The position numbers and the translations under genes were made by a program. The notes beneath the pieces are model-generated. The model saw nothing but the letters and a program-made list of their open reading frames with translations. It was not told the origin of the DNA and made no database searches. A DNA stretch of 64,000 nt from Sulfodiicoccus acidiphilus. GTDB lineage: Archaea; Thermoproteota; Thermoprotei_A; Sulfolobales; Sulfolobaceae. How positions within the stretch are numbered: the stretch's first letter is position 1; the number at the start of each line of letters is the position of its first letter. The stretch lies in assembly GCF_003967175.1 (NCBI RefSeq), contig NZ_AP018553.1, positions 1,661,982-1,725,981 on the forward strand, read 5' to 3'. Shown in pieces: positions 1 to 64,000 of this stretch.

Positions 1-2
1 TG

Positions 3-83
3 GATGGAAATTTTCTGGGCATCAACGGTGAACCAATTAAGGACGTCACGAGGCTCAGTATCGCTAGATTATTAGGTGGATAA
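3..83 (+). CDS. C-terminal end of an unidentified protein (partial)
   Basis: An open frame enters from the left edge and runs for 26 codons to a TAA at 81-83. The residues look like ordinary coding sequence (a G-I-N-G-E-P turn followed by an amphipathic R-L-S-I-A-R-L-L helix), and codon use resembles that of the nearby cas genes. No family can be named from this fragment. It may be another CRISPR-associated gene, given the cas2-cas4-cas1 set that follows, but that is only context. Confidence 0.35.
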   Translation, partial: DGNFLGINGEPIKDVTRLSIARLLGG

Positions 84-520
84 GGAAATCTTCGTACATC
101 CTCAGGGATCGAGGAAAACCCGATGACAACTGCAGGGAATTCGAAATTCCGAGTCTCCACATCGAGGAAGTCTCAATCGTTCCTAGCCCCCCGTCACGTG
201 ACCTTTCGAGTCCCAGTGACCCATCAAAACACATGGGGTTCTCAATGAGGTGAGCACGGGAACTCTAGGAAACCGGAGGGGTCGGAAGGAATCTATAAAG
301 GTGTTCCATTCCGACCGTCCGTAAGTCAGAGATCGCTGGGCCACCCAACTTTCGCCCCCGTCTTTGTTCACTGTGCGAGTCCTTCTCACGTCCGAATCTC
401 CTGGGGCTGGAGGTCACCCCAGGATAGATCATGGTTGTCTGTGGCGAGCTTTTCGAGGTCCCTTTCGTCGACCACTCAGAGCCCCGGTGAAGTTCACGAG
501 GGCATCAGTAATTTCTGCAA
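84..520. other. Gene-free stretch before cas2
   Basis: I see no convincing gene in either strand. Short open frames lack coding-like composition and start signals. The only clear signal is the promoter at its right end. Confidence 0.5.
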
Positions 521-533
521 TTAATTTAATAGG
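520..533 (+). promoter_or_regulatory. TATA-type promoter of cas2
   Basis: The AT-rich stretch ATTAATTTAATAGG lies about 20-30 bp before the ATG at 552. That spacing suits an archaeal TATA box whose transcript starts at or very near the start codon. A GGAAGGAG sequence between box and start could serve as a ribosome binding site. Confidence 0.5.
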
Positions 534-551
534 GAAGGAGTAAAGTACCAC

Positions 552-809
552 ATGTACGTGATACTCGTGTACGATTTCGACGAGAGTAGGGTCAACAGGG
601 CTCTCCAAACCTGTAGGAAGTACCTAACCTGGGTCCAGAGGTCCGTGTTCGAGGGCGAGATAAGCGAGGGAAAATTTTACGCCTTAAAGGAGGAGCTACG
701 CAGGATCATGAGGGGAAAGGACTCCGTCATAATATACCTCTTGGAAACAGGTAGGTACTTAAAAAGAGAAGTCTTGGGAGAGGAAGGACAGCCCTTCAAC
801 GTCCTCTAG
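552..809 (+). CDS. cas2: CRISPR adaptation endonuclease-fold protein Cas2 (module 1)
   Basis: This 85-residue protein has the Cas2 pattern: a first beta strand M-Y-V-I-L-V-Y-D (residues 1-8) with the conserved Asp, an R-V-N-R-A-L helix, then the W-V-Q-R-S-V-F-E-G-E strand and a C-terminal S-V-I-I-Y-L-L strand. Cas2 forms a central dimer in the Cas1-Cas2 integrase and measures the prespacer during spacer insertion. The length is normal for the family. It heads a cas2-cas4-cas1 set on the same strand, with cas4 about 200 bp further on under its own promoter. It differs clearly from the second Cas2 at 23903-24181, so the window holds two separate adaptation sets. Confidence 0.93.
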   Translation: MYVILVYDFDESRVNRALQTCRKYLTWVQRSVFEGEISEGKFYALKEELRRIMRGKDSVIIYLLETGRYLKREVLGEEGQPFNVL

Positions 810-976
810 ACTTGGAGTTCTACAAGTTACCACGTTTCCTAAATCTCGTCGATCACTTGACCGTCTGGACACGCCGAATCAGCCCCAGGCCTAGGCTTGT
901 GACCGTAGGTCACTGAACTGAATTTCTCCCGACGTTGAAGGCCAAGTGAACTGTTCATGAGAATGATTGAGAAACC

Positions 977-988
977 TTGATATAAAAC
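977..988 (+). promoter_or_regulatory. TATA-type promoter of cas4
   Basis: TTGATATAAAAC lies about 20-30 bp before the GTG at 1007, the usual distance for a leaderless archaeal transcript. This supports 1007 as the cas4 start even though the reading frame breaks further on. Confidence 0.6.
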
Positions 989-1006
989 TTCTAACAATTT
1001 AGTAAA

Positions 1007-1512
1007 GTGAACTACAAACTAGCTCCAGACGTGGTAGTGACGGGGACCCTCGTGTGGTACTCGCACGTGTGTCCCAGGGAAGTTTGGTTCATGGCTAGGG
1101 GATCACTCCCTACAGACACCACGCGAGGCTGGAGTTCGGTAGGGAAATTCACAGAATCCACTCCGAGGAGGTTCCGCTCTCCCTAGAGGGAATGAAGCTG
1201 GACAGGTTCAGGGAGGACAGTGGAGTAGTGGTGGAAATAAAGTCCACCTCGAGGCACCTGGAGTCGGCTAGGGCCCAGGTCGCGTATTACCTCTATAGGT
1301 TGAGGGAAGTAGGGGTGAGGGCCGGGGGAGAGATCTGGGTGCCGGAAGAGGGGTTGAAGGAGAAAGTCGAGGGATTTAGTGAGGAAGAGGTCGGAAAGGA
1401 CCTGGAGAGAATCAAGCATATAGTGGAGATGGAGAGACCTCCTCCCAGGAAATGGATAAGGTATTGCGGGAAGTGTGCCTACAGAGGCCTTTGTTGGGGT
1501 GAAGAAAGGTGA
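1007..1512 (+). pseudogene. cas4: Cas4-family 5'-3' exonuclease, frameshifted (module 1)
   Basis: Two frames together make one Cas4 protein. The first, from GTG 1007, gives the N-terminal T-G-T-L-V-W-Y-S-H-V-C-P-R-E-V-W motif with the first cluster cysteine. At about 1110-1125 the reading must shift by one base to continue as R-L-E-F-G-R-E-I-H, then the RecB-type nuclease motif (K-L-D and E-I-K) and the C-terminal C-G-K-C-x5-C cysteine triad. All four iron-sulfur cysteines and the nuclease residues are present, so only the frame is broken. Cas4 trims prespacers and selects them by PAM. The break may be a recent mutation or a one-base sequencing error. The intact promoter and cysteines argue that any decay is recent. 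Confidence 0.85.
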
Positions 1513-1601
1513 TCCGTCGTTGTCCTAAGGGACCCGGGAAGATCTCCAACTTCTGCCGCTGTGTTGGAGCGAGGTGAATCTTCGAATTGGGGAAGTCCTC
1601 C

Positions 1602-2537
1602 ATGAAAAGGATATACATCACATCCCACGGGGAGCTTAAAAGGAAGTCTAACACCTTGGCCTTCGTCACGAAGGAGGGAACTAAGTACGTCCCCGTGACT
1701 CAGGTGAGGTCCCTTTACGTGTACGGGGAGGTGAGGTTGAACAAGAGGGTCTTACACTTCATATCCAGGTACGGGATTCCTATACACTTCTTCTCCAGGA
1801 GGTACCTGGGCAGCTTCTTACCCAAGGTCCAGAACGTATCGGGCTTCGTGCTCCTGAAACAGGTCCAGGCCTATTTGGGAGAGGATAGGGTGAAGTTGGC
1901 GAAGGCCTTCGTGGAGGGCTCAATCAAGAACATGGCACTTGTGCTCAGGGAAAACGGGGAGGACCCAGGAAGGGTTAGGGCGTTGCTTGAGAGACTGGAA
2001 AAAGCAGGTAATGTGGTGGAGGTAATGGGGGTGGAGGGAGCGGCGAGAGTGGAGTATTACCAAGCATTGGATGGAATATTGGGAGGGGAACTCGGTAAAA
2101 GGACAAAGAGGCCACCAGAGAACTGGTTGAACTCCCTGATCAGCCTCGGTAACACCATGCTCTACCTAGAGGCATTGGATCAGATAATCCAGACACAGCT
2201 CGACCCCAGGATAGGTTTCCTACACAGTACCAACCTCAGGAGGTTCAGTCTGAACCTAGACATAGCAGACGTGTTCAAGCCGTTGATAGTGGACAGACTC
2301 ATTATTTCCATGGTGAACAGACGTGAGGTGGGTAAAGATGACTTCGAGGTGGAGGGACTGAAGTTAAAGAAGGACGCGCTCAGGAAGTTCCTCGTAAAGT
2401 TCGACGAGAAGCTAGAGAGTAAGGTGAAGGTGGGGAGGAGGAGAATCTCCTATTCCACCTTGCTTAGGTACGAGGCCTACAAGGTGGAGAGGCACGTCAT
2501 AGGAGATGGAGAGTATAGACCTCACGTAGGAAGATGA
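1602..2537 (+). CDS. cas1: CRISPR integrase Cas1 (module 1)
   Basis: Cas1 is the metal-dependent integrase that inserts prespacers at the leader-repeat junction. The protein has an N-terminal beta domain (M-K-R-I-Y-I-T-S-H-G) and a helical catalytic domain with the three metal ligands visible: Glu about residue 145 in V-E-G-A-A-R, His about 208 in G-F-L-H-S-T-N, and Asp about 220 in L-N-L-D-I-A-D-V-F-K-P. At about 311 residues the length is normal. I chose the ATG at 1602 over an upstream TTG at 1587 because family members begin with this first strand. The gene lies between cas4 and the left end of array 1. It is of the type seen with I-B/III systems and is unlike the Cas1 at 24570-25451. Confidence 0.95.
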   Translation: MKRIYITSHGELKRKSNTLAFVTKEGTKYVPVTQVRSLYVYGEVRLNKRVLHFISRYGIPIHFFSRRYLGSFLPKVQNVSGFVLLKQVQAYLGEDRVKLAKAFVEGSIKNMALVLRENGEDPGRVRALLERLEKAGNVVEVMGVEGAARVEYYQALDGILGGELGKRTKRPPENWLNSLISLGNTMLYLEALDQIIQTQLDPRIGFLHSTNLRRFSLNLDIADVFKPLIVDRLIISMVNRREVGKDDFEVEGLKLKKDALRKFLVKFDEKLESKVKVGRRRISYSTLLRYEAYKVERHVIGDGEYRPHVGR

Positions 2538-2828
2538 GGACGAGATAAGGAGAAACAATGTCTGTCTCCAAGTTTAAGGTGTTCAGCACTCACGGAATAG
2601 AGCGGCTTCTTAGCTTCACGGAATGCTCTTTAATGATACAAGTCAGGAAGAAGCAGTTCAGTGTACCCGATGAACGGATCACGAGCGACTGTCAGTTACG
2701 GACGACCCTCATAAAGCAGTACCCAGGGTACTTCACTAATATATAATTCGTTACGCATAGTTCAGGGAAAAACGAGATTAAAAAGTACGCTCACCGTAGA
2801 CGAGGATGTTCGAGAGTTATTTGTACTG
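2538..2828. other. Flank between cas1 and array 1
   Basis: This 291-bp stretch has no convincing gene; a 62-codon frame at 2558 lacks coding character. It contains AT-rich TATA-like stretches (AATATATAATT near 2738 and GATTAAAAAGTA near 2773). It could be a leader if array 1 is transcribed to the right. I favour it as the trailer side, because the repeat sequence and the right flank point to leftward transcription. Confidence 0.45.
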
Positions 2829-3257
2829 GTTTCAAGCCCTCAAAGGTAAGCTACAAACTAGGAACGACATTTTCACCACTTGAAGAAGTTAGTGTTTCAA
2901 GCCCTCAAAGGTAAGCTACAAACTCCTCCTCGTCATACACGTGTAGTCTCGAATACTCAGTGTTTCAAGCCCTCAAAGGTAAGCTACAAACGCTAGTTTC
3001 CTAAGTAAAGTGCTAGAATTTATTTATCTGTTTCAAGCCCTCAAAGGTAAGCTACAAACCCACCGAAGTCAAACGGCACATCACCCTGCATAATGTTTCA
3101 AGCCCTCAAAGGTAAGCTACAAACTGGCGAAAACCATACGAAACCCGGAAACTTCGACAAAGTTTCAAGCCCTCAAAGGTAAGCTACAAACTTGTACGCC
3201 GTTTATGAAGTTGCTTATCCCCTTCGTGTTTCAAGCCCTCAAAGGTAAGCTACAAAC

Positions 3258-4871
3258 TGCTTCTTCTGTGGTGTAGAAAGTCGCTGATTACGCTGGTTTC
3301 AAGCCCTCAAAGGTAAGCTACAAACCAAATTTCCACCTCACAATAAGTCAACTATCCTGTTGTTTCAAGCCCTCAAAGGTAAGCTACAAACTCATAGAAA
3401 GTGGAAACTCGGGTGAGAATGGGGGAAGTGTTTCAAGCCCTCAAAGGTAAGCTACAAACAAGAGCAGGATCGGGATGAGAAGTGGGTCGATAGTGTTTCA
3501 AGCCCTCAAAGGTAAGCTACAAACTCGTACGAAGTACCTCCCTTCATCATGTGAGAAGAAGTTTCAAGCCCTCAAAGGTAAGCTACAAACAGAAGTGAGC
3601 TTACCCTCCTTTACCAGCCTGATGGGTTTCAAGCCCTCAAAGGTAAGCTACAAACACACCGGGAACCAGGCAATTGTAGTTCTGTCTGCCTACGTTTCAA
3701 GCCCTCAAGGGTAAGCTACAAACCTTCAAACACCTCCGTTGGACCCGAAGTATAGCGGTGATCCGGTTTCAAGCCCTCAAAGGTAAGCTACAAACCTTGC
3801 GAAGAAATATTATCCCCTATACGCGGAATGGCGTTTCAAGCCCTCAAAGGTAAGCTACAAACCCATGATCTCATTCTAAGAATTACCAGAAATGTCGATT
3901 TCAGTTTCAAGCCCTCAAAGGTAAGCTACAAACTCTGCAAGAAACACAGCATCATCGATGAAGAGATTGTTTCAAGCCCTCAAAGGTAAGCTACAAACAT
4001 GAGAAGGCTGAGGAAGAGTGAAGCCTATCGCCTTGTTTCAAGCCCTCAAAGGTAAGCTACAAACTGCTTCTTCTGTGGTGTAGAAAGTCGCTGATTACGC
4101 TGGTTTCAAGCCCTCAAAGGTAAGCTACAAACTAAATTTCCACCTCACAATAAGTCAACTATCCTGTTGTTTCAAGCCCTCAAAGGTAAGCTACAAACTC
4201 ATAGAAAGTGGAAACTCGGGTGAGAATGGGGGAAGTGTTTCAAGCCCTCAAAGGTAAGCTACAAACAAGAGCAGGATCGGGATGAGAAGTGGGTCGATAG
4301 TGTTTCAAGCCCTCAAAGGTAAGCTACAAACTCGTACGAAGTACCTCCCTTCATCATGTGAGAAGAAGTTTCAAGCCCTCAAAGGTAAGCTACAAACAGA
4401 AGTGAGCTTACCCTCCTTTACCAGCCTGATGGGTTTCAAGCCCTCAAAGGTAAGCTACAAACACACCGGGAACCAGGCAATTGTAGTTCTGTCTGCCTAC
4501 GTTTCAAGCCCTCAAGGGTAAGCTACAAACCTTCAAACACCTCCGTTGGACCCGAAGTATAGCGGTGATCCGGTTTCAAGCCCTCAAAGGTAAGCTACAA
4601 ACCTTGCGAAGAAATATTATCCCCTATACGCGGAATGGCGTTTCAAGCCCTCAAAGGTAAGCTACAAACCCATGATCTCATTCTAAGAATTACCAGAAAT
4701 GTCGATTTCAGTTTCAAGCCCTCAAAGGTAAGCTACAAACTCTGCAAGAAACACAGCATCATCGATGAAGAGATTGTTTCAAGCCCTCAAAGGTAAGCTA
4801 CAAACATGAGAAGGCTGAGGAAGAGTGAAGCCTATCGCCTTGTTTCAAGCCCTCAAAGGTAAGCTACAAAC
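3258..4871. repeat. Tandem duplication of a 12-spacer block in array 1
   Basis: Positions 3258-4064 and 4065-4871 are two 807-bp copies of the same twelve spacer-repeat units, directly adjacent. I found one difference, C at 3326 against T at 4133, in the second spacer. The variant repeat with CAAGGG is also copied. The block probably arose by unequal recombination between repeats, or it is an assembly artefact; the single base difference argues for a real duplication. Confidence 0.95.
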
Positions 4872-7800
4872 TTACCTGCGTAGACGACTTCTATATCTAG
4901 CTTGCTGGTTTCAAGCCCTCAAAGGTAAGCTACAAACATAGCTCGCCGGTAGAACTGAGAATTTCTGCCGATAGGTTTCAAGCCCTCAAAGGTAAGCTAC
5001 AAACAGATCGGGGAACCTACTAATTGTTTCTAAAGTCTCTTGTTTCAAGCCCTCAAGGGTAAGCTACAAACGTAACGTTCAACGTCGTCGACGGCGTGGA
5101 GTATGTAGTTTCAAGCCCTCAAAGGTAAGCTACAAACTCGGCCGAGATCATTATCTCGGTCGGTGACTGATCCAGGTTTCAAGCCCTCAAAGGTAAGCTA
5201 CAAACAAATGGTACCCCTTAGTACTGGAATACCTTCCCCATGTTTCAAGCCCTCAAAGGTAAGCTACAAACAATAACAAGAACAAAAATTCAGCCGTAAA
5301 CACCAAAGTTTCAAGCCCTCAAAGGTAAGCTACAAACGTCGTCAATTCCTTGATATTTCAACATTTTTTCCGCGTTTCAAGCCCTCAAAGGTAAGCTACA
5401 AACTCGATTTGAGGACGGGGTTTGACGGAGAGGACATTAGCGGTTTCAAGCCCTCAAAGGTAAGCTACAAACGGGATGCAAGGGCACCCCTTCGTCGGGG
5501 ACCACTTGGGTTTCAAGCCCTCAAAGGTAAGCTACAAACCACCTGTCCAGAATGTGGACGAGTGTTGTTGGGTTAGTTTCAAGCCCTCAAAGGTAAGCTA
5601 CAAACGAGAGGTCTCCTTCCTCAAGATGCTGTACATTCGAGGTTTCAAGCCCTCAAAGGTAAGCTACAAACCGTGAACGTTCCGGGGAAGATCCAACTCC
5701 TGAAGTTGTTTCAAGCCCTCAAAGGTAAGCTACAAACATGTGGATGATCCCGAATTTTACTGGACACGAAAACGGTTTCAAGCCCTCAAAGGTAAGCTAC
5801 AAACAGTAGTCGCAATTTCTGAGTATGTTACTTGCGTCTTGTTTCAAGCCCTCAAAGGTAAGCTACAAACCCGATATAATCCTTAATATAAGCAAGAAAC
5901 ACGAGGGTGTTTCAAGCCCTCAAAGGTAAGCTACAAACACACCAGGTTGGCATGCCTTTGTTGATTCTATCACTCCGGTTTCAAGCCCTCAAAGGTAAGC
6001 TACAAACAGAATTTGATTTCCCGGTCATGAGCGGTGATTCCGTGTTTCAAGCCCTCAAAGGTAAGCTACAAACCTACTCCTTGCGGAGGCGACATCGTGA
6101 AGGGTTGAGGAGTTTCAAGCCCTCAAAGGTAAGCTACAAACGTGTTCGTAGTGAAGTATTGGCTAAGCCAGGCTACGTTTCAAGCCCTCAAAGGTAAGCT
6201 ACAAACCCTTTTTCTGTTCTTGTGGTTCCAATTTCCCCTCCAGTTTCAAGCCCTCAAAGGTAAGCTACAAACGGGATTGGCTTTTGGGGCATAGCGAGAA
6301 ATACCAGAGGTTTCAAGCCCTCAAAGGTAAGCTACAAACAATTCCACTGCTCGAGCCTGCATCCTCGGTACATCATGTTTCAAGCCCTCAAAGGTAAGCT
6401 ACAAACACATTCATCATTTCGATTTGGTTGTGGGCCACATAGCGTTTCAAGCCCTCAAAGGTAAGCTACAAACGTCTTTCCTCCCGTCGAACCCCTAGTG
6501 CACTTTTTGGTTTCAAGCCCTCAAAGGTAAGCTACAAACCTTTCGCGTTTCGTGAAAGTTCTTCTTCGCATTTTGTGTTTCAAGCCCTCAAAGGTAAGCT
6601 ACAAACCACCTGTCCAGAGTGTGGACGGGTGATGCTGGGCTAGTTTCAAGCCCTCAAAGGTAAGCTACAAACACGATTATTTCTCCTTGCTTAAAGTATT
6701 GTATGAATGGGTTTCAAGCCCTCAAAGGTAAGCTACAAACCTGGAGTCCTCTTCGTCTTTTTCTTCGGCGGTGTAGGTTTCAAGCCCTCAAAGGTAAGCT
6801 ACAAACATGTGTGGGGTAAAGGTAGAGGGACGGGGTGAGAGTTTCAAGCCCTCAAAGGTAAGCTACAAACATCCACCGAAAATGCGACCCACCATCCGAG
6901 CGAATCCAGTTTCAAGCCCTCAAAGGTAAGCTACAAACGTGACGCCCAGCACGCTGTCGATCGTGTTTTGGTTGTTTCAAGCCCTCAAAGGTAAGCTACA
7001 AACAGCACTGCTCACCGTCACAATCGACTTCTCAGAGACGTTTCAAGCCCTCAAAGGTAAGCTACAAACACCTTAAGCCCCATGAAGGAAGAGTGAAGGA
7101 CTTTCTCAGTTTCAAGCCCTCAAAGGTAAGCTACAAACCTAGTTTTTCCTAGATATCGATGAGACTTCACTTGTTTCAAGCCCTCAAAGGTAAGCTACAA
7201 ACAAGTATACGCCTAAACCGATAGCCAAATTTGAAGAATAGTTTCAAGCCCTCAAAGGTAAGCTACAAACCGGTAGGAGCTGATGAGAATAGCTGAATGA
7301 CCGAATCGCGTTTCAAGCCCTCAAAGGTAAGCTACAAACAGTTTCACTGCAGTCAATCCTCCCAAGTTCTTTCTGTTTCAAGCCCTCAAAGGTAAGCTAC
7401 AAACACGGCTTGGAACTGCAGAAGCGGTGTACCCAACGCAGATGTTTCAAGCCCTCAAAGGTAAGCTACAAACTGCCCTTCTGGTTATTATTACGATTCT
7501 GGTTACAAGTTTCAAGCCCTCAAAGGTAAGCTACAAACACGGTATCCTCTGCCCGAATCTATCGACAGTATAGGGTTTCAAGCCCTCAAAGGTAAGCTAC
7601 AAACACATTCAGAAGCTCTCAGTCAGACCGGACGACGCGAAAGTTTCAAGCCCTCAAAGGTAAGCTACAAACTGGACATGAGGGTGCCCGCGAAGGTGAA
7701 GGCCGCATAGTTTCAAGCCCTCAAAGGTAAGCTACAAACGTGAACTACATCGAACTGGTCCTGAATTCGACTGTGTTTCAAGCCCTCAAAGGTAAGCTAC

Positions 7801-10800
7801 AAACAGGTGGAGGAGGGCCGGGTTCCTCCTCCGCTTACGGGTTTCAAGCCCTCAAAGGTAAGCTACAAACGTCAGACAAACTGCTGAATCAGACGATGAT
7901 TATTCTGTTTCAAGCCCTCAAAGGTAAGCTACAAACTCGTTGCCACGTGGGCCCTCACCAGACCGGCCCACGTGGGTTTCAAGCCCTCAAAGGTAAGCTA
8001 CAAACACTTGGAAGAACTTCACGCGATAGGTAACATCATACCGTTTCAAGCCCTCAAAGGTAAGCTACAAACGACTCGAAGAAACACGAGTTCATCGTCT
8101 GCGAATATGAGTTTCAAGCCCTCAAAGGTAAGCTACAAACATAATAGCAGGAAGCCCATCGAAGGTCATGATGAGAAGTTTCAAGCCCTCAAAGGTAAGC
8201 TACAAACGTCCTCGTACGGCAGGCTTACCTGGGGTACAGGAACGGGTTTCAAGCCCTCAAAGGTAAGCTACAAACAATGACGTATTTACCGGGAAGGATG
8301 AGGTACTCGACGGTTTCAAGCCCTCAAAGGTAAGCTACAAACCTCATTCTCCCGTCTGGAGTCAGAGTCACCACCGCCTTGTTTCAAGCCCTCAAAGGTA
8401 AGCTACAAACAACGAGAGTACGGCAAGGAGTTCGTCGTCGGACCTTTCGTTTCAAGCCCTCAAAGGTAAGCTACAAACGAGGAAAAGGGCCGTGCTTTGT
8501 GTGAGGGGGTGGAAGTTTCAAGCCCTCAAAGGTAAGCTACAAACGGTGGAAGGGTTGTTGCAGCTCCCTCCCGGCGTCACGTTTCAAGCCCTCAAAGGTA
8601 AGCTACAAACAAAGTCATCAATCCGCAAAATTGGCAACTTTTCTCGGGTTTCAAGCCCTCAAAGGTAAGCTACAAACTTTTTAGCGGGTTGAAGAAGCTG
8701 TTCGGTGGTAGCGTTTCAAGCCCTCAAAGGTAAGCTACAAACCTATGAAGTCGTCGGCATTTCGAATTCTGACTCCGCGGTTTCAAGCCCTCAAAGGTAA
8801 GCTACAAACGGAGCCTGGATACATATCCTCTGAAGCCTAGGCTGGGTTTCAAGCCCTCAAAGGTAAGCTACAAACACCCAACGGCACAGCAGTTCGCGGA
8901 TGACTATCTGGGTTTCAAGCCCTCAAAGGTAAGCTACAAACTGGCCCTCCCTATTAGCTCTTCTCCCTCTATCCCTCCAGTTTCAAGCCCTCAAAGGTAA
9001 GCTACAAACAAAAGAAGGCCAGGGGTTTCATAGAGCTAGCCCGGCTGTTTCAAGCCCTCAAAGGTAAGCTACAAACGGAGACATGACGCTGATCTCAACG
9101 GCTCCTACGGATGTTTCAAGCCCTCAAAGGTAAGCTACAAACAATTCACGATGGAATAGAACACACACTAACTGTAGTTGGTTTCAAGCCCTCAAAGGTA
9201 AGCTACAAACATGTGTACCACACTTGAATGTGATAGTCCCCGTCGGTTTCAAGCCCTCAAAGGTAAGCTACAAACCTCAGGAGAAGCCGGTAGAGGACGT
9301 TATAGAAAACCTACGTTTCAAGCCCTCAAAGGTAAGCTACAAACCCTTCGAGTTTGGGGCAGTACTACGCCTACCTCAAGTTTCAAGCCCTCAAAGGTAA
9401 GCTACAAACTCGGTACCCCAGGTACGTACATGCTCACGTACTCCGCGTTTCAAGCCCTCAAAGGTAAGCTACAAACCTGGAGTACAATCAATTAACATAG
9501 TAAACTCTGTTCTGTTTCAAGCCCTCAAAGGTAAGCTACAAACCACTCAGACAAAATCTATTCTCCCATTCTCTGTGTATGTTTCAAGCCCTCAAAGGTA
9601 AGCTACAAACATACTAACCTTCAGGTCTAAAAAGAGAAGAAAAAAGACGTTTCAAGCCCTCAAAGGTAAGCTACAAACAAATGGCATACTCATGTCCCTG
9701 TCTGATGGCTTCATCTTGTTTCAAGCCCTCAAAGGTAAGCTACAAACAGAAATTGAAAATAAAAGCAGGAGTTCTCCAAAGTATGTTTCAAGCCCTCAAA
9801 GGTAAGCTACAAACCTTTCGCATTTGTCCATGTATTCGTCGTTGAGATCATGTTTCAAGCCCTCAAAGGTAAGCTACAAACCCCAGAATGGCAACAGTGG
9901 GAAGAATGGTTTTGTGTGTTTCAAGCCCTCAAAGGTAAGCTACAAACACTGTACTCCAGATAGGGTTACTTTGAGTACACTGTGTTTCAAGCCCTCAAAG
10001 GTAAGCTACAAACCTGGAGAGAGGACTGAAAGAGTTGGGCCACCAAGTGAGTTTCAAGCCCTCAAAGGTAAGCTACAAACCTGTGTCCCTCGAATCCTTC
10101 CTCGAGGGACACAGTTATGTTTCAAGCCCTCAAAGGTAAGCTACAAACGAAAAGATGAAGAAAGGGGCGTTCGAGTTCATTCTGGGTTTCAAGCCCTCAA
10201 AGGTAAGCTACAAACTCAAGTGCCCATTCTTGTGATAGTGAAAACGATAAGGGTTTCAAGCCCTCAAAGGTAAGCTACAAACAGGGTGCTGAAAGCCAAA
10301 TGACCAGAGCTATTTCATTGTTTCAAGCCCTCAAAGGTAAGCTACAAACTCTTCACGGCCATAGGCGTGTTCGTGGGAGGCCTAGGTTTCAAGCCCTCAA
10401 AGGTAAGCTACAAACCCCTCAGGCAGTCGCTGTGCCAACGACACTACCAGGTTTCAAGCCCTCAAAGGTAAGCTACAAACTTGTACTCGAAAGCCAATTT
10501 GAGGAACTTGCTCTGGTTTCAAGCCCTCAAAGGTAAGCTACAAACTACAAACACAGCGTACTGGGTGTCACCGACTGGGTCGAATTTTTGTTTCAAGCCC
10601 TCAAAGGTAAGCTACAAACACATAGCTGGCGTGACGACGCAGGTGACACAGGTCACGTTTCAAGCCCTCAAAGGTAAGCTACAAACTTTTACGTGGGATA
10701 TCAGGTTATCTTCGTGTGACAGTTTCAAGCCCTCAAAGGTAAGCTACAAACTAGGTTCCCTCTATTCATGCTTAGCTTTACATCGCAGTTTCAAGCCCTC

Positions 10801-13800
10801 AAAGGTAAGCTACAAACTACAGCCCATCCACGCTAAGGACATTGTACAAGTCGTGTTTCAAGCCCTCAAAGGTAAGCTACAAACATAGATATGATCGACA
10901 GATTTTACCAGCCTAGAGGAGTTTCAAGCCCTCAAAGGTAAGCTACAAACGCTAGTTTCCTAAGTAAAGTGCTAGAATTTATTTATCTGTTTCAAGCCCT
11001 CAAAGGTAAGCTACAAACTCTCCTGCTTCCTAACGGGGATACAGTCCGGCATTATGTTTCAAGCCCTCAAAGGTAAGCTACAAACACTCCTCGGAGGACG
11101 AGGAGGACTCGGAGGAGGACGTTTCAAGCCCTCAAAGGTAAGCTACAAACTCGTTGCCATGGGTTCGTTTGTCTTACGCTATTATTGTTTCAAGCCCTCA
11201 AAGGTAAGCTACAAACCAACGACGGTGAGGAAGAGCAGCTCGCCAGCACCGGTTTCAAGCCCTCAAAGGTAAGCTACAAACAGGTCGGCTGTTCCGCGGT
11301 GGCGTTGAGGTATGCCCTGTTTCAAGCCCTCAAAGGTAAGCTACAAACGGGAGGGGAGGGGAAGAAAAAAGGGTTAGGGAAGAAGTTTCAAGCCCTCAAA
11401 GGTAAGCTACAAACCGTTACTGACCCATCCCAGTTGCTATCGGCCCAGAGTTTCAAGCCCTCAAAGGTAAGCTACAAACGCAGTCTTTCGCCGTTTCTCC
11501 TTCTTCTTTACATAAAGGTTTCAAGCCCTCAAAGGTAAGCTACAAACCATATCCCTCGTACCCCTGTTCGAGGGATATGATATTGTTTCAAGCCCTCAAA
11601 GGTAAGCTACAAACACTAACTGAATGGTACAAAAAAGGCTGGGTGCAGTTTTAGTTTCAAGCCCTCAAAGGTAAGCTACAAACCCAGCCAGAAGGAAGAA
11701 GAGGAGAGAAGGAAGGAAAGGTTTCAAGCCCTCAAAGGTAAGCTACAAACACCCTGTACGTCGTCGTCATATCGGCGTCGGTCTTGTTTCAAGCCCTCAA
11801 AGGTAAGCTACAAACTGAGACTTCATGTGCGAAAAAAGCGTGACGGAACAAAGTTTCAAGCCCTCAAAGGTAAGCTACAAACCGTGTCAGCCGGCCTGAA
11901 AGGCCGGTTGAAGATATTAGTTTCAAGCCCTCAAAGGTAAGCTACAAACAGGCCGGCTGACACGCACGAAGTCTTTGTTTGGAAGAAGTTTCAAGCCCTC
12001 AAAGGTAAGCTACAAACCCCCAAACAAATGTATCTAGGGTACAAGGAGGGTGAGTTGTTTCAAGCCCTCAAAGGTAAGCTACAAACGGAGTGAGAATGGC
12101 GGCTCGGTAGTGTTTTCCGCACCGTTTCAAGCCCTCAAAGGTAAGCTACAAACCCCTTCCACCCCGTGCGGGGCAGCCATACAACCCTACACGTTTCAAG
12201 CCCTCAAAGGTAAGCTACAAACTGTTACACCGCTTCCGGGTGTGACAACACCAGGCGGGTTTCAAGCCCTCAAAGGTAAGCTACAAACACTTAACACCGC
12301 AGCAGATAGCCCAGTATGTCAAGGTTTCAAGCCCTCAAAGGTAAGCTACAAACTTTAAGGAACAAGTCTTAGCCCTACTCTTTGTCATGGGTTTCAAGCC
12401 CTCAAAGGTAAGCTACAAACACACGATAGTGGTGAAGAACGGGAAGCTACATATAGGAGTTTCAAGCCCTCAAAGGTAAGCTACAAACTTGAGGTGATTG
12501 CGGTTTGGGCTTGGGTCGATACCGGTTTCAAGCCCTCAAAGGTAAGCTACAAACCTTCGGCATCTCGTCGAAATTTGATGTGTTTATCCAGTTTCAAGCC
12601 CTCAAAGGTAAGCTACAAACTTCCCATTTTTATCAACTCTTGCTGAGAGAATTGATTGTTTCAAGCCCTCAAAGGTAAGCTACAAACATGAGTGAGCAGA
12701 AGCAGGATTCTCAACAGGAAGAGGTTTCAAGCCCTCAAAGGTAAGCTACAAACATGTCTTTGTACCTCTCATATACTTCATTCTTCAGTCGTTTCAAGCC
12801 CTCAAAGGTAAGCTACAAACTTTTCCACGACGAATATTTCACAGACATCACGTCACGTTTCAAGCCCTCAAAGGTAAGCTACAAACTGTGGGAAAAGAGG
12901 AAAGTGTGAAAAAGATGAGGTTGTTTCAAGCCCTCAAAGGTAAGCTACAAACAAAGTGACGGCCATGGTGTAGATGCCCAACACCATCGGTTTCAAGCCC
13001 TCAAAGGTAAGCTACAAACGGAATTTATCTTTCTATTTGTCTGCTTATTTGTATTGTTTCAAGCCCTCAAAGGTAAGCTACAAACAGAACTCGGGGTCCT
13101 TCACCGAGGCCACACCCATCGCGTTTCAAGCCCTCAAAGGTAAGCTACAAACAGAGTGCATACCTGGTCCTTACGACCAGGTATAGATGTTTCAAGCCCT
13201 CAAAGGTAAGCTACAAACTCAGGGGCATGCTCAGGGACCCGGACACACCCCCTTGTTTCAAGCCCTCAAAGGTAAGCTACAAACAATATCCCTGCTAACA
13301 CAACTATACTTAGCCCCCGAAAGGTTTCAAGCCCTCAAAGGTAAGCTACAAACACGTCCTGCGCCGTGACTTTGCGCCACATGTCCGGGGTTTCAAGCCC
13401 TCAAAGGTAAGCTACAAACCGTGAGCATCTTTTCAATTTCCATGAGCACCTTTTGTTTCAAGCCCTCAAAGGTAAGCTACAAACCTCTTCACCCGTGGGC
13501 TCGGGCCTGAGGCTCTTCGAGGTTTCAAGCCCTCAAAGGTAAGCTACAAACCCGTCACCATCCCCACACAAACGAAGACCAAGACGGGTTTCAAGCCCTC
13601 AAAGGTAAGCTACAAACACGTTCGTTTCCTTGCGCCCAAAACTCGCACTTGGCCCAGTTTCAAGCCCTCAAAGGTAAGCTACAAACACAAAAGGAGTTTA
13701 AAAAGATTACACGGGAAGAGGGGTTTCAAGCCCTCAAAGGTAAGCTACAAACCCACGGATCCCAACGTGAAACTCTTCTCGTGGCCTAAGGGGTTTCAAG

Positions 13801-16800
13801 CCCTCAAAGGTAAGCTACAAACGAAATTCAAAGCCTGGGGTCATAAGCCCCAGGGCGTCGTTTCAAGCCCTCAAAGGTAAGCTACAAACTCTTTTCCCGA
13901 TCCCGGTGACTTATCCCAAGCTAAAGGTTTCAAGCCCTCAAAGGTAAGCTACAAACAATGTCATTTCCGGCAGTTTGTTGTTGTCCGGTTTTAGGTTTCA
14001 AGCCCTCAAAGGTAAGCTACAAACACGTTTTTTTACTCGTACACAATTGTATACACATGGCGTTTCAAGCCCTCAAAGGTAAGCTACAAACATCGTCCTC
14101 GGAGGACGAGTCGGACTAACCCCACCCACCGTTTCAAGCCCTCAAAGGTAAGCTACAAACAAATCGTTTCCGATAGAAGACTGCCATCACATTTTCGTTT
14201 CAAGCCCTCAAAGGTAAGCTACAAACACACGAAGAGGACTCCAGTAGTGACCTTCACGACGGGGTTTCAAGCCCTCAAAGGTAAGCTACAAACTCTTTAC
14301 TCGCTCTTCCAGCTCTGCTATTATTCTTTTAGTTTCAAGCCCTCAAAGGTAAGCTACAAACTCTCTTCTTTCCTTCCTTTCCTTCCCTTCCTTCTCTCGT
14401 TTCAAGCCCTCAAAGGTAAGCTACAAACGGATGTACTTTACCACACTGGGTGTCACCCAGTGTGGGTTTCAAGCCCTCAAAGGTAAGCTACAAACCATCC
14501 CCTACTTCCTCTACCACCTCCCTGACCGTATCAGTTTCAAGCCCTCAAAGGTAAGCTACAAACCCCTCACGTCCATCGCTAGAGAGCCCCCGTGACGTTT
14601 GTTTCAAGCCCTCAAAGGTAAGCTACAAACTTCCTACGATCAACGTAGCATTGAACACGAACACCAGTTTCAAGCCCTCAAAGGTAAGCTACAAACCCGT
14701 GCAGTAGGTCGTAGATGGTTCCGTAGTTGTTGTTCGTTTCAAGCCCTCAAAGGTAAGCTACAAACGCTTGCATCCTCGGTACTTGGTTCAAGTCATCTAC
14801 GTGTTTCAAGCCCTCAAAGGTAAGCTACAAACAAATTCCTGTACCTCTTTGTTCATCTTCTCATCTTCCTGTTTCAAGCCCTCAAAGGTAAGCTACAAAC
14901 AGGGCACAGCAGATCCAGGTTTCGGACGAGTTCGCCGCGTTTCAAGCCCTCAAAGGTAAGCTACAAACGTATCGTCGCGGGAGAAGTGGTGCTTCCGGTG
15001 CCTTGTTTCAAGCCCTCAAAGGTAAGCTACAAACACCAGCTGGGCATCTTGAAGTTCTTCCTTCAACTCCTCGGTTTCAAGCCCTCAAAGGTAAGCTACA
15101 AACCCCGAAGGAAAAGTCCTGTCGGCACAAGAGGCGATAGGGGTTTCAAGCCCTCAAAGGTAAGCTACAAACCGGCGTGGGGGGTGCTCAAGTACGACCT
15201 GCCTCCCGGGTTTCAAGCCCTCAAAGGTAAGCTACAAACCTCACGATGGAACTTCATTTTCAAGCACTACATCGGTTTCAAGCCCTCAAAGGTAAGCTAC
15301 AAACAAAGTAGAGGAAGACGTGAAATGGCTTACCAAGACGCGTTTCAAGCCCTCAAAGGTAAGCTACAAACCTGGGAGGGAAAAAGGATGCCTGAGAAGG
15401 ACGAGAAGTTTCAAGCCCTCAAAGGTAAGCTACAAACTCTTTACAGCTATTGGTGTATTCGTGGGAGGTCTAGCCAGTTTCAAGCCCTCAAAGGTAAGCT
15501 ACAAACTCTCTCCAGGTTGACCATTTTCTCACCAAGGTAATGTGTTTCAAGCCCTCAAAGGTAAGCTACAAACCTTCCTACTAGAACCCCTATGGCTGTA
15601 CTCAGCCTCAGTTTCAAGCCCTCAAAGGTAAGCTACAAACGGCCACCCCCCTCGAGGGGGGAGACCCGAAAACAGGTTTCAAGCCCTCAAAGGTAAGCTA
15701 CAAACCTCAATTGGACAAAGAATTACAGGCAAATGACATTGTTTCAAGCCCTCAAAGGTAAGCTACAAACCTCACGCTCGCCCCCACGCTTCCTAGCGTG
15801 TTTTGTATGTTTCAAGCCCTCAAAGGTAAGCTACAAACTATATGTGTGTCAAATGAAGTGGTAGCATGCCAAAAGTTTCAAGCCCTCAAAGGTAAGCTAC
15901 AAACTACTTTCTTGATAATCTCTTGAAATTCCTCAAGTGCGTTTCAAGCCCTCAAAGGTAAGCTACAAACACATCCTCAACCGGCCTTTCAGGCCGGTCG
16001 ATTTTGAGTTTCAAGCCCTCAAAGGTAAGCTACAAACAATTTTGAACGAAATCGTCTTAGAAGTCATTATTTGTTTCAAGCCCTCAAAGGTAAGCTACAA
16101 ACTCTGCGCCGCCCCCTCGTCGGAGGTAAGGGTGTGGTGTTTCAAGCCCTCAAAGGTAAGCTACAAACTATAAGCTAGAAAGCCAAAATGCCCTGGTTGT
16201 TTGGTTTCAAGCCCTCAAAGGTAAGCTACAAACCCGAGGCACTAGGCACCGGCTGGTACGTCCAGGCCCGTTTCAAGCCCTCAAAGGTAAGCTACAAACA
16301 GGGCGAGGATCCGAGCGAAGCTCTTCCTCTCGTGAATGTTTCAAGCCCTCAAAGGTAAGCTACAAACGTAACACAAGTGGTGGAAATACAACCAGCGGAA
16401 ACAAGTTTCAAGCCCTCAAAGGTAAGCTACAAACTTTTGGAATCACGTTTACCCTTATTGTGTTGTTGTGTTTCAAGCCCTCAAAGGTAAGCTACAAACT
16501 CTATGATTTTAGCCGCCTGAATGGCACGATGTTCAAGTTTCAAGCCCTCAAAGGTAAGCTACAAACGTGCCTCCAGTCGGGGTCTCTTCAGGAACGGGTT
16601 CAAGTTTCAAGCCCTCAAAGGTAAGCTACAAACAAGGCACCGCAAGCACCACTTCTCCCGTGACGATACGTTTCAAGCCCTCAAAGGTAAGCTACAAACG
16701 AAGTACCAGTAGTGGCAGTAGCGGAAGTGGTAACAGTTTCAAGCCCTCAAAGGTAAGCTACAAACTGGATGAAGAACTCGGTTTCGCGGATTCGCTCGGA

Positions 16801-17628
16801 TGGGTTTCAAGCCCTCAAAGGTAAGCTACAAACAAAAACCTCATCCACGTTTATTTTTTCGATGTGTGGCAGTTTCAAGCCCTCAAAGGTAAGCTACAAA
16901 CACGGCACCTGTTGTGAGTGCAGTACCGTGCCATATGTTTCAAGCCCTCAAAGGTAAGCTACAAACCCTTCCAGCCATAGGGAACAAAGGATCGATTCCG
17001 CGTTTCAAGCCCTCAAAGGTAAGCTACAAACAATCCGAGCCCGTCGAAGAGACGGGCACTTCTTGATCGGTTTCAAGCCCTCAAAGGTAAGCTACAAACC
17101 GTGCGGAACGGACCTCTTTGCCGTGCTCTACTATCCGTTTCAAGCCCTCAAAGGTAAGCTACAAACTGGGGAGGCTAATTTATTGTTTGTTAACAGAGGT
17201 ATAGTTTCAAGCCCTCAAAGGTAAGCTACAAACTCACCGCGGTCTTCGTCTTGGTCTTGTTCGTCGTTTGTTTCAAGCCCTCAAAGGTAAGCTACAAACC
17301 AGGGAGGGTTGATCGAGTCGACCCAAACCCAAACCGGTTTCAAGCCCTCAAAGGTAAGCTACAAACGGAGGGAGGCGGGCAAGGGCAGAGGAGGAAGGAC
17401 GGGTTTCAAGCCCTCAAAGGTAAGCTACAAACACGAGCGTCAATCAGATCAACCCGTCCTAGTTACTGTTTCAAGCCCTCAAAGGTAAGCTACAAACAAT
17501 AATTACTCCATCGTACGCGGAACCATCACAAAGTTTCAAGCCCTCAAAGGTAAGCTACAAACATACGTTGTTCTGCCAAACGGAGACTTCGTGCATATGT
17601 TTCAAGCCCTCAAAGGTAAGCTACAAAC

Positions 17629-17730
17629 GAGTTAGATAGATAGCTAGCTAGAAAGCTAGTTTCCGTTTCAAGCTAGACCCTCAGGCAGTCTTTGCGTCAA
17701 CGACACCACCTAGCTAGAAAGCTAGTTTCC
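17629..17730. repeat. Damaged CRISPR unit with truncated repeat
   Basis: Between two intact repeats (17599-17628 and 17731-17760) lie 102 bp instead of about 37. The stretch contains a first spacer, then only nine bases of a repeat (GTTTCAAGC at 17665-17673) followed by TAG, then a second spacer. A 29-bp direct repeat (17645-17673 and 17711-17739) spans the junctions at a 66-bp offset. This points to slippage or gene conversion within one unit. Confidence 0.85.
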
Positions 17731-18881
17731 GTTTCAAGCCCTCAAAGGTAAGCTACAAACGATACGAAGGTATGAATAACGTTTTGGAACGTGTCGTTTC
17801 AAGCCCTCAAAGGTAAGCTACAAACTAAACTCGCTGTCCCGTATTTCTTTGATGGCGTTCTCGTTTCAAGCCCTCAAAGGTAAGCTACAAACTATACAGA
17901 AACCATCTGGTGATTCCAACACAAGGAAGTTTCAAGCCCTCAAAGGTAAGCTACAAACATGTATTTCGTACCCCGTCACTTCTATTAGATTTTGTTTCAA
18001 GCCCTCAAAGGTAAGCTACAAACACATACGATGAACTCGTGCTTCTTCGAGTCCAATGAGTTTCAAGCCCTCAAAGGTAAGCTACAAACAAATTTCGACG
18101 AGATGCCGAAGGAAGGGAAGGTGATGTTTCAAGCCCTCAAAGGTAAGCTACAAACTGGTTACCATAAATACATGTAATACAAGTAGGGTTTTGTTTCAAG
18201 CCCTCAAAGGTAAGCTACAAACTAGCTTGAAGGCACGCAGGTACTCCAGCTGCTTGGTTTCAAGCCCTCAAAGGTAAGCTACAAACAATGAGAATGAGAT
18301 AGCAGAATGGTACAAGAAAGGGTTTCAAGCCCTCAAAGGTAAGCTACAAACATATGATAACAGTTTTCCTGGTTTATACCCAGATGGGTTTCAAGCCCTC
18401 AAAGGTAAGCTACAAACTGGAACTGCTCAAGAGCCTGAAGGGCGGGGGGACAGCGTTTCAAGCCCTCAAAGGTAAGCTACAAACGCCATTCTAGCCATTT
18501 TCCAAAAAATACAGGGGCCAGGTTTCAAGCCCTCAAAGGTAAGCTACAAACAAGGGCCTCAAATGAGTACTAAAGTGTCCCAAAATGAAGTTTCAAGCCC
18601 TCAAAGGTAAGCTACAAACATATTTAAGTCTTTTTCATTCGTCTTAGTCTTTTAGGTTTCAAGCCCTCAAAGGTAAGCTACAAACCAGTATCGGAAAGCT
18701 GATTGTTGAACAGGGTGAAACGGTTTCAAGCCCTCAAAGGTAAGCTACAAACTTCCCACTGGAAATGGGAACAGTGGAGGAGTGGAAGTTTCAAGCCCTC
18801 AAAGGTAAGCTACAAACAAGGCACGCTCGATGAGGCAGGAAGGGAGGTCGGGTTTCAAGCCCTCAAAGGTAAGCTACAAAC

Positions 18882-19110
18882 AGTTCTTATTTCTTCCTTT
18901 CCTTCTCATAAACTTTTCGTCCAGGAATTCGGCAATCTCCTCCTTCCTTGAACTTGAGGTAGGTTGCCGCAAGAGTTTGAGGCAAGAGGAAATATATTCA
19001 CCAAAACATATTACAGTATCACGGGAGATTGCCGAAATCTCAGCCGGAATAAAAAATTGTATTTAGCTTATAACCCATCCGCCCAAGACCTAGAATACAT
19101 TAATAAGTAA
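18882..19110 (-). promoter_or_regulatory. Probable leader of array 1
   Basis: The stretch is AT-rich on the array side. On the minus strand, AAAGTTTATGAG near 18906-18917 lies about 25-35 bp before the first repeat in leftward reading, a good TATA position. It also holds a perfect 13-bp inverted repeat, TTCGGCAATCTCC at 18928-18940 and its complement at 19024-19036, which could bind a regulator or an adaptation factor. Leader identity is inferred from repeat polarity and this box. Confidence 0.55.
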
Positions 19111-19194
19111 CTACTTCTGAGAACATGTTGTGGTGGAAGGTTATAATGAGCAGGACCATGCGGGAGTTGATACGCATGCATGGTGTCAAGTGCG

Positions 19195-19329
19195 CCTAAT
19201 GGCGTATTACAGTCACCCGAACAAAGAACTAAGGGAGGCGGGGATCTATAGACCTTAACGTATGGTTTCGTTTAGATAGAGTGGTGACCTAATGGCGTAT
19301 TACAGTCACCCGAACAAAGAACTAAGGGA
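19195..19329 (+). repeat. Duplicated 5' end of cas3
   Basis: A 42-bp sequence at 19195-19236 recurs at 19288-19329, where it is the true start of cas3. The first copy opens with ATG at 19199, reads the first 12 Cas3 residues, then runs out of frame and stops at 19256-19258. A 17-codon frame from ATG 19146 ends in a TAATG overlap with this false start. The arrangement is either a small tandem duplication scar or an upstream decoy reading frame. Confidence 0.8.
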
Positions 19330-21469
19330 TCACCTCAGGGAAGTAGGAGAAGGAGCCAAAGAGAACGTCATCTCCGCGGGCAGGAGTGACTTGGCCGACT
19401 ACGCCTTCCTCGCAGGGGGACTCCACGATATCGGGAAGTACACCAGATACTTCCAAGAACACCTAATTACCGGAAGGAAGGTGGATTGTTCTGATCACGC
19501 CTTCCTTTCTTCTCTTGTCGCCCTTCACGAATCCAAGAGATTTGGGAACCCAGTACTAGCTGCTCTAACGGCCGTATCGGTTTATTCCCACCACGGTCAA
19601 CTAAAGGGTTTGGATCGTTACAGTGAAGTCTTGACAACTAAGGAGATGGAGTCGGAGAACTCCTCCTCCTGTCTCTCCAAGCAATATGAAGACCTGCTCT
19701 CAAGGTGGACTGAGATCAGAAGGGAAGTAGAGTGGATCTCAGGTGACATCCCTCCACTCGGCTCACTCCTTAGAGAGGCGTCATCTCTAACTAGGAAGGC
19801 CAGACTGGAGAATAAAGGGTGGAAGGAGTACTTCGACGGGCTCCTCATCTTCTCCTCCCTCATAGATGCGGACAAGCACAGCGCTGCGGGGGTGAAGGAA
19901 TCTGAACTCCCCCTACCGGAACCGGAGGTGCTGAAGTCCCACTTGCTCTCCCTCACCTCGCCCAATCCCAAAGTAGGGGAGATGAGGGAACAGCTCAGGG
20001 CTTGGGCCCTTCGGTTCACGCCATCCTCCGCCTTCGTTACACTCGTTGCTCCCACGGGTAGCGGGAAGACCCTGGCCGGAACCCTCGTGGCTCTGAAGGG
20101 AGGTAAGAGAAGAGTGGTGTACTCCCTCCCCTTCATCAGTGTAATAGAGCAGAACGCTGACGTTCTCGCTAGGGTTCTAGGGGAGGACAGGGTCCTAAAG
20201 TTTCATCACCTTGCGTTGAGGTTCAAAGAGGACGAGACGCAGGACACGGAGAGCAGGCTGATGCTCGCAGAGAGTTGGGACTCCCCCCTGGTGATAACCA
20301 CCTTTGAAGCCCTAGTTTCGACCTTCTTCACTTCCAGAAACGTGAACTTGAAGAGGTTCCATAACCTAGCAGGGTCCTTCCTGATACTGGACGAGGTCCA
20401 AGCATTCCCGCTGGAGTACCTCTGGTTAATAAGGGAGGCGCTAGAGGAGATGACTAAACACCTGAACGTGAATGTACTCCTCATGACCGCCACCCTCCCC
20501 CTAAAGGACGAGGCAAATCACCCAGTAACCTTTGTCCCCAACAGGTACAGGGTGGAGTTCAGGAGGTTCGAGGACGTGGAGACGCCTGAGGAGTTGGCAA
20601 ACTCCTTGGAGCTGGAGCGATCTGGCATGGTTGAGTTGAACACCATAGCCTCGGCCGAGGCTACCTTCAAGGTCTTGGTGGAAAGAGGTGAGAGACCCTC
20701 CTTCCTATCCACAAGGATAGTACCTAAGGAGAGATGGAGGAGGATTCAGAAGATCAAGAGGGCCCTAGAGGAGGGGGAGAGGGTGAGTCTTGTCACTACC
20801 CAGATGGTGGAGGCCGGAGTCGATCTAGACTTCAGGAGAGGATACAGGGATTTGGGACCCCTGGACTCCGTTATACAGGCAGCTGGGAGGGTGAACAGGA
20901 ATTACGGTGAGCAGGGCGTGCTTACGCTTACCAAGATTCAGAGGAACAATTCGAACAGAACCGACTTCTCTCTGATTTACGGAACGTTATCTGAGGAAAT
21001 CACGTTGAAGGTACTCAAGAAGTGGAGGACTGGTTTTCAAGAGAAGGACGTCCCAGAGGTACTAGAGGAGTACTATTCGGAAGTCAGGAGGAGATACAAC
21101 GACTTCCGGACGAAGGACGCGGAGAAGCTGAGGAGGCCAATTCAAGAGCTAAGATACGACGAGGTGGAGATGAGGTTGATAAGGAATGAACCGAAATACC
21201 CGGTCTACGTCACCCTAGACGACGAGGCTGAGGAAGTGTTGAGCAGATTGAGGGAGGTCTTGAAGGAGAGGGGTTACGAGAGAAGGGCCAAGCTGAAGGC
21301 TCTGAGGGGCTCTGCGGAACAATACGTGGTGAGGGTCTGGGAGGAACCTTCCCTGACCTTTGACGAGAGGTTAGGATGGTACGTCTTGGAAAAGGAGGAG
21401 TTGGACAGGTTCTACGATAGAGACACGGGGTTCAGGAAGATGAAGGAAGAGGGGGCAGTCCTGTGGTGA
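19292..21469 (+). CDS. cas3: CRISPR-associated helicase-nuclease Cas3 (HD and DExD/H fused)
   Basis: This 725-residue protein has an N-terminal HD nuclease domain (S-H-P near residue 6, H-D-I-G-K at 45-49, further His near 69 and 99-100). A superfamily 2 helicase follows: Walker A A-P-T-G-S-G-K-T around 252-259, D-E-V-Q near 367-370, M-T-A-T-L-P near 398, and Q-A-A-G-R-V-N-R near 529-536. Cas3 is recruited by a type I Cascade to unwind and degrade target DNA. Here nuclease and helicase are on one chain, whereas type I-A systems usually split them. No Cascade subunit gene (cas5, cas7, cas8 of type I) is next to it, so its partners must lie outside the window. The start is set by the conserved Y-Y-S-H-P opening; a partial copy of this start lies 93 bp upstream. 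Confidence 0.95.
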   Translation: MAYYSHPNKELRDHLREVGEGAKENVISAGRSDLADYAFLAGGLHDIGKYTRYFQEHLITGRKVDCSDHAFLSSLVALHESKRFGNPVLAALTAVSVYSHHGQLKGLDRYSEVLTTKEMESENSSSCLSKQYEDLLSRWTEIRREVEWISGDIPPLGSLLREASSLTRKARLENKGWKEYFDGLLIFSSLIDADKHSAAGVKESELPLPEPEVLKSHLLSLTSPNPKVGEMREQLRAWALRFTPSSAFVTLVAPTGSGKTLAGTLVALKGGKRRVVYSLPFISVIEQNADVLARVLGEDRVLKFHHLALRFKEDETQDTESRLMLAESWDSPLVITTFEALVSTFFTSRNVNLKRFHNLAGSFLILDEVQAFPLEYLWLIREALEEMTKHLNVNVLLMTATLPLKDEANHPVTFVPNRYRVEFRRFEDVETPEELANSLELERSGMVELNTIASAEATFKVLVERGERPSFLSTRIVPKERWRRIQKIKRALEEGERVSLVTTQMVEAGVDLDFRRGYRDLGPLDSVIQAAGRVNRNYGEQGVLTLTKIQRNNSNRTDFSLIYGTLSEEITLKVLKKWRTGFQEKDVPEVLEEYYSEVRRRYNDFRTKDAEKLRRPIQELRYDEVEMRLIRNEPKYPVYVTLDDEAEEVLSRLREVLKERGYERRAKLKALRGSAEQYVVRVWEEPSLTFDERLGWYVLEKEELDRFYDRDTGFRKMKEEGAVLW

Positions 21470-22548
21470 GGGTTGAGTGGTTGTGGAGGCAGAGGGATAT
21501 GTGACTTCATTACTTGAAGTACTGTTCACCGAGACTAACCATAAGTCGCGGGAAGGAGGCCTACGCATTGGGAGACATTTAACGAAAGACCCAATGACTA
21601 CCGTAGAGGTCTGAGCAAGTCCTTACATTCTTCGTTGAGTGAAGGTAGGACTATCTAACGTTGGATTTAGAAAAGCGGAGGTTGAAAGTTTCACGACCCG
21701 AAATTGCCCGGAAAACTGAAAAAGCTCCTACGGGAACCCGAAACGTCGTCTCACCCCTCAGAAGCGAAGTGATAGTGACTTCCTTAGCTAGGCTCACCAA
21801 TTTCAGCGTTCCTAGACACGCAGTATTTATTATAGTGCGATAAATCACTTTCTCACGAGTTCTTCAATCGCGAAGGGAATTTCTTAACGTACCCTGTAAC
21901 TACTCTCTGCGTGGGTTCTTGGAGGAGCAGTGGAACTGTGGACTTGCCAATGCAAAGAGATCCGTTTAGTTATCCCCTTGGTTACACCTATTCCCTTCCT
22001 TAAGGGTGCTTTAAAGTCCAAGTGTGTGGAGCTTTATGAACCGCCACTCGAGGAGGGAAGGTCGCTCTGTGAGGAAGTTAGGACGTGGTGTTGGGCTCTT
22101 TTGCTAAGAGAAGGGGGACGAGAAGAGAGGCGATGTCGTAAAGGTCACATATCTCGTTCCTTCCTTTATTCCTATGCCTGGTAACAGCCACGGATACATT
22201 TACGCACCTACAAAGTACGTGCTCAACAGGTCCCTAGATCTAGCGGACGTGACAGATTAGGATATATACCGTATTTGGAACACGTGGGAAGATGAAACCC
22301 TAGATCTAGCGGACGTGATAGATTAGGAGGAAATGAAAAAGTCCCTTGAGGAATTGGTAGATTGTGTAGGCAACTGAGGACCGCAATTCCAGTGCAAATG
22401 TAGCTGGAGTCGTAAGAGAACCGATCGTAAGCCCTAACTTGGAAGAGCTGGAAAACTTTTTAAAGCCGTTTCTGTCCCTATGCTGGATGAGGACTGACAT
22501 CTTGATCTACCTAGCGTACAAGTACTCCAGGCGGGGGACAAGGAAGAC
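21470..22548. other. Gene-poor stretch after cas3
   Basis: I find no convincing gene in about 1.1 kb. Open frames on both strands are short and lack coding character. Visible signals are a pair of 31-bp direct repeats (22232-22328) and a TATA-like stretch AACTTTTTAAAG near 22455 that may serve the small gene at 22549. Confidence 0.45.
22232..22328. repeat. Pair of 31-bp direct repeats separated by 35 bp
   Basis: The 31-bp sequence beginning CCCTAGATCTAGCGGACGTG occurs at 22232-22262 and 22298-22328 with one mismatch (C/T at repeat base 22). The 35-bp gap equals a normal spacer length, so the pair has the geometry of a minimal CRISPR unit. Its sequence matches neither array repeat. It could instead be a duplicated operator or a local duplication. 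Confidence 0.85.
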
Positions 22549-22890
22549 ATGTGCAACGAAATGGCTAGGAAGAGGTTCGTCGTGATGACGAAGAAGAAGA
22601 CGACCGACCTCATCCTCTACCTGATTTCCAGAAACGTAGGACTCAACCCGACCATGTACGACGTCGACTCCACGATCCACCTCGCCTTCTCCAGCGCCGA
22701 CGAGCTCAACAAGCTCGCCGCCGAAATACCCATAACGTTCTTCGACCACGACAACAAGACGTTCTTGAGGGAACTGGAGGACGATGGGTCCTTCTTCTTC
22801 ATCAAGGAGGAGGGCGCGGTACTCATAGTGAAGAGGCTGGAGAGCTACGAGTTCGTCAGGGCGTGCATGGAGGACTCCGAATCAGAATAG
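22549..22890 (+). CDS. Small unknown protein between cas3 and adaptation module 2
   Basis: The frame gives 113 residues (or 109 from the ATG at 22561). It looks truly coding: strong G/C third positions, a basic start (A-R-K-R-F-V-V-M-T-K-K-K), alternating strands and helices, F-F-D-H-D and an acidic end M-E-D-S-E-S-E. No signal peptide or membrane segment is visible and I do not recognise the family. The predicted mix of short strands and helices suggests a compact alpha/beta protein. It stands alone in a gene-poor stretch between cas genes, with a TATA-like box near 22455. A role in CRISPR function or its control is possible from position only; a virus-derived gene is an equal alternative. 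Confidence 0.7.
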   Translation: MCNEMARKRFVVMTKKKTTDLILYLISRNVGLNPTMYDVDSTIHLAFSSADELNKLAAEIPITFFDHDNKTFLRELEDDGSFFFIKEEGAVLIVKRLESYEFVRACMEDSESE

Positions 22891-23902
22891 GAGGGCGAGG
22901 AGGGGGCGCCACTCCCTCAGCACGAAGGACTCAGAGCAGTTGACGAGATTCCGCGTAATGCACCTCGGCCCTCTGGGGGCGTCGAAGCACGATGCGTACT
23001 CCTCCGGACCTGAGTGTAAGCCGCTCAACGATCTCTTCCTAGATCGCCTCGCCGTCCGTCGAGGAGGCGGCCAGCTCGCGTGACCGAACGGTCAGGCACG
23101 TTGGTTCCGGCGCCTCCGTCGAAGAACAGACCTACGTCGGACGCGTAATGTACGGCCCCTCGACGTCACTCGACTTCGCCACGCTCGCACCTCTGGCGAG
23201 GGTGGATGTACCAGGACCTCCAGTTAGACGCGATCTCGAGTCCACCGTCCTGGCGCACAGTTCTCGTCATCATACCTCCCTAAGAGACTCTCGCCTACAC
23301 TCCAGACGCCTCACCGCGTGGGTACCTCCACTCTAGACCCCTCGACTCTCCCGGCCGTGAGGACAGGTCGCGATCGACGAGGCACCAGGAGAACCGTTTC
23401 CTATCTCGAGCTAAGCCAGTGAGGCCACGCCGCGACCAACAGATCTAAGCGATTTCCGCGTATTGGAGCTTGACGTCCAACATCCAAACCACGATCTACG
23501 AACAGATCTAGGCGATTTCCGCTACTGCTGGAGCGTCAAAGTCCGTCGACGCTCCCCCCTCACCTCGTGGCGAAGTCGAGCCTCCTACAGGGCTCAGACG
23601 GTCTTCAACTACAACCCCCACCTCGTGGCGAATTCGGCCCTCCCACCCGAATCGCCGAGCCGACGCACCCCCAGGCCGGTCCCATGATCGGATGTCCATC
23701 GAAGCGCAGGGAGCACGTAGAGGCTGACCTTCTACAGGAGGGTCACCTCGGCCTTTCAGAGGAAAGTCCGTTCGTCCTTCAGTTCCTTCGCCCTCCACCC
23801 GAGGAGCCCACAGGTAAACAACGGGTGAGGGATTCCGTAGAAGGATCGCCTCACGCCCTAGTTAACGTAATCGTACGAGAGCTCGAACGATCCACCCAAG
23901 GG
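22891..23902. other. Gene-poor GC-rich stretch
   Basis: About 1 kb holds open frames on both strands, but none has a recognisable product or good start. Imperfect short direct repeats occur, for example AACAGATCTA(A/G)GCGATTTCCGC near 23438 and 23501 and CCTCGTGGCGAA near 23565 and 23622. It may be a decayed gene region. Confidence 0.4.
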
Positions 23903-24181
23903 TCATGTCACCACGACGTCCTCCTCACCGTAGGTCTTCCCTATCACCGTCCTCTGCTCGTACTGGGACTCGGTGATCGGGAACACCTGCACGTTTAGCC
24001 TCTCGGAGTCCCTTCCTCGAGTTAACAGCTTGACTCCCGCTACTACGTCCCTGAGCTGGGAGGACGTCAGCTTCCCCACGAAGGCACTGTACTGTATCCT
24101 GGTGAGGCCCTTGCTCTTGAGGAAGGCCGCCACCTTGGTCCTAAGCGGGTCGTCCGATATATCGTATATCACGAGGTACAT
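23903..24181 (-). CDS. cas2: CRISPR adaptation protein Cas2 (module 2)
   Basis: From the ATG at 24181 the protein has 92 residues, beginning M-Y-L-V-I-Y-D-I-S-D-D-P-L-R, the classic first strand and helix of Cas2 with the conserved Asp. It continues with T-R-I-Q-Y-S-A-F-V-G-K and a later V-Q-V-F-P-I strand. A GTG four codons upstream (24193) is possible, but the Cas2 family start and a GGGAG ribosome binding site before the ATG favour 24181. It is the last gene of the minus-strand cas4-cas1-cas2 set, separated from cas1 by about 390 bp without a clear gene. Its sequence type fits Sulfolobales-like Cas2 and differs from the module 1 protein. Confidence 0.93.
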   Translation of the reverse strand: MYLVIYDISDDPLRTKVAAFLKSKGLTRIQYSAFVGKLTSSQLRDVVAGVKLLTRGRDSERLNVQVFPITESQYEQRTVIGKTYGEEDVVVT

Positions 24182-24569
24182 CAAGTAGACCACTCCCTGG
24201 AGCTCGCCGAACCCTTAGCGAGTTGTCCAGCGTAGACTGGATAGTGAGCGAGGGAGCTCGCAGCTATTCCTGGGAAGACCTTAGATCCCTTCCCGCCCCT
24301 CGGATCTGGTATCAGGGGGTTGACCGCTCGGATCCCTCCTCTAGAAAGCGGCCGACTCGCAGTCCTGGGGTCGGTCACGCAGATCCCGCTTTTCCCTCCC
24401 TCCTTGGCCGCCAATTCCACTAGGTAGGTCCGTGGGTTGACTGCGCGGGTCCTGGTGGGTTCGGAGCAAATCGCGCTCCACAGACCGGCCGTCCAGTCCA
24501 CCGCGATGGAACGGTGGATCCCAATATCGCAGCCGAGTTTCCGTTGATCGGCCGCCCCGTCCACGTCGA
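24182..24569. other. Gap between cas1 and cas2 of module 2
   Basis: This 388-bp gap is unusual, because cas1 and cas2 normally abut. A 144-codon minus-strand frame covers it but overlaps the end of cas1 in another frame and has no coding-like composition. I see no supported gene. It may hold a remnant of a lost gene or of an inserted element. Confidence 0.45.
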
Positions 24570-25451
24570 TCACTTGGCCACGTATGGGGTGTAGGGCGAT
24601 CCGTCCAGGAGACACCTCGCCAGCTTCCTGGCCTGGTGCAGTACGTCCTCTCTCCTTACCGACTCCAGGAGGACCCTCAAGAGGGGCTTCCTATCTCCAG
24701 AGGTCAGGTCCTCCGGTTTAGTCCTGGCCAACGCGATGAGGGGCCTGTCGACTAGCGGAGACCTGAACTCCTCCATGAGGTCGAACACTAGGGACGGCCT
24801 CCCAGGTCTGTACTTGTGGAGGAACCCCACGTAAGGGAGGAGTCCCGCCACTACCACCGCCCTCCACGTCCAAGCCCTGAGCAGTCCGTACCCTATGTTG
24901 AGGGCGACGTTGAAAGGGTCCTCGGCCCTCCTCTTGAACCTCCTCCCGGGGAACTTGAGGGAAGGAGGGATCAGCTTCTTGACGGCGAGCCAGTAGACTT
25001 TGGCAGCCGCGGCCTCCAACTGCATCGCCTCCTCCCTACTCGACGGAGACGCCTCCAGGGTCCTTTCCATCGCCTCGAGCTCCAACCCACCGTACTTCCT
25101 CTGGTAGTACCTGAGGGTCGTGAGCTGGTTCCTCACTTTCCCCCTCACGAAACTCCACGCCAGCTCGGCGGACCTCTTGGTCCTGAGTTGGGCCACCCAC
25201 ACCTTTGGAGATCCCCCGAACTTGGCCCCCACCACCCTGGCCACCGGCTCGTCGTGGTCCATGAAGACAAGGTCCACCCCGTGCTCGTTAGCCAGCTTCA
25301 CCACTTCCGTGGAGACGGCGGCGGTCACCTGGAACACAAGGGCGTCTAACTCCACCGGGGAGACCGCCCACTTCAGCGTTCCCTTCACGGAACAAGTTAT
25401 GAGTCCGTCCTTCGTCCCCACGAAGGCCCCCCACTCGTCCACGAACGCCAC
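24570..25451 (-). CDS. cas1: CRISPR integrase Cas1 (module 2)
   Basis: This 293-residue Cas1 has the N-terminal beta domain with S-P-V-E-L-D-A-L-V (about 31-39) and V-D-L-V-F-M-D near 59-65. The catalytic helical domain carries Glu about 146 in Q-L-E-A-A-A-A-K, His about 212 in G-F-L-H-K-Y-R, and Asp about 224 in L-V-F-D-L-M-E-E-F-R. The GTG start follows the cas4 stop by one base, so the two are translated together. The protein resembles the Cas1 of Sulfolobales type I-A loci and presumably serves array 2, whose leader lies just upstream on the opposite strand. Confidence 0.95.
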   Translation of the reverse strand: MAFVDEWGAFVGTKDGLITCSVKGTLKWAVSPVELDALVFQVTAAVSTEVVKLANEHGVDLVFMDHDEPVARVVGAKFGGSPKVWVAQLRTKRSAELAWSFVRGKVRNQLTTLRYYQRKYGGLELEAMERTLEASPSSREEAMQLEAAAAKVYWLAVKKLIPPSLKFPGRRFKRRAEDPFNVALNIGYGLLRAWTWRAVVVAGLLPYVGFLHKYRPGRPSLVFDLMEEFRSPLVDRPLIALARTKPEDLTSGDRKPLLRVLLESVRREDVLHQARKLARCLLDGSPYTPYVAK

Positions 25452-25452
25452 C

Positions 25453-26013
25453 TTACGACTCTGCGTATGCTACACCTCCCTCGAACTTGGGCCTGCAGTA
25501 CCTAAGGTAACCGCAGTTGACGCATTTCCTGGCAGGCTGTCTGACCTTCGCTCCCTCCCTCAACACCCTCTTCAGAGAATCCAGCGACCTCAGGACCTCC
25601 CTCCTCTCCTCCTCCCCGTAGGGGAGTGTCACGAGCTCCCTCCTAGCGGGGTAGTAGAGGTAGCCCTTCCTCACCCTGTAGCTTCGTTCCGCCAGGAGGC
25701 AGTAGAGCTCCAGCTGGAGCCTGTGGTCCCTCCTCTTCTCCCTCGAGGACTTCACCTCCAGCGGTGAGGCTGAGTCCTGGAACATTAGGAGGAAATCGGG
25801 GGAACCAGTCACCCCCTTCCAAGACAGGAGCGGTTTCTTGAAGACTTGGACCGGGCGAGGCCTGACGAAGTTGATCGCGACCTCTACGTCCACGGCAGAT
25901 CCCTCCTTCATGGCCTCCGTCACTCTCTCCTCGATCCCCATCACCTTCTCGTAATACGGAATGAGGGGACAGTACGCGAACCTCTTGAGGTCCGTCGCAG
26001 TTATAGAGGACAC
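25453..26013 (-). CDS. cas4: Cas4-family exonuclease (module 2)
   Basis: The 186-residue protein has all four cluster cysteines: F-A-Y-C-P-L near residue 15, and R-K-C-V-N-C-x5-C near the end. The RecB-like nuclease core shows G-S-P-D-F-L-L and L-E-V-K-S-S (Asp, then Glu-x-Lys). The histidine often found before this core is not evident; the equivalent stretch reads E-G-S-A-V-D-V-E. That may alter metal binding or may only be a shifted alignment. Cas4 processes prespacer ends and fixes PAM and orientation. This copy is intact, unlike module 1, and may be the only working Cas4 in the window. It leads the minus-strand cas4-cas1-cas2 operon from a GTG with a TATA box just upstream. Confidence 0.93.
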   Translation of the reverse strand: MSSITATDLKRFAYCPLIPYYEKVMGIEERVTEAMKEGSAVDVEVAINFVRPRPVQVFKKPLLSWKGVTGSPDFLLMFQDSASPLEVKSSREKRRDHRLQLELYCLLAERSYRVRKGYLYYPARRELVTLPYGEEERREVLRSLDSLKRVLREGAKVRQPARKCVNCGYLRYCRPKFEGGVAYAES

Positions 26014-26031
26014 GGTAATACGTGGACAGAA

Positions 26032-26043
26032 GTGATATATTTG
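26032..26043 (-). promoter_or_regulatory. TATA-type promoter of the cas4-cas1-cas2 operon
   Basis: On the minus strand, AAATATATCAC lies about 20-30 bp before the GTG at 26013. This is the expected position for a leaderless archaeal transcript and makes the operon divergent from the array 2 leader. Confidence 0.6.
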
Positions 26044-26166
26044 CTCATAGGCGGTCCGACTCCACTCACGTACCAGCCACCTTCCCTCAAGGCCGTCGAC
26101 ACGGAAAGAAGGGTCCCTGAGTGGCCCATGTTAGGAGGAAAGGAGGTTAAGGGGTTTTGGACGTAA

Positions 26167-26630
26167 GGGGCCGTGTGAGGAGCCTATCCAGTTTAAGGTA
26201 AACGGCTGATCTACGAAGGGTTCTCGTTCAAACAAAGAAGTAGTACCTAATAAGTTCGTTTAGGATGTTTTCCTTTTTACTTACTAATTCCTCACTTGTT
26301 TTCACACGAGAGCGCTAGGAGATGGAAAATTTTTATACCCTCTAGAGAAATCAATACCATAGACGATGAAAGTTATGACAGATTACAAAAAGAACCTTCT
26401 AAGAGAATGAGATAGCAGATCTAACCTCAATGCGTATAGTCCGATATCATTACATTGAATTGAACGTATATAAAGGGGGAACCCTCTTTCAATTAAAGAG
26501 GTGAAACTTGCGAACGGTCGAATTGGAAAGAGACGTCCACTGACGCGTACGCAAGGAAGGCCACGATGAGGAGCGAAAGCTTATATAATAGGAGCGAGGA
26601 AAGGTACAATAGAGGTATATAAGGTGTGCG
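26167..26630 (+). promoter_or_regulatory. Leader of array 2
   Basis: This AT-rich stretch lies directly before the first intact repeat and is divergent from cas4. TATA-like boxes occur at AATTTTTATACCC (near 26328), GTATATAAAGG (near 26467), CTTATATAATAGG (near 26580) and GGTATATAAGG (near 26613). A perfect palindrome CCTCTTT-CAATT-AAAGAGG sits near 26485-26503. Array polarity (handle ATTGAAAG on the plus strand, degenerate last repeat at the far end) makes this the leader side. Confidence 0.75.
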
Positions 26631-29600
26631 GAAGCATCCTAGAAGGAATTGAAAGGTACAGGGTACGGCAAATGTGGATGTAACCAACGCGGTAACGAAG
26701 CATCCTAGAAGGAATTGAAAGCTGAATTTTCCGGGTTTATTACAGTTACTGATTTTATTACGAAGCATCCTAGAAGGAATTGAAAGGCCTCCTCCTGCTG
26801 TTCCTCCTGTTGTACTTGCTACAGTGAAGCATCCTAGAAGGAATTGAAAGTGACGAGGAACGAAACCGCGTCGGTCCTACTTGAGAAATGAAGCATCCTA
26901 GAAGGAATTGAAAGTACCCTTGGGGGACCCCCTAGAAAATGTGATGGCAGTCTGAAGCATCCTAGAAGGAATTGAAAGTTTTACGTACCCGAGGTACGCT
27001 TCCCTCGGGTACGTCACGGAAGCATCCTAGAAGGAATTGAAAGAGCCAATTTATGACGTCGACAAGCTGTCCCTCCTCACCGGAAGCATCCTAGAAGGAA
27101 TTGAAAGACGTCAGCGCGAGGGGGCTGGAGTTCAGCCTCGTCTACTCGGAAGCATCCTAGAAGGAATTGAAAGCACTTCTCTCTCGGTTTCTTCTCTAGG
27201 GCTGGTGTGAAAGAAGCATCCTAGAAGGAATTGAAAGTTACAAAATAGACAAACGAGACTTTTCCTTTCCATCTCCTCGAAGCATCCTAGAAGGAATTGA
27301 AAGAGGAATCCTAGGGCAGATCGAGATATAGTAGTTAGCCTTGAAGCATCCTAGAAGGAATTGAAAGAGAATATAGGGCTCGTACCCGCATCCCCAAAGC
27401 CGAATGAAGCATCCTAGAAGGAATTGAAAGTCGATTTCATTAATGCCATGCCGTCCTATAACAGTGAAGCATCCTAGAAGGAATTGAAAGCTTATTCTCA
27501 CCTTCCTTTTCTCGCCTTCCACTTTTCTGAAGCATCCTAGAAGGAATTGAAAGGCGAAGATGATCGAGCAAAACACTCACCCCTTCATCGTCGCGGTGAA
27601 GCATCCTAGAAGGAATTGAAAGCCTTGTACTCTTCGATTGGGAGGAGGTACTCCTCCTGAAGCATCCTAGAAGGAATTGAAAGCCCATTTTCCTGGGCGA
27701 CAAGGGTGGGGTGAAGTACTTCGGAAGCATCCTAGAAGGAATTGAAAGAACCATCGTCGACGCGGGGTTTTGCGGACAACTCACGATGAAGCATCCTAGA
27801 AGGAATTGAAAGAACCCAACAACGAGTTTTCAATCGTTTTACTTAGTAACAGAAGCATCCTAGAAGGAATTGAAAGATCACTTCGTTTAATTCTCCCAGT
27901 TTCTTACAATATTGAAGCATCCTAGAAGGAATTGAAAGTTGAAGGCGAGGATGATTTCCTCGCCTTCGGCGAAGTACGAAGCATCCTAGAAGGAATTGAA
28001 AGATTGCCCCCGCGTCTCGCTCCACCACCCCAACATACGAGAAGCATCCTAGAAGGAATTGAAAGTGCCAGGGGGCCCCGGTGTCGGAACCGGGGCCCAC
28101 ATATGGAAGCATCCTAGAAGGAATTGAAAGCAAAAGGAGGGGAGGGGGAAATTTTTCGCATGATATTCACATCCGAAGCATCCTAGAAGGAATTGAAAGT
28201 ATTAAACTCCCCTTTCTTGTACCCCAAATACGTTTCTACGAAGCATCCTAGAAGGAATTGAAAGGCAGAGTATATTTCTATGTACTCTGCCAACGTCATG
28301 AAGAAGCATCCTAGAAGGAATTGAAAGCCCTAGAGGGGAAGGGGTGCGCCAGGATCACCTCCCCCGAAGCATCCTAGAAGGAATTGAAAGACAGACGCCC
28401 TCAGCCACACCCGCACCACCGTGCGGGTGGAAGCATCCTAGAAGGAATTGAAAGAGTCACACTTCCACCCTGAAGACGGTGAACCTGTACCCTACCTTCT
28501 GAAGCATCCTAGAAGGAATTGAAAGCGCATAAAAAACCCAAGCCAGTTCAGCGCCGCAGACGCGGGAAGCATCCTAGAAGGAATTGAAAGGCCTCCCCTT
28601 CCCGGGGAGGCAGAGGGACGAGCAATTGAAGCATCCTAGAAGGAATTGAAAGATTCTTTCGCGAATTGAAAGAACTTTTTAGGGGTGGAAGCATCCTAGA
28701 AGGAATTGAAAGCTCATTTCTTTTCAAAAAAAGATATCGAAACGCTAGAAAAGGAAGCATCCTAGAAGGAATTGAAAGCGAAAACCCAAGCTAGCTCGGT
28801 GTGGCAAATACCACACCGAACCGCAGAAGCATCCTAGAAGGAATTGAAAGCTCTGACGCGGGGGTCAGCCCCGCGTCTCGCTCCACCACGAAGCATCCTA
28901 GAAGGAATTGAAAGATGGGGACATAGTCCCCATTGGGCATCACCACATAGTGAAGCATCCTAGAAGGAATTGAAAGTTATCTTAAGTCCCTCTCCATCTC
29001 TCTGGACGTAAATATGAAGCATCCTAGAAGGAATTGAAAGGAACCAACCCGTCGAACCGGCGGTGAGTGGGGCACCCGCTGAAGCATCCTAGAAGGAATT
29101 GAAAGGGGGAGGAGTCGGAGGTGGGGGAGGTGGCTTTCTGCTGAAGCATCCTAGAAGGAATTGAAAGACTTTGGCGCGACTCGGATTGGCTATACCTCCA
29201 ACCATCGGAAGCATCCTAGAAGGAATTGAAAGTCCAAAAAGCGGGGGGTGGGGGGTGCTTCGCGTTGCGGGGGAAGCATCCTAGAAGGAATTGAAAGGTT
29301 CAGTTAGCGGGAGCACTATTACTCTCGCCAGCGAGAGGAAGCATCCTAGAAGGAATTGAAAGCTTCCGGCCCGCTCCCACGCCTCATTACCCCAGGCTTC
29401 CCAGAAGCATCCTAGAAGGAATTGAAAGCGTCTTTTTGGGCAGCCGGGGAGGGGTGAAGTACTTCGCGAAGCATCCTAGAAGGAATTGAAAGGGGTCGGG
29501 GGAGGAGACAGGGACGAGCTCCCAAACAGAGGAAGCATCCTAGAAGGAATTGAAAGGACAAGATCGTACGAAACCACCCCGCTTTTCACGGCCTCCGAAG

Positions 29601-32600
29601 CATCCTAGAAGGAATTGAAAGATAGACTCGTTCTTGGGCGTGAGACGGAGTATAGAAACGGAAGCATCCTAGAAGGAATTGAAAGTTTCAATCAGATTTG
29701 CCATTACATGAAGGTTTTAGGTGGCGAAGCATCCTAGAAGGAATTGAAAGAACCGTTGTGGCTTTACTTGGAATAATTGTTTTCGTCATCGAAGCATCCT
29801 AGAAGGAATTGAAAGTAGTATCAGCGAGCCAATCTAGATATGGCCCATTGATCCAGGAAGCATCCTAGAAGGAATTGAAAGACTTCATTTCAGTTTCGGG
29901 CCGACCCCGGCCCCTCGTGTTGGAAGCATCCTAGAAGGAATTGAAAGTTAACCGGCCTTTCAGGCCGGGTGACCCGCACAAAGTGAAGCATCCTAGAAGG
30001 AATTGAAAGACCTGGGAGGAGCGGGATGAACTGGGAGCTCGTCCCAGCGAAGCATCCTAGAAGGAATTGAAAGCCATTTCACGTGGGAAACCTGGGGGAA
30101 CGAGGCGTGGGAACGAGAAGCATCCTAGAAGGAATTGAAAGACGGGCAGAACGCATACGCTTATGCCGAAGTACCTCAACTCGGAAGCATCCTAGAAGGA
30201 ATTGAAAGAGCAAAGCTCCCTGCCGGCACCCTTCGTTCCGAGAAACAGGAAGCATCCTAGAAGGAATTGAAAGGCCTCCCCGGGAAGGGGAGGCAGAGGC
30301 TCTATTTTGAAGAAGCATCCTAGAAGGAATTGAAAGTTCCGTCTCCCCTCCCCTTCTCGATGAAGGGAAGCACCGCGAAGCATCCTAGAAGGAATTGAAA
30401 GGTCATCATAGACGAGATCCACAACATAAGCGACAGAAGTGGAAGCATCCTAGAAGGAATTGAAAGCCTAACCCCACCTAACCCCTTTTTTTTCTTCTTC
30501 CCTTTGAAGCATCCTAGAAGGAATTGAAAGTTGGAGTACTTGTCTTAGTTTGTCTAAACTCTCAACATCCCGGAAGCATCCTAGAAGGAATTGAAAGATT
30601 CTCTCTTCCAGCCGAGAGAGGATTTTCCCCAATAAGAAGCATCCTAGAAGGAATTGAAAGTATGGGGTGTAGTCTCCGGGCTTGATTTAGTGTCTAAGAA
30701 GCATCCTAGAAGGAATTGAAAGCTGTCCAAGGGGAGAGAAGGGGATAGGGGACGGAAGAAGGAAGCATCCTAGAAGGAATTGAAAGCGAAAAGAAGGAAG
30801 AAAAGGCTCGTACTCGCACCCCCGAAGCATCCTAGAAGGAATTGAAAGGACAGGAAGGGGAAGGACGGGAAGGAAAAAAGGGGTTAGGAAGCATCCTAGA
30901 AGGAATTGAAAGTTAACCTCGGCAGATTTTCCAAGACATCATCAACCGAAGCATCCTAGAAGGAATTGAAAGGACATAGGCGGCGGCAGCAGCTATGACG
31001 ACGGTTCCTACTGAAGCATCCTAGAAGGAATTGAAAGAAGACCCAACCTAATTCGGCGCCACAATGGCACCGAATGAAGCATCCTAGAAGGAATTGAAAG
31101 AGGATGCTTCAGGGGAGGCAGAGGGGGGGGGGAGAAGGGAAGGAAGCATCCTAGAAGGAATTGAAAGACTACTTGTGTTTCCACCACCGGTGCTTCCGCT
31201 CGTGTTGGAAGCATCCTAGAAGGAATTGAAAGATACCAACATGCTACAACAAAGTTTTTATATTACCTTCGGAAGCATCCTAGAAGGAATTGAAAGAACG
31301 TCGCACAGGTGCCTCCGTACAAAGGAACCATATCTAGAAGCATCCTAGAAGGAATTGAAAGCCATCGAGGTAGTGACGGTGAACGCCGACGGGAAGATGA
31401 GTCGCGAAGCATCCTAGAAGGAATTGAAAGTCCGACTCCAACGAGGAGCCGGACGAGGAGGACTCGGAGGAAGCATCCTAGAAGGAATTGAAAGCCGGAA
31501 TCGTTCTCTTGGGCATGTTGTCTCAACCATGAAGCATCCTAGAAGGAATTGAAAGAGGGGTACTCCCCTGGTTCCGAGAGGGCGTACCTGGTCCTGAAGC
31601 ATCCTAGAAGGAATTGAAAGACGAGGAGGGGAAAGAGGGGAGGGAGGGCAGAGGACGGCAGGAAGCATCCTAGAAGGAATTGAAAGCTTTCATAATTTCA
31701 TCCTTCGGTTTTCTAAGCTGTTCATGAAGCATCCTAGAAGGAATTGAAAGGTTTTAGAGCGGCCTCCAGGCCGCTCTCCAGCCTCTCTAAGAAGCATCCT
31801 AGAAGGAATTGAAAGTTTGATTTCCGGATTGTAGTTGTTAATCTTGTTCTTGAAGCATCCTAGAAGGAATTGAAAGATAACTTTGCGGGTCTTATTTTCT
31901 CACGTCTTAACTTCTGAAGCATCCTAGAAGGAATTGAAAGTTCCGGTTCCCTTGGAGTAGGACTGGGCATATTGGAACAGGGGAAGCATCCTAGAAGGAA
32001 TTGAAAGGAAGGGCCCGCTCCCACCCCTCGTTTCCCCAGGCTTCCCAGAAGCATCCTAGAAGGAATTGAAAGTATCATGCTCTTTATCAACAACTTTCTT
32101 GCAACTACAGTTGAAGCATCCTAGAAGGAATTGAAAGCGTCGGAGTCCTCGTCCGAGGAGGTGGTGGGGGAGGAAGCATCCTAGAAGGAATTGAAAGGTG
32201 TTTTCTGTTTTTCTCGCGTGGTTCTCAAGAAGGTCTGAAGCATCCTAGAAGGAATTGAAAGTTACACCGCGAACGGAACGGCACAGTTCAACGCGTCCGC
32301 TGAAGCATCCTAGAAGGAATTGAAAGTGTAGACCGTGTTCATGAGTATCTTTCGACAGTAAGAAGCATCCTAGAAGGAATTGAAAGCTGAACAGGGGTAC
32401 CCCTGGTTCAGGGAGAAACTTGTAACGAAGCATCCTAGAAGGAATTGAAAGATTCTCAGTCTTCCAGCCCGGATCAGTCTAGCAGGTTCCGTGAAGCATC
32501 CTAGAAGGAATTGAAAGCGGCAAGTACGGCGCCTTTTGGGTCAGCGGTCGGGCCCGGAAGCATCCTAGAAGGAATTGAAAGCGATCAACCCTCCCTGCGA

Positions 32601-35600
32601 CACGGTCTCCCCGGAAGGTAGAAGCATCCTAGAAGGAATTGAAAGCGACCTCGGCCAATATACCGCTCCTCCGGAGTCCCCCGAAGCATCCTAGAAGGAA
32701 TTGAAAGGGTTTGTGCCACTTTCCCAGTTGTCGATAGTCACCCTCGAAGAAGCATCCTAGAAGGAATTGAAAGTCTGAGCATCCATCAACCCACTGACAA
32801 CACTGTGCCCCATGAAGCATCCTAGAAGGAATTGAAAGGCTCCGTCGCACTTCAAAGGGGGGAGAGAAGCATGGGAGGCGAAGCATCCTAGAAGGAATTG
32901 AAAGAGGGGAGAGATGAGGGGAAGGGGAGAAGGGAGAAGGGGTTAGGAAGCATCCTAGAAGGAATTGAAAGCTACCGTTATGCAATACGGGACGTACGGG
33001 TCTCGTCCGTGCGAAGCATCCTAGAAGGAATTGAAAGCAGGACCAGTGCGAGGAAACTTAACGTAATGGGGTCAAGTGGAAGCATCCTAGAAGGAATTGA
33101 AAGGTTCATGTCTAACGTGAAATCCATTCGGAAAAACTATATGAAGCATCCTAGAAGGAATTGAAAGAAACAGATTTTCATAGACTTCGGCGGCAACGAA
33201 CCGACGAAGCATCCTAGAAGGAATTGAAAGTTTATAGGCGGAATTGAGCCTTTGTTCCCAATTGCGGGGAAGCATCCTAGAAGGAATTGAAAGCGACTGG
33301 GAAATCAAATTCTTGCCATGTGTTGGCCGGAATTGAAGCATCCTAGAAGGAATTGAAAGATGTAAACTTTGTCAAAATCATAAAACCCCATATTTTTCAG
33401 AAGCATCCTAGAAGGAATTGAAAGTACTCCCCGTCGTAAACAACGGGGAGGTTGGGAGTGGGAAGCATCCTAGAAGGAATTGAAAGCATCCCAGCTCGGT
33501 GCCGCACCTGCGGCAGAAGCATCCTAGAAGGAATTGAAAGTAACTCCCTCTCACTCTCATAGTATTCCGTGATCCGGCCCGAAGCATCCTAGAAGGAATT
33601 GAAAGATGGGAAAGAGGAATAAATTGGTAGGCATCTCCACTCGAAGCATCCTAGAAGGAATTGAAAGAAACATATGGCGACCCTATCCTACCCTCGCCAC
33701 CCCGAAGCATCCTAGAAGGAATTGAAAGTCGTCCTCCGGGTCCTCGTCCGAGGAGGTGGAGGAGGAGGAAGCATCCTAGAAGGAATTGAAAGATTCCTCC
33801 CCCGCTTTTCCTATAATCCTGAAACATGCATGAAGCATCCTAGAAGGAATTGAAAGGTGATCCGGCCCCCGTCGTTGTGGAATACGTACTTGAGCCGGAA
33901 GCATCCTAGAAGGAATTGAAAGTACGGCGCGGCGAGGGTGACCACCCCCACCGCATACCTTCTCTTGAAGCATCCTAGAAGGAATTGAAAGTTAAGTACG
34001 TGTGCCCCACATACACACCCGCCATCATCCTTGAAGCATCCTAGAAGGAATTGAAAGTGTTTTCAACGTCCTGCGCCGTGACTTCGCGCCACGTGTCGAA
34101 GCATCCTAGAAGGAATTGAAAGTTGTAAGTCGTATTGCGTCACCGAGTTCATCAGCACGTTGAAGCATCCTAGAAGGAATTGAAAGTTCTCGAGGACCGA
34201 GCCCGAATTTACGGGCACTTTTTCTTGAAGCATCCTAGAAGGAATTGAAAGCGTCGGAGGGGACGAGCTCCCAAACACTCGTCCCGTCCCGAAGCATCCT
34301 AGAAGGAATTGAAAGTGGGGGGAAGGGGATAAATTGATAATTCGTCCCCCCCGCGTGAAGCATCCTAGAAGGAATTGAAAGACCCCGGTGTAGGTGGGAG
34401 TGGTGGGAGTGACGGTGGAAGCATCCTAGAAGGAATTGAAAGTAGTCGACGTCCTCGATTCGAACATATGGACCTTCGCCGGGAAGCATCCTAGAAGGAA
34501 TTGAAAGCGAATTCGGCAAGCGTCATCACGTAGTCGTCGAGCCACGGAAGCATCCTAGAAGGAATTGAAAGCTGAGCTCGCGCATGGGAAGACGGATGTT
34601 GCCGTATGTCGAAGCATCCTAGAAGGAATTGAAAGTCTACCCCGGCAAATACGGCCTTTACTCCCTGTACGGGTATGAAGCATCCTAGAAGGAATTGAAA
34701 GCTTGCACGACAGGACGAGGACCTGTCGGTCCCCGTCCTTCAGAAGCATCCTAGAAGGAATTGAAAGAACAATATCAGAGACAGTATACCAAAGTCAATA
34801 ATTTCTTTGAAGCATCCTAGAAGGAATTGAAAGCCGAGGTCGTACTGAGTCTCAGGAACGCAGGGGGCGCCGTGGAAGCATCCTAGAAGGAATTGAAAGA
34901 TCACAACGTCGCAACCCTCCCTCACTTCCCATGCCTTTGGAAGCATCCTAGAAGGAATTGAAAGGCACGATCCTGCCTTTGACGAAGTGATCCTTAGTTA
35001 TGAAGCATCCTAGAAGGAATTGAAAGTCCTTTTGCGACCCACCCTCCACATCCTCAGCGACCGCGAAGCATCCTAGAAGGAATTGAAAGCCTAACCCCAC
35101 CCACCTAACCCTTTTTTTCCTTCTTCCCTTGAAGCATCCTAGAAGGAATTGAAAGGCTCTTCGACTTGGTCGGGGTCGATGTACCACTTCACCAATGAAG
35201 CATCCTAGAAGGAATTGAAAGTAGTTCATGCTGCAAAACCCCCAGATTTCTTCGGAAACCTTGAAGCATCCTAGAAGGAATTGAAAGACCTCCCCTGGGG
35301 AGGGAGGCAAAGGCGTTTTTTCGATCTCGAAGCATCCTAGAAGGAATTGAAAGGCTGCTTTCCACCCTGTTGGGGGTTCACGTGCCCACCAACAGAAGCA
35401 TCCTAGAAGGAATTGAAAGAGGTAGGGTCCACTGACCCATATCGTATCCTCAGTCTCGAAGCATCCTAGAAGGAATTGAAAGTAGTTTATACAGGGTCTC
35501 TATATCCCCACTACTAAAAAATTGGAAGCATCCTAGAAGGAATTGAAAGTTATACCCCAGGTAAGCGTACCTGGGGTACGTCACATACTGAAGCATCCTA

Positions 35601-38060
35601 GAAGGAATTGAAAGGCGACCTCGAGGGCGTCCACGTGCCCGCGGAGGCGGCGAGAAGCATCCTAGAAGGAATTGAAAGATCATGGTCGTATTTCTCTTGC
35701 ATACTTTTACATTCTTGGAAGCATCCTAGAAGGAATTGAAAGTTAAGGGGTGCTTTCCGAGCCTCCCTTTCGAGAGGCGCTTGAAGCATCCTAGAAGGAA
35801 TTGAAAGTCCAGCAGCCCGTTAAGTTCCGAGCCCGAAACGGGCGCTGAAGCATCCTAGAAGGAATTGAAAGTATCGCTGAAACGAAGCCATCGCTTATCA
35901 AGCCCTTGACTTCGGAAGCATCCTAGAAGGAATTGAAAGCAAACAGAGGAGCCGTCCCACCAATGGGAGCGGGCTCCCCGAAGCATCCTAGAAGGAATTG
36001 AAAGTCGCGGGGAGGCTAATTGCACTCTTCTCACGGTGGTATATAAGAAGCATCCTAGAAGGAATTGAAAGACCAATTCATCGCCCTCTCCCATTCCTTC
36101 ACCCCGTATTGGAAGCATCCTAGAAGGAATTGAAAGACGATTGGAGCGAGGTGCCGGAAGACCTTCGCTACGAAGCATCCTAGAAGGAATTGAAAGAACT
36201 AACTGAGGCTCTTGCTCGAGGAGCCTCAGGATCGAAGCATCCTAGAAGGAATTGAAAGCCGGGAAGGGGAGACAAGGGTTCTGTATGGAATTCCACTTTG
36301 AAGCATCCTAGAAGGAATTGAAAGCTTTAAGGGCTTGTTCCAACCCTTCCTTCAAACGTTGAAGCATCCTAGAAGGAATTGAAAGCCCTGAGGTCTTTGA
36401 TGTACGTTTGCGCTTTCTCTCCGTGAAGCATCCTAGAAGGAATTGAAAGTCTGCGGGTGCCTTTTCCTCTTGTTCTGACATTTTTCCTTGAAGCATCCTA
36501 GAAGGAATTGAAAGCCACAAGAAGGGGTTGGCCTCTGGAATCTTATCGATCCGGTGAAGCATCCTAGAAGGAATTGAAAGATTCTGGAAAAAAATACGGA
36601 GGAAACTACCCTCCCTGTCAGGAAGCATCCTAGAAGGAATTGAAAGACCAGGAACGACAACCGAGTTTCCCTTAACGAGTTGGCACGAAGCATCCTAGAA
36701 GGAATTGAAAGACAGTCTCCAGGTCCCTCTCATTAAAAAACTCGGGAAACCGAAGCATCCTAGAAGGAATTGAAAGATTTATACCGTATCTCCTAACAAG
36801 ATACTTTTCAGCAAGGGAAGCATCCTAGAAGGAATTGAAAGCGGTTACAGGTACGGGCCTTGTGGCCTCCGTCGGAGCCTGGAAGCATCCTAGAAGGAAT
36901 TGAAAGTGTGGTTGTAGTCCTAGTTCATGCTGCAAAAATCCCCAGATGAAGCATCCTAGAAGGAATTGAAAGTTCTCCCGCTGCCGTCCCCCCTGCCTCC
37001 TCCCTTTTTTTGAAGCATCCTAGAAGGAATTGAAAGTCAAAGCCACCCCTTCCACCTGCCGGTAGTACTCCTCGAAGAAGCATCCTAGAAGGAATTGAAA
37101 GAATGAGGGTGGTGGGAGCGGGCCCGCAGGGGAACCCGCGAAGCATCCTAGAAGGAATTGAAAGGTTGCTCCCTCTCAATATGGAGTCGTGGGTGTGAAG
37201 TTGGAAGCATCCTAGAAGGAATTGAAAGCTTATCTTGGTTCCACGTCGTGGCCCATACGACTCATAGGAAGCATCCTAGAAGGAATTGAAAGCACAGTTC
37301 ACATCCCTGTTTCCAGCAGGGATTTTTACCATGAAGCATCCTAGAAGGAATTGAAAGGAAACACCGAGAGATTGCCTTTGGAGGTGGCACCGAGAAGCAT
37401 CCTAGAAGGAATTGAAAGAATTCGTGAGTGAGGAAACTCCAGATTTCCTCACTTATCTTGGAAGCATCCTAGAAGGAATTGAAAGATGAGGGGAGAACCA
37501 TGAACGTTCAACAATTAGTAGAAGCATCCTAGAAGGAATTGAAAGGGGGCGAAGCGTAAACCGACCTGTAAGGCGACATCAACAGAAGCATCCTAGAAGG
37601 AATTGAAAGGTTTCCATTCCTTCTGCACAATATGGGGTGAAGGAAGAAGCATCCTAGAAGGAATTGAAAGACCAACACCCCGGCCGTCTTAGGGTCGGCT
37701 TCTGGGGCGGTGAAGCATCCTAGAAGGAATTGAAAGCCATATTGGAGTATTAATACGTGGGCACTTCGCTTGGTCGAAGCATCCTAGAAGGAATTGAAAG
37801 CTTCGTTTCCCCAGGCTTCCCACCGAAGGTGGGCACAGCCGAAGCATCCTAGAAGGAATTGAAAGGTTCGGAAGGAAGATGCCTAAATTGCCGCTCGAAT
37901 CGAGTGAAGCATCCTAGAAGGAATTGAAAGAGGATAATGATAATTTCGTGTGGTTGCAATCCCAATTCGTGAAGCATCCTAGAAGGAATTGAAAGTACTC
38001 GTAACGTTGTCGGGAGGTTCGTCGTACCGTTCTCCGAAGCATCCTAGAAGGAATTGAAAG

Positions 38061-38252
38061 TTATTGATTCGAACTATGTCCCCATTAGGAAGCTTTATGG
38101 AAGCATCCTAGAAGGAATTGAAAGAGTACCTCTGGTGTTTCAGTACAAACGCGACGTGGAGGGGAAGCATCCTAGAAGGAATTGAAAGCTGCCACTTCGT
38201 CTTGGGTGATTTTCTTCGAGGGATCGGGAAGCATCCTAGAAGGAATTGAAAG
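38061..38252. repeat. Three-spacer block, first copy
   Basis: These 192 bp (three spacer-repeat units) recur at 39597-39788 with no difference that I can see. The copies lie 1,536 bp apart near the old end of array 2, with other spacers between them, so this is a dispersed rather than tandem duplication. Confidence 0.95.
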
Positions 38253-39596
38253 ATTCTTCCTCCTGCCGCATATGTGATTTTAAAGCATTCGAAGCATCCT
38301 AGAAGGAATTGAAAGACTCGGTCAAAAACAAATATCCCGATTTAACTTACGGGAAGCATCCTAGAAGGAATTGAAAGAGGCAGGAAGCATATACCTATCG
38401 AACCCAACAACAAGTTTTGAAGCATCCTAGAAGGAATTGAAAGACATTCTTCCGACGTATACGCCTACGATGACGGCCACAGCCGAAGCATCCTAGAAGG
38501 AATTGAAAGGATCTTTCTGTTCTTTCTGTTCCTTTAGTGTTCGAAGTGAAGCATCCTAGAAGGAATTGAAAGAAAGGCTATTAAACACCCGGGTCGTGTC
38601 GTTAGAGCGATGAGAAGCATCCTAGAAGGAATTGAAAGATATATTAGGCTCCATCATTCTCCCCTTCACTCCGAGTGGAAGCATCCTAGAAGGAATTGAA
38701 AGGGTTGAAGTAGTAAACTCCGCAACGAACCCTATTCCTGTTGAAGCATCCTAGAAGGAATTGAAAGAACCCGTACTCCAGTCCTACGACAGCGCCAACC
38801 ACCATCTCCGAAGCATCCTAGAAGGAATTGAAAGACATGACTCTTATCAAGAATACTGCTGAGTTTTTCTAGCGTGAAGCATCCTAGAAGGAATTGAAAG
38901 CAACTAACGTACCATAGTTTCTCTTCCTTCGACCACCTTATGAAGCATCCTAGAAGGAATTGAAAGGATCTCGCGGATGCCGGAGACGAAGAGCGGTGAC
39001 TCCATGAAGCATCCTAGAAGGAATTGAAAGTAGGCCACATACCATAGTTTCTCTTCATTGCTCCATCGCAGAAGCATCCTAGAAGGAATTGAAAGGGGTT
39101 AACAATTACGAAAAGCCAGTACTAGACATGAAGCATCCTAGAAGGAATTGAAAGGTAGGCGAGGGGTTGCACATATTGTGCCCCCTCACCGAAGCATCCT
39201 AGAAGGAATTGAAAGGGTGGGGGGTCGTCGACCTCCCATTCGATGTCATTGTCTGAAGCATCCTAGAAGGAATTGAAAGTACCAAATTCTGTCTGTCATT
39301 CTAACTTCGTATTTTGTGGAAGCATCCTAGAAGGAATTGAAAGCCAGGAGGTCTGGTCACACTCTGCCCGCCCAGACTGTGAAGCATCCTAGAAGGAATT
39401 GAAAGTTGGTCAAGTTGGTGCGGGCTATGGGGTACTCTCAAGAGATGAAGCATCCTAGAAGGAATTGAAAGTGTTATGAAAGTGACGCTGACGTTCTTCG
39501 CCTTGATTTTGAAGCATCCTAGAAGGAATTGAAAGGCGCGCGTCCTTGTACCCGTACAGGGAGTAAAGGCCGAAGCATCCTAGAAGGAATTGAAAG

Positions 39597-39788
39597 TTAT
39601 TGATTCGAACTATGTCCCCATTAGGAAGCTTTATGGAAGCATCCTAGAAGGAATTGAAAGAGTACCTCTGGTGTTTCAGTACAAACGCGACGTGGAGGGG
39701 AAGCATCCTAGAAGGAATTGAAAGCTGCCACTTCGTCTTGGGTGATTTTCTTCGAGGGATCGGGAAGCATCCTAGAAGGAATTGAAAG
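39597..39788. repeat. Three-spacer block, second copy
   Basis: Second copy of the block at 38061-38252. The neighbouring units on both sides differ, so the copying or recombination endpoints lie within repeats. Confidence 0.95.
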
Positions 39789-39941
39789 TAAAGGGGGAGG
39801 TTGTGTATACCACTCCTAACATATTTTAGAAGCATCCTAGAAGGAATTGAAAGATGTGACCTGGGGCGGTATTTTTTCGTACAGGAAAGGCGAAGCGTCC
39901 TAAAAGGAATTGAAAGAACTTCGTAACGACGATGTCGAGTT

Positions 39942-40172
39942 TCACTTTTCCCTTATCTCTCCACATAAGTAGCCTGCGTCGACAATCCTCCTCCTTATTT
40001 CCCTCTCCACTTTCCCCAGGTCCAGGCCCTCATCGACCTTCGCGTAGGCTAGCCCTCCCTTGAGGTCCACCTTCACTTCCCAAACTCCCTTCACCCCGCT
40101 CAGAGCCTTGGTCACGTTGATCCTACACCCCTCACATTCCATACCTTTGACCTCAATTACTAACGACTTCAT
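39942..40172 (-). CDS. Small copper chaperone (HMA domain)
   Basis: The 76-residue protein is a single heavy-metal-associated domain: an opening strand K-S-L-V-I-E-V-K-G, then M-E-C-E-G-C, the Cys-x2-Cys copper site near residues 13-16, then V-K-G-V-W-E-V-K-V-D. Such proteins carry Cu(I) to a CopA-type ATPase in the cytoplasm. It lies 15 bp after the HxlR-type regulator on the same strand and is divergent from the CopA-like ATPase, so it probably belongs to the same copper response. The gene lies only 25 bp beyond the last array 2 repeat. Confidence 0.88.
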   Translation of the reverse strand: MKSLVIEVKGMECEGCRINVTKALSGVKGVWEVKVDLKGGLAYAKVDEGLDLGKVEREIRRRIVDAGYLCGEIREK

Positions 40173-40187
40173 GTAGTTTGCTATAAC

Positions 40188-40585
40188 TCACGACTTATTA
40201 AGACCTAAACTTACTCGCCCTTTACTTACTTGGGCCGAGTTAAGTATGGGGCAGTCGCTGTGTCCCGTGTACCTAGACGCCCACTTGAATAACGGGACGA
40301 CGGACTTCCTCAGTTTCCTCCCCTCACTAGTTAGGGAGTAACTAACCCTGGGGGCGAGTTACCCACTACGACCCTCTTCACTAGGCCCATGCTCTCCGTT
40401 TGTTTCAAGACGTCGGAAAGCGCCTTTGGCCTGATCCCATCGATCGCTTTCAACAACTCATTGAAACCGACTCCCCTCCCGTTACCTATTACGTTGAGGG
40501 TCAACAGGAACCACTTCCTGGAGATTACGTTCACCGTGCTGACTAGAGGACAGGACTGCTTAGCGACTTTACTGCCCTTAACCAT
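40188..40585 (-). pseudogene. HxlR-type winged-helix regulator, frameshifted
   Basis: The first frame gives the HxlR opening (S-C-P-L-V-S-T-V-N-V-I-S-R-K-W, then F-N-E-L-L and I-R-P-K-A-L-S-D-V-L). It breaks at a run of five C on the coding strand (+ strand 40351-40356). One more base restores R-V-S-Y-S-L-T-S-E-G-R-K-L, the typical C-terminal wing and dimer helix, to a stop at 40188. The total is one base short of 133 codons. HxlR regulators are DNA-binding dimers, and this one carries a Cys near its start and another in S-D-C-P near its end that could sense metal. A homopolymer position makes sequencing error a fair alternative to true inactivation. Confidence 0.82.
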
Positions 40586-40589
40586 GTTA

Positions 40590-40625
40590 CTTGCTATATA
40601 CTTTGTAGTTTATATCCTTATTAAT
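40590..40625. promoter_or_regulatory. Divergent promoter region of the copper locus
   Basis: The AT-rich stretch between the regulator and the ATPase contains CTATATACTTT (near 40596) and GTTTATATCC (near 40610). On the minus strand the second box lies about 25-33 bp before the regulator ATG at 40585. The same stretch lies before the plus-strand ATPase. Shared control of both directions is likely. Confidence 0.5.
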
Positions 40626-40690
40626 TAGTTACGTTCTCCTCGGGGCGAATCGGAAACGGGAGCATCGAGAAGGGAAGAGACGTCGGAGGA

Positions 40691-42792
40691 TGAGGGTATT
40701 AGGATAACGCGGCTTTACGTCGGGGGAATGGCGTGCGCCTTCTGCGCCTCCACTATAGAGAGGGGGTTGGCGAAGGTCAACGGGGTCAAATCGGCGAAGG
40801 TTTCCCTGGAAACCGGGGAGGTTTTCGTGAGGCACAGCCCTTCGGTACCCCCTGAGGTCTTAAGGAGGGAGTTGGAGGGGCTCGGGTATTACGTTTTCGA
40901 GGGGAAAAGGGATTCCACTCACTTGCTGAGGGACTCCAGGAGGAGGTCCCTGTGGAGCTGGGTCCTCACCTCGATCTCGCTGCTGCTGACTCTGCCCATG
41001 ATGGTGAAGGCCTACGCGCTGCCGGCTTACTCCTTTTACATCAACGTGGCGGTGGTGTCGATTTCCCTGTTCTACATCGCATTTCCCATTCACAGGGGCG
41101 CGCTGAACGCCCTGCGGAGGGGAATCCTGAACGAGCACGTACTCTACGGGGTATCCGGGATCTCGGCGTACGTCCTAGGTCTCTTGGGTCTCCTGTACCC
41201 TGGCCTCAGGGAGTTCCTGTCGATCTCTGCCCTGCTCACCTCCCTCCACTTGACGGCGGGGTGGATGGGGGCTTACCTGAGGTATAGGGTGGAGCAGTCC
41301 CTGTCGAAGGTCGTCGAGTTGAGGCCTCCCGTCGCTCACTTAGCTAGCGGGGAGGACGTGCCGGTCACCGGACTAAGGGAAGGGGATGTGGTAATGGTTA
41401 AGCCTGGCGAGAAGGTCCCCCTGGACGGAGTGGTGATCGGCGGTGAGTCCGAGGTGTCCGAGGCCGTCATAACGGGGGAATCCGAGCCCGTTTTGAAGAG
41501 GACGGGGGACGCCGTGATCGGAGGTTCGACCAACGGCAGTGGACACTTAGTGGTGAGAGTCACGACGGACTACTCCGGCAGTTTCCTGTCTAGGATTTTA
41601 GGGATTGTGGACGAAGCCAAGCGAAGCAAATCACCTGTTTCGACGTTCTTCGAGAGGATCGTGGACAGGGTGTGGGTTCCACTAGTTCTCTCAGTTTCCC
41701 TCCTGACCCTCCTGGGCTGGGGCGCGTACGGGGCGTTTACGGGGGGCGACCCGTTCGCCTACCTATTCCGAGGAGTGGTGAGCGCACTCCTGGTATCGGT
41801 TATAGGGTACCCGTGCGCTATAGGGTTCTCCTCCCCGGCAATGGGGCTCTCGCTGTTCGAGAGGTACCTGAGAACAGGGGTGATCCTGAGGGACGTCGGG
41901 GCGCTGGAGAGGCTCGGCGAAGTGAGGACGGTGGTCTTGGATAAGACCGGAACCATCACCTACGGGCAGCCCGTGGTGAGGGGTTTTCACGGTGAAGACA
42001 GGGCATTAGTTTACGCGTACTCCTTGGAGAGGTTCTCCGCCCATCGCTAGGGCCATAACGCGGTACGCCGAGGGGAAGGGGGTTGAACCCCTCGAGGTGG
42101 CCAACTTCAGGGAACTCCAGGGGAAGGGCGTCGTGGGGGAGGTGGGAGGCCGTGAGGTTTTCGTGGGCAGGCCTGGGGCAACTGTCTGCGAGGACTCTCC
42201 CACCCTCGACGGTAACGTCGCTGTTTGCGTTGATGGGGAACTGGTGGGTCGATTCGACGTAGAGGACGACTTGAGGAGGGACGCCGCGGAGTTCGTGGCG
42301 AGGTTAAGGGCCATGGGGATGCGAGTCGTAGTGCTGAGCGGAGATAGGGGAGACAGGGTCAGGGCGTTGGCGGAGAGGCTGGGTATCCGGGAGTACTACG
42401 CCGAGACGTCCCCTGAGCGTAAGGTGGAAGTGATAAAGGAGCTGAAGGGGAGGGGCGGCGTCGCGATGCTCGGGGACGGCGTGAACGACGCAGCGGCCTT
42501 AGCCCTAGCCGACGTATCCGTTGCCATGGGAAACGCCGTCGATCTCTCGAAGAACGCGGCCCACATCGTGCTACTGAACAACGACCTTAAGGGCCTCCTG
42601 TCGATACTCGAAAGGAGGGGCACGTTGAGCAAGGCCGTACCGTCGAACGTGGCTTTAGCGCTCCTGTACAACGCGGTGGGGATCCCCTTGGCCGTGTTGG
42701 GGACGTTGAGTGGGATGCTCGCGATGGTCGTCATGGTGTTGAGTTTGGCCTCGGTCTTCGCTAACGCGAGGCTATCGGCATTGTACGCCTAG
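40691..42792 (+). pseudogene. copA: CopA-type P1B copper-exporting ATPase, frameshifted
   Basis: The parts of a heavy-metal P-type ATPase appear in order. There is an N-terminal HMA domain with M-A-C-A-F-C, membrane helices, the actuator T-G-E-S, a Y-P-C membrane motif where CopA normally has C-P-C, the phosphorylation site D-K-T-G-T, and G-D-G-V-N-D. The frame breaks near 42045: S-A-H-R-stop should continue as H-P-I-A-R-A in another frame. The sequence fits loss of one copy of a CCCAT tandem repeat (5 bp). The start is also odd: the ATG at 40691 must shift one base to reach the HMA frame, and the in-frame ATG at 40728 would cut off the first HMA strand. The gene is divergent from the regulator and chaperone. 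Confidence 0.85.
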
Positions 42793-42959
42793 GGTGAGCT
42801 GGGGGATAGGAGGACAGGGTTTCGACCTAGGGGGAGTTAGGGACAACCCTCGGAGGTGTGTCCGATAAGGTCCCTCCGCGGCGTAGGGAAGCGAACTGTC
42901 CCCCTAGGCCTACTACAAGGGGTAGGAAAATGTACCTAGTGGGGGAGTAAACGAAGTTC

Positions 42960-43345
42960 AAGGGACCTCCCTCTCCTACGAGGTGTGGTAGCTGAACCTA
43001 GGGAAGTCACCCCGAGAGGCCTGACGCGTCTTCCGTGTGCTCTCCAGACACGACGTCCAAGTGCGTCTGGGACTTCCCTTCGAGTAGACTGGAGCCTCGC
43101 CTTGCGGATCCACCTCAGTAGTCCTCGTAGTGGCCGAAAATCTCCCGCTTCCCACAGGAAAACACCCCGTAGGGCTCTGACCAGCCCGACCTTGAAAACC
43201 CCCCGGTGCTCCAGCTTGAGCAGGGAGTGGGCCGAGGGAGGCCGAACCACGCCTCTCACTGTCCATTAGGCTGAAGACGAACTCCCCCATCGCTCCGACT
43301 ATTTGGGAGTACCCCCTGAAGTGGTGGTAGTAATCCAACACCGCT
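42960..43345 (-). pseudogene. Decayed minus-strand open frame of unknown family
   Basis: Read on the minus strand from about 43345, one frame gives L-D-Y-Y-H-H-F-R-G-Y-S-Q-I-V-G-A-M-G-E-F, which looks protein-like. It continues best in another frame as R-P-P-S-A-H-S-L-L-K-L-E-H-R-G, and then loses coding character. I do not recognise the family. It ends next to the decayed CRISPR repeats and is best described as a gene remnant. Confidence 0.35.
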
Positions 43346-43350
43346 ACCCC

Positions 43351-43624
43351 GAATCATCCTAAGGGGAATTGAAATAGAGAGGGACGGGAGAAGGCCCCGA
43401 TGACGAGAAGCATACTAGAACGAATTGAAAGAGAGGTTCAACGTTGTGGCTCCTTCGTGTGAGTTGAGGGCGAAGCACACTAGAAGGAATTGAAAGGCGC
43501 CTCCTTCAGCACCCCTGCCGAGGACGGTGTCTTCCTGAGGCGTCCCAGAAGGAATTGAAAGCGTAGGACCTTCACTGCGTCGCTAGAAACCCCTGCGAAG
43601 GAGCATCTCAAAAGGAATTGAAAG
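43351..43624 (+). CRISPR. Decayed CRISPR remnant of array 2 type (five repeats)
   Basis: Five degenerate copies of the 25-bp array 2 repeat stand at 43351-43375, 43407-43431, 43472-43496, 43537-43561 and 43600-43624, with 31-, 40-, 40- and 38-bp gaps. Each carries several changes, but four keep the AATTGAAAG end exactly and the first ends AATTGAAAT. Orientation matches array 2. This looks like the old leader-distal end of array 2, cut off by the copper locus, or a separate dead array. Confidence 0.85.
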
Positions 43625-44871
43625 AACGTCGCTACGGCGTCACCGATCTTCACGTCAGGCACGTGTGGGCCGGGCGATTTTCCGGCCGTCGCTACGAGGT
43701 AGAAGAAGTTCCGGGAGTTCGAACGAGGGTTGACAACCTTAATTGATATGGACAGCTGAGCCAAAGGGTCGCAAAACCTACATTGCGCCAACCCCCCCAC
43801 AACGAGGTGATGGAACGGGGGTTCGTCAAGCCCGGCCTGAAAATGGACGTAGGGAGTTCGAAAGGGTGGTGTGGGAGGGTAAACTTCGGCCGACAAAGAC
43901 TTTACTTTTAAAACCCCGTTTTCGTCACGGGACAATACCTGGTGAACGGAAAGGTTCGACTTCTACTTTCCGAAGGCTGGCCGAAAACCAATGTAGAAGG
44001 CTACGCGAGGATGTGGATGAACTTCCTTATGTTCGGGGAACGAACCTGTAGAACGAATGTGAAGAATAGACGGTCGCCTACTTATCTCAATTCGAAGACC
44101 GGAACACAGAGATAAACACAAGCGAAGCGATCGAGGATCTCTTAGTGGACGTTACAGAGATAAACTCAGGGAAATAGACGTGCCACCTTGAGATAATGAA
44201 CTACAACGTTTTTCCGAGGAACATGTCAAAGAAATCTCAACCGCGACGTAGACGACTTTTACAGAGTAGCTCTAGAGAACGGGTACGAGTTAGCTCCGAG
44301 GATCGACGGGCTAACTTGAAGGTGGACGACTTGGTCGAGCGAAGCCGTCCAACGCAAGTCGAGTCGGAAAAAGGAGGAAATTGCGGATTCCAGTTTCGCC
44401 TGAACTCTGCGACACTTGAAGAAAGACGAAGGTGAATGCCTCTTTGGAAAGGGGGTAGACCGTTTCGCCTCAACTCCAAAACCTAAGTGTAGGTGAACTA
44501 GGATACGACCACGTCGAGTGCCACGACCTATCCAGGCGCTCACGTGAGAGTGCCCGGAACATAAAAAATTTAATTTATATTTCAAAAAATATTCATATTT
44601 TATCATTTTTCTATCTATAATTCGAATCATTATCTCGGGGAACGGAGTCTCGCGATGGACGGTTTACAGGTTATCCAGACATAACCTTATACCTAGAATA
44701 ATTCTTGTCTCTATATCAATATTTTCGTCGAAATGTTTGCGTTCCGTACACTGTCACGTGAGACTAACCTCTTGAAGCGAGGAGTCTACATCTACGCCTT
44801 CTCCGAGTTCTCCCCGCACGGAAACGTGAGAAGCTACCGTTTACCTGCACTCCCGAGACAGAGAATCTACG
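43625..44871. other. Gene graveyard with no intact gene
   Basis: About 1.2 kb has only broken frames. A short patch near 44240-44310 reads protein-like when frames are joined (D-D-F-Y-R-V-A-L-E-N-G-Y-E-L-A-P-R), followed by L-K-V-D-D-L-V-E-R in another frame. That suggests a decayed gene that I cannot name. A strongly AT-rich stretch lies at 44560-44630. Confidence 0.45.
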
Positions 44872-45730
44872 GTGTTTAACTTCGATTTGACGGACAAAGA
44901 GAGGGAGGAGATACCGAATATACCACCAATCCAAGAGAAGGACCCGAGGGATCTCGGGAGCGGTGGGAAGTCCGAGTCCCTGCCTACACGCTGCCGGAGC
45001 TGGTGGGCGAGGGAATGGTGGAGATCACCTTCGGGTCTAACGAGAGGACTCTGTTGGAACTGGGGAACGTCAACTACGCCGAGGCCCGGGTTGGATTTTC
45101 AACGGAGAAGCGAGTGAACCCCCGAACTCTCCCGGCCGAAGGACGTCGACTCCAACCAGTTCTTCGACGTAATATTGGGTCTCCGCGACGTTGAGGACGT
45201 CTTCAAGCTAGGTCTCAGGAGAAAACCCCCACCACACTCCTAGTGGGCCCCGGGGTTAGACTCTCTCTCCTCTGGCGCGGTTTTACCGATGGGGCAGAGT
45301 CGAGGGAAGTCGGGTTGGCGGAAGCGACGCAGTCCGTGGAACCGGGCTACCTCGTGATCCACGAGATAGACAAACCGCCCAGGACCGGTCCGTACTGCTG
45401 GCCTTGATGGAACAGGGGATATTGAGGACAAACACGACCTACACGTTCACGAGGAACTTAACGTTTACGCAGCCGACGACATCGAGAAGTTGAAGAGGGA
45501 ACCGGTTTCCAGGTTCACGGCGCTGAAAATACCCGAGTACGACGGGGAGCGGTCGACGAAGGTGGAGAGGAGGGAAGGCAAGTCGAAGGAGTACTCGGAG
45601 AGAGTTTCGAAACTCTCAGTCCTCTCGGGTCATCGGGGCGTTAGAGACGCCGTCGAAATGCCTAGGATAACGAACACCTCGGAGGAAGCGGAAAAGGCTA
45701 TAACGACGTGGAAGAAGTACCGGAACTGCT
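44872..45730 (+). pseudogene. Decayed AAA+ ATPase
   Basis: Fragments in different frames join into one AAA+ ATPase. There is an N-terminal part from GTG 44872, then D-V-I-L-G-L-R-D-V-E-D-V near 45168. A degenerate Walker A follows (L-L-V-G-P-G where G-P-P-G-x-G-K is expected), then Walker B-like Y-L-V-I-H-E-I-D-K near 45345, L-L-A-L-M-E-Q-G-I-L near 45400, a sensor-like Y-A-A-D-D-I-E-K-L near 45470, S-R-F-T-A-L-K-I-P-E-Y, and a lid region R-D-A-V-E-M-P-R-I-T-N-T-S-E-E-A. At least four frameshifts are needed, and the Walker A lysine is gone, so the gene is dead. The order of motifs resembles archaeal RuvB-like or MCM-like AAA+ proteins, but the exact family is uncertain. Confidence 0.78.
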
Positions 45731-46835
45731 GTAGCCCTTCCTTAGAGGCTTCGTGCTTCGGGCCGATGTTACCGAAAGTGGGGGTTGAGGGGGAGGAAAG
45801 CCTCACCTTTCACGGGAGTGTAGCCCCCTTATATTCAAATACTCGTTAGTGTTGGACTGACTGTAGCCCCCTTTTCGACGCCGAGCGACGGTCACCCTCC
45901 ACCCCCTGGACCGGAGGTCGGTGGACCTCCCAAGTCGTTCCTCTGTCCGTGAACCACTTCCTCGTTTCGCTCGGCTCACGTTGGGAGATTACGCTCCAGA
46001 GAAAGGAGATCGGTGAGTCGAGGGTCCGGTCGGAGCGAGAGGTGTAAGCGAGGTCCTTAGTGCTCATCTAAGGCCTCCTTTCCGTCCGAAGGGCTTCACG
46101 ATGGAAATTCGGGTCCTAGGTGGCCGTGCTATATCAGGGTTTGGACGGCCCACGAAAGACTTGACGTGATCGCAACACTTAATTAGCCGGAGCAATGAGC
46201 TTGAGTAGCCTCTATGAATTGGAAGCGAAACTACCTGTTCCCCTTATATGACATCTGTGTCACCGTCTACTGACACGGCCGTCAATGAGCGTTTTTTACT
46301 TTCTATTGTAATACTATTCCATTTCATACAGATAGAGTAATAATTTACGAAGCAACTCTAAGTCATCGAACTTCCCTGGCCCTAGTCTCCTCCACCATAA
46401 CGTAGACCCTTAGGTTATACCCCCAGGAAACTTAAACGTACTTCCTCGGCGAGCCACGAAGAACACACAATTCGCTGCGTAGGCGGTAAGGGTGTTAAAT
46501 GAGGTGGTAGGGCGTCTTCTCTCTCGTTCCTTAAGGGGCGGTTGAATGGATCCTCACTTCCTCGGTGGCCCCGAAGGAGGCGGCTGTCCCGTCGACGGTC
46601 CTCCTCCAGATCTAAAGTCTAGGGTAAGCGTGGAGTCGACACCTCCACCGATTTCACGTTCGCGAATTTACTTGAAATAAATTAAATAATTCAGGACGTT
46701 CTCCTGGGTGTTGCCCACGGCGGGAGAACGGACGGGATCAATTTCGTGATTAAACCGTTGTTCTTTAGTGTCCTACACTTGGTTCGAGCTAACTTGAGTA
46801 TAAACGAGGGATGGAGTCTGCAGGTCTATGACAGA
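45731..46835. other. Gene-free stretch before the type III operon
   Basis: I see no supported gene in about 1.1 kb. AT-rich patches near 46300-46350 and 46680-46700 alternate with GC-rich stretches holding only short frames. It may contain further decayed genes. Confidence 0.45.
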
Positions 46836-46892
46836 AAAATTTATAAACTAACTAGTTGAGCTATTTATGGGTCCCTGAAGGGACCCAGGTGA
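46836..46892 (+). promoter_or_regulatory. Promoter and 5' hairpin of the type III-D operon
   Basis: A TATA-like AAAATTTATAAAC lies near 46837-46849. About 25 bp later, where the transcript should begin, stands a perfect inverted repeat: TGGGTCCC, CTGAA-type loop, GGGACCCA (46867-46886). GGTGA follows, 8 bp before the ATG at 46900, and could be a ribosome binding site. The hairpin could act as an operator or shape the 5' end of the message. Confidence 0.6.
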
Positions 46893-46899
46893 AATACAA

Positions 46900-47571
46900 A
46901 TGTCCTATAAAGGAATACGTCCAATTGAGGTAAAGTTAGGCTCTTTTTTTGTTGAAGTGGAGAGTGAGATCCAACTCATAGATGGCACAGTCGAACTAAA
47001 GTCTTTCTCTCCTATTCGTCGTGATTCGAGTCCTGTTAACCAAGTTTCTGTAACGAGTCTGGTCGAGTACCTTACCTCTGAACGACCTCCTACAGACAAC
47101 GATGTTACTTCAACGAGGGGACGGTATCAATATGTCACGTGGTCCGGAGAAGACTGGTTGCTTGAGAGACTTAACCTACGTAGACCCCAGGGACACTTGG
47201 AGTTGGAACTCGAGGGTTTAAAGGTGCGTGGTAGACCGGACTTCATCGTATCTAGCGGAAGATTGGAAGTAGGGGAGATAAAGACGAAGAACGTCAAAAA
47301 GGGATCTTCCGACCTCCACGAGATTATAAAACGGGGGTTGCTCCAGGTCCTCCTATACAAGTACATCGCGGAGAAGAAGGGGGAAACGTGTGAGGCCAGG
47401 CTCCTCGTGTTGACCTACGAGCGTCAGAACGATAGGGGGGAAGCCAAGCAGCTTTACACGGCCGTAGTCAAGGAACCTGTGGTTCCGAAGCTCGAACCCA
47501 TTGTACTTCAGGCCATTCACGACGTGAAGCAGTTGAAGGAAATGAACGAGGGGAGGTCTTCGCTTTGCTGA
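46900..47571 (+). CDS. PD-(D/E)xK nuclease at the head of the III-D operon
   Basis: The 223-residue protein has the restriction-endonuclease-like core: G-R-P-D-F-I-V near residues 110-116 and E-V-G-E-I-K-T-K near 122-129, giving the Asp and Glu-x-Lys metal-binding set. A conserved Gln-containing helix follows (R-G-L-L-Q-V-L-L-Y-K-Y). This layout resembles Cas4 and RecB nucleases, but there is no four-cysteine iron-sulfur cluster. It is the first gene after the operon promoter, and the next gene starts inside its end, so it is translated with cas6. A role in type III defence or prespacer handling is inferred from position. Other III-D operons do not always carry such a gene. Confidence 0.75.
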   Translation: MSYKGIRPIEVKLGSFFVEVESEIQLIDGTVELKSFSPIRRDSSPVNQVSVTSLVEYLTSERPPTDNDVTSTRGRYQYVTWSGEDWLLERLNLRRPQGHLELELEGLKVRGRPDFIVSSGRLEVGEIKTKNVKKGSSDLHEIIKRGLLQVLLYKYIAEKKGETCEARLLVLTYERQNDRGEAKQLYTAVVKEPVVPKLEPIVLQAIHDVKQLKEMNEGRSSLC

Positions 47572-48311
47572 GAGCCTCCATAACCCTCAGACCGGAAAAC
47601 AGGGTTGTCCTGCCGCCTATGACGTCGAAGTTGGGGAAGGTCATAACCAAGGGGGACTCCTCGTTCTTCGTATCTCCAGTCAGAGTTGACGGAAGGTACC
47701 TTTTCAGGCTCTCCAAGGATCCGCTTCCCGTCGAGGTGAGTCCGGGGCCTTGCGTTGTGGACATTTCAGGCTCTCCCGAAGGGTTAATTAAGCTCCTCGC
47801 CGAGTTGAAGGACTTCCACGCGTTCAACACGAAGTGGAGGATCGAGGACGTGAAGGTGGAGGACGTCAGGGTAGAGTGCTCCAAGGGGTTCGAGCTCTCT
47901 TCTCTCTCCCCCGTCCTTCCCTTCGACCCCTACGTCAAGGTCAAGCTGAAGCGGTTCACCAACTCCGTCGACGTCGTGCTGGCCGCTCCCCTCATGGACG
48001 TCACCTCCCTGAGCAGGGGAGACGAGCTCAAGGCCGAACTGGAAGAGCTTAGAAGGTTCATCATCGAGGACCCATCGTTACTTTACACAGTCAAAGTGAT
48101 CTACGCGGGAAAGGAGGTAGTCGGAATGCTGGGGAAGCTCAGGTACAGGATCCTACGCGACGTGCCGAGGCTAACGGAGGTACTGTCTGCTGCAGCCGTG
48201 AGGGGAGTGGGCTCGTCGAGGAGGAACGGGTTCGGGAGAGTCGAGGTGAGGTGTTACCAGGAATCGGGGAAGTCGAGGGAAGATGAAGGGTTATTAAGGA
48301 AAGAGAGGTGA
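47565..48311 (+). CDS. cas6: Cas6 crRNA-processing endoribonuclease
   Basis: The 248-residue protein starts with a RAMP strand followed by L-P-P-M-T-S-K-L-G-K and ends with the glycine-rich Cas6 signature G-V-G-S-S-R-R-N-G-F-G-R-V-E-V. Both are typical of Cas6, which cuts precursor CRISPR RNA within repeats and leaves the 8-nt handle. It is the only cas6 in the window, so it may process both arrays, although their repeats are unrelated in sequence. Its TTG start overlaps the nuclease gene by 7 bp. A catalytic His cannot be assigned with confidence by eye. Confidence 0.85.
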   Translation: MLRASITLRPENRVVLPPMTSKLGKVITKGDSSFFVSPVRVDGRYLFRLSKDPLPVEVSPGPCVVDISGSPEGLIKLLAELKDFHAFNTKWRIEDVKVEDVRVECSKGFELSSLSPVLPFDPYVKVKLKRFTNSVDVVLAAPLMDVTSLSRGDELKAELEELRRFIIEDPSLLYTVKVIYAGKEVVGMLGKLRYRILRDVPRLTEVLSAAAVRGVGSSRRNGFGRVEVRCYQESGKSREDEGLLRKER

Positions 48312-48318
48312 GTAATTC

Positions 48319-48720
48319 GTGTCTTCTATAGACGAGAAGTGGCTTCTGGACAGGGGAGCCAGGATAGCCAACCTGGCCAACCAGGGGAGGGTCGAGAGGA
48401 CCCAGATAAACGGTCTGCTCACCTTCCTTCAGAACACCAGGAGCGTGGAGCAACTGGAGCTCTACGTGCTCAGACAGGCAGGGAGAGATGAACTGAACCA
48501 GGAGATGGCGAAGGAGTTGCTTAGGGCGATCGAAGAGATCAAGGGAAAGGGAGGGGACACCGTCCAAACCGTCCTCAGCCTACTGGGGTACACGAAGTGG
48601 AGCTTCGAGGCCATCGACGGACTCAGGATCCAGGGGCAGGTCAACGACCTCAAGTCGCTGGTGAGCGCCGTCCTAGGCCAGCCGAGGACGGGAGGAACAC
48701 AGAAGCAGGGGATGCACTGA
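48319..48720 (+). CDS. cas11: Type III small subunit (Cas11, Csm2-like)
   Basis: The 133-residue protein is helical throughout (E-K-W-L-L-D-R-G-A-R-I-A-N-L, A-K-E-L-L-R-A-I-E-E-I, D-T-V-Q-T-V-L-S-L-L-G-Y), with no beta-rich RAMP motif. Size, helix content and place between cas6 and the cas7 genes match the type III small subunit, which lines the inner filament and contacts the target RNA. It starts with GTG 8 bp after cas6, and cas7 follows one base after its stop. The assignment rests on these features rather than on a sharp sequence signature. Confidence 0.72.
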   Translation: MSSIDEKWLLDRGARIANLANQGRVERTQINGLLTFLQNTRSVEQLELYVLRQAGRDELNQEMAKELLRAIEEIKGKGGDTVQTVLSLLGYTKWSFEAIDGLRIQGQVNDLKSLVSAVLGQPRTGGTQKQGMH

Positions 48721-48721
48721 A

Positions 48722-49462
48722 GTGGCGAGGAACTCGAACCACCCTTGCTACGACCTGAACGCGATGAGGAACCTCCTCAGGGTGGAGGGCTACCTGGTGA
48801 ACGAGACTCCCCTCAGGGTGGGTTCTGGGAGATCCCAGAGCTTCCAGGACAGGACCGACTTCCCGCTAGTCGCGCGGGGAGGGAGACCCTACATACCTGG
48901 GAGCAGCCTGAAGGGAGTGTTGAGGAGCAGCCTGGAGGCCTACGTCCTGGGGAGCGACTGGCCGGACAAGTTCAGGAAGGTCCTCTACGTTAGGGACGAT
49001 GGGGAGAGCTGTGTTAAGGACGAGAAGGGGAACAAGGAAGAGTACTGCATCCCGTGCATCCTGTTCGGCTTCAAGGACTTGGCTTCCAGGGTGTCCATCA
49101 TGGACGCCGTCCCCGAAGGGGACGTGAGGGTGGTCCTTAGGACCGGGGTCACCATAAACAGGGTGTTCGGGGGACAGCAGCCCGGAAACCTCTACAACCT
49201 AGACTACGTTGACTCGGGGAGCAAGTTCAGGTTCAGGATGACGGCGCAGAACGTCCTCGGCGGGCAGGAGGAGTGGACTCGGAAGGTGGAGGAGGGGTTC
49301 AAGTACGTCTTGGGCCTCTTGAAGGACGGCTTTTTCGTAGGAGGGAGGAGGAGCACCGGGGCGGGCTTCGTGAGGCTCTCAGACGCTAAAGTGAGGATTT
49401 ACGAGGTGAGGGGAGGGAAGCTCTTCGCGAGGAGTGAAGGCGGACTGGAGGTGGTGGCGTGA
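48722..49462 (+). CDS. cas7: Cas7-type backbone RAMP (Csm3-like)
   Basis: The 246-residue RAMP has V-G-S-G-R near residue 35, then Y-I-P-G-S-S-L-K-G-V-L-R, the hallmark loop of Csm3/Cmr4 proteins. It also has C-I-P-C-I-L-F-G-F, a likely zinc-binding or structural pair, and L-A-S-R-V-S-I-M-D-A. An Asp in R-T-D-F-P-L-V just before the G-S-S-L-K-G loop aligns with the catalytic Asp of Csm3, so this subunit probably cuts target RNA. It ends with F-V-G-G-R-R-S-T-G-A-G-F, a C-terminal glycine-rich loop. It overlaps the next gene by 4 bp. Confidence 0.88.
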   Translation: MARNSNHPCYDLNAMRNLLRVEGYLVNETPLRVGSGRSQSFQDRTDFPLVARGGRPYIPGSSLKGVLRSSLEAYVLGSDWPDKFRKVLYVRDDGESCVKDEKGNKEEYCIPCILFGFKDLASRVSIMDAVPEGDVRVVLRTGVTINRVFGGQQPGNLYNLDYVDSGSKFRFRMTAQNVLGGQEEWTRKVEEGFKYVLGLLKDGFFVGGRRSTGAGFVRLSDAKVRIYEVRGGKLFARSEGGLEVVA

Positions 49463-50292
49463 ACCTCAAGTACGTCCTGGCCAGGAAGGACGTGTTGAGG
49501 AGGACCGTGAGGTTCTCGGCGACTCTGGTGGCCGACTCTCCCGTAGCGGTGGGCACGGGAGAGAAGGGATCCCCGAAGGAAGTCATGAAGGACGCCAGGG
49601 GAAGGCCCGTGATACCAGGAAGTTCCTGGAAGGGCGTGTTCAGGTCGTCTGGCGAGAGGATAGCGAGGGGGAGGGGCCTGACGGTTTGCGCTGGCCAGGT
49701 GAGGGACAATTGCCTCTCCAACTACCGTAAGGGGAGGGACTTCCAGGAGTTAGTTAGGAGAGGTGAGGTGGAGGAGGCCCTGAAGCTGTTCTGGGACCAC
49801 ACCTGCCTGAACTGCAAGGTATTCGGCACGCAGTCCGTGAGCGCCCAGGTCGCCTTCTCCGACTCCGTGTCGGACGACGCGACTTTCGACTTCAGGCCCA
49901 TGGTGGCGATAAGCAGGGAGGACGGTGCTGCGTTGGGGAAGGCGCTCGTCTCGCTGGAGTACGTTCAGCCCGGAGCGCACTTCAACTTCTCCCTCACGGG
50001 AACCAACCTCCCCAACTACGCCCTGGGTTACCTCCTGGAGGTCGCTCGCGGCCTCCACACCCACCTCTTCCAGGTGGGAGGGAACAAGAGCAGGGGCTTC
50101 GGCTTCGTCTCGTTCCAGGAGGCCGTGCTGGACGTGGTCCCCCACGGCGAGGGGAAGCTGGAGGCCCTCGACGAGATAGACAAGGAAGTGAGGATCTCCC
50201 TCCCGGTGGAAGGGAAGGGGGACGAGTTCTTCGAGAAGGTCAAACCCATAGTGGAGGTGTTCTCTAACGTCAAGCTTCCGTTCCCGAGGTGA
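49459..50292 (+). CDS. cas7: Second Cas7-type RAMP of the III-D complex
   Basis: The 277-residue RAMP has V-G-T-G-E-K near residue 30, V-I-P-G-S-S-W-K-G-V-F-R-S near 50-61, a C-L-N-C-K-V-F-G-T pair, S-A-Q-V-A-F-S-D-S and a C-terminal V-G-G-N-K-S-R-G-F-G-F loop. At the place of the Csm3 catalytic Asp it reads P-K-E-V-M-K-D-A-R-G. An Asp exists, but shifted towards the loop, so cleavage activity is uncertain. It overlaps its upstream neighbour by a GTGA junction. Type III-D complexes use several different Cas7 proteins along the crRNA, and this is one of five RAMPs here. Confidence 0.85.
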   Translation: MNLKYVLARKDVLRRTVRFSATLVADSPVAVGTGEKGSPKEVMKDARGRPVIPGSSWKGVFRSSGERIARGRGLTVCAGQVRDNCLSNYRKGRDFQELVRRGEVEEALKLFWDHTCLNCKVFGTQSVSAQVAFSDSVSDDATFDFRPMVAISREDGAALGKALVSLEYVQPGAHFNFSLTGTNLPNYALGYLLEVARGLHTHLFQVGGNKSRGFGFVSFQEAVLDVVPHGEGKLEALDEIDKEVRISLPVEGKGDEFFEKVKPIVEVFSNVKLPFPR

Positions 50293-50344
50293 ACATACCC
50301 TAGACAGGACTCCCAGGAACTCCGGGAGTTGGTACAGGTTCTCG

Positions 50345-51106
50345 TTGGAGCTGGAGGTGGTTTCGGATTACCTGCACGTGGGGCAGGGTAAGAGGGAAGT
50401 CTTGCTCAAGCCGGTGAACGACGTGGAGGCCATGGTTCGACAGTACCTCGAAAGAGGGCAACTGCCCGACCTGGACGACCACTTCGTGAGGGGGAACCCC
50501 TTCATGAGGGTGGCCGGGAGGCTGACAGTCCCGGGGAGCACGTTGAAGGGGGCGGTTAGGACGAGGCTGGAGATGTCGATCAAGGACGCCTGCTACGTCA
50601 CGGGAAACCAGAGGGGGGTCTCGTCATCCCCCAGGTACAGGCAGATCTTCAGGCCGGACCCCAACAGGGGTAGCGACAACTACCTGAGCGGGAGGGCGAT
50701 CAAGGGGAACGCCGTCTGTCCGGTGTGCGACCTAATGGGGAGCCCGGGGTTGGCGAGCAGGGTCTCCTTCTCGGACGCGTACTACGTCTCGGGACAGGTG
50801 GTTAACGTCACGAACAAGGAGGACGGGTCGAGCTACGAGGTGGCGAAGAGGGGATCCAAGTTCAGGGGGGAGGTCCTCCTCTGGGGGAGCGCCCTAGACC
50901 TCGGGATGGTGCTCTACGGTCTGGGAGTGAGGTGTTCCCAGGGGAGGCCGTTCTCCAAGACGATCCTGCTCGGGAGGTTCAAGTACGACGTGCCGCAGTT
51001 CGGTAGGGTGAAGTTCTCCACGGACGTGAAGGACCCCTGCACTCCCCTCGGCCAGTTCGTCAAGAAGTTCTCCTTGGTGGAGGTGAACGAGGAGTGGATG
51101 CCGTGA
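50345..51106 (+). CDS. cas7: Third Cas7-type RAMP (Csm5-like), start uncertain
   Basis: This RAMP shows L-H-V-G-Q-G near its start, T-V-P-G-S-T-L-K-G-A-V-R-T-R, V-C-P-V-C-D-L-M-G-S and L-A-S-R-V-S-F-S-D-A-Y. The first usable in-frame start is TTG at 50345 (253 residues). Protein-like sequence (S-G-S-W-Y-R-F-S) continues upstream in the same frame, so the first beta strand would be cut. A GTG at 50289, overlapping the upstream stop in the manner usual for this operon, is one base out of frame and would join if one base were restored near 50300. Either the start is TTG or the gene has a small frameshift. Confidence 0.82.
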   Translation: MELEVVSDYLHVGQGKREVLLKPVNDVEAMVRQYLERGQLPDLDDHFVRGNPFMRVAGRLTVPGSTLKGAVRTRLEMSIKDACYVTGNQRGVSSSPRYRQIFRPDPNRGSDNYLSGRAIKGNAVCPVCDLMGSPGLASRVSFSDAYYVSGQVVNVTNKEDGSSYEVAKRGSKFRGEVLLWGSALDLGMVLYGLGVRCSQGRPFSKTILLGRFKYDVPQFGRVKFSTDVKDPCTPLGQFVKKFSLVEVNEEWMP

Positions 51107-51273
51107 AGAGGCTCTGCGTTTTCCCAGACCTCTCCGTCGTGGTGAGGGATGAATGTCCTCCCGGCGTCCTGTTCGACTTGAGCGCGAGGTGGGGCGACGC
51201 GTTGGAAGTGGACGCGAGGGGGAAGAGGCTCGCTTACATCTACGGGGGTGTGAAATACGAGGGGAAAGCTTGA
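51103..51273 (+). CDS. 56-residue protein between cas7 and cas10
   Basis: A GTG overlapping the cas7 stop (GTGA) opens a 56-residue frame: M-K-R-L-C-V-F-P-D-L-S-V-V-V-R, then G-V-L-F-D-L, V-D-A-R-G-K-R-L-A-Y-I-Y and a TGA at 51271-51273. Base use and spacing are like its neighbours, and the frame fills the gap before cas10 exactly, so I regard it as a real gene. It reads as a small beta-rich fold. I do not recognise a family; type III-D operons contain small accessory subunits such as Csx19, but no match can be claimed. Confidence 0.65.
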   Translation: MKRLCVFPDLSVVVRDECPPGVLFDLSARWGDALEVDARGKRLAYIYGGVKYEGKA

Positions 51274-51289
51274 CTACCCGAGCGGGGAG

Positions 51290-53881
51290 GTGAGGATGGT
51301 GGACGAGGAAAAGGCCAGGAGAGTGAGGGACGCGATAGTCGAAGTGGTCCGCGACCTGGTGAAGGCGGTGGACGGGTTGAGTGGAACGGTGGACGCCAAG
51401 GTCGGGGCCCTTGCCGACTCCGTGGCCGTGATCTACAGGGCCCCGATGGTCTTCAACTACGCGCCCATAAAGGGGGCGGGTCCCGCCTCGAAGAAGGAGG
51501 CCGAACTCGTCTCTAACAACTTCGACTACCTTGTGACCTACGCCCTAGGGAGGCACTTCTCCCCCTTGGACGAGGTGAACCGGGCGCTGGACGAAGGGGA
51601 CTTGAATGAACTGTTGAACGCCTTAGAGTCCCTCGACCCCAACCTGCTGGAGTACGTGCGCTCGCTGAGGCCCAAGGTCCAGGAGATCTACGAGTTCCTA
51701 CTCCACTGTCCCGCGGACACGAGGCCTGGACTCAACCTGAGTTCCCTGGCGTCCCACATGGTCCTAACCTCCCTCTTCGCGTGGAGCATAGACAGGGGGG
51801 TCAAGCTCTCCTACTTGAGGTTGGCCTCGATCCTCCACGACGTGGGGAAAGTCACCTCGCCCGAGGACCACGTGAAGGAGGGGAAGAGGATCCTGGACGA
51901 GGTCCTGGCCCACGACGTCAGCGCCGAGCTGAGGGAGGAGCTCAGGAAGGCCTTCGGAATCGCGGAGAAGCACCACACGAGGGGGGACTACGTAGACGCG
52001 GCGGACGACGTCGCCTCCAGCGCAGACAGGCTGGCGAGCGAGGTGAAGTACTTCGTGTCTTCGAAATACCCTTCCCTGGAGGAGTGCTACGGCAAGTACG
52101 GGAAGGAGGGGTTCGACTGTTTCTCGAGCAAATTGAACGAGCGCCTGTACGAGGAGGTCACTAGAGGGGCCTTCGAGGAGATGGAGTGCAGGAGGGGTGG
52201 ACTGCCCTGGATGAAGTGTGGGAACGTGAAACAGAGCGTCCGCAAGGCCCCCCAGCTGCCTCCGGTCGAAGTCGAGGACCCGAAGGCCTACCTGTACTAC
52301 TTCGACTTCCCTGGGGTGCAGCGGTTCATAGAGTCCTTCCCTTCGCTGAGGGACGTCTCCGCCGCCAGTTTCCTGGTGGACTTCGCCGTGTCCACTCTGC
52401 CGTTCATCGAGGTCGACAGGGAACTTAGGAGGAAGACCAACGACAGGGCCCACTTGCCTATGGAGGCGATGCTCTCTGGTTACGGAGGGCACTCGATGCT
52501 AGTGGTGAGCTCGGAGCTCTCCCCGACCGAAGTGGGGAAGGTGAGGGACTCGAAGATCCTCAGGAACCTCGACATTGAGCTGACCGTCGCCTATTCCCCG
52601 CTCATAGTCGGGTCCTCGAAGTACCAGGTGGTGGGATACGACGAAGTTTGGCGGAGGTTGGCCCCACAGCTCAGGGAGGCGAAGTTGAGGGTGAGTTGGA
52701 GGGAGGACGTCCTCTCGGCGGGACTCCACGCGACCTGCGAGAGCTGCGGCCTGAGGCCAGCAGTTAGGACGGTTGAGGGGGACAGACTGTGCTCCAGGTG
52801 CGCCACGGTGAGGGAGGTCTCCAAGAAGAGGGGCTTCACCGCCAGGGCAGCTCCCACTTACCTGATAGACGGGAGGGAGATCTCCCCCTCTAACGACGAA
52901 CTCCTGAAGGAGGGGAGTTACGCGATGGAGTTCCTAGCGGGACACGGGAGGGAGGTTCTTCAGGGTGAAGAGGAGGGCTCAGAGGTCCCCTCCAAGTACG
53001 TGGGCGTGTTCAAGTTCGACGGGAACGACGCAGGTGCGTTGTTCAGGGGAGCGTTCACCCTGGGGATGTTCGTGGACTTCTCCTTCAAGGTCGACTACGC
53101 GGTCAAGACTGCCTTCCTCGACACCCTGTCCAAGTTGGACGACTTCATGGCCGCCAGGGCCTTGGCGGGGGTCCTCTACCTGGGAGGAGACGAGGGAATG
53201 ATGTTCCTTCCCAGCGTGATCTCCGCCTGGTTCGCCTCGACCTTCCAGGAGAGGGCGGGAGAGCTCTCTGGGGTGAAGTTCAAGGGAGGGTTGGCGGTCG
53301 TTAAGCCGGACCACCCAGTGCAGTTCGCCATGCAGGCCGCCAACCACCTCATGGAGGAGGCCAAGCAATCTGGCTCCCACACCTTGGCGATCACCGTGGC
53401 GTCCGGCGGCCTACTCACCGAGGCCACCCTCAAGTCGGAGGAGCAGGGACACCGGGCCGTGCTGAGGCTCAAGAACCCCACGTCGGGCGGAGCGGAACCC
53501 TCCAACTCGGTGAAGGCGGCCCTCACTTGGCTCCTGGGGGACGGGGACCACCTGGCGCACCTGAGGAGACTCCACTCCGGAGACCGCGAGGAGGTCGAGT
53601 CCTTCATGCAGGCCGTGAGGGTCCTGGAGGACTTGGTGGGAATGTACTTGAGGGAGAGGCCGAGGGGGAAGTTCCCCTGGGAGTTCGTGGCCTACTGCGC
53701 CAAGGAGAAGGCGAAGTGGCTAGGGGAGGGAGACCCGAGGGACGTAGCGAGGCTACACGACGACGTTCTGCGGGCATTCCTCAAGTCGACTCAGGAAGGA
53801 AAGGACTTCAGCTACCCACTCCTGGACCTCCTCCACTTGGCCAAGTCGATCAGGGTGGGTACTTCGAGGTGGAATCGGTGA
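51290..53881 (+). CDS. cas10: Cas10, large subunit of the type III complex
   Basis: The 863-residue protein has an N-terminal HD nuclease domain (I-L-H-D-V-G-K near residues 181-187), a zinc-ribbon region (C-E-S-C near 482 and C-S-R-C near 500), and two Palm domains. The first Palm shows F-K-F-D-G-N-D-A-G near 573. The second carries the cyclase motif L-G-G-D-E-G near 631, a G-G-D-E in place of the more common G-G-D-D. On target RNA binding, Cas10 degrades single-stranded DNA and makes cyclic oligoadenylate, which would activate the Csx1 and CARF proteins at 62348-64000. An ATG at 51296, placed well after GGGAGGTGA, is an alternative start. The gene overlaps the next one by 4 bp. Confidence 0.95.
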   Translation: MRMVDEEKARRVRDAIVEVVRDLVKAVDGLSGTVDAKVGALADSVAVIYRAPMVFNYAPIKGAGPASKKEAELVSNNFDYLVTYALGRHFSPLDEVNRALDEGDLNELLNALESLDPNLLEYVRSLRPKVQEIYEFLLHCPADTRPGLNLSSLASHMVLTSLFAWSIDRGVKLSYLRLASILHDVGKVTSPEDHVKEGKRILDEVLAHDVSAELREELRKAFGIAEKHHTRGDYVDAADDVASSADRLASEVKYFVSSKYPSLEECYGKYGKEGFDCFSSKLNERLYEEVTRGAFEEMECRRGGLPWMKCGNVKQSVRKAPQLPPVEVEDPKAYLYYFDFPGVQRFIESFPSLRDVSAASFLVDFAVSTLPFIEVDRELRRKTNDRAHLPMEAMLSGYGGHSMLVVSSELSPTEVGKVRDSKILRNLDIELTVAYSPLIVGSSKYQVVGYDEVWRRLAPQLREAKLRVSWREDVLSAGLHATCESCGLRPAVRTVEGDRLCSRCATVREVSKKRGFTARAAPTYLIDGREISPSNDELLKEGSYAMEFLAGHGREVLQGEEEGSEVPSKYVGVFKFDGNDAGALFRGAFTLGMFVDFSFKVDYAVKTAFLDTLSKLDDFMAARALAGVLYLGGDEGMMFLPSVISAWFASTFQERAGELSGVKFKGGLAVVKPDHPVQFAMQAANHLMEEAKQSGSHTLAITVASGGLLTEATLKSEEQGHRAVLRLKNPTSGGAEPSNSVKAALTWLLGDGDHLAHLRRLHSGDREEVESFMQAVRVLEDLVGMYLRERPRGKFPWEFVAYCAKEKAKWLGEGDPRDVARLHDDVLRAFLKSTQEGKDFSYPLLDLLHLAKSIRVGTSRWNR

Positions 53882-54516
53882 GGTTCGTAGTCACAGTGAG
53901 GAACTTGAGCTCCCTGACTTTAGGGGGATCCGCCGTAGTCTCTCACGTCGATGTCCCCATGAACCAGCTCGGGTTTCCTCCATCCTCTCTGAAGGGAGTC
54001 ATGAGGACCGCCGCCACCGTGGCGGTCAGGGAGGGACTGGCCAGAGGCTTCACGGCGTGCGGCGAGGTGGAGCCCACTTACTTGGGCATCGCCCACTCCG
54101 ACGGTCCTTGCGACGTCTGCAGGCTGTTCGGGTACCCGGGATCGATGGGTTCCAAGGTCGTGGTGAGGTTGACGAGAGGGGAGGCACCCACGTTCACCCT
54201 CACGAGGGTCAGCATAGACGACGGATCGGGCACGGCGGAGGAGGGGAAGCTCTTCACCCAGGAGGTCTACAGTCCAGGGACCCAGTTCACGTTCGAGGTC
54301 GACCTCCTCTCACAGGACGCGAGGCTGAGGAAGCTCCTCCTCTACTCAATGGCGGTTCTCAGGACTTGGAGGGTGGGGAGGAACTCCCTCGTGGACTTGA
54401 GGCTGGAGGGGGTGGTGAACGGAGGGAACCTCGTCCCCCTGTGCCAGGCAGTGAAGTGCGACGGCGAGGAGACGGAGCTCCAGGAGGCGTTGAAGGAGTG
54501 GATGTGGGAGGTGTGA
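53878..54516 (+). CDS. cas7: Fourth Cas7-type RAMP
   Basis: From the GTG that overlaps the cas10 stop, the protein has 212 residues. Motifs are F-V-V-T-V-R-N-L at the first strand, H-V-D-V-P-M-N before the F-P-P-S-S-L-K-G-V-M-R loop, D-V-C-R-L-F-G-Y and S-I-D-D-G-S-G-T-A. The Asp in V-D-V-P-M aligns with the Csm3 catalytic Asp, so this may be a second RNA-cutting subunit. A longer frame extends upstream inside cas10 but is only the shadow of that gene; the GTGA junction fixes the start. A GTG at 53869 is possible. Confidence 0.85.
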   Translation: MRFVVTVRNLSSLTLGGSAVVSHVDVPMNQLGFPPSSLKGVMRTAATVAVREGLARGFTACGEVEPTYLGIAHSDGPCDVCRLFGYPGSMGSKVVVRLTRGEAPTFTLTRVSIDDGSGTAEEGKLFTQEVYSPGTQFTFEVDLLSQDARLRKLLLYSMAVLRTWRVGRNSLVDLRLEGVVNGGNLVPLCQAVKCDGEETELQEALKEWMWEV

Positions 54517-54518
54517 GG

Positions 54519-55457
54519 ATGAAGGCTTCGCTCCTCAGGATAGAAGGGGGACTTTCCCTGGTTAACGCGAGGAGGATAGGGAACTACTACCTGTGGAGGA
54601 GGGAGTACGTTCCCGCGACCACGTTGAGGGGGGCCCTGATCAACTCCCTCATAGAGGCAGGCTCGATAAAGGAGTTGGGGGAGGCCGCGTCGATGGCGGT
54701 CGCTCCGGCGTACCCGACGTCTTCGGCCCCCGCCCACGTCCTCCTCCCGGCGAAGGGGAGGAAGACGGAGGACTTCGTCGAGAAGAAGGGGGTACTTTCC
54801 TCCAGCGAAGACCCAGTGAGCTCGCTGGATCGGAAGTACGGTAGCCAGGCAACACCCAGGGTTGGCACGCTCGTGACCCTGAGGGGAGAGGAGGGAGACG
54901 AGTGGAAGTTCGAGCGTTTCCGCCCCCGCAGGGCCACGGTCGAACAGAACGTCTCGGTCAGCAAGGTGTCCGGCGCGGCCCACAGGGAGATGCTGTTCGC
55001 CTACGAACTCAGGGACCTTGGCCCGCTCTGGGCCCTTTACTTGGGGGACCTCGAGGTTGACGGACTAGAGGTGAGGCTAGGGAGGGGGAGGAACAGGGTG
55101 GGAACTCGCTTCAGGGTCGAGGCGACTTCCACAGTAGAGTACCCGGAACCTGGAGAGGGCTCCCTGGCCTACTGTCTCTCTCCGTGCGTCCCCTCGTTCC
55201 TAGGTAAGACCTACTTCGAGGGAGAGTACTACGGTGCGGTGGACCTCTACTCGTCGTGGTTCACGTTCGGGCAGGACGTCGACACTCCACTCCTGGGAGG
55301 GACGAGGCCGTCGTTCAAGGTGTTGAGGGAGGGGACCCTAGTGAGGTTGAGGAAGTTAGGAGAGTACAGACAGCTCTGGCCGGCAGGACTCAACTTCCTG
55401 ATCAGGGTGGACGACTTGGGTTCCTGGTTGAGGAAGGTGGGAGGTGAGGTGAAGTGA
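54519..55457 (+). CDS. csx10: Csx10/Cas5-type subunit of the III-D complex
   Basis: The 312-residue protein starts with a RAMP strand, then Y-V-P-A-T-T-L-R-G-A-L-I-N-S. A long insert follows with P-S-F-L-G-K type turns, F-E-R-F-R-P-R-R-A-T, A-A-H-R-E-M-L-F-A-Y and the glycine-rich L-G-R-G-R-N-R-V-G-T. This order and length resemble Csx10 (Cas5-like), which caps the crRNA 5' handle and marks subtype III-D. It starts two bases after the upstream stop and ends in a GTGA overlap with the last cas7. Csm4 is the alternative name if the complex were called III-A, but the whole gene set fits III-D better. Confidence 0.75.
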   Translation: MKASLLRIEGGLSLVNARRIGNYYLWRREYVPATTLRGALINSLIEAGSIKELGEAASMAVAPAYPTSSAPAHVLLPAKGRKTEDFVEKKGVLSSSEDPVSSLDRKYGSQATPRVGTLVTLRGEEGDEWKFERFRPRRATVEQNVSVSKVSGAAHREMLFAYELRDLGPLWALYLGDLEVDGLEVRLGRGRNRVGTRFRVEATSTVEYPEPGEGSLAYCLSPCVPSFLGKTYFEGEYYGAVDLYSSWFTFGQDVDTPLLGGTRPSFKVLREGTLVRLRKLGEYRQLWPAGLNFLIRVDDLGSWLRKVGGEVK

Positions 55458-56245
55458 GGGCGTACAGACTCAAGTTCTCTATAGAGGAGGTTAGAGTCGG
55501 CGCCGGCGCGGAGGGCAACCTACTCAGGGCGCTGAGGTACGGGGACGAGCTGTCCGGCACCTACGTTGTTCCCTCGTCGACGTGGAAGGGCGTGTTCAGG
55601 AGGGTCTCGGAGAACCTCTACGGGCATTCCTCGGCGGTGCACGACGGCGCAGGAGTCGGAGACGAGGTGAGGGAGGCCCTCGAAGCGCTTAGGAAGAAAC
55701 TGAAGGACGCCCGCACAGCGGAGGAGAGGAGGAGGGTGAGCTACGAAGTCCTCTCGAGGCTGGGAGAAGTGGGAGCCGTGATGAGGCACTCCTTCCCCTT
55801 GGGGCAGGCCGAGGGAAGTAAGGTGGAGAGGTTCGTAGGCGAGATGGCCAAGGTAGCCGAGGAATGGACGTGCCCTCTCGAGGCTACGTACGGAACGCTG
55901 TACTTCGCGGGAGCTGTTACCTTCTCAGACAGCGTCCTGAGACCGCTGGAGGTCTCGCTCACCTCTCACGTCTCAATGGACAGGTCCACGGGCAGGGCAG
56001 CGGAGGGCAACCTGTTCCAGGAGGAGAGGGTGAGGGTGGGGAGCGTCTACGTGACGGTGGTGTTGAGGAGGGAGGACGTCACGCTGGAGCTCTGGAGGAA
56101 CACCCTGAGGTACATGGCGTACGTCGGGACCGGGCTGGGGTCGGGCAAGTCCAGGGGAGCTTGGGCGGTCCTGGACGCGAGCGAGTCGCAGGAGGCTGAG
56201 ATAACGTTGAGGAGGCCGGAGTGGAGGAAGTTGAGCCTCGGGTGA
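55454..56245 (+). CDS. cas7: Fifth Cas7-type RAMP, last gene of the III-D operon
   Basis: The 263-residue protein carries Y-V-V-P-S-S-T-W-K-G-V-F-R-R near residues 37-50, a helical insert (E-A-L-R-K-K-L-K-D-A-R-T-A-E), A-V-T-F-S-D-S, V-S-M-D-R-S-T-G-R-A, and the C-terminal G-T-G-L-G-S-G-K-S-R-G loop typical of RAMPs. No Asp stands at the usual catalytic position; R-Y-G-D-E-L is nearby. It begins in a GTGA overlap with csx10 and closes the operon, after which coding character stops. Confidence 0.83.
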   Translation: MRAYRLKFSIEEVRVGAGAEGNLLRALRYGDELSGTYVVPSSTWKGVFRRVSENLYGHSSAVHDGAGVGDEVREALEALRKKLKDARTAEERRRVSYEVLSRLGEVGAVMRHSFPLGQAEGSKVERFVGEMAKVAEEWTCPLEATYGTLYFAGAVTFSDSVLRPLEVSLTSHVSMDRSTGRAAEGNLFQEERVRVGSVYVTVVLRREDVTLELWRNTLRYMAYVGTGLGSGKSRGAWAVLDASESQEAEITLRRPEWRKLSLG

Positions 56246-56681
56246 AGAGTTTCCGTGGGACTACCTTGAGGGGGGTGTGGAAGTCCCCTGGGCCGACAGA
56301 GCGTCGTCCGGCTCCTCGACCTAAGGCGCACCAGGTAGAGGACCTCGTCCGTCTCGGCCAGTTCTCCCTCCATTTCCCTCCTCGTAGTGTGGAAGGGAGG
56401 TCTTCCCACCCGTCACGACGAGGTTCGGGGGAGCTTCAGCTCCTCCTCGGGTATCCCTTACCTCGGGGGGGGGGGACAGACTTGGAGTCCTCCGCTCTCA
56501 CGAACCAATTTTCTCTAGAAAGTACAAAGGAGTGTCGCCTTTAAGGGAAAAGTGGCCCTACTTCGCTACCTTCCGGTGAAGAGTGGTCAGTGCCAGGGTT
56601 GGAGACGACACTAAGGTACCTGGCACCCTGGTGGGGTCGGGGACTGGTCGACGAACGCCAATTTCGGCCACTACTTCCCCC
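56246..56681. other. Gap after the type III operon
   Basis: No convincing gene. The stretch contains a run of 11 G near 56467 and a minus-strand patch reading P-P-N-L-V-V-T-G-G-K-T-S-L, which might be a gene remnant. No clear T-rich terminator is visible right after the last cas7. Confidence 0.4.
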
Positions 56682-57665
56682 TCAGCCCCCCCCCTTCAGG
56701 CCCTCGTAGTATTTCCTCCCCTCCTCCAGGAACTCTCGTAGCTTCAACAGGCCGTCCTTTGTGGATACCACGACGTCCAACTCTATACCTTTCTCTCGGG
56801 CCTCTCTAACCCTCCCTGTCACGCCGTCCAGTTCCAGGAGTAGAGGGAGCGGGCTCAGGACTACCCATATCCTCTTCGATATAGAGCTGTACTTTGTCGC
56901 GTCCAGGACCTCGTCGCTGGGAAGGACTCCGATGCTCGTCTTGGCGTCGGCCGCGAGGTTCGGGGTGATTATGTCGGGTTTCAGCCGATCTACGTAAACC
57001 TCGACGAAGATCGCCTTGGGGTCTATTCCCTCCTTCTCTATCAAATGCTTCACGGCGAAGGCCTTGAGGTTCCTGTGGAGATCGCTCTCCTCCCCCTCGT
57101 TTGGAACGTCTAGGTCAACGTGCTCCCTCCTTAACCACCTCCTCGCCCCGCTCAGGAGGTCCTGGAACGGCTCCTCCACCCTGGACACGACGTCGTAGGC
57201 CTCGAGCTGCAGGCCCGACGCCAGGTAGGCCACGGTGGATATCTCCTCCTTGGTGAGGTCCTCCTTGATTACTCCCTTCCCCTTCCCGCCGATCACGGGT
57301 GAGAGGGCCACGTGAAGAGAGTTTGGCACGACTATCACCGAGTACTTGTACCCCGTTATCCCGTTCAGTGGGTCCCTGAGAACTCCTCCTCCAAGGAGGG
57401 GCAGAGGTCCTTCTTAATGACGAAGACCCCAGTGGCCGTTCCAACGTCGTCCAACTTGAACCTCTTGAAGTCGTTCGCATTGGAGATCTCTTTCGGGTTG
57501 GTCTCGTATCCATGGATCATGGCGATCACCGAGGCCAGCTTTCCTAGGGCTTCGGTGAGGTCGCGAAAGTCGTTCGCGAACAGCCACGGAAGGGGTTCAG
57601 AGGAAACCGTGAGGGGTGTGCGGAATTGTGGGTCGTGGAATGAGGTAGCTAAGTGGTACCCGAAC
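56682..57665 (-). pseudogene. Nuclease-like protein gene, frameshifted
   Basis: The long minus-strand frame to 56682 gives 218 residues with E-S-D-L-H-R-N-L-K near 84, D-R-L-K-P-D-I-I and A-A-D-A-K-T, an order that resembles a PD-(D/E)xK nuclease core. Upstream, a second frame from about 57665 to 57360 also reads as protein (L-P-W-L-F-A-N-D-F-R-D-L-T-E-A-L, and V-F-V-I-K-K-D-L-C-P) and joins the first only with a shift near 57375. No start codon is found for the upstream part before a stop at 57666. The gene therefore seems truncated and frameshifted. A CRISPR ancillary nuclease is possible by neighbourhood, but I cannot name the family. Confidence 0.6.
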
Positions 57666-59539
57666 TAGACTACGAAGTCTTGACGATCGAGCAAGCTCAC
57701 GTGAGGGTCTCTCCAGGACCTCCTCGCCCTTCACGTCACCGGCTCTCCTGGGTACCCTACGTATAAACGGATCACTTAGGGCGGGACGCGTAAGTTCTCT
57801 AAAGCCAGGGCGAGACTTCCCACCCAGCGTCAGGGCGACCCAGCTAGGGGATCCTCCAAACTAGCCTGAGAGTACTCTTTCGAACTAGAGCTACATCCCT
57901 TTAAGCCGTGGGCGAACCAGGGAGTAGGACCCTAGGAGACCTACTGGACCACTCGGTTCGACGGGGGACAAGGGGAGTGGGAGGAGTTGAGTGGATGTAA
58001 AGGTCGCGGGGGGCCTCTTAGACTAACGGCCACCCTCGCTCAGTCGGGACTCAGTACTCCTGGACGGCCGTGAAACACACGTCCACCCTCCTCCCCTTAA
58101 CGGCCACAGAGTTCCCCTCTCTAACTCCGTCGGCGTACTCCCGGCTGGACGTGTAACGGGACCCTGTTTAAAAGTTTGTTCATTCGCAATTACCTTCCAG
58201 ACTTTTCTAGTTTTCAGTAACACCTGTACTCTTGTTTCTATTAAATGAAACCTTTTGAAACCGATTCGATCTCCTTTCAACACAGACGATCGTATTACGA
58301 GAGGTATTTTCTCACTTTGCGAAAAGCAGGCTCATCCCTTCCATTGTGATGAGAGAAGAGTACGGAGCGACTTAAGGGAGGCCTTACTACCAGGGTCACC
58401 CCATCGACCTAGAGCTTAGCGCTCATTTCCCCAAACCTGAGGGACGTAGCCGTCCGAGGTGAGCAGTCGACTGCTAAGGGATCCGTGTAGCGGGTCCTCT
58501 ATAACGAGAGGGACCAAGGGAGTAAATACGTATAACGATCCCCTCGACGCGGGGACGCCGTTGCCTGGAGGGAACTCATCTTAGACTTGAGGTTCCCGTT
58601 CGCTGCTCCTGTGTATCCGAGTCGCATTTGAACTAACCGAAGTTTCAAATAACCGAACCTGCGAACAGGAATGGGGTATTCCAGCCACGATCGGGCCTAC
58701 TATGGGTTCCGTAACAAGAGAAGCTAAACTTCTGGGTTTGGCTGAAATTGCAGCGGTGTACATCCTATTGCCTGACAAGGTTTTTACCATTCGACATCAT
58801 TACCGAAAATGGAGATTGCGTCAGATTTTAGGAGGGTCTTCGAAGGAAAAATGTCCCCTTCGCGTTGATGGAGGATCACTAACGTCGCGTTGTTCATACT
58901 AATTATAGGGAGTTGTAACATGGCCTCCAGTTCCATGCACCGACGAGATTGTTGGGGGAAGTACGAAAATAATCCCCGTTTCTGGGTGACGCGTTACAGA
59001 GATGAAGTCAACGGGCGTGTTGGGGCGATCCGTTGGATTTCATCGACGTCCCAGGATGGCCATCCTTCCTCTAAACCACCTCGAATTTGCGTTGCTGAGC
59101 CAGTCCTCCTCGTCTCCCCCTCATCGTTTTGTACGATTCTCCACTCAAATAGAGAAAGCGTTAGCGTCGAAGTACCCCGTCCACCACGGAGCTACCTTCG
59201 CTAACAGGAAGCGTTCTCGTGAGGTCCTCTCATTCGGGAGATTTCTATAATATTATATTAAATATCAATGTATTCCCTCAAGTGAGCTCCCTTAAGGGAG
59301 TTCCCTTTATGAGGAAAGTCTAGACCCGAGGTTTCTAAACTCGGTGAGGAAAAGGGACCCCGCTCGTCTCTGTGTTAAGTCCCTCCATCCCCGAAACGTC
59401 GACTCGATCGCTTTCGTCCCCTCGTTTCTAGATCTTCTGACGTGCACGTCGTTGGGGAATGATTTTCGTACCATCCAAATATTCATATTATCGAAGTGAC
59501 TACTCGAGAACAAACCCGATCCAAGCGCGTGTGGCGACC
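57666..59539. other. Long gene-poor stretch
   Basis: About 1.9 kb holds only short frames. AT-rich patches occur near 58170-58260 and 59245-59275. A minus-strand patch near 59310-59480 reads R-R-S-R-N-E-G-T-K-A-I-E-S and could be the end of a lost transposase, but the support is too weak to call. Confidence 0.4.
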
Positions 59540-59956
59540 TCAAGGGTCCCAGTACTCCCTAGCCCTCTGTTTGATTTCCAGAACTAGGGCGAACAGCCTC
59601 CGATAGCCCCTATTCCTCAGAATGTCCTCTATAGTTTCAAGATCGAGTTCACCGTACTCGTGAACCACTATGTTCCTAAACCCCACCACTGCGTTCAAGA
59701 ACCTCTCCTCGTCGCCCCCGATCACGCCTTTCTCCCTTAACTTTCTCACGGAATCTCTGTATCCCTCCGTGCTTATTCCCATGTTAGACAGAAGTCTCTG
59801 TAGGGTATCGAGAACGACCCGTGCCTGTATTTGTAAACCGTGTAAAATCGCCATTTGATCCCTCCACTCGTCCAAGTCATATCCCTTCTCCACGATCTCG
59901 TCGAGCTTAGAGGTAACGTCTTCCAGGTTCTTAAATAACCTATCTAGGACTGCCAT
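59540..59956 (-). CDS. hepT: HepT-type HEPN toxin
   Basis: The 138-residue helical protein carries R-N-I-V-V-H-E-Y at residues 94-101, the R-x4-H-x-Y signature of HepT (DUF86) HEPN ribonuclease toxins. Its partner gene, a minimal nucleotidyltransferase, lies directly upstream and overlaps it by 13 bp, the usual order in HepT-MntA pairs. In studied pairs the antitoxin adds AMP to the toxin tyrosine (here Tyr 101) to silence it. Position next to CRISPR genes suggests a defence-island role, but the pair may act on its own. Confidence 0.9.
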   Translation of the reverse strand: MAVLDRLFKNLEDVTSKLDEIVEKGYDLDEWRDQMAILHGLQIQARVVLDTLQRLLSNMGISTEGYRDSVRKLREKGVIGGDEERFLNAVVGFRNIVVHEYGELDLETIEDILRNRGYRRLFALVLEIKQRAREYWDP

Positions 59957-60348
59957 TTTCTCACCAAAGCTCTAGCCGCGTTTTCCACAGTATTCAATTT
60001 CTTGGCGTCAATTAAGAAGTCCTCACAGACCACGGCCCTCCTGTGAACCCTCCACCAGTCCTCCATGTAAAGTATTATACTGTCGCTGAAGACCTCGTGG
60101 ATTAGGTAACAGTCGGTCCTCTCGTTTATAACAGTTAGATCTACCTTCTCAGTGTTCAGGTAATCCGTTAGATCGACCCACAACCTCGTATAATCCTCGA
60201 GCCTCATTCTCCTCTTGAACTCCACAGCAACATCTACGTCGTTTCCCTCCCCTTTCCTTGACAGGGAACCGAAAAGGATCGCAAATTGTAGGTCGCAATT
60301 CTCCCAGTTGAACTCCTTCAGCTTGTTTAACACGTCAGTCAGTTTCAC
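59944..60348 (-). CDS. mntA: MntA-type nucleotidyltransferase antitoxin
   Basis: The 134-residue protein has the minimal nucleotidyltransferase motif F-G-S-L-S-R-K-G-E-G-N-D-V-D-V at residues 26-40, with the two metal-binding Asp at 37 and 39 and a likely third Asp near 70 in K-V-D-L-T-V. It is slightly longer than the smallest family members because of a helical C-terminal tail (K-L-N-T-V-E-N-A-A-R-A-L-V-R). It precedes hepT with a 13-bp overlap, so both are made together. The likely role is AMPylation and neutralisation of the HepT toxin. Confidence 0.9.
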   Translation of the reverse strand: MKLTDVLNKLKEFNWENCDLQFAILFGSLSRKGEGNDVDVAVEFKRRMRLEDYTRLWVDLTDYLNTEKVDLTVINERTDCYLIHEVFSDSIILYMEDWWRVHRRAVVCEDFLIDAKKLNTVENAARALVRKWQS

Positions 60349-60570
60349 GCTTTGAAAAACGTCGACGGACTTTTAAAGTATACTCTAGACGGGTCAAGTT
60401 CTTGGGTTGATAAAGCCGAAGTGCCCTTATTCCCCATCACGAACTTGAGGACGAGGTTGTTTGCGGCCTCGATCACTTCGGGGGACGAGTGTGGACGTGT
60501 TAGAAGCAAGGGGAGACACACGAATGTGAGACTTCTACTAGATGTGTGAGAAAAGTCGTTTTCAGGTGAA
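60349..60570. other. Gap upstream of mntA
   Basis: No supported gene in about 220 bp. On the minus strand, AAAGTCCGTCGACG follows a TTTAAAGT stretch near 60373 that could be part of the mntA promoter. Confidence 0.35.
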
Positions 60571-61173
60571 ATGCGCAACTGTAACTCGTAGCCCCATCCC
60601 CGCGACTCTGGTCAGGAACCCGTCCAGAGGGAAGGGCAAGTACAGGTGTAAGGACTTCCAGAGGACCTTTTACGACCAGAGTCGCGGGAAGAGTGGGGGG
60701 CAGAGGACCTGAGGGAGTACTCGAACAGGACGAACTCGAGTCGAGGTTGAGGGCAGGCCGTCGACCACTACTTGGTCAAGAGGACTTGAAGTGATACGTT
60801 GACCTGTCGATCCTACGGGGGCAACTCAAGGACTTCGAGGAAAAGTTCGTGGTCCTCGACGAGAGGTGGACTTACGTCCGAGTCAGGCGCGGTCCCGGAC
60901 GAGAGGACCTCTGGGTTTTGGACCGTCCTTGTCCACTGAATCCCCTTCTTCGTCACCGGAGACAGGGACTACGAAACCCCCCGCCTTCCCTATCTCTTCC
61001 CAAGGTAGGTCCACTACACCGACGCCCCCAGTCCATCAAACCTCGACCACTACGTCGTCGGCGATGGATGCACCTACATCGCGGAGAGCTACAACTCCTC
61101 CTGTAGGTCAGACTTGGTTAGGTTCGCTGGGGGACAACAAGTCGACGGGAGCAGGAGGAGGGTTGACACCTAG
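60571..61173 (+). pseudogene. Relic of an IS1-family transposase
   Basis: Joined frames recover an IS1-like transposase. The N-terminal zinc-binding part reads T-L-V-R-N-P-S-R-G-K-G-K-Y-R-C-K-D-F-Q-R-T-F near 60605-60675. The DDE part shows L-D-E-R-W-T-Y-V near 60855 with the first Asp, V-T-G-D-R-D-Y-E near 60955, and the end reads D-H-Y-V-V-G-D-G-C-T-Y-I-A-E-S-Y-N near 61045-61095 with the final Glu. Several stops and shifts break the frame, so it is an old, dead copy. I did not find matching terminal inverted repeats. Confidence 0.72.
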
Positions 61174-62347
61174 TCCTGTCGAACCTCGTCTATCTCCACC
61201 TGTTTACGATGGAGGAAACCTCCTGAACTAGGCGTACTTGAGGGAAGTACGGTGTATTAGAGATTCCGATTTTACAGGCAATTGTCGAATTAGATGACCG
61301 TATGAGAACACTCCACACTAGCGCGTCCTTCCCAATCTTGTTCACTCCCCTGATGTCCTTCCTGAGGGTGCCGCAGTGCTTCTCGACGTCGATGGAGAGT
61401 CGGCACCATCCCACCCTCCTCCCTTTTCGGCTTCGATTGCTACATCCTTTCCCTCCTCTCAGGCACTCCTCTCGTAGATGGTAAGAGGAGACTCTTCCTA
61501 GACCCTCACTACACACTCCTCCGCAGAGATCCCCGAAGTCCACCTTGCCCCTCCTCTCGTAACCCTCCTCCCTCAACCTTATGGTATCGAGTAAGTGTTT
61601 CCCATGTAGACTCGTTGGATTGGGCTCAGAGGAGTGCGGCCCGATAACGATCTTTTACTAAGCTTAAGCCAAGACCCTTCTTAACTCGAAGGGAATATTA
61701 TGCGGTATTACGACGAAAAATATTTTATATGAGAGGAAAAGCCCACAGAATTTTGGGAAGTTATTGATAAAAATTCCTTACACCGATTTCCCCTTGCGTG
61801 TCCCCTGCCTTGGGTTCACTCGGACGACTGACTCCCTTTGTCCGTTAGGGAAATAAGGGGGGCGAAGAGTGGGTTGGACGTGGGTTGCTCTAAACCATCC
61901 GAGTCCAGCGCCAGTCACTCTCGAGGTCCGCGTTTTCTAATCGAAAGTGCACTCCACGTGATGGAGGTTTCTGGGGTTTCTCCTCTGACCCTGAGGAGAA
62001 TTCGACAGATCAACGTGAGGTGCCAACAAGGACATTTTAGTCGGTCTTCGGCCCGTATGCGAGACACTGTATTACCCGTGGGAAATCGAGGGGTTCTCCG
62101 AGGAGGACGGCCTCGGGACCTCCGCCTTGTAGGGTCACGGTAATCCTCTGACGCCGAACGTAAATATATTAAGGGGAGGGAGACAAAGAAAAATGTGTCT
62201 TTCATGGGAGAGAGACCCCTGAACCGAAGTACGAGGGTCAACCTAAGGGGGGAGGCAGACGATCGGCCTCTTTCTTTAAGGAGGGCGAAAAGAAGTGGAC
62301 TGTGGACGAAAGTCCTCACTGCGAGTGTTGTGACGGGGTGACTGACC
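61174..62347. other. Gene-poor stretch before csx1
   Basis: No intact gene is visible. A minus-strand patch at 61460-61600 (T-I-R-L-R-E-E-G-Y-E-R-R-G-K) may be a decayed helix-turn-helix or transposase remnant. A strong TATA-like TAAATATATTAAGG stands near 62160, about 180 bp before csx1, and another AT-rich patch lies near 61700-61735. Confidence 0.4.
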
Positions 62348-63718
62348 TTGAGTGAAGCGAAGAGGGTCCTGTTGGCTACGTGGGGTCTGCCGAAGGGTTG
62401 GAGGTGCGTCAGGTACGCCCTGCTCGAAAACCCCCCGGGGAAGTGGAAGAGGAGGGAGAGGGAACACATGTGCGTCGACGTGAAGGACGACACCTGTCTC
62501 GCCAAGTCGACCTCGGTAGCCCTCGACTACTTCTCGTCCCCGGAGCTCGTTGGCGTGTTCCTCTCCTCCACCCTACTCCACGAGTACGATCTCCTGGAAC
62601 GGGCCGAGGGGCGAAAGCTGGAGGACTTGGACCGGGAGTTAGGGGAGGCGGTCTTCGAGAGGTCCGGATCCGAGGAGGACTCCTGTAACGAACTCTTCGG
62701 GAAATTGAAGGACGTAAAGAGGGTGAGGACTTACTGTCTCCCGGGAGTCGGGACCTTCCACACGAAGGGTGGAAACCACGCCTACGAAGGTGAGCCCGGC
62801 CTGTACTTCCTCAGGGCCTACTGGGAGACGTGGAAGTTAATCGAGGAGCTGGAGGGCGAGCTGGAGCTGATAGTGGACCTTAGCCACGGGGTGAACTACC
62901 AGCCCTCGCTCTTGACGGATGCGGCCGACCTGGCAGCTAGGGTCTACTCCGTCGCTAGGGTGGGGGGAGTCAGGGTCGTAGCGATCAACTCAGACCCCGC
63001 CGTCAACCCGGAGGAGGGGGCGACGGTGGGACTCAGGGTCGTCTCGTCCTACAAGGTGAAGCCCAGGACTGCCTTCTCTAGGATAACGGAGGAGGTGACG
63101 GAGAACGTCCTCTCCGGGGACCCCTGTAGGTTCCTGAAGTGGAGCGACCCGTTCCTCAGGGACAACTTCAGTAAGCTCGTCACCGCTGTCGAGGCGGGCC
63201 TCTTCCTCTCTGTCTCCCACTTCGAGGGGGAAATCCGATCTAACCTGGAGAGGTTGGAACGGAAGCTAGAGGGAGTGAGGGAAATCGCGATAGTTCGAGA
63301 ACCCGGCGAGTCGAAGGTGAAGTACGCAGGGGCCGAGGGACTCTTCAAGGAGTTGGCCTACGTTCACGCGTTCTTGAAGGCCCTGGAAAAGGCGGGGGAG
63401 TCGGAGGTGGAGGGGGAGATGAGCGACGAGGAGTTGAATCGGAAGGCTGAGGACTACGGCCAGGTGACCTCGAGGGAGTTGATCAAGTCCGAGCTAGATC
63501 GGGTCAAGGGGATGGACTTGAAAGGCGAGTGGGAGTCCTTGAGCGAGCTGCTCGAGGGCGGTTCCGAGGCAGACAGTTCCCCAAACTCGAGGAACTTGAT
63601 AGCCCACGGGGGACTTGAGAGGAACGTGACGTTGGTGAGGAGGGATGGACGACTGACGAAGTTCAGGTACAAGTCCGCGGAGGCCGTGTTGAGGGCGCTG
63701 GCGGGGGAGAGGCCGTGA
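62348..63718 (+). CDS. csx1: Csx1-type CARF-HEPN ribonuclease
   Basis: The 456-residue protein begins with the CARF strand V-L-L-A-T-W-G-L-P and carries I-V-D-L-S-H-G-V-N-Y near residues 176-185, the signature of the Csx1/MJ1666 group. F-H-T-K-G-G-N-H-A-Y lies before it. The C-terminal HEPN domain shows R-N-L-I-A-H near 415-420, the R-x4-H ribonuclease motif. Csx1 binds cyclic tetra-adenylate made by Cas10 and then cuts RNA without sequence choice. It lies about 6 kb after the III-D operon and is probably its effector. The start is TTG at 62348, since a stop lies two codons further upstream. It overlaps the following gene by a GTGA junction. Confidence 0.9.
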   Translation: MSEAKRVLLATWGLPKGWRCVRYALLENPPGKWKRREREHMCVDVKDDTCLAKSTSVALDYFSSPELVGVFLSSTLLHEYDLLERAEGRKLEDLDRELGEAVFERSGSEEDSCNELFGKLKDVKRVRTYCLPGVGTFHTKGGNHAYEGEPGLYFLRAYWETWKLIEELEGELELIVDLSHGVNYQPSLLTDAADLAARVYSVARVGGVRVVAINSDPAVNPEEGATVGLRVVSSYKVKPRTAFSRITEEVTENVLSGDPCRFLKWSDPFLRDNFSKLVTAVEAGLFLSVSHFEGEIRSNLERLERKLEGVREIAIVREPGESKVKYAGAEGLFKELAYVHAFLKALEKAGESEVEGEMSDEELNRKAEDYGQVTSRELIKSELDRVKGMDLKGEWESLSELLEGGSEADSSPNSRNLIAHGGLERNVTLVRRDGRLTKFRYKSAEAVLRALAGERP

Positions 63719-64000
63719 GGTGCGCTGTCGTACCTGTGAACAGGTCCGACTACCTCCACCCGGCCGCGTACTCGGCCGTCACGATGACGTGGGAGCTCTT
63801 CTCTCCCGGCCTGTACCTCGTGTTGTACTCTAACCACTCCAAGAGGGTAGTGGAGAGCCTGAGGGAACTACGCGACAGGTTGAACGTGAGGTGGGTGGAG
63901 TTGAACGTCACCGGGTTCAAGGTGAAGGACCTCATGGAGGAGGTGCGTAAGAGGACGCAGGACTGCGAGAGGGTTTACCTCGTTCCTTCCCCGGGGTCCA
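63715..64000 (+). CDS. Probable CARF-domain protein (partial, runs off the window)
   Basis: A GTG overlapping the csx1 stop opens a frame that continues to the window end, 95 residues so far. It reads C-A-V-V-P-V-N-R-S-D-Y, L-Y-L-V-L-Y-S-N-H-S-K-R-V-V-E-S and R-V-Y-L-V-P-S-P-G-S, alternating strands and helices in the manner of a Rossmann-like CARF domain, with a P-S-P-G-S turn that resembles the ligand loop. It is translated with csx1 and may be a second cyclic-oligoadenylate-controlled effector or a ring nuclease. The effector domain lies outside the window. Confidence 0.65.
   Translation, partial: MRCAVVPVNRSDYLHPAAYSAVTMTWELFSPGLYLVLYSNHSKRVVESLRELRDRLNVRWVELNVTGFKVKDLMEEVRKRTQDCERVYLVPSPGS

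Follow-up and report, generated by a model that had tools for sequence, protein, structure and literature searches.

Decayed CRISPR repeats beyond a metal-transport module next to array 2 of Sulfodiicoccus acidiphilus

Two CRISPR arrays and a metal-transport module

Sulfodiicoccus acidiphilus is a hot-spring archaeon. The genome of strain HS-1 (AP018553) is a single contig of 2,353,189 bp, of which bases 1661982-1725981 (64,000 nt) were analysed and are referred to here as the window. The window contains, in this order, array 1, cas3 and cas1, array 2, a metal-transport module, five decayed (fossil) repeats and, from 46900 onward, a type III cassette with RAMP proteins, an HD-domain Cas10 and Csx1 (Table 1). 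The assembly is PacBio-only yet deep (1.54 Gb of subreads), and its published annotation gives just three CRISPR regions, at genome positions 1664810-1679609, 1679646-1680862 and 1688612-1701897 (PMC6647314). The fossil repeats (genome 1705332-1705605) are absent from that listing; they were reported by an initial annotation of the window, and our scan confirmed them. Array 1 (2829-18881) has 240 repeats. At 17628-17731, one of its repeats is absent or unrecognisable, with a 132-nt spacing ahead of 17731, near the point where the published annotation divides this array into two regions.

Array 2, with its leader at the left, consists of 207 repeats of 25 nt (GAAGCATCCTAGAAGGAATTGAAAG) and 206 spacers, nearly all of 35-44 nt. 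The repeats are perfect in 206/207 cases, the sole exception being the last, whose mild degeneracy had been correctly noted. An exact 219-bp duplication of three spacers (38034-38252 and 39570-39788, copies 1536 bp apart) is a product of recent recombination within the array, near its trailer end; thus, array 2 recombines.

Table 1. Features from array 2 to the end of the fossil repeats (window positions)
Feature	Position	Strand	Remarks
CRISPR array 2	26631..39916	+	repeat scan, spacer lengths; published region 1688612-1701897 (PMC6647314)
Terminal repeat of array 2	39892..39916	+	2/25 changes (A6G, G12A)
Gap after terminal repeat (25 nt to hma stop codon + 4 nt)	39917..39945	.	19/29 identical to 43625-43653
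HMA chaperone, small, 76 aa, CxxC	39942..40172	-	PF00403 E=1.3e-10; gene order as in G018
HxlR-type regulator, frameshift near 40331-40358	40188..40585	-	PF01638 E=2.3e-6; two frames vs intact G018 homologue
P1B-type heavy-metal ATPase, copA-like, YPC for CPC	40728..42792	+	frameshift near 42010-42050
Dispersed element, ~100 bp	42900..43002	.	93% identical to single other genomic copy, 2037607-2037711
Fossil repeat 1	43351..43375	+	5 changes
Fossil repeat 2	43407..43431	+	2 changes
Fossil repeat 3	43472..43496	+	2 changes
Fossil repeat 4	43537..43561	+	3 changes
Fossil repeat 5	43600..43624	+	4 changes; G12A common to 39892
Sequence past last fossil repeat	43625..43653	.	similar to 39917-39945

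The metal-transport genes (39942-42792) lie between array 2 and the fossil repeats. The stop codon of hma is located 25 nt past the last array-2 repeat, hxlR comes next on the same strand, and the P1B-ATPase gene is divergent. The ATPase displays PF00122 (1.5e-37), PF00403 (2.1e-11, an N-terminal HMA domain with CxxC) and, in its second fragment, a HAD domain. Copper pumps (CopA, P1B-1) have a CPC metal-binding motif in the transmembrane channel. Of the CopA features, the P1B domains and the HMA CxxC are present here, whereas CPC and a single intact frame are not: the motif reads VIGYPCAIGF, and YPC is also found in the homologues of relatives G018, G015 and G002. The locus had been called a copper locus; its metal-transport genes are indeed in the place described, but because of YPC the word 'copper' is provisional, and the module is a heavy-metal pump module, probably for copper. 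The ATPase homologues are intact in G018 (64%), G015 (57%) and G002 (51%), with frames of 700-730 aa. By contrast, frameshifts interrupt both hxlR and the ATPase gene of S. acidiphilus, which makes the module a relic in its own right; in the ATPase gene, the lesion resembles the loss of a short tandem unit, not of one homopolymer base. Approximately 560 bp of non-coding DNA, including the dispersed element, separate the ATPase gene from the first fossil repeat, and CCTAGG flanks both sides of each of the two copies of this element. The frameshifts and the non-coding stretch are details beyond the initial annotation. A foreign base composition of the module was looked for and not seen: the G+C and GC3 values of the ATPase gene (0.60/0.78, compared with 0.62/0.86 for cas10) match those of neighbouring native genes and thus give no sign that it arrived recently. 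A search of genome contigs with the ATPase returned distant relatives only (23-38%) and no close archaeal record.

The ~3.2 kb ahead of the type III cassette (43654-46879) contain no recognisable intact gene; short reading frames suggest decayed genes, and no family was matched. Fragments at 44880-45849 resemble an ATPase by eye; searches of Pfam, NCBIfam and PDB returned nothing, and we make no claim for them. At 45767-45851 there is a dispersed sequence of ~60-75 bp, which occurs at least seven times in the S. acidiphilus genome (82-91% identity) and has counterparts in other genera (G003, G015 and G012).

The fossil repeats and their pattern of changes

As the initial annotation had stated, 43351-43624 contains five decayed repeats that share type and strand with array 2. 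They diverge by 8-20% each, follow one another at 56-65 nt and enclose spacers of 31, 40, 40 and 38 nt, the first of which was presumably shortened by deletion. Among the 16,900 positions of the background region 47000-63900, there is no 25-mer with up to 5 mismatches to the array-2 repeat, so five in-register repeats are not a product of chance. The segment thus displays direct repeats at near-constant spacing and unique spacers, but no leader: the best local score of the sequence upstream of 43351 against the array-2 leader region is 22, and shuffled sequences reach 29. Nothing before 43351 or after 43624 exceeds background as a further decayed repeat. Comparison of the fossil spacers with the 206 array-2 spacers gave no match above shuffled controls, and comparison with 50,697 phage records gave no significant match, a result to be expected when the spacers have decayed and archaeal viruses are few. 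The proposed comparison of mutation load by position gave 0/5150 changed sites in the array-2 interior, 2/25 in the terminal repeat and 16/125 in the fossil repeats, a ratio of fossil to interior of at least ~130. Either a much greater age of the fossil repeats or homogenisation of the array interior accounts for this gap. By its changes, the terminal repeat belongs to the old, decayed class, and 43351-43624 is most likely the old tail of array 2.

The 3' part of a CRISPR repeat becomes the crRNA handle. Only 1/16 of the fossil changes falls in repeat positions 16-25 (P=0.003 if random; P=0.013 with identical states counted once and the terminal repeat included), and the 8-nt handle alone gives P = 0.02-0.05 for a deficit, the regions having been picked after the data were seen. 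Since the 3' part is avoided, the changes did not accumulate at random. In functional repeats of Sulfolobaceae, the 3' ends (ATTGAAAG) agree and the 5' halves differ, and the fossil pattern resembles that divergence. This suggests that much of the fossil divergence arose while the repeats were in use, which argues against simple decay after a cut-off. It is conceivable, although quite improbable, that the fossil is not simply dead and was, or still is, a mini-array without a leader next to the type III cas genes, transcribed, processed and diverging under selection on the handle. Mutations common to the terminal repeat and the fossil repeats, restricted to the variable 5' part, are not above chance (P=0.2 for the terminal repeat, 0.34 overall); shared mutations were accordingly dropped as proof of common descent.

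Relatives, junctions and the origin of the fossil repeats

The module is patchy in the family. It is found in G018, with the same three genes intact and in the same arrangement, in G015, with an insertion sequence among the three genes, and partly in G002; in G018 and G015, it is surrounded by transposase genes. It is absent from G010 and G006, the other species of the same genera that were searched, and from G001, the only congener assembly, which is 87% complete and also without cas10. In G024 and G029, cas10 and the arrays are placed differently. The junction comparison in relatives that the initial annotation had called for thus yielded genomes without the module, but none with an empty site in an uninterrupted array. 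Moreover, relatives whose arrays are uninterrupted likewise show degeneracy in the final one or two repeats (the G006 array closes with a repeat carrying 7 changes, and the array of G029 ends in degenerate repeats), so degeneracy alone is no proof of a cut-off. Nevertheless, the five detached repeats exceed the degeneracy seen at the array ends of relatives. As a separate observation, the repeats of the G006 array (C1:2634606-2639558, L011) change blockwise along its length, from GAA through GAT to GAC at the start; these blocks, ending in the repeat with 7 mismatches, are a record of variants inherited by copying.

From the repeat identity, orientation, spacing and decay, together with the frameshifts and the patchy module, we infer former continuity, insertion as the cause of the separation and the following order of events. 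Segment 43351-43624 would be what is left of the trailer end of an earlier form of array 2. The genes for hma, hxlR and the P1B ATPase, with the small dispersed element, would have come between this old end and the present array 2; an insertion, either within the old array or next to it, is the most likely route. Array 2 may then have lost or replaced its old interior as units with identical repeats were added from the leader side, retaining one old terminal repeat (39892), and the stranded tail, module and surroundings would have been decaying since, with hxlR and the ATPase gene becoming frameshifted. Such an old trailer end, with the module inserted into or beside it, is the best single model, unproven, and we give it an about even chance. 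It is favoured by the same repeat, strand and spacing, by the old-class terminal repeat in array 2, by the patchiness of the module and its location among transposase genes in G018 and G015, by the recombination in array 2 and by a precedent, the plasmid-derived fragment in Saccharolobus solfataricus locus F (PMC4390879). The missing leader fits as well, since a cut-off tail is expected to have none. By contrast, the model is weakened by the want of an empty-site relative, of a target-site duplication around the module and of a recognised transposase gene at its junctions, by the native G+C/GC3 of the ATPase gene and by shared mutations that are not above chance. The insertion into an older array put forward by the initial annotation is therefore retained on the first set of observations and qualified by the second. 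Its further clause, that the tail decayed for lack of repair by recombination, is superfluous, since a greater age accounts for the decay just as well, and uninterrupted trailers of relatives are degenerate too (PMC8047081).

A further point that weakens the insertion model is the likeness of the two array ends, which a simple split does not predict unless a repeat-spacer unit was duplicated. The alignment of 39892-39945 with 43600-43653 is gapless, with 19/29 identity beyond the repeat, a modest effect noticed after the fact; only 8/21,115 array spacer pairs (~4 in 10,000), some of them true duplicates, are as similar. Both ends also carry CTAAAAGG or the equivalent (G12A). It may thus be that the array end (the terminal repeat with ~30 nt, perhaps several units) was duplicated and that the module and other DNA accumulated between the copies, the fossil being the outer copy and 39892 the sole remnant of the inner one. 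Array 2 does undergo duplications, but the likeness fades after ~30-36 nt, no longer than one spacer, and duplication of a repeat-spacer unit within a single old array would look identical. The end likeness, although suggestive, thus does not separate the two models, and we regard a duplicated end as a tentative alternative. We consider it rather unlikely that the fossil arose independently, as a second array with the array-2 type of repeat next to the type III cas genes, was at no time continuous with array 2 and has lost its leader to decay or overwriting. Several arrays of one repeat type are common in Sulfolobales, G029 and G006 having at least two each, and the fossil faces the type III cassette; however, the sequence upstream of 43351 lacks leader similarity, and the old-class repeat at the end of array 2 points at the fossil. 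Finally, it is very improbable that the fossil is just a long array-2 trailer of the usual kind, with no particular history, and that rearrangement made the module its neighbour: trailers in G006 and G029 are degenerate without insertion and terminal-repeat polymorphism is general (PMC8047081), but in these two genomes degeneracy is limited to the final one or two repeats, with no gene-bearing gap of 3.4 kb ahead of them.

Solitary repeats and comparison with known systems

The array-2 repeat also occurs singly, with 0-1 mismatch in 25, at four sites far from the arrays: genome positions 2167363-2167387, 683647-683671, 1336805-1336829 and 1957445-1957469 (L090-L093). The array-1 repeat has no copies outside array 1 in the genome. 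L090 and L092 lie exactly at the truncation point of a dispersed element that occurs at least 40 times and probably represents the 5' end of an IS605/tnpB-type element, and L091 follows an apparent truncated tnpB start. One perfect copy occurs in a broken gene of congener G001 (L009:2503-2527); the idea that its removal restores the reading frame was dropped, since the gene is also broken ahead of the repeat. The four copies and the one in G001 look like single repeats at deletion junctions, and they are possibly of more interest than the fossil repeats. In addition, an isolated repeat with 2 mismatches lies between the two arrays of G029, another Sulfolobaceae genome (C1:1981774-1981798), and G006 has one at 2388830.

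The fossil array is real but modest genome archaeology. A dated old tail beside a uniform array would make it possible, in an archaeon whose arrays are very long, to measure array turnover relative to neutral decay, and the surplus of changes in the 5' half suggests where constraint acts on the repeat; beyond this, the finding is the local history of one variable genomic region. In locus F of S. solfataricus, an 899-bp pNOB8-like plasmid-derived fragment lies between two repeats (PMC4390879). In both cases, repeats of one type in a member of the Sulfolobales are separated by non-array DNA, but in locus F this DNA matches a conjugative plasmid, whereas here it is a chromosomal-type metal module, and the repeats on its two sides would once have been continuous. 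Degenerate trailer-end repeats and the collapse and refilling of arrays have been reviewed (PMC8047081), and array 2 likewise has identical repeats throughout save at the leader-distal end. However, five degenerate repeats stand apart here, 3.4 kb past the current last repeat, and whereas terminal-repeat changes usually lie in the 3' end, those of the S. acidiphilus fossil spare the 3' half. The module shares with other P1B ATPase/HMA chaperone modules of Sulfolobaceae the divergent hma-hxlR/ATPase order, identical to that of G018, and differs in its HxlR-type regulator, in YPC instead of CPC and in the frameshifts. Overall, the finding falls within known kinds, namely, old trailer repeats and foreign DNA beside or within an array.
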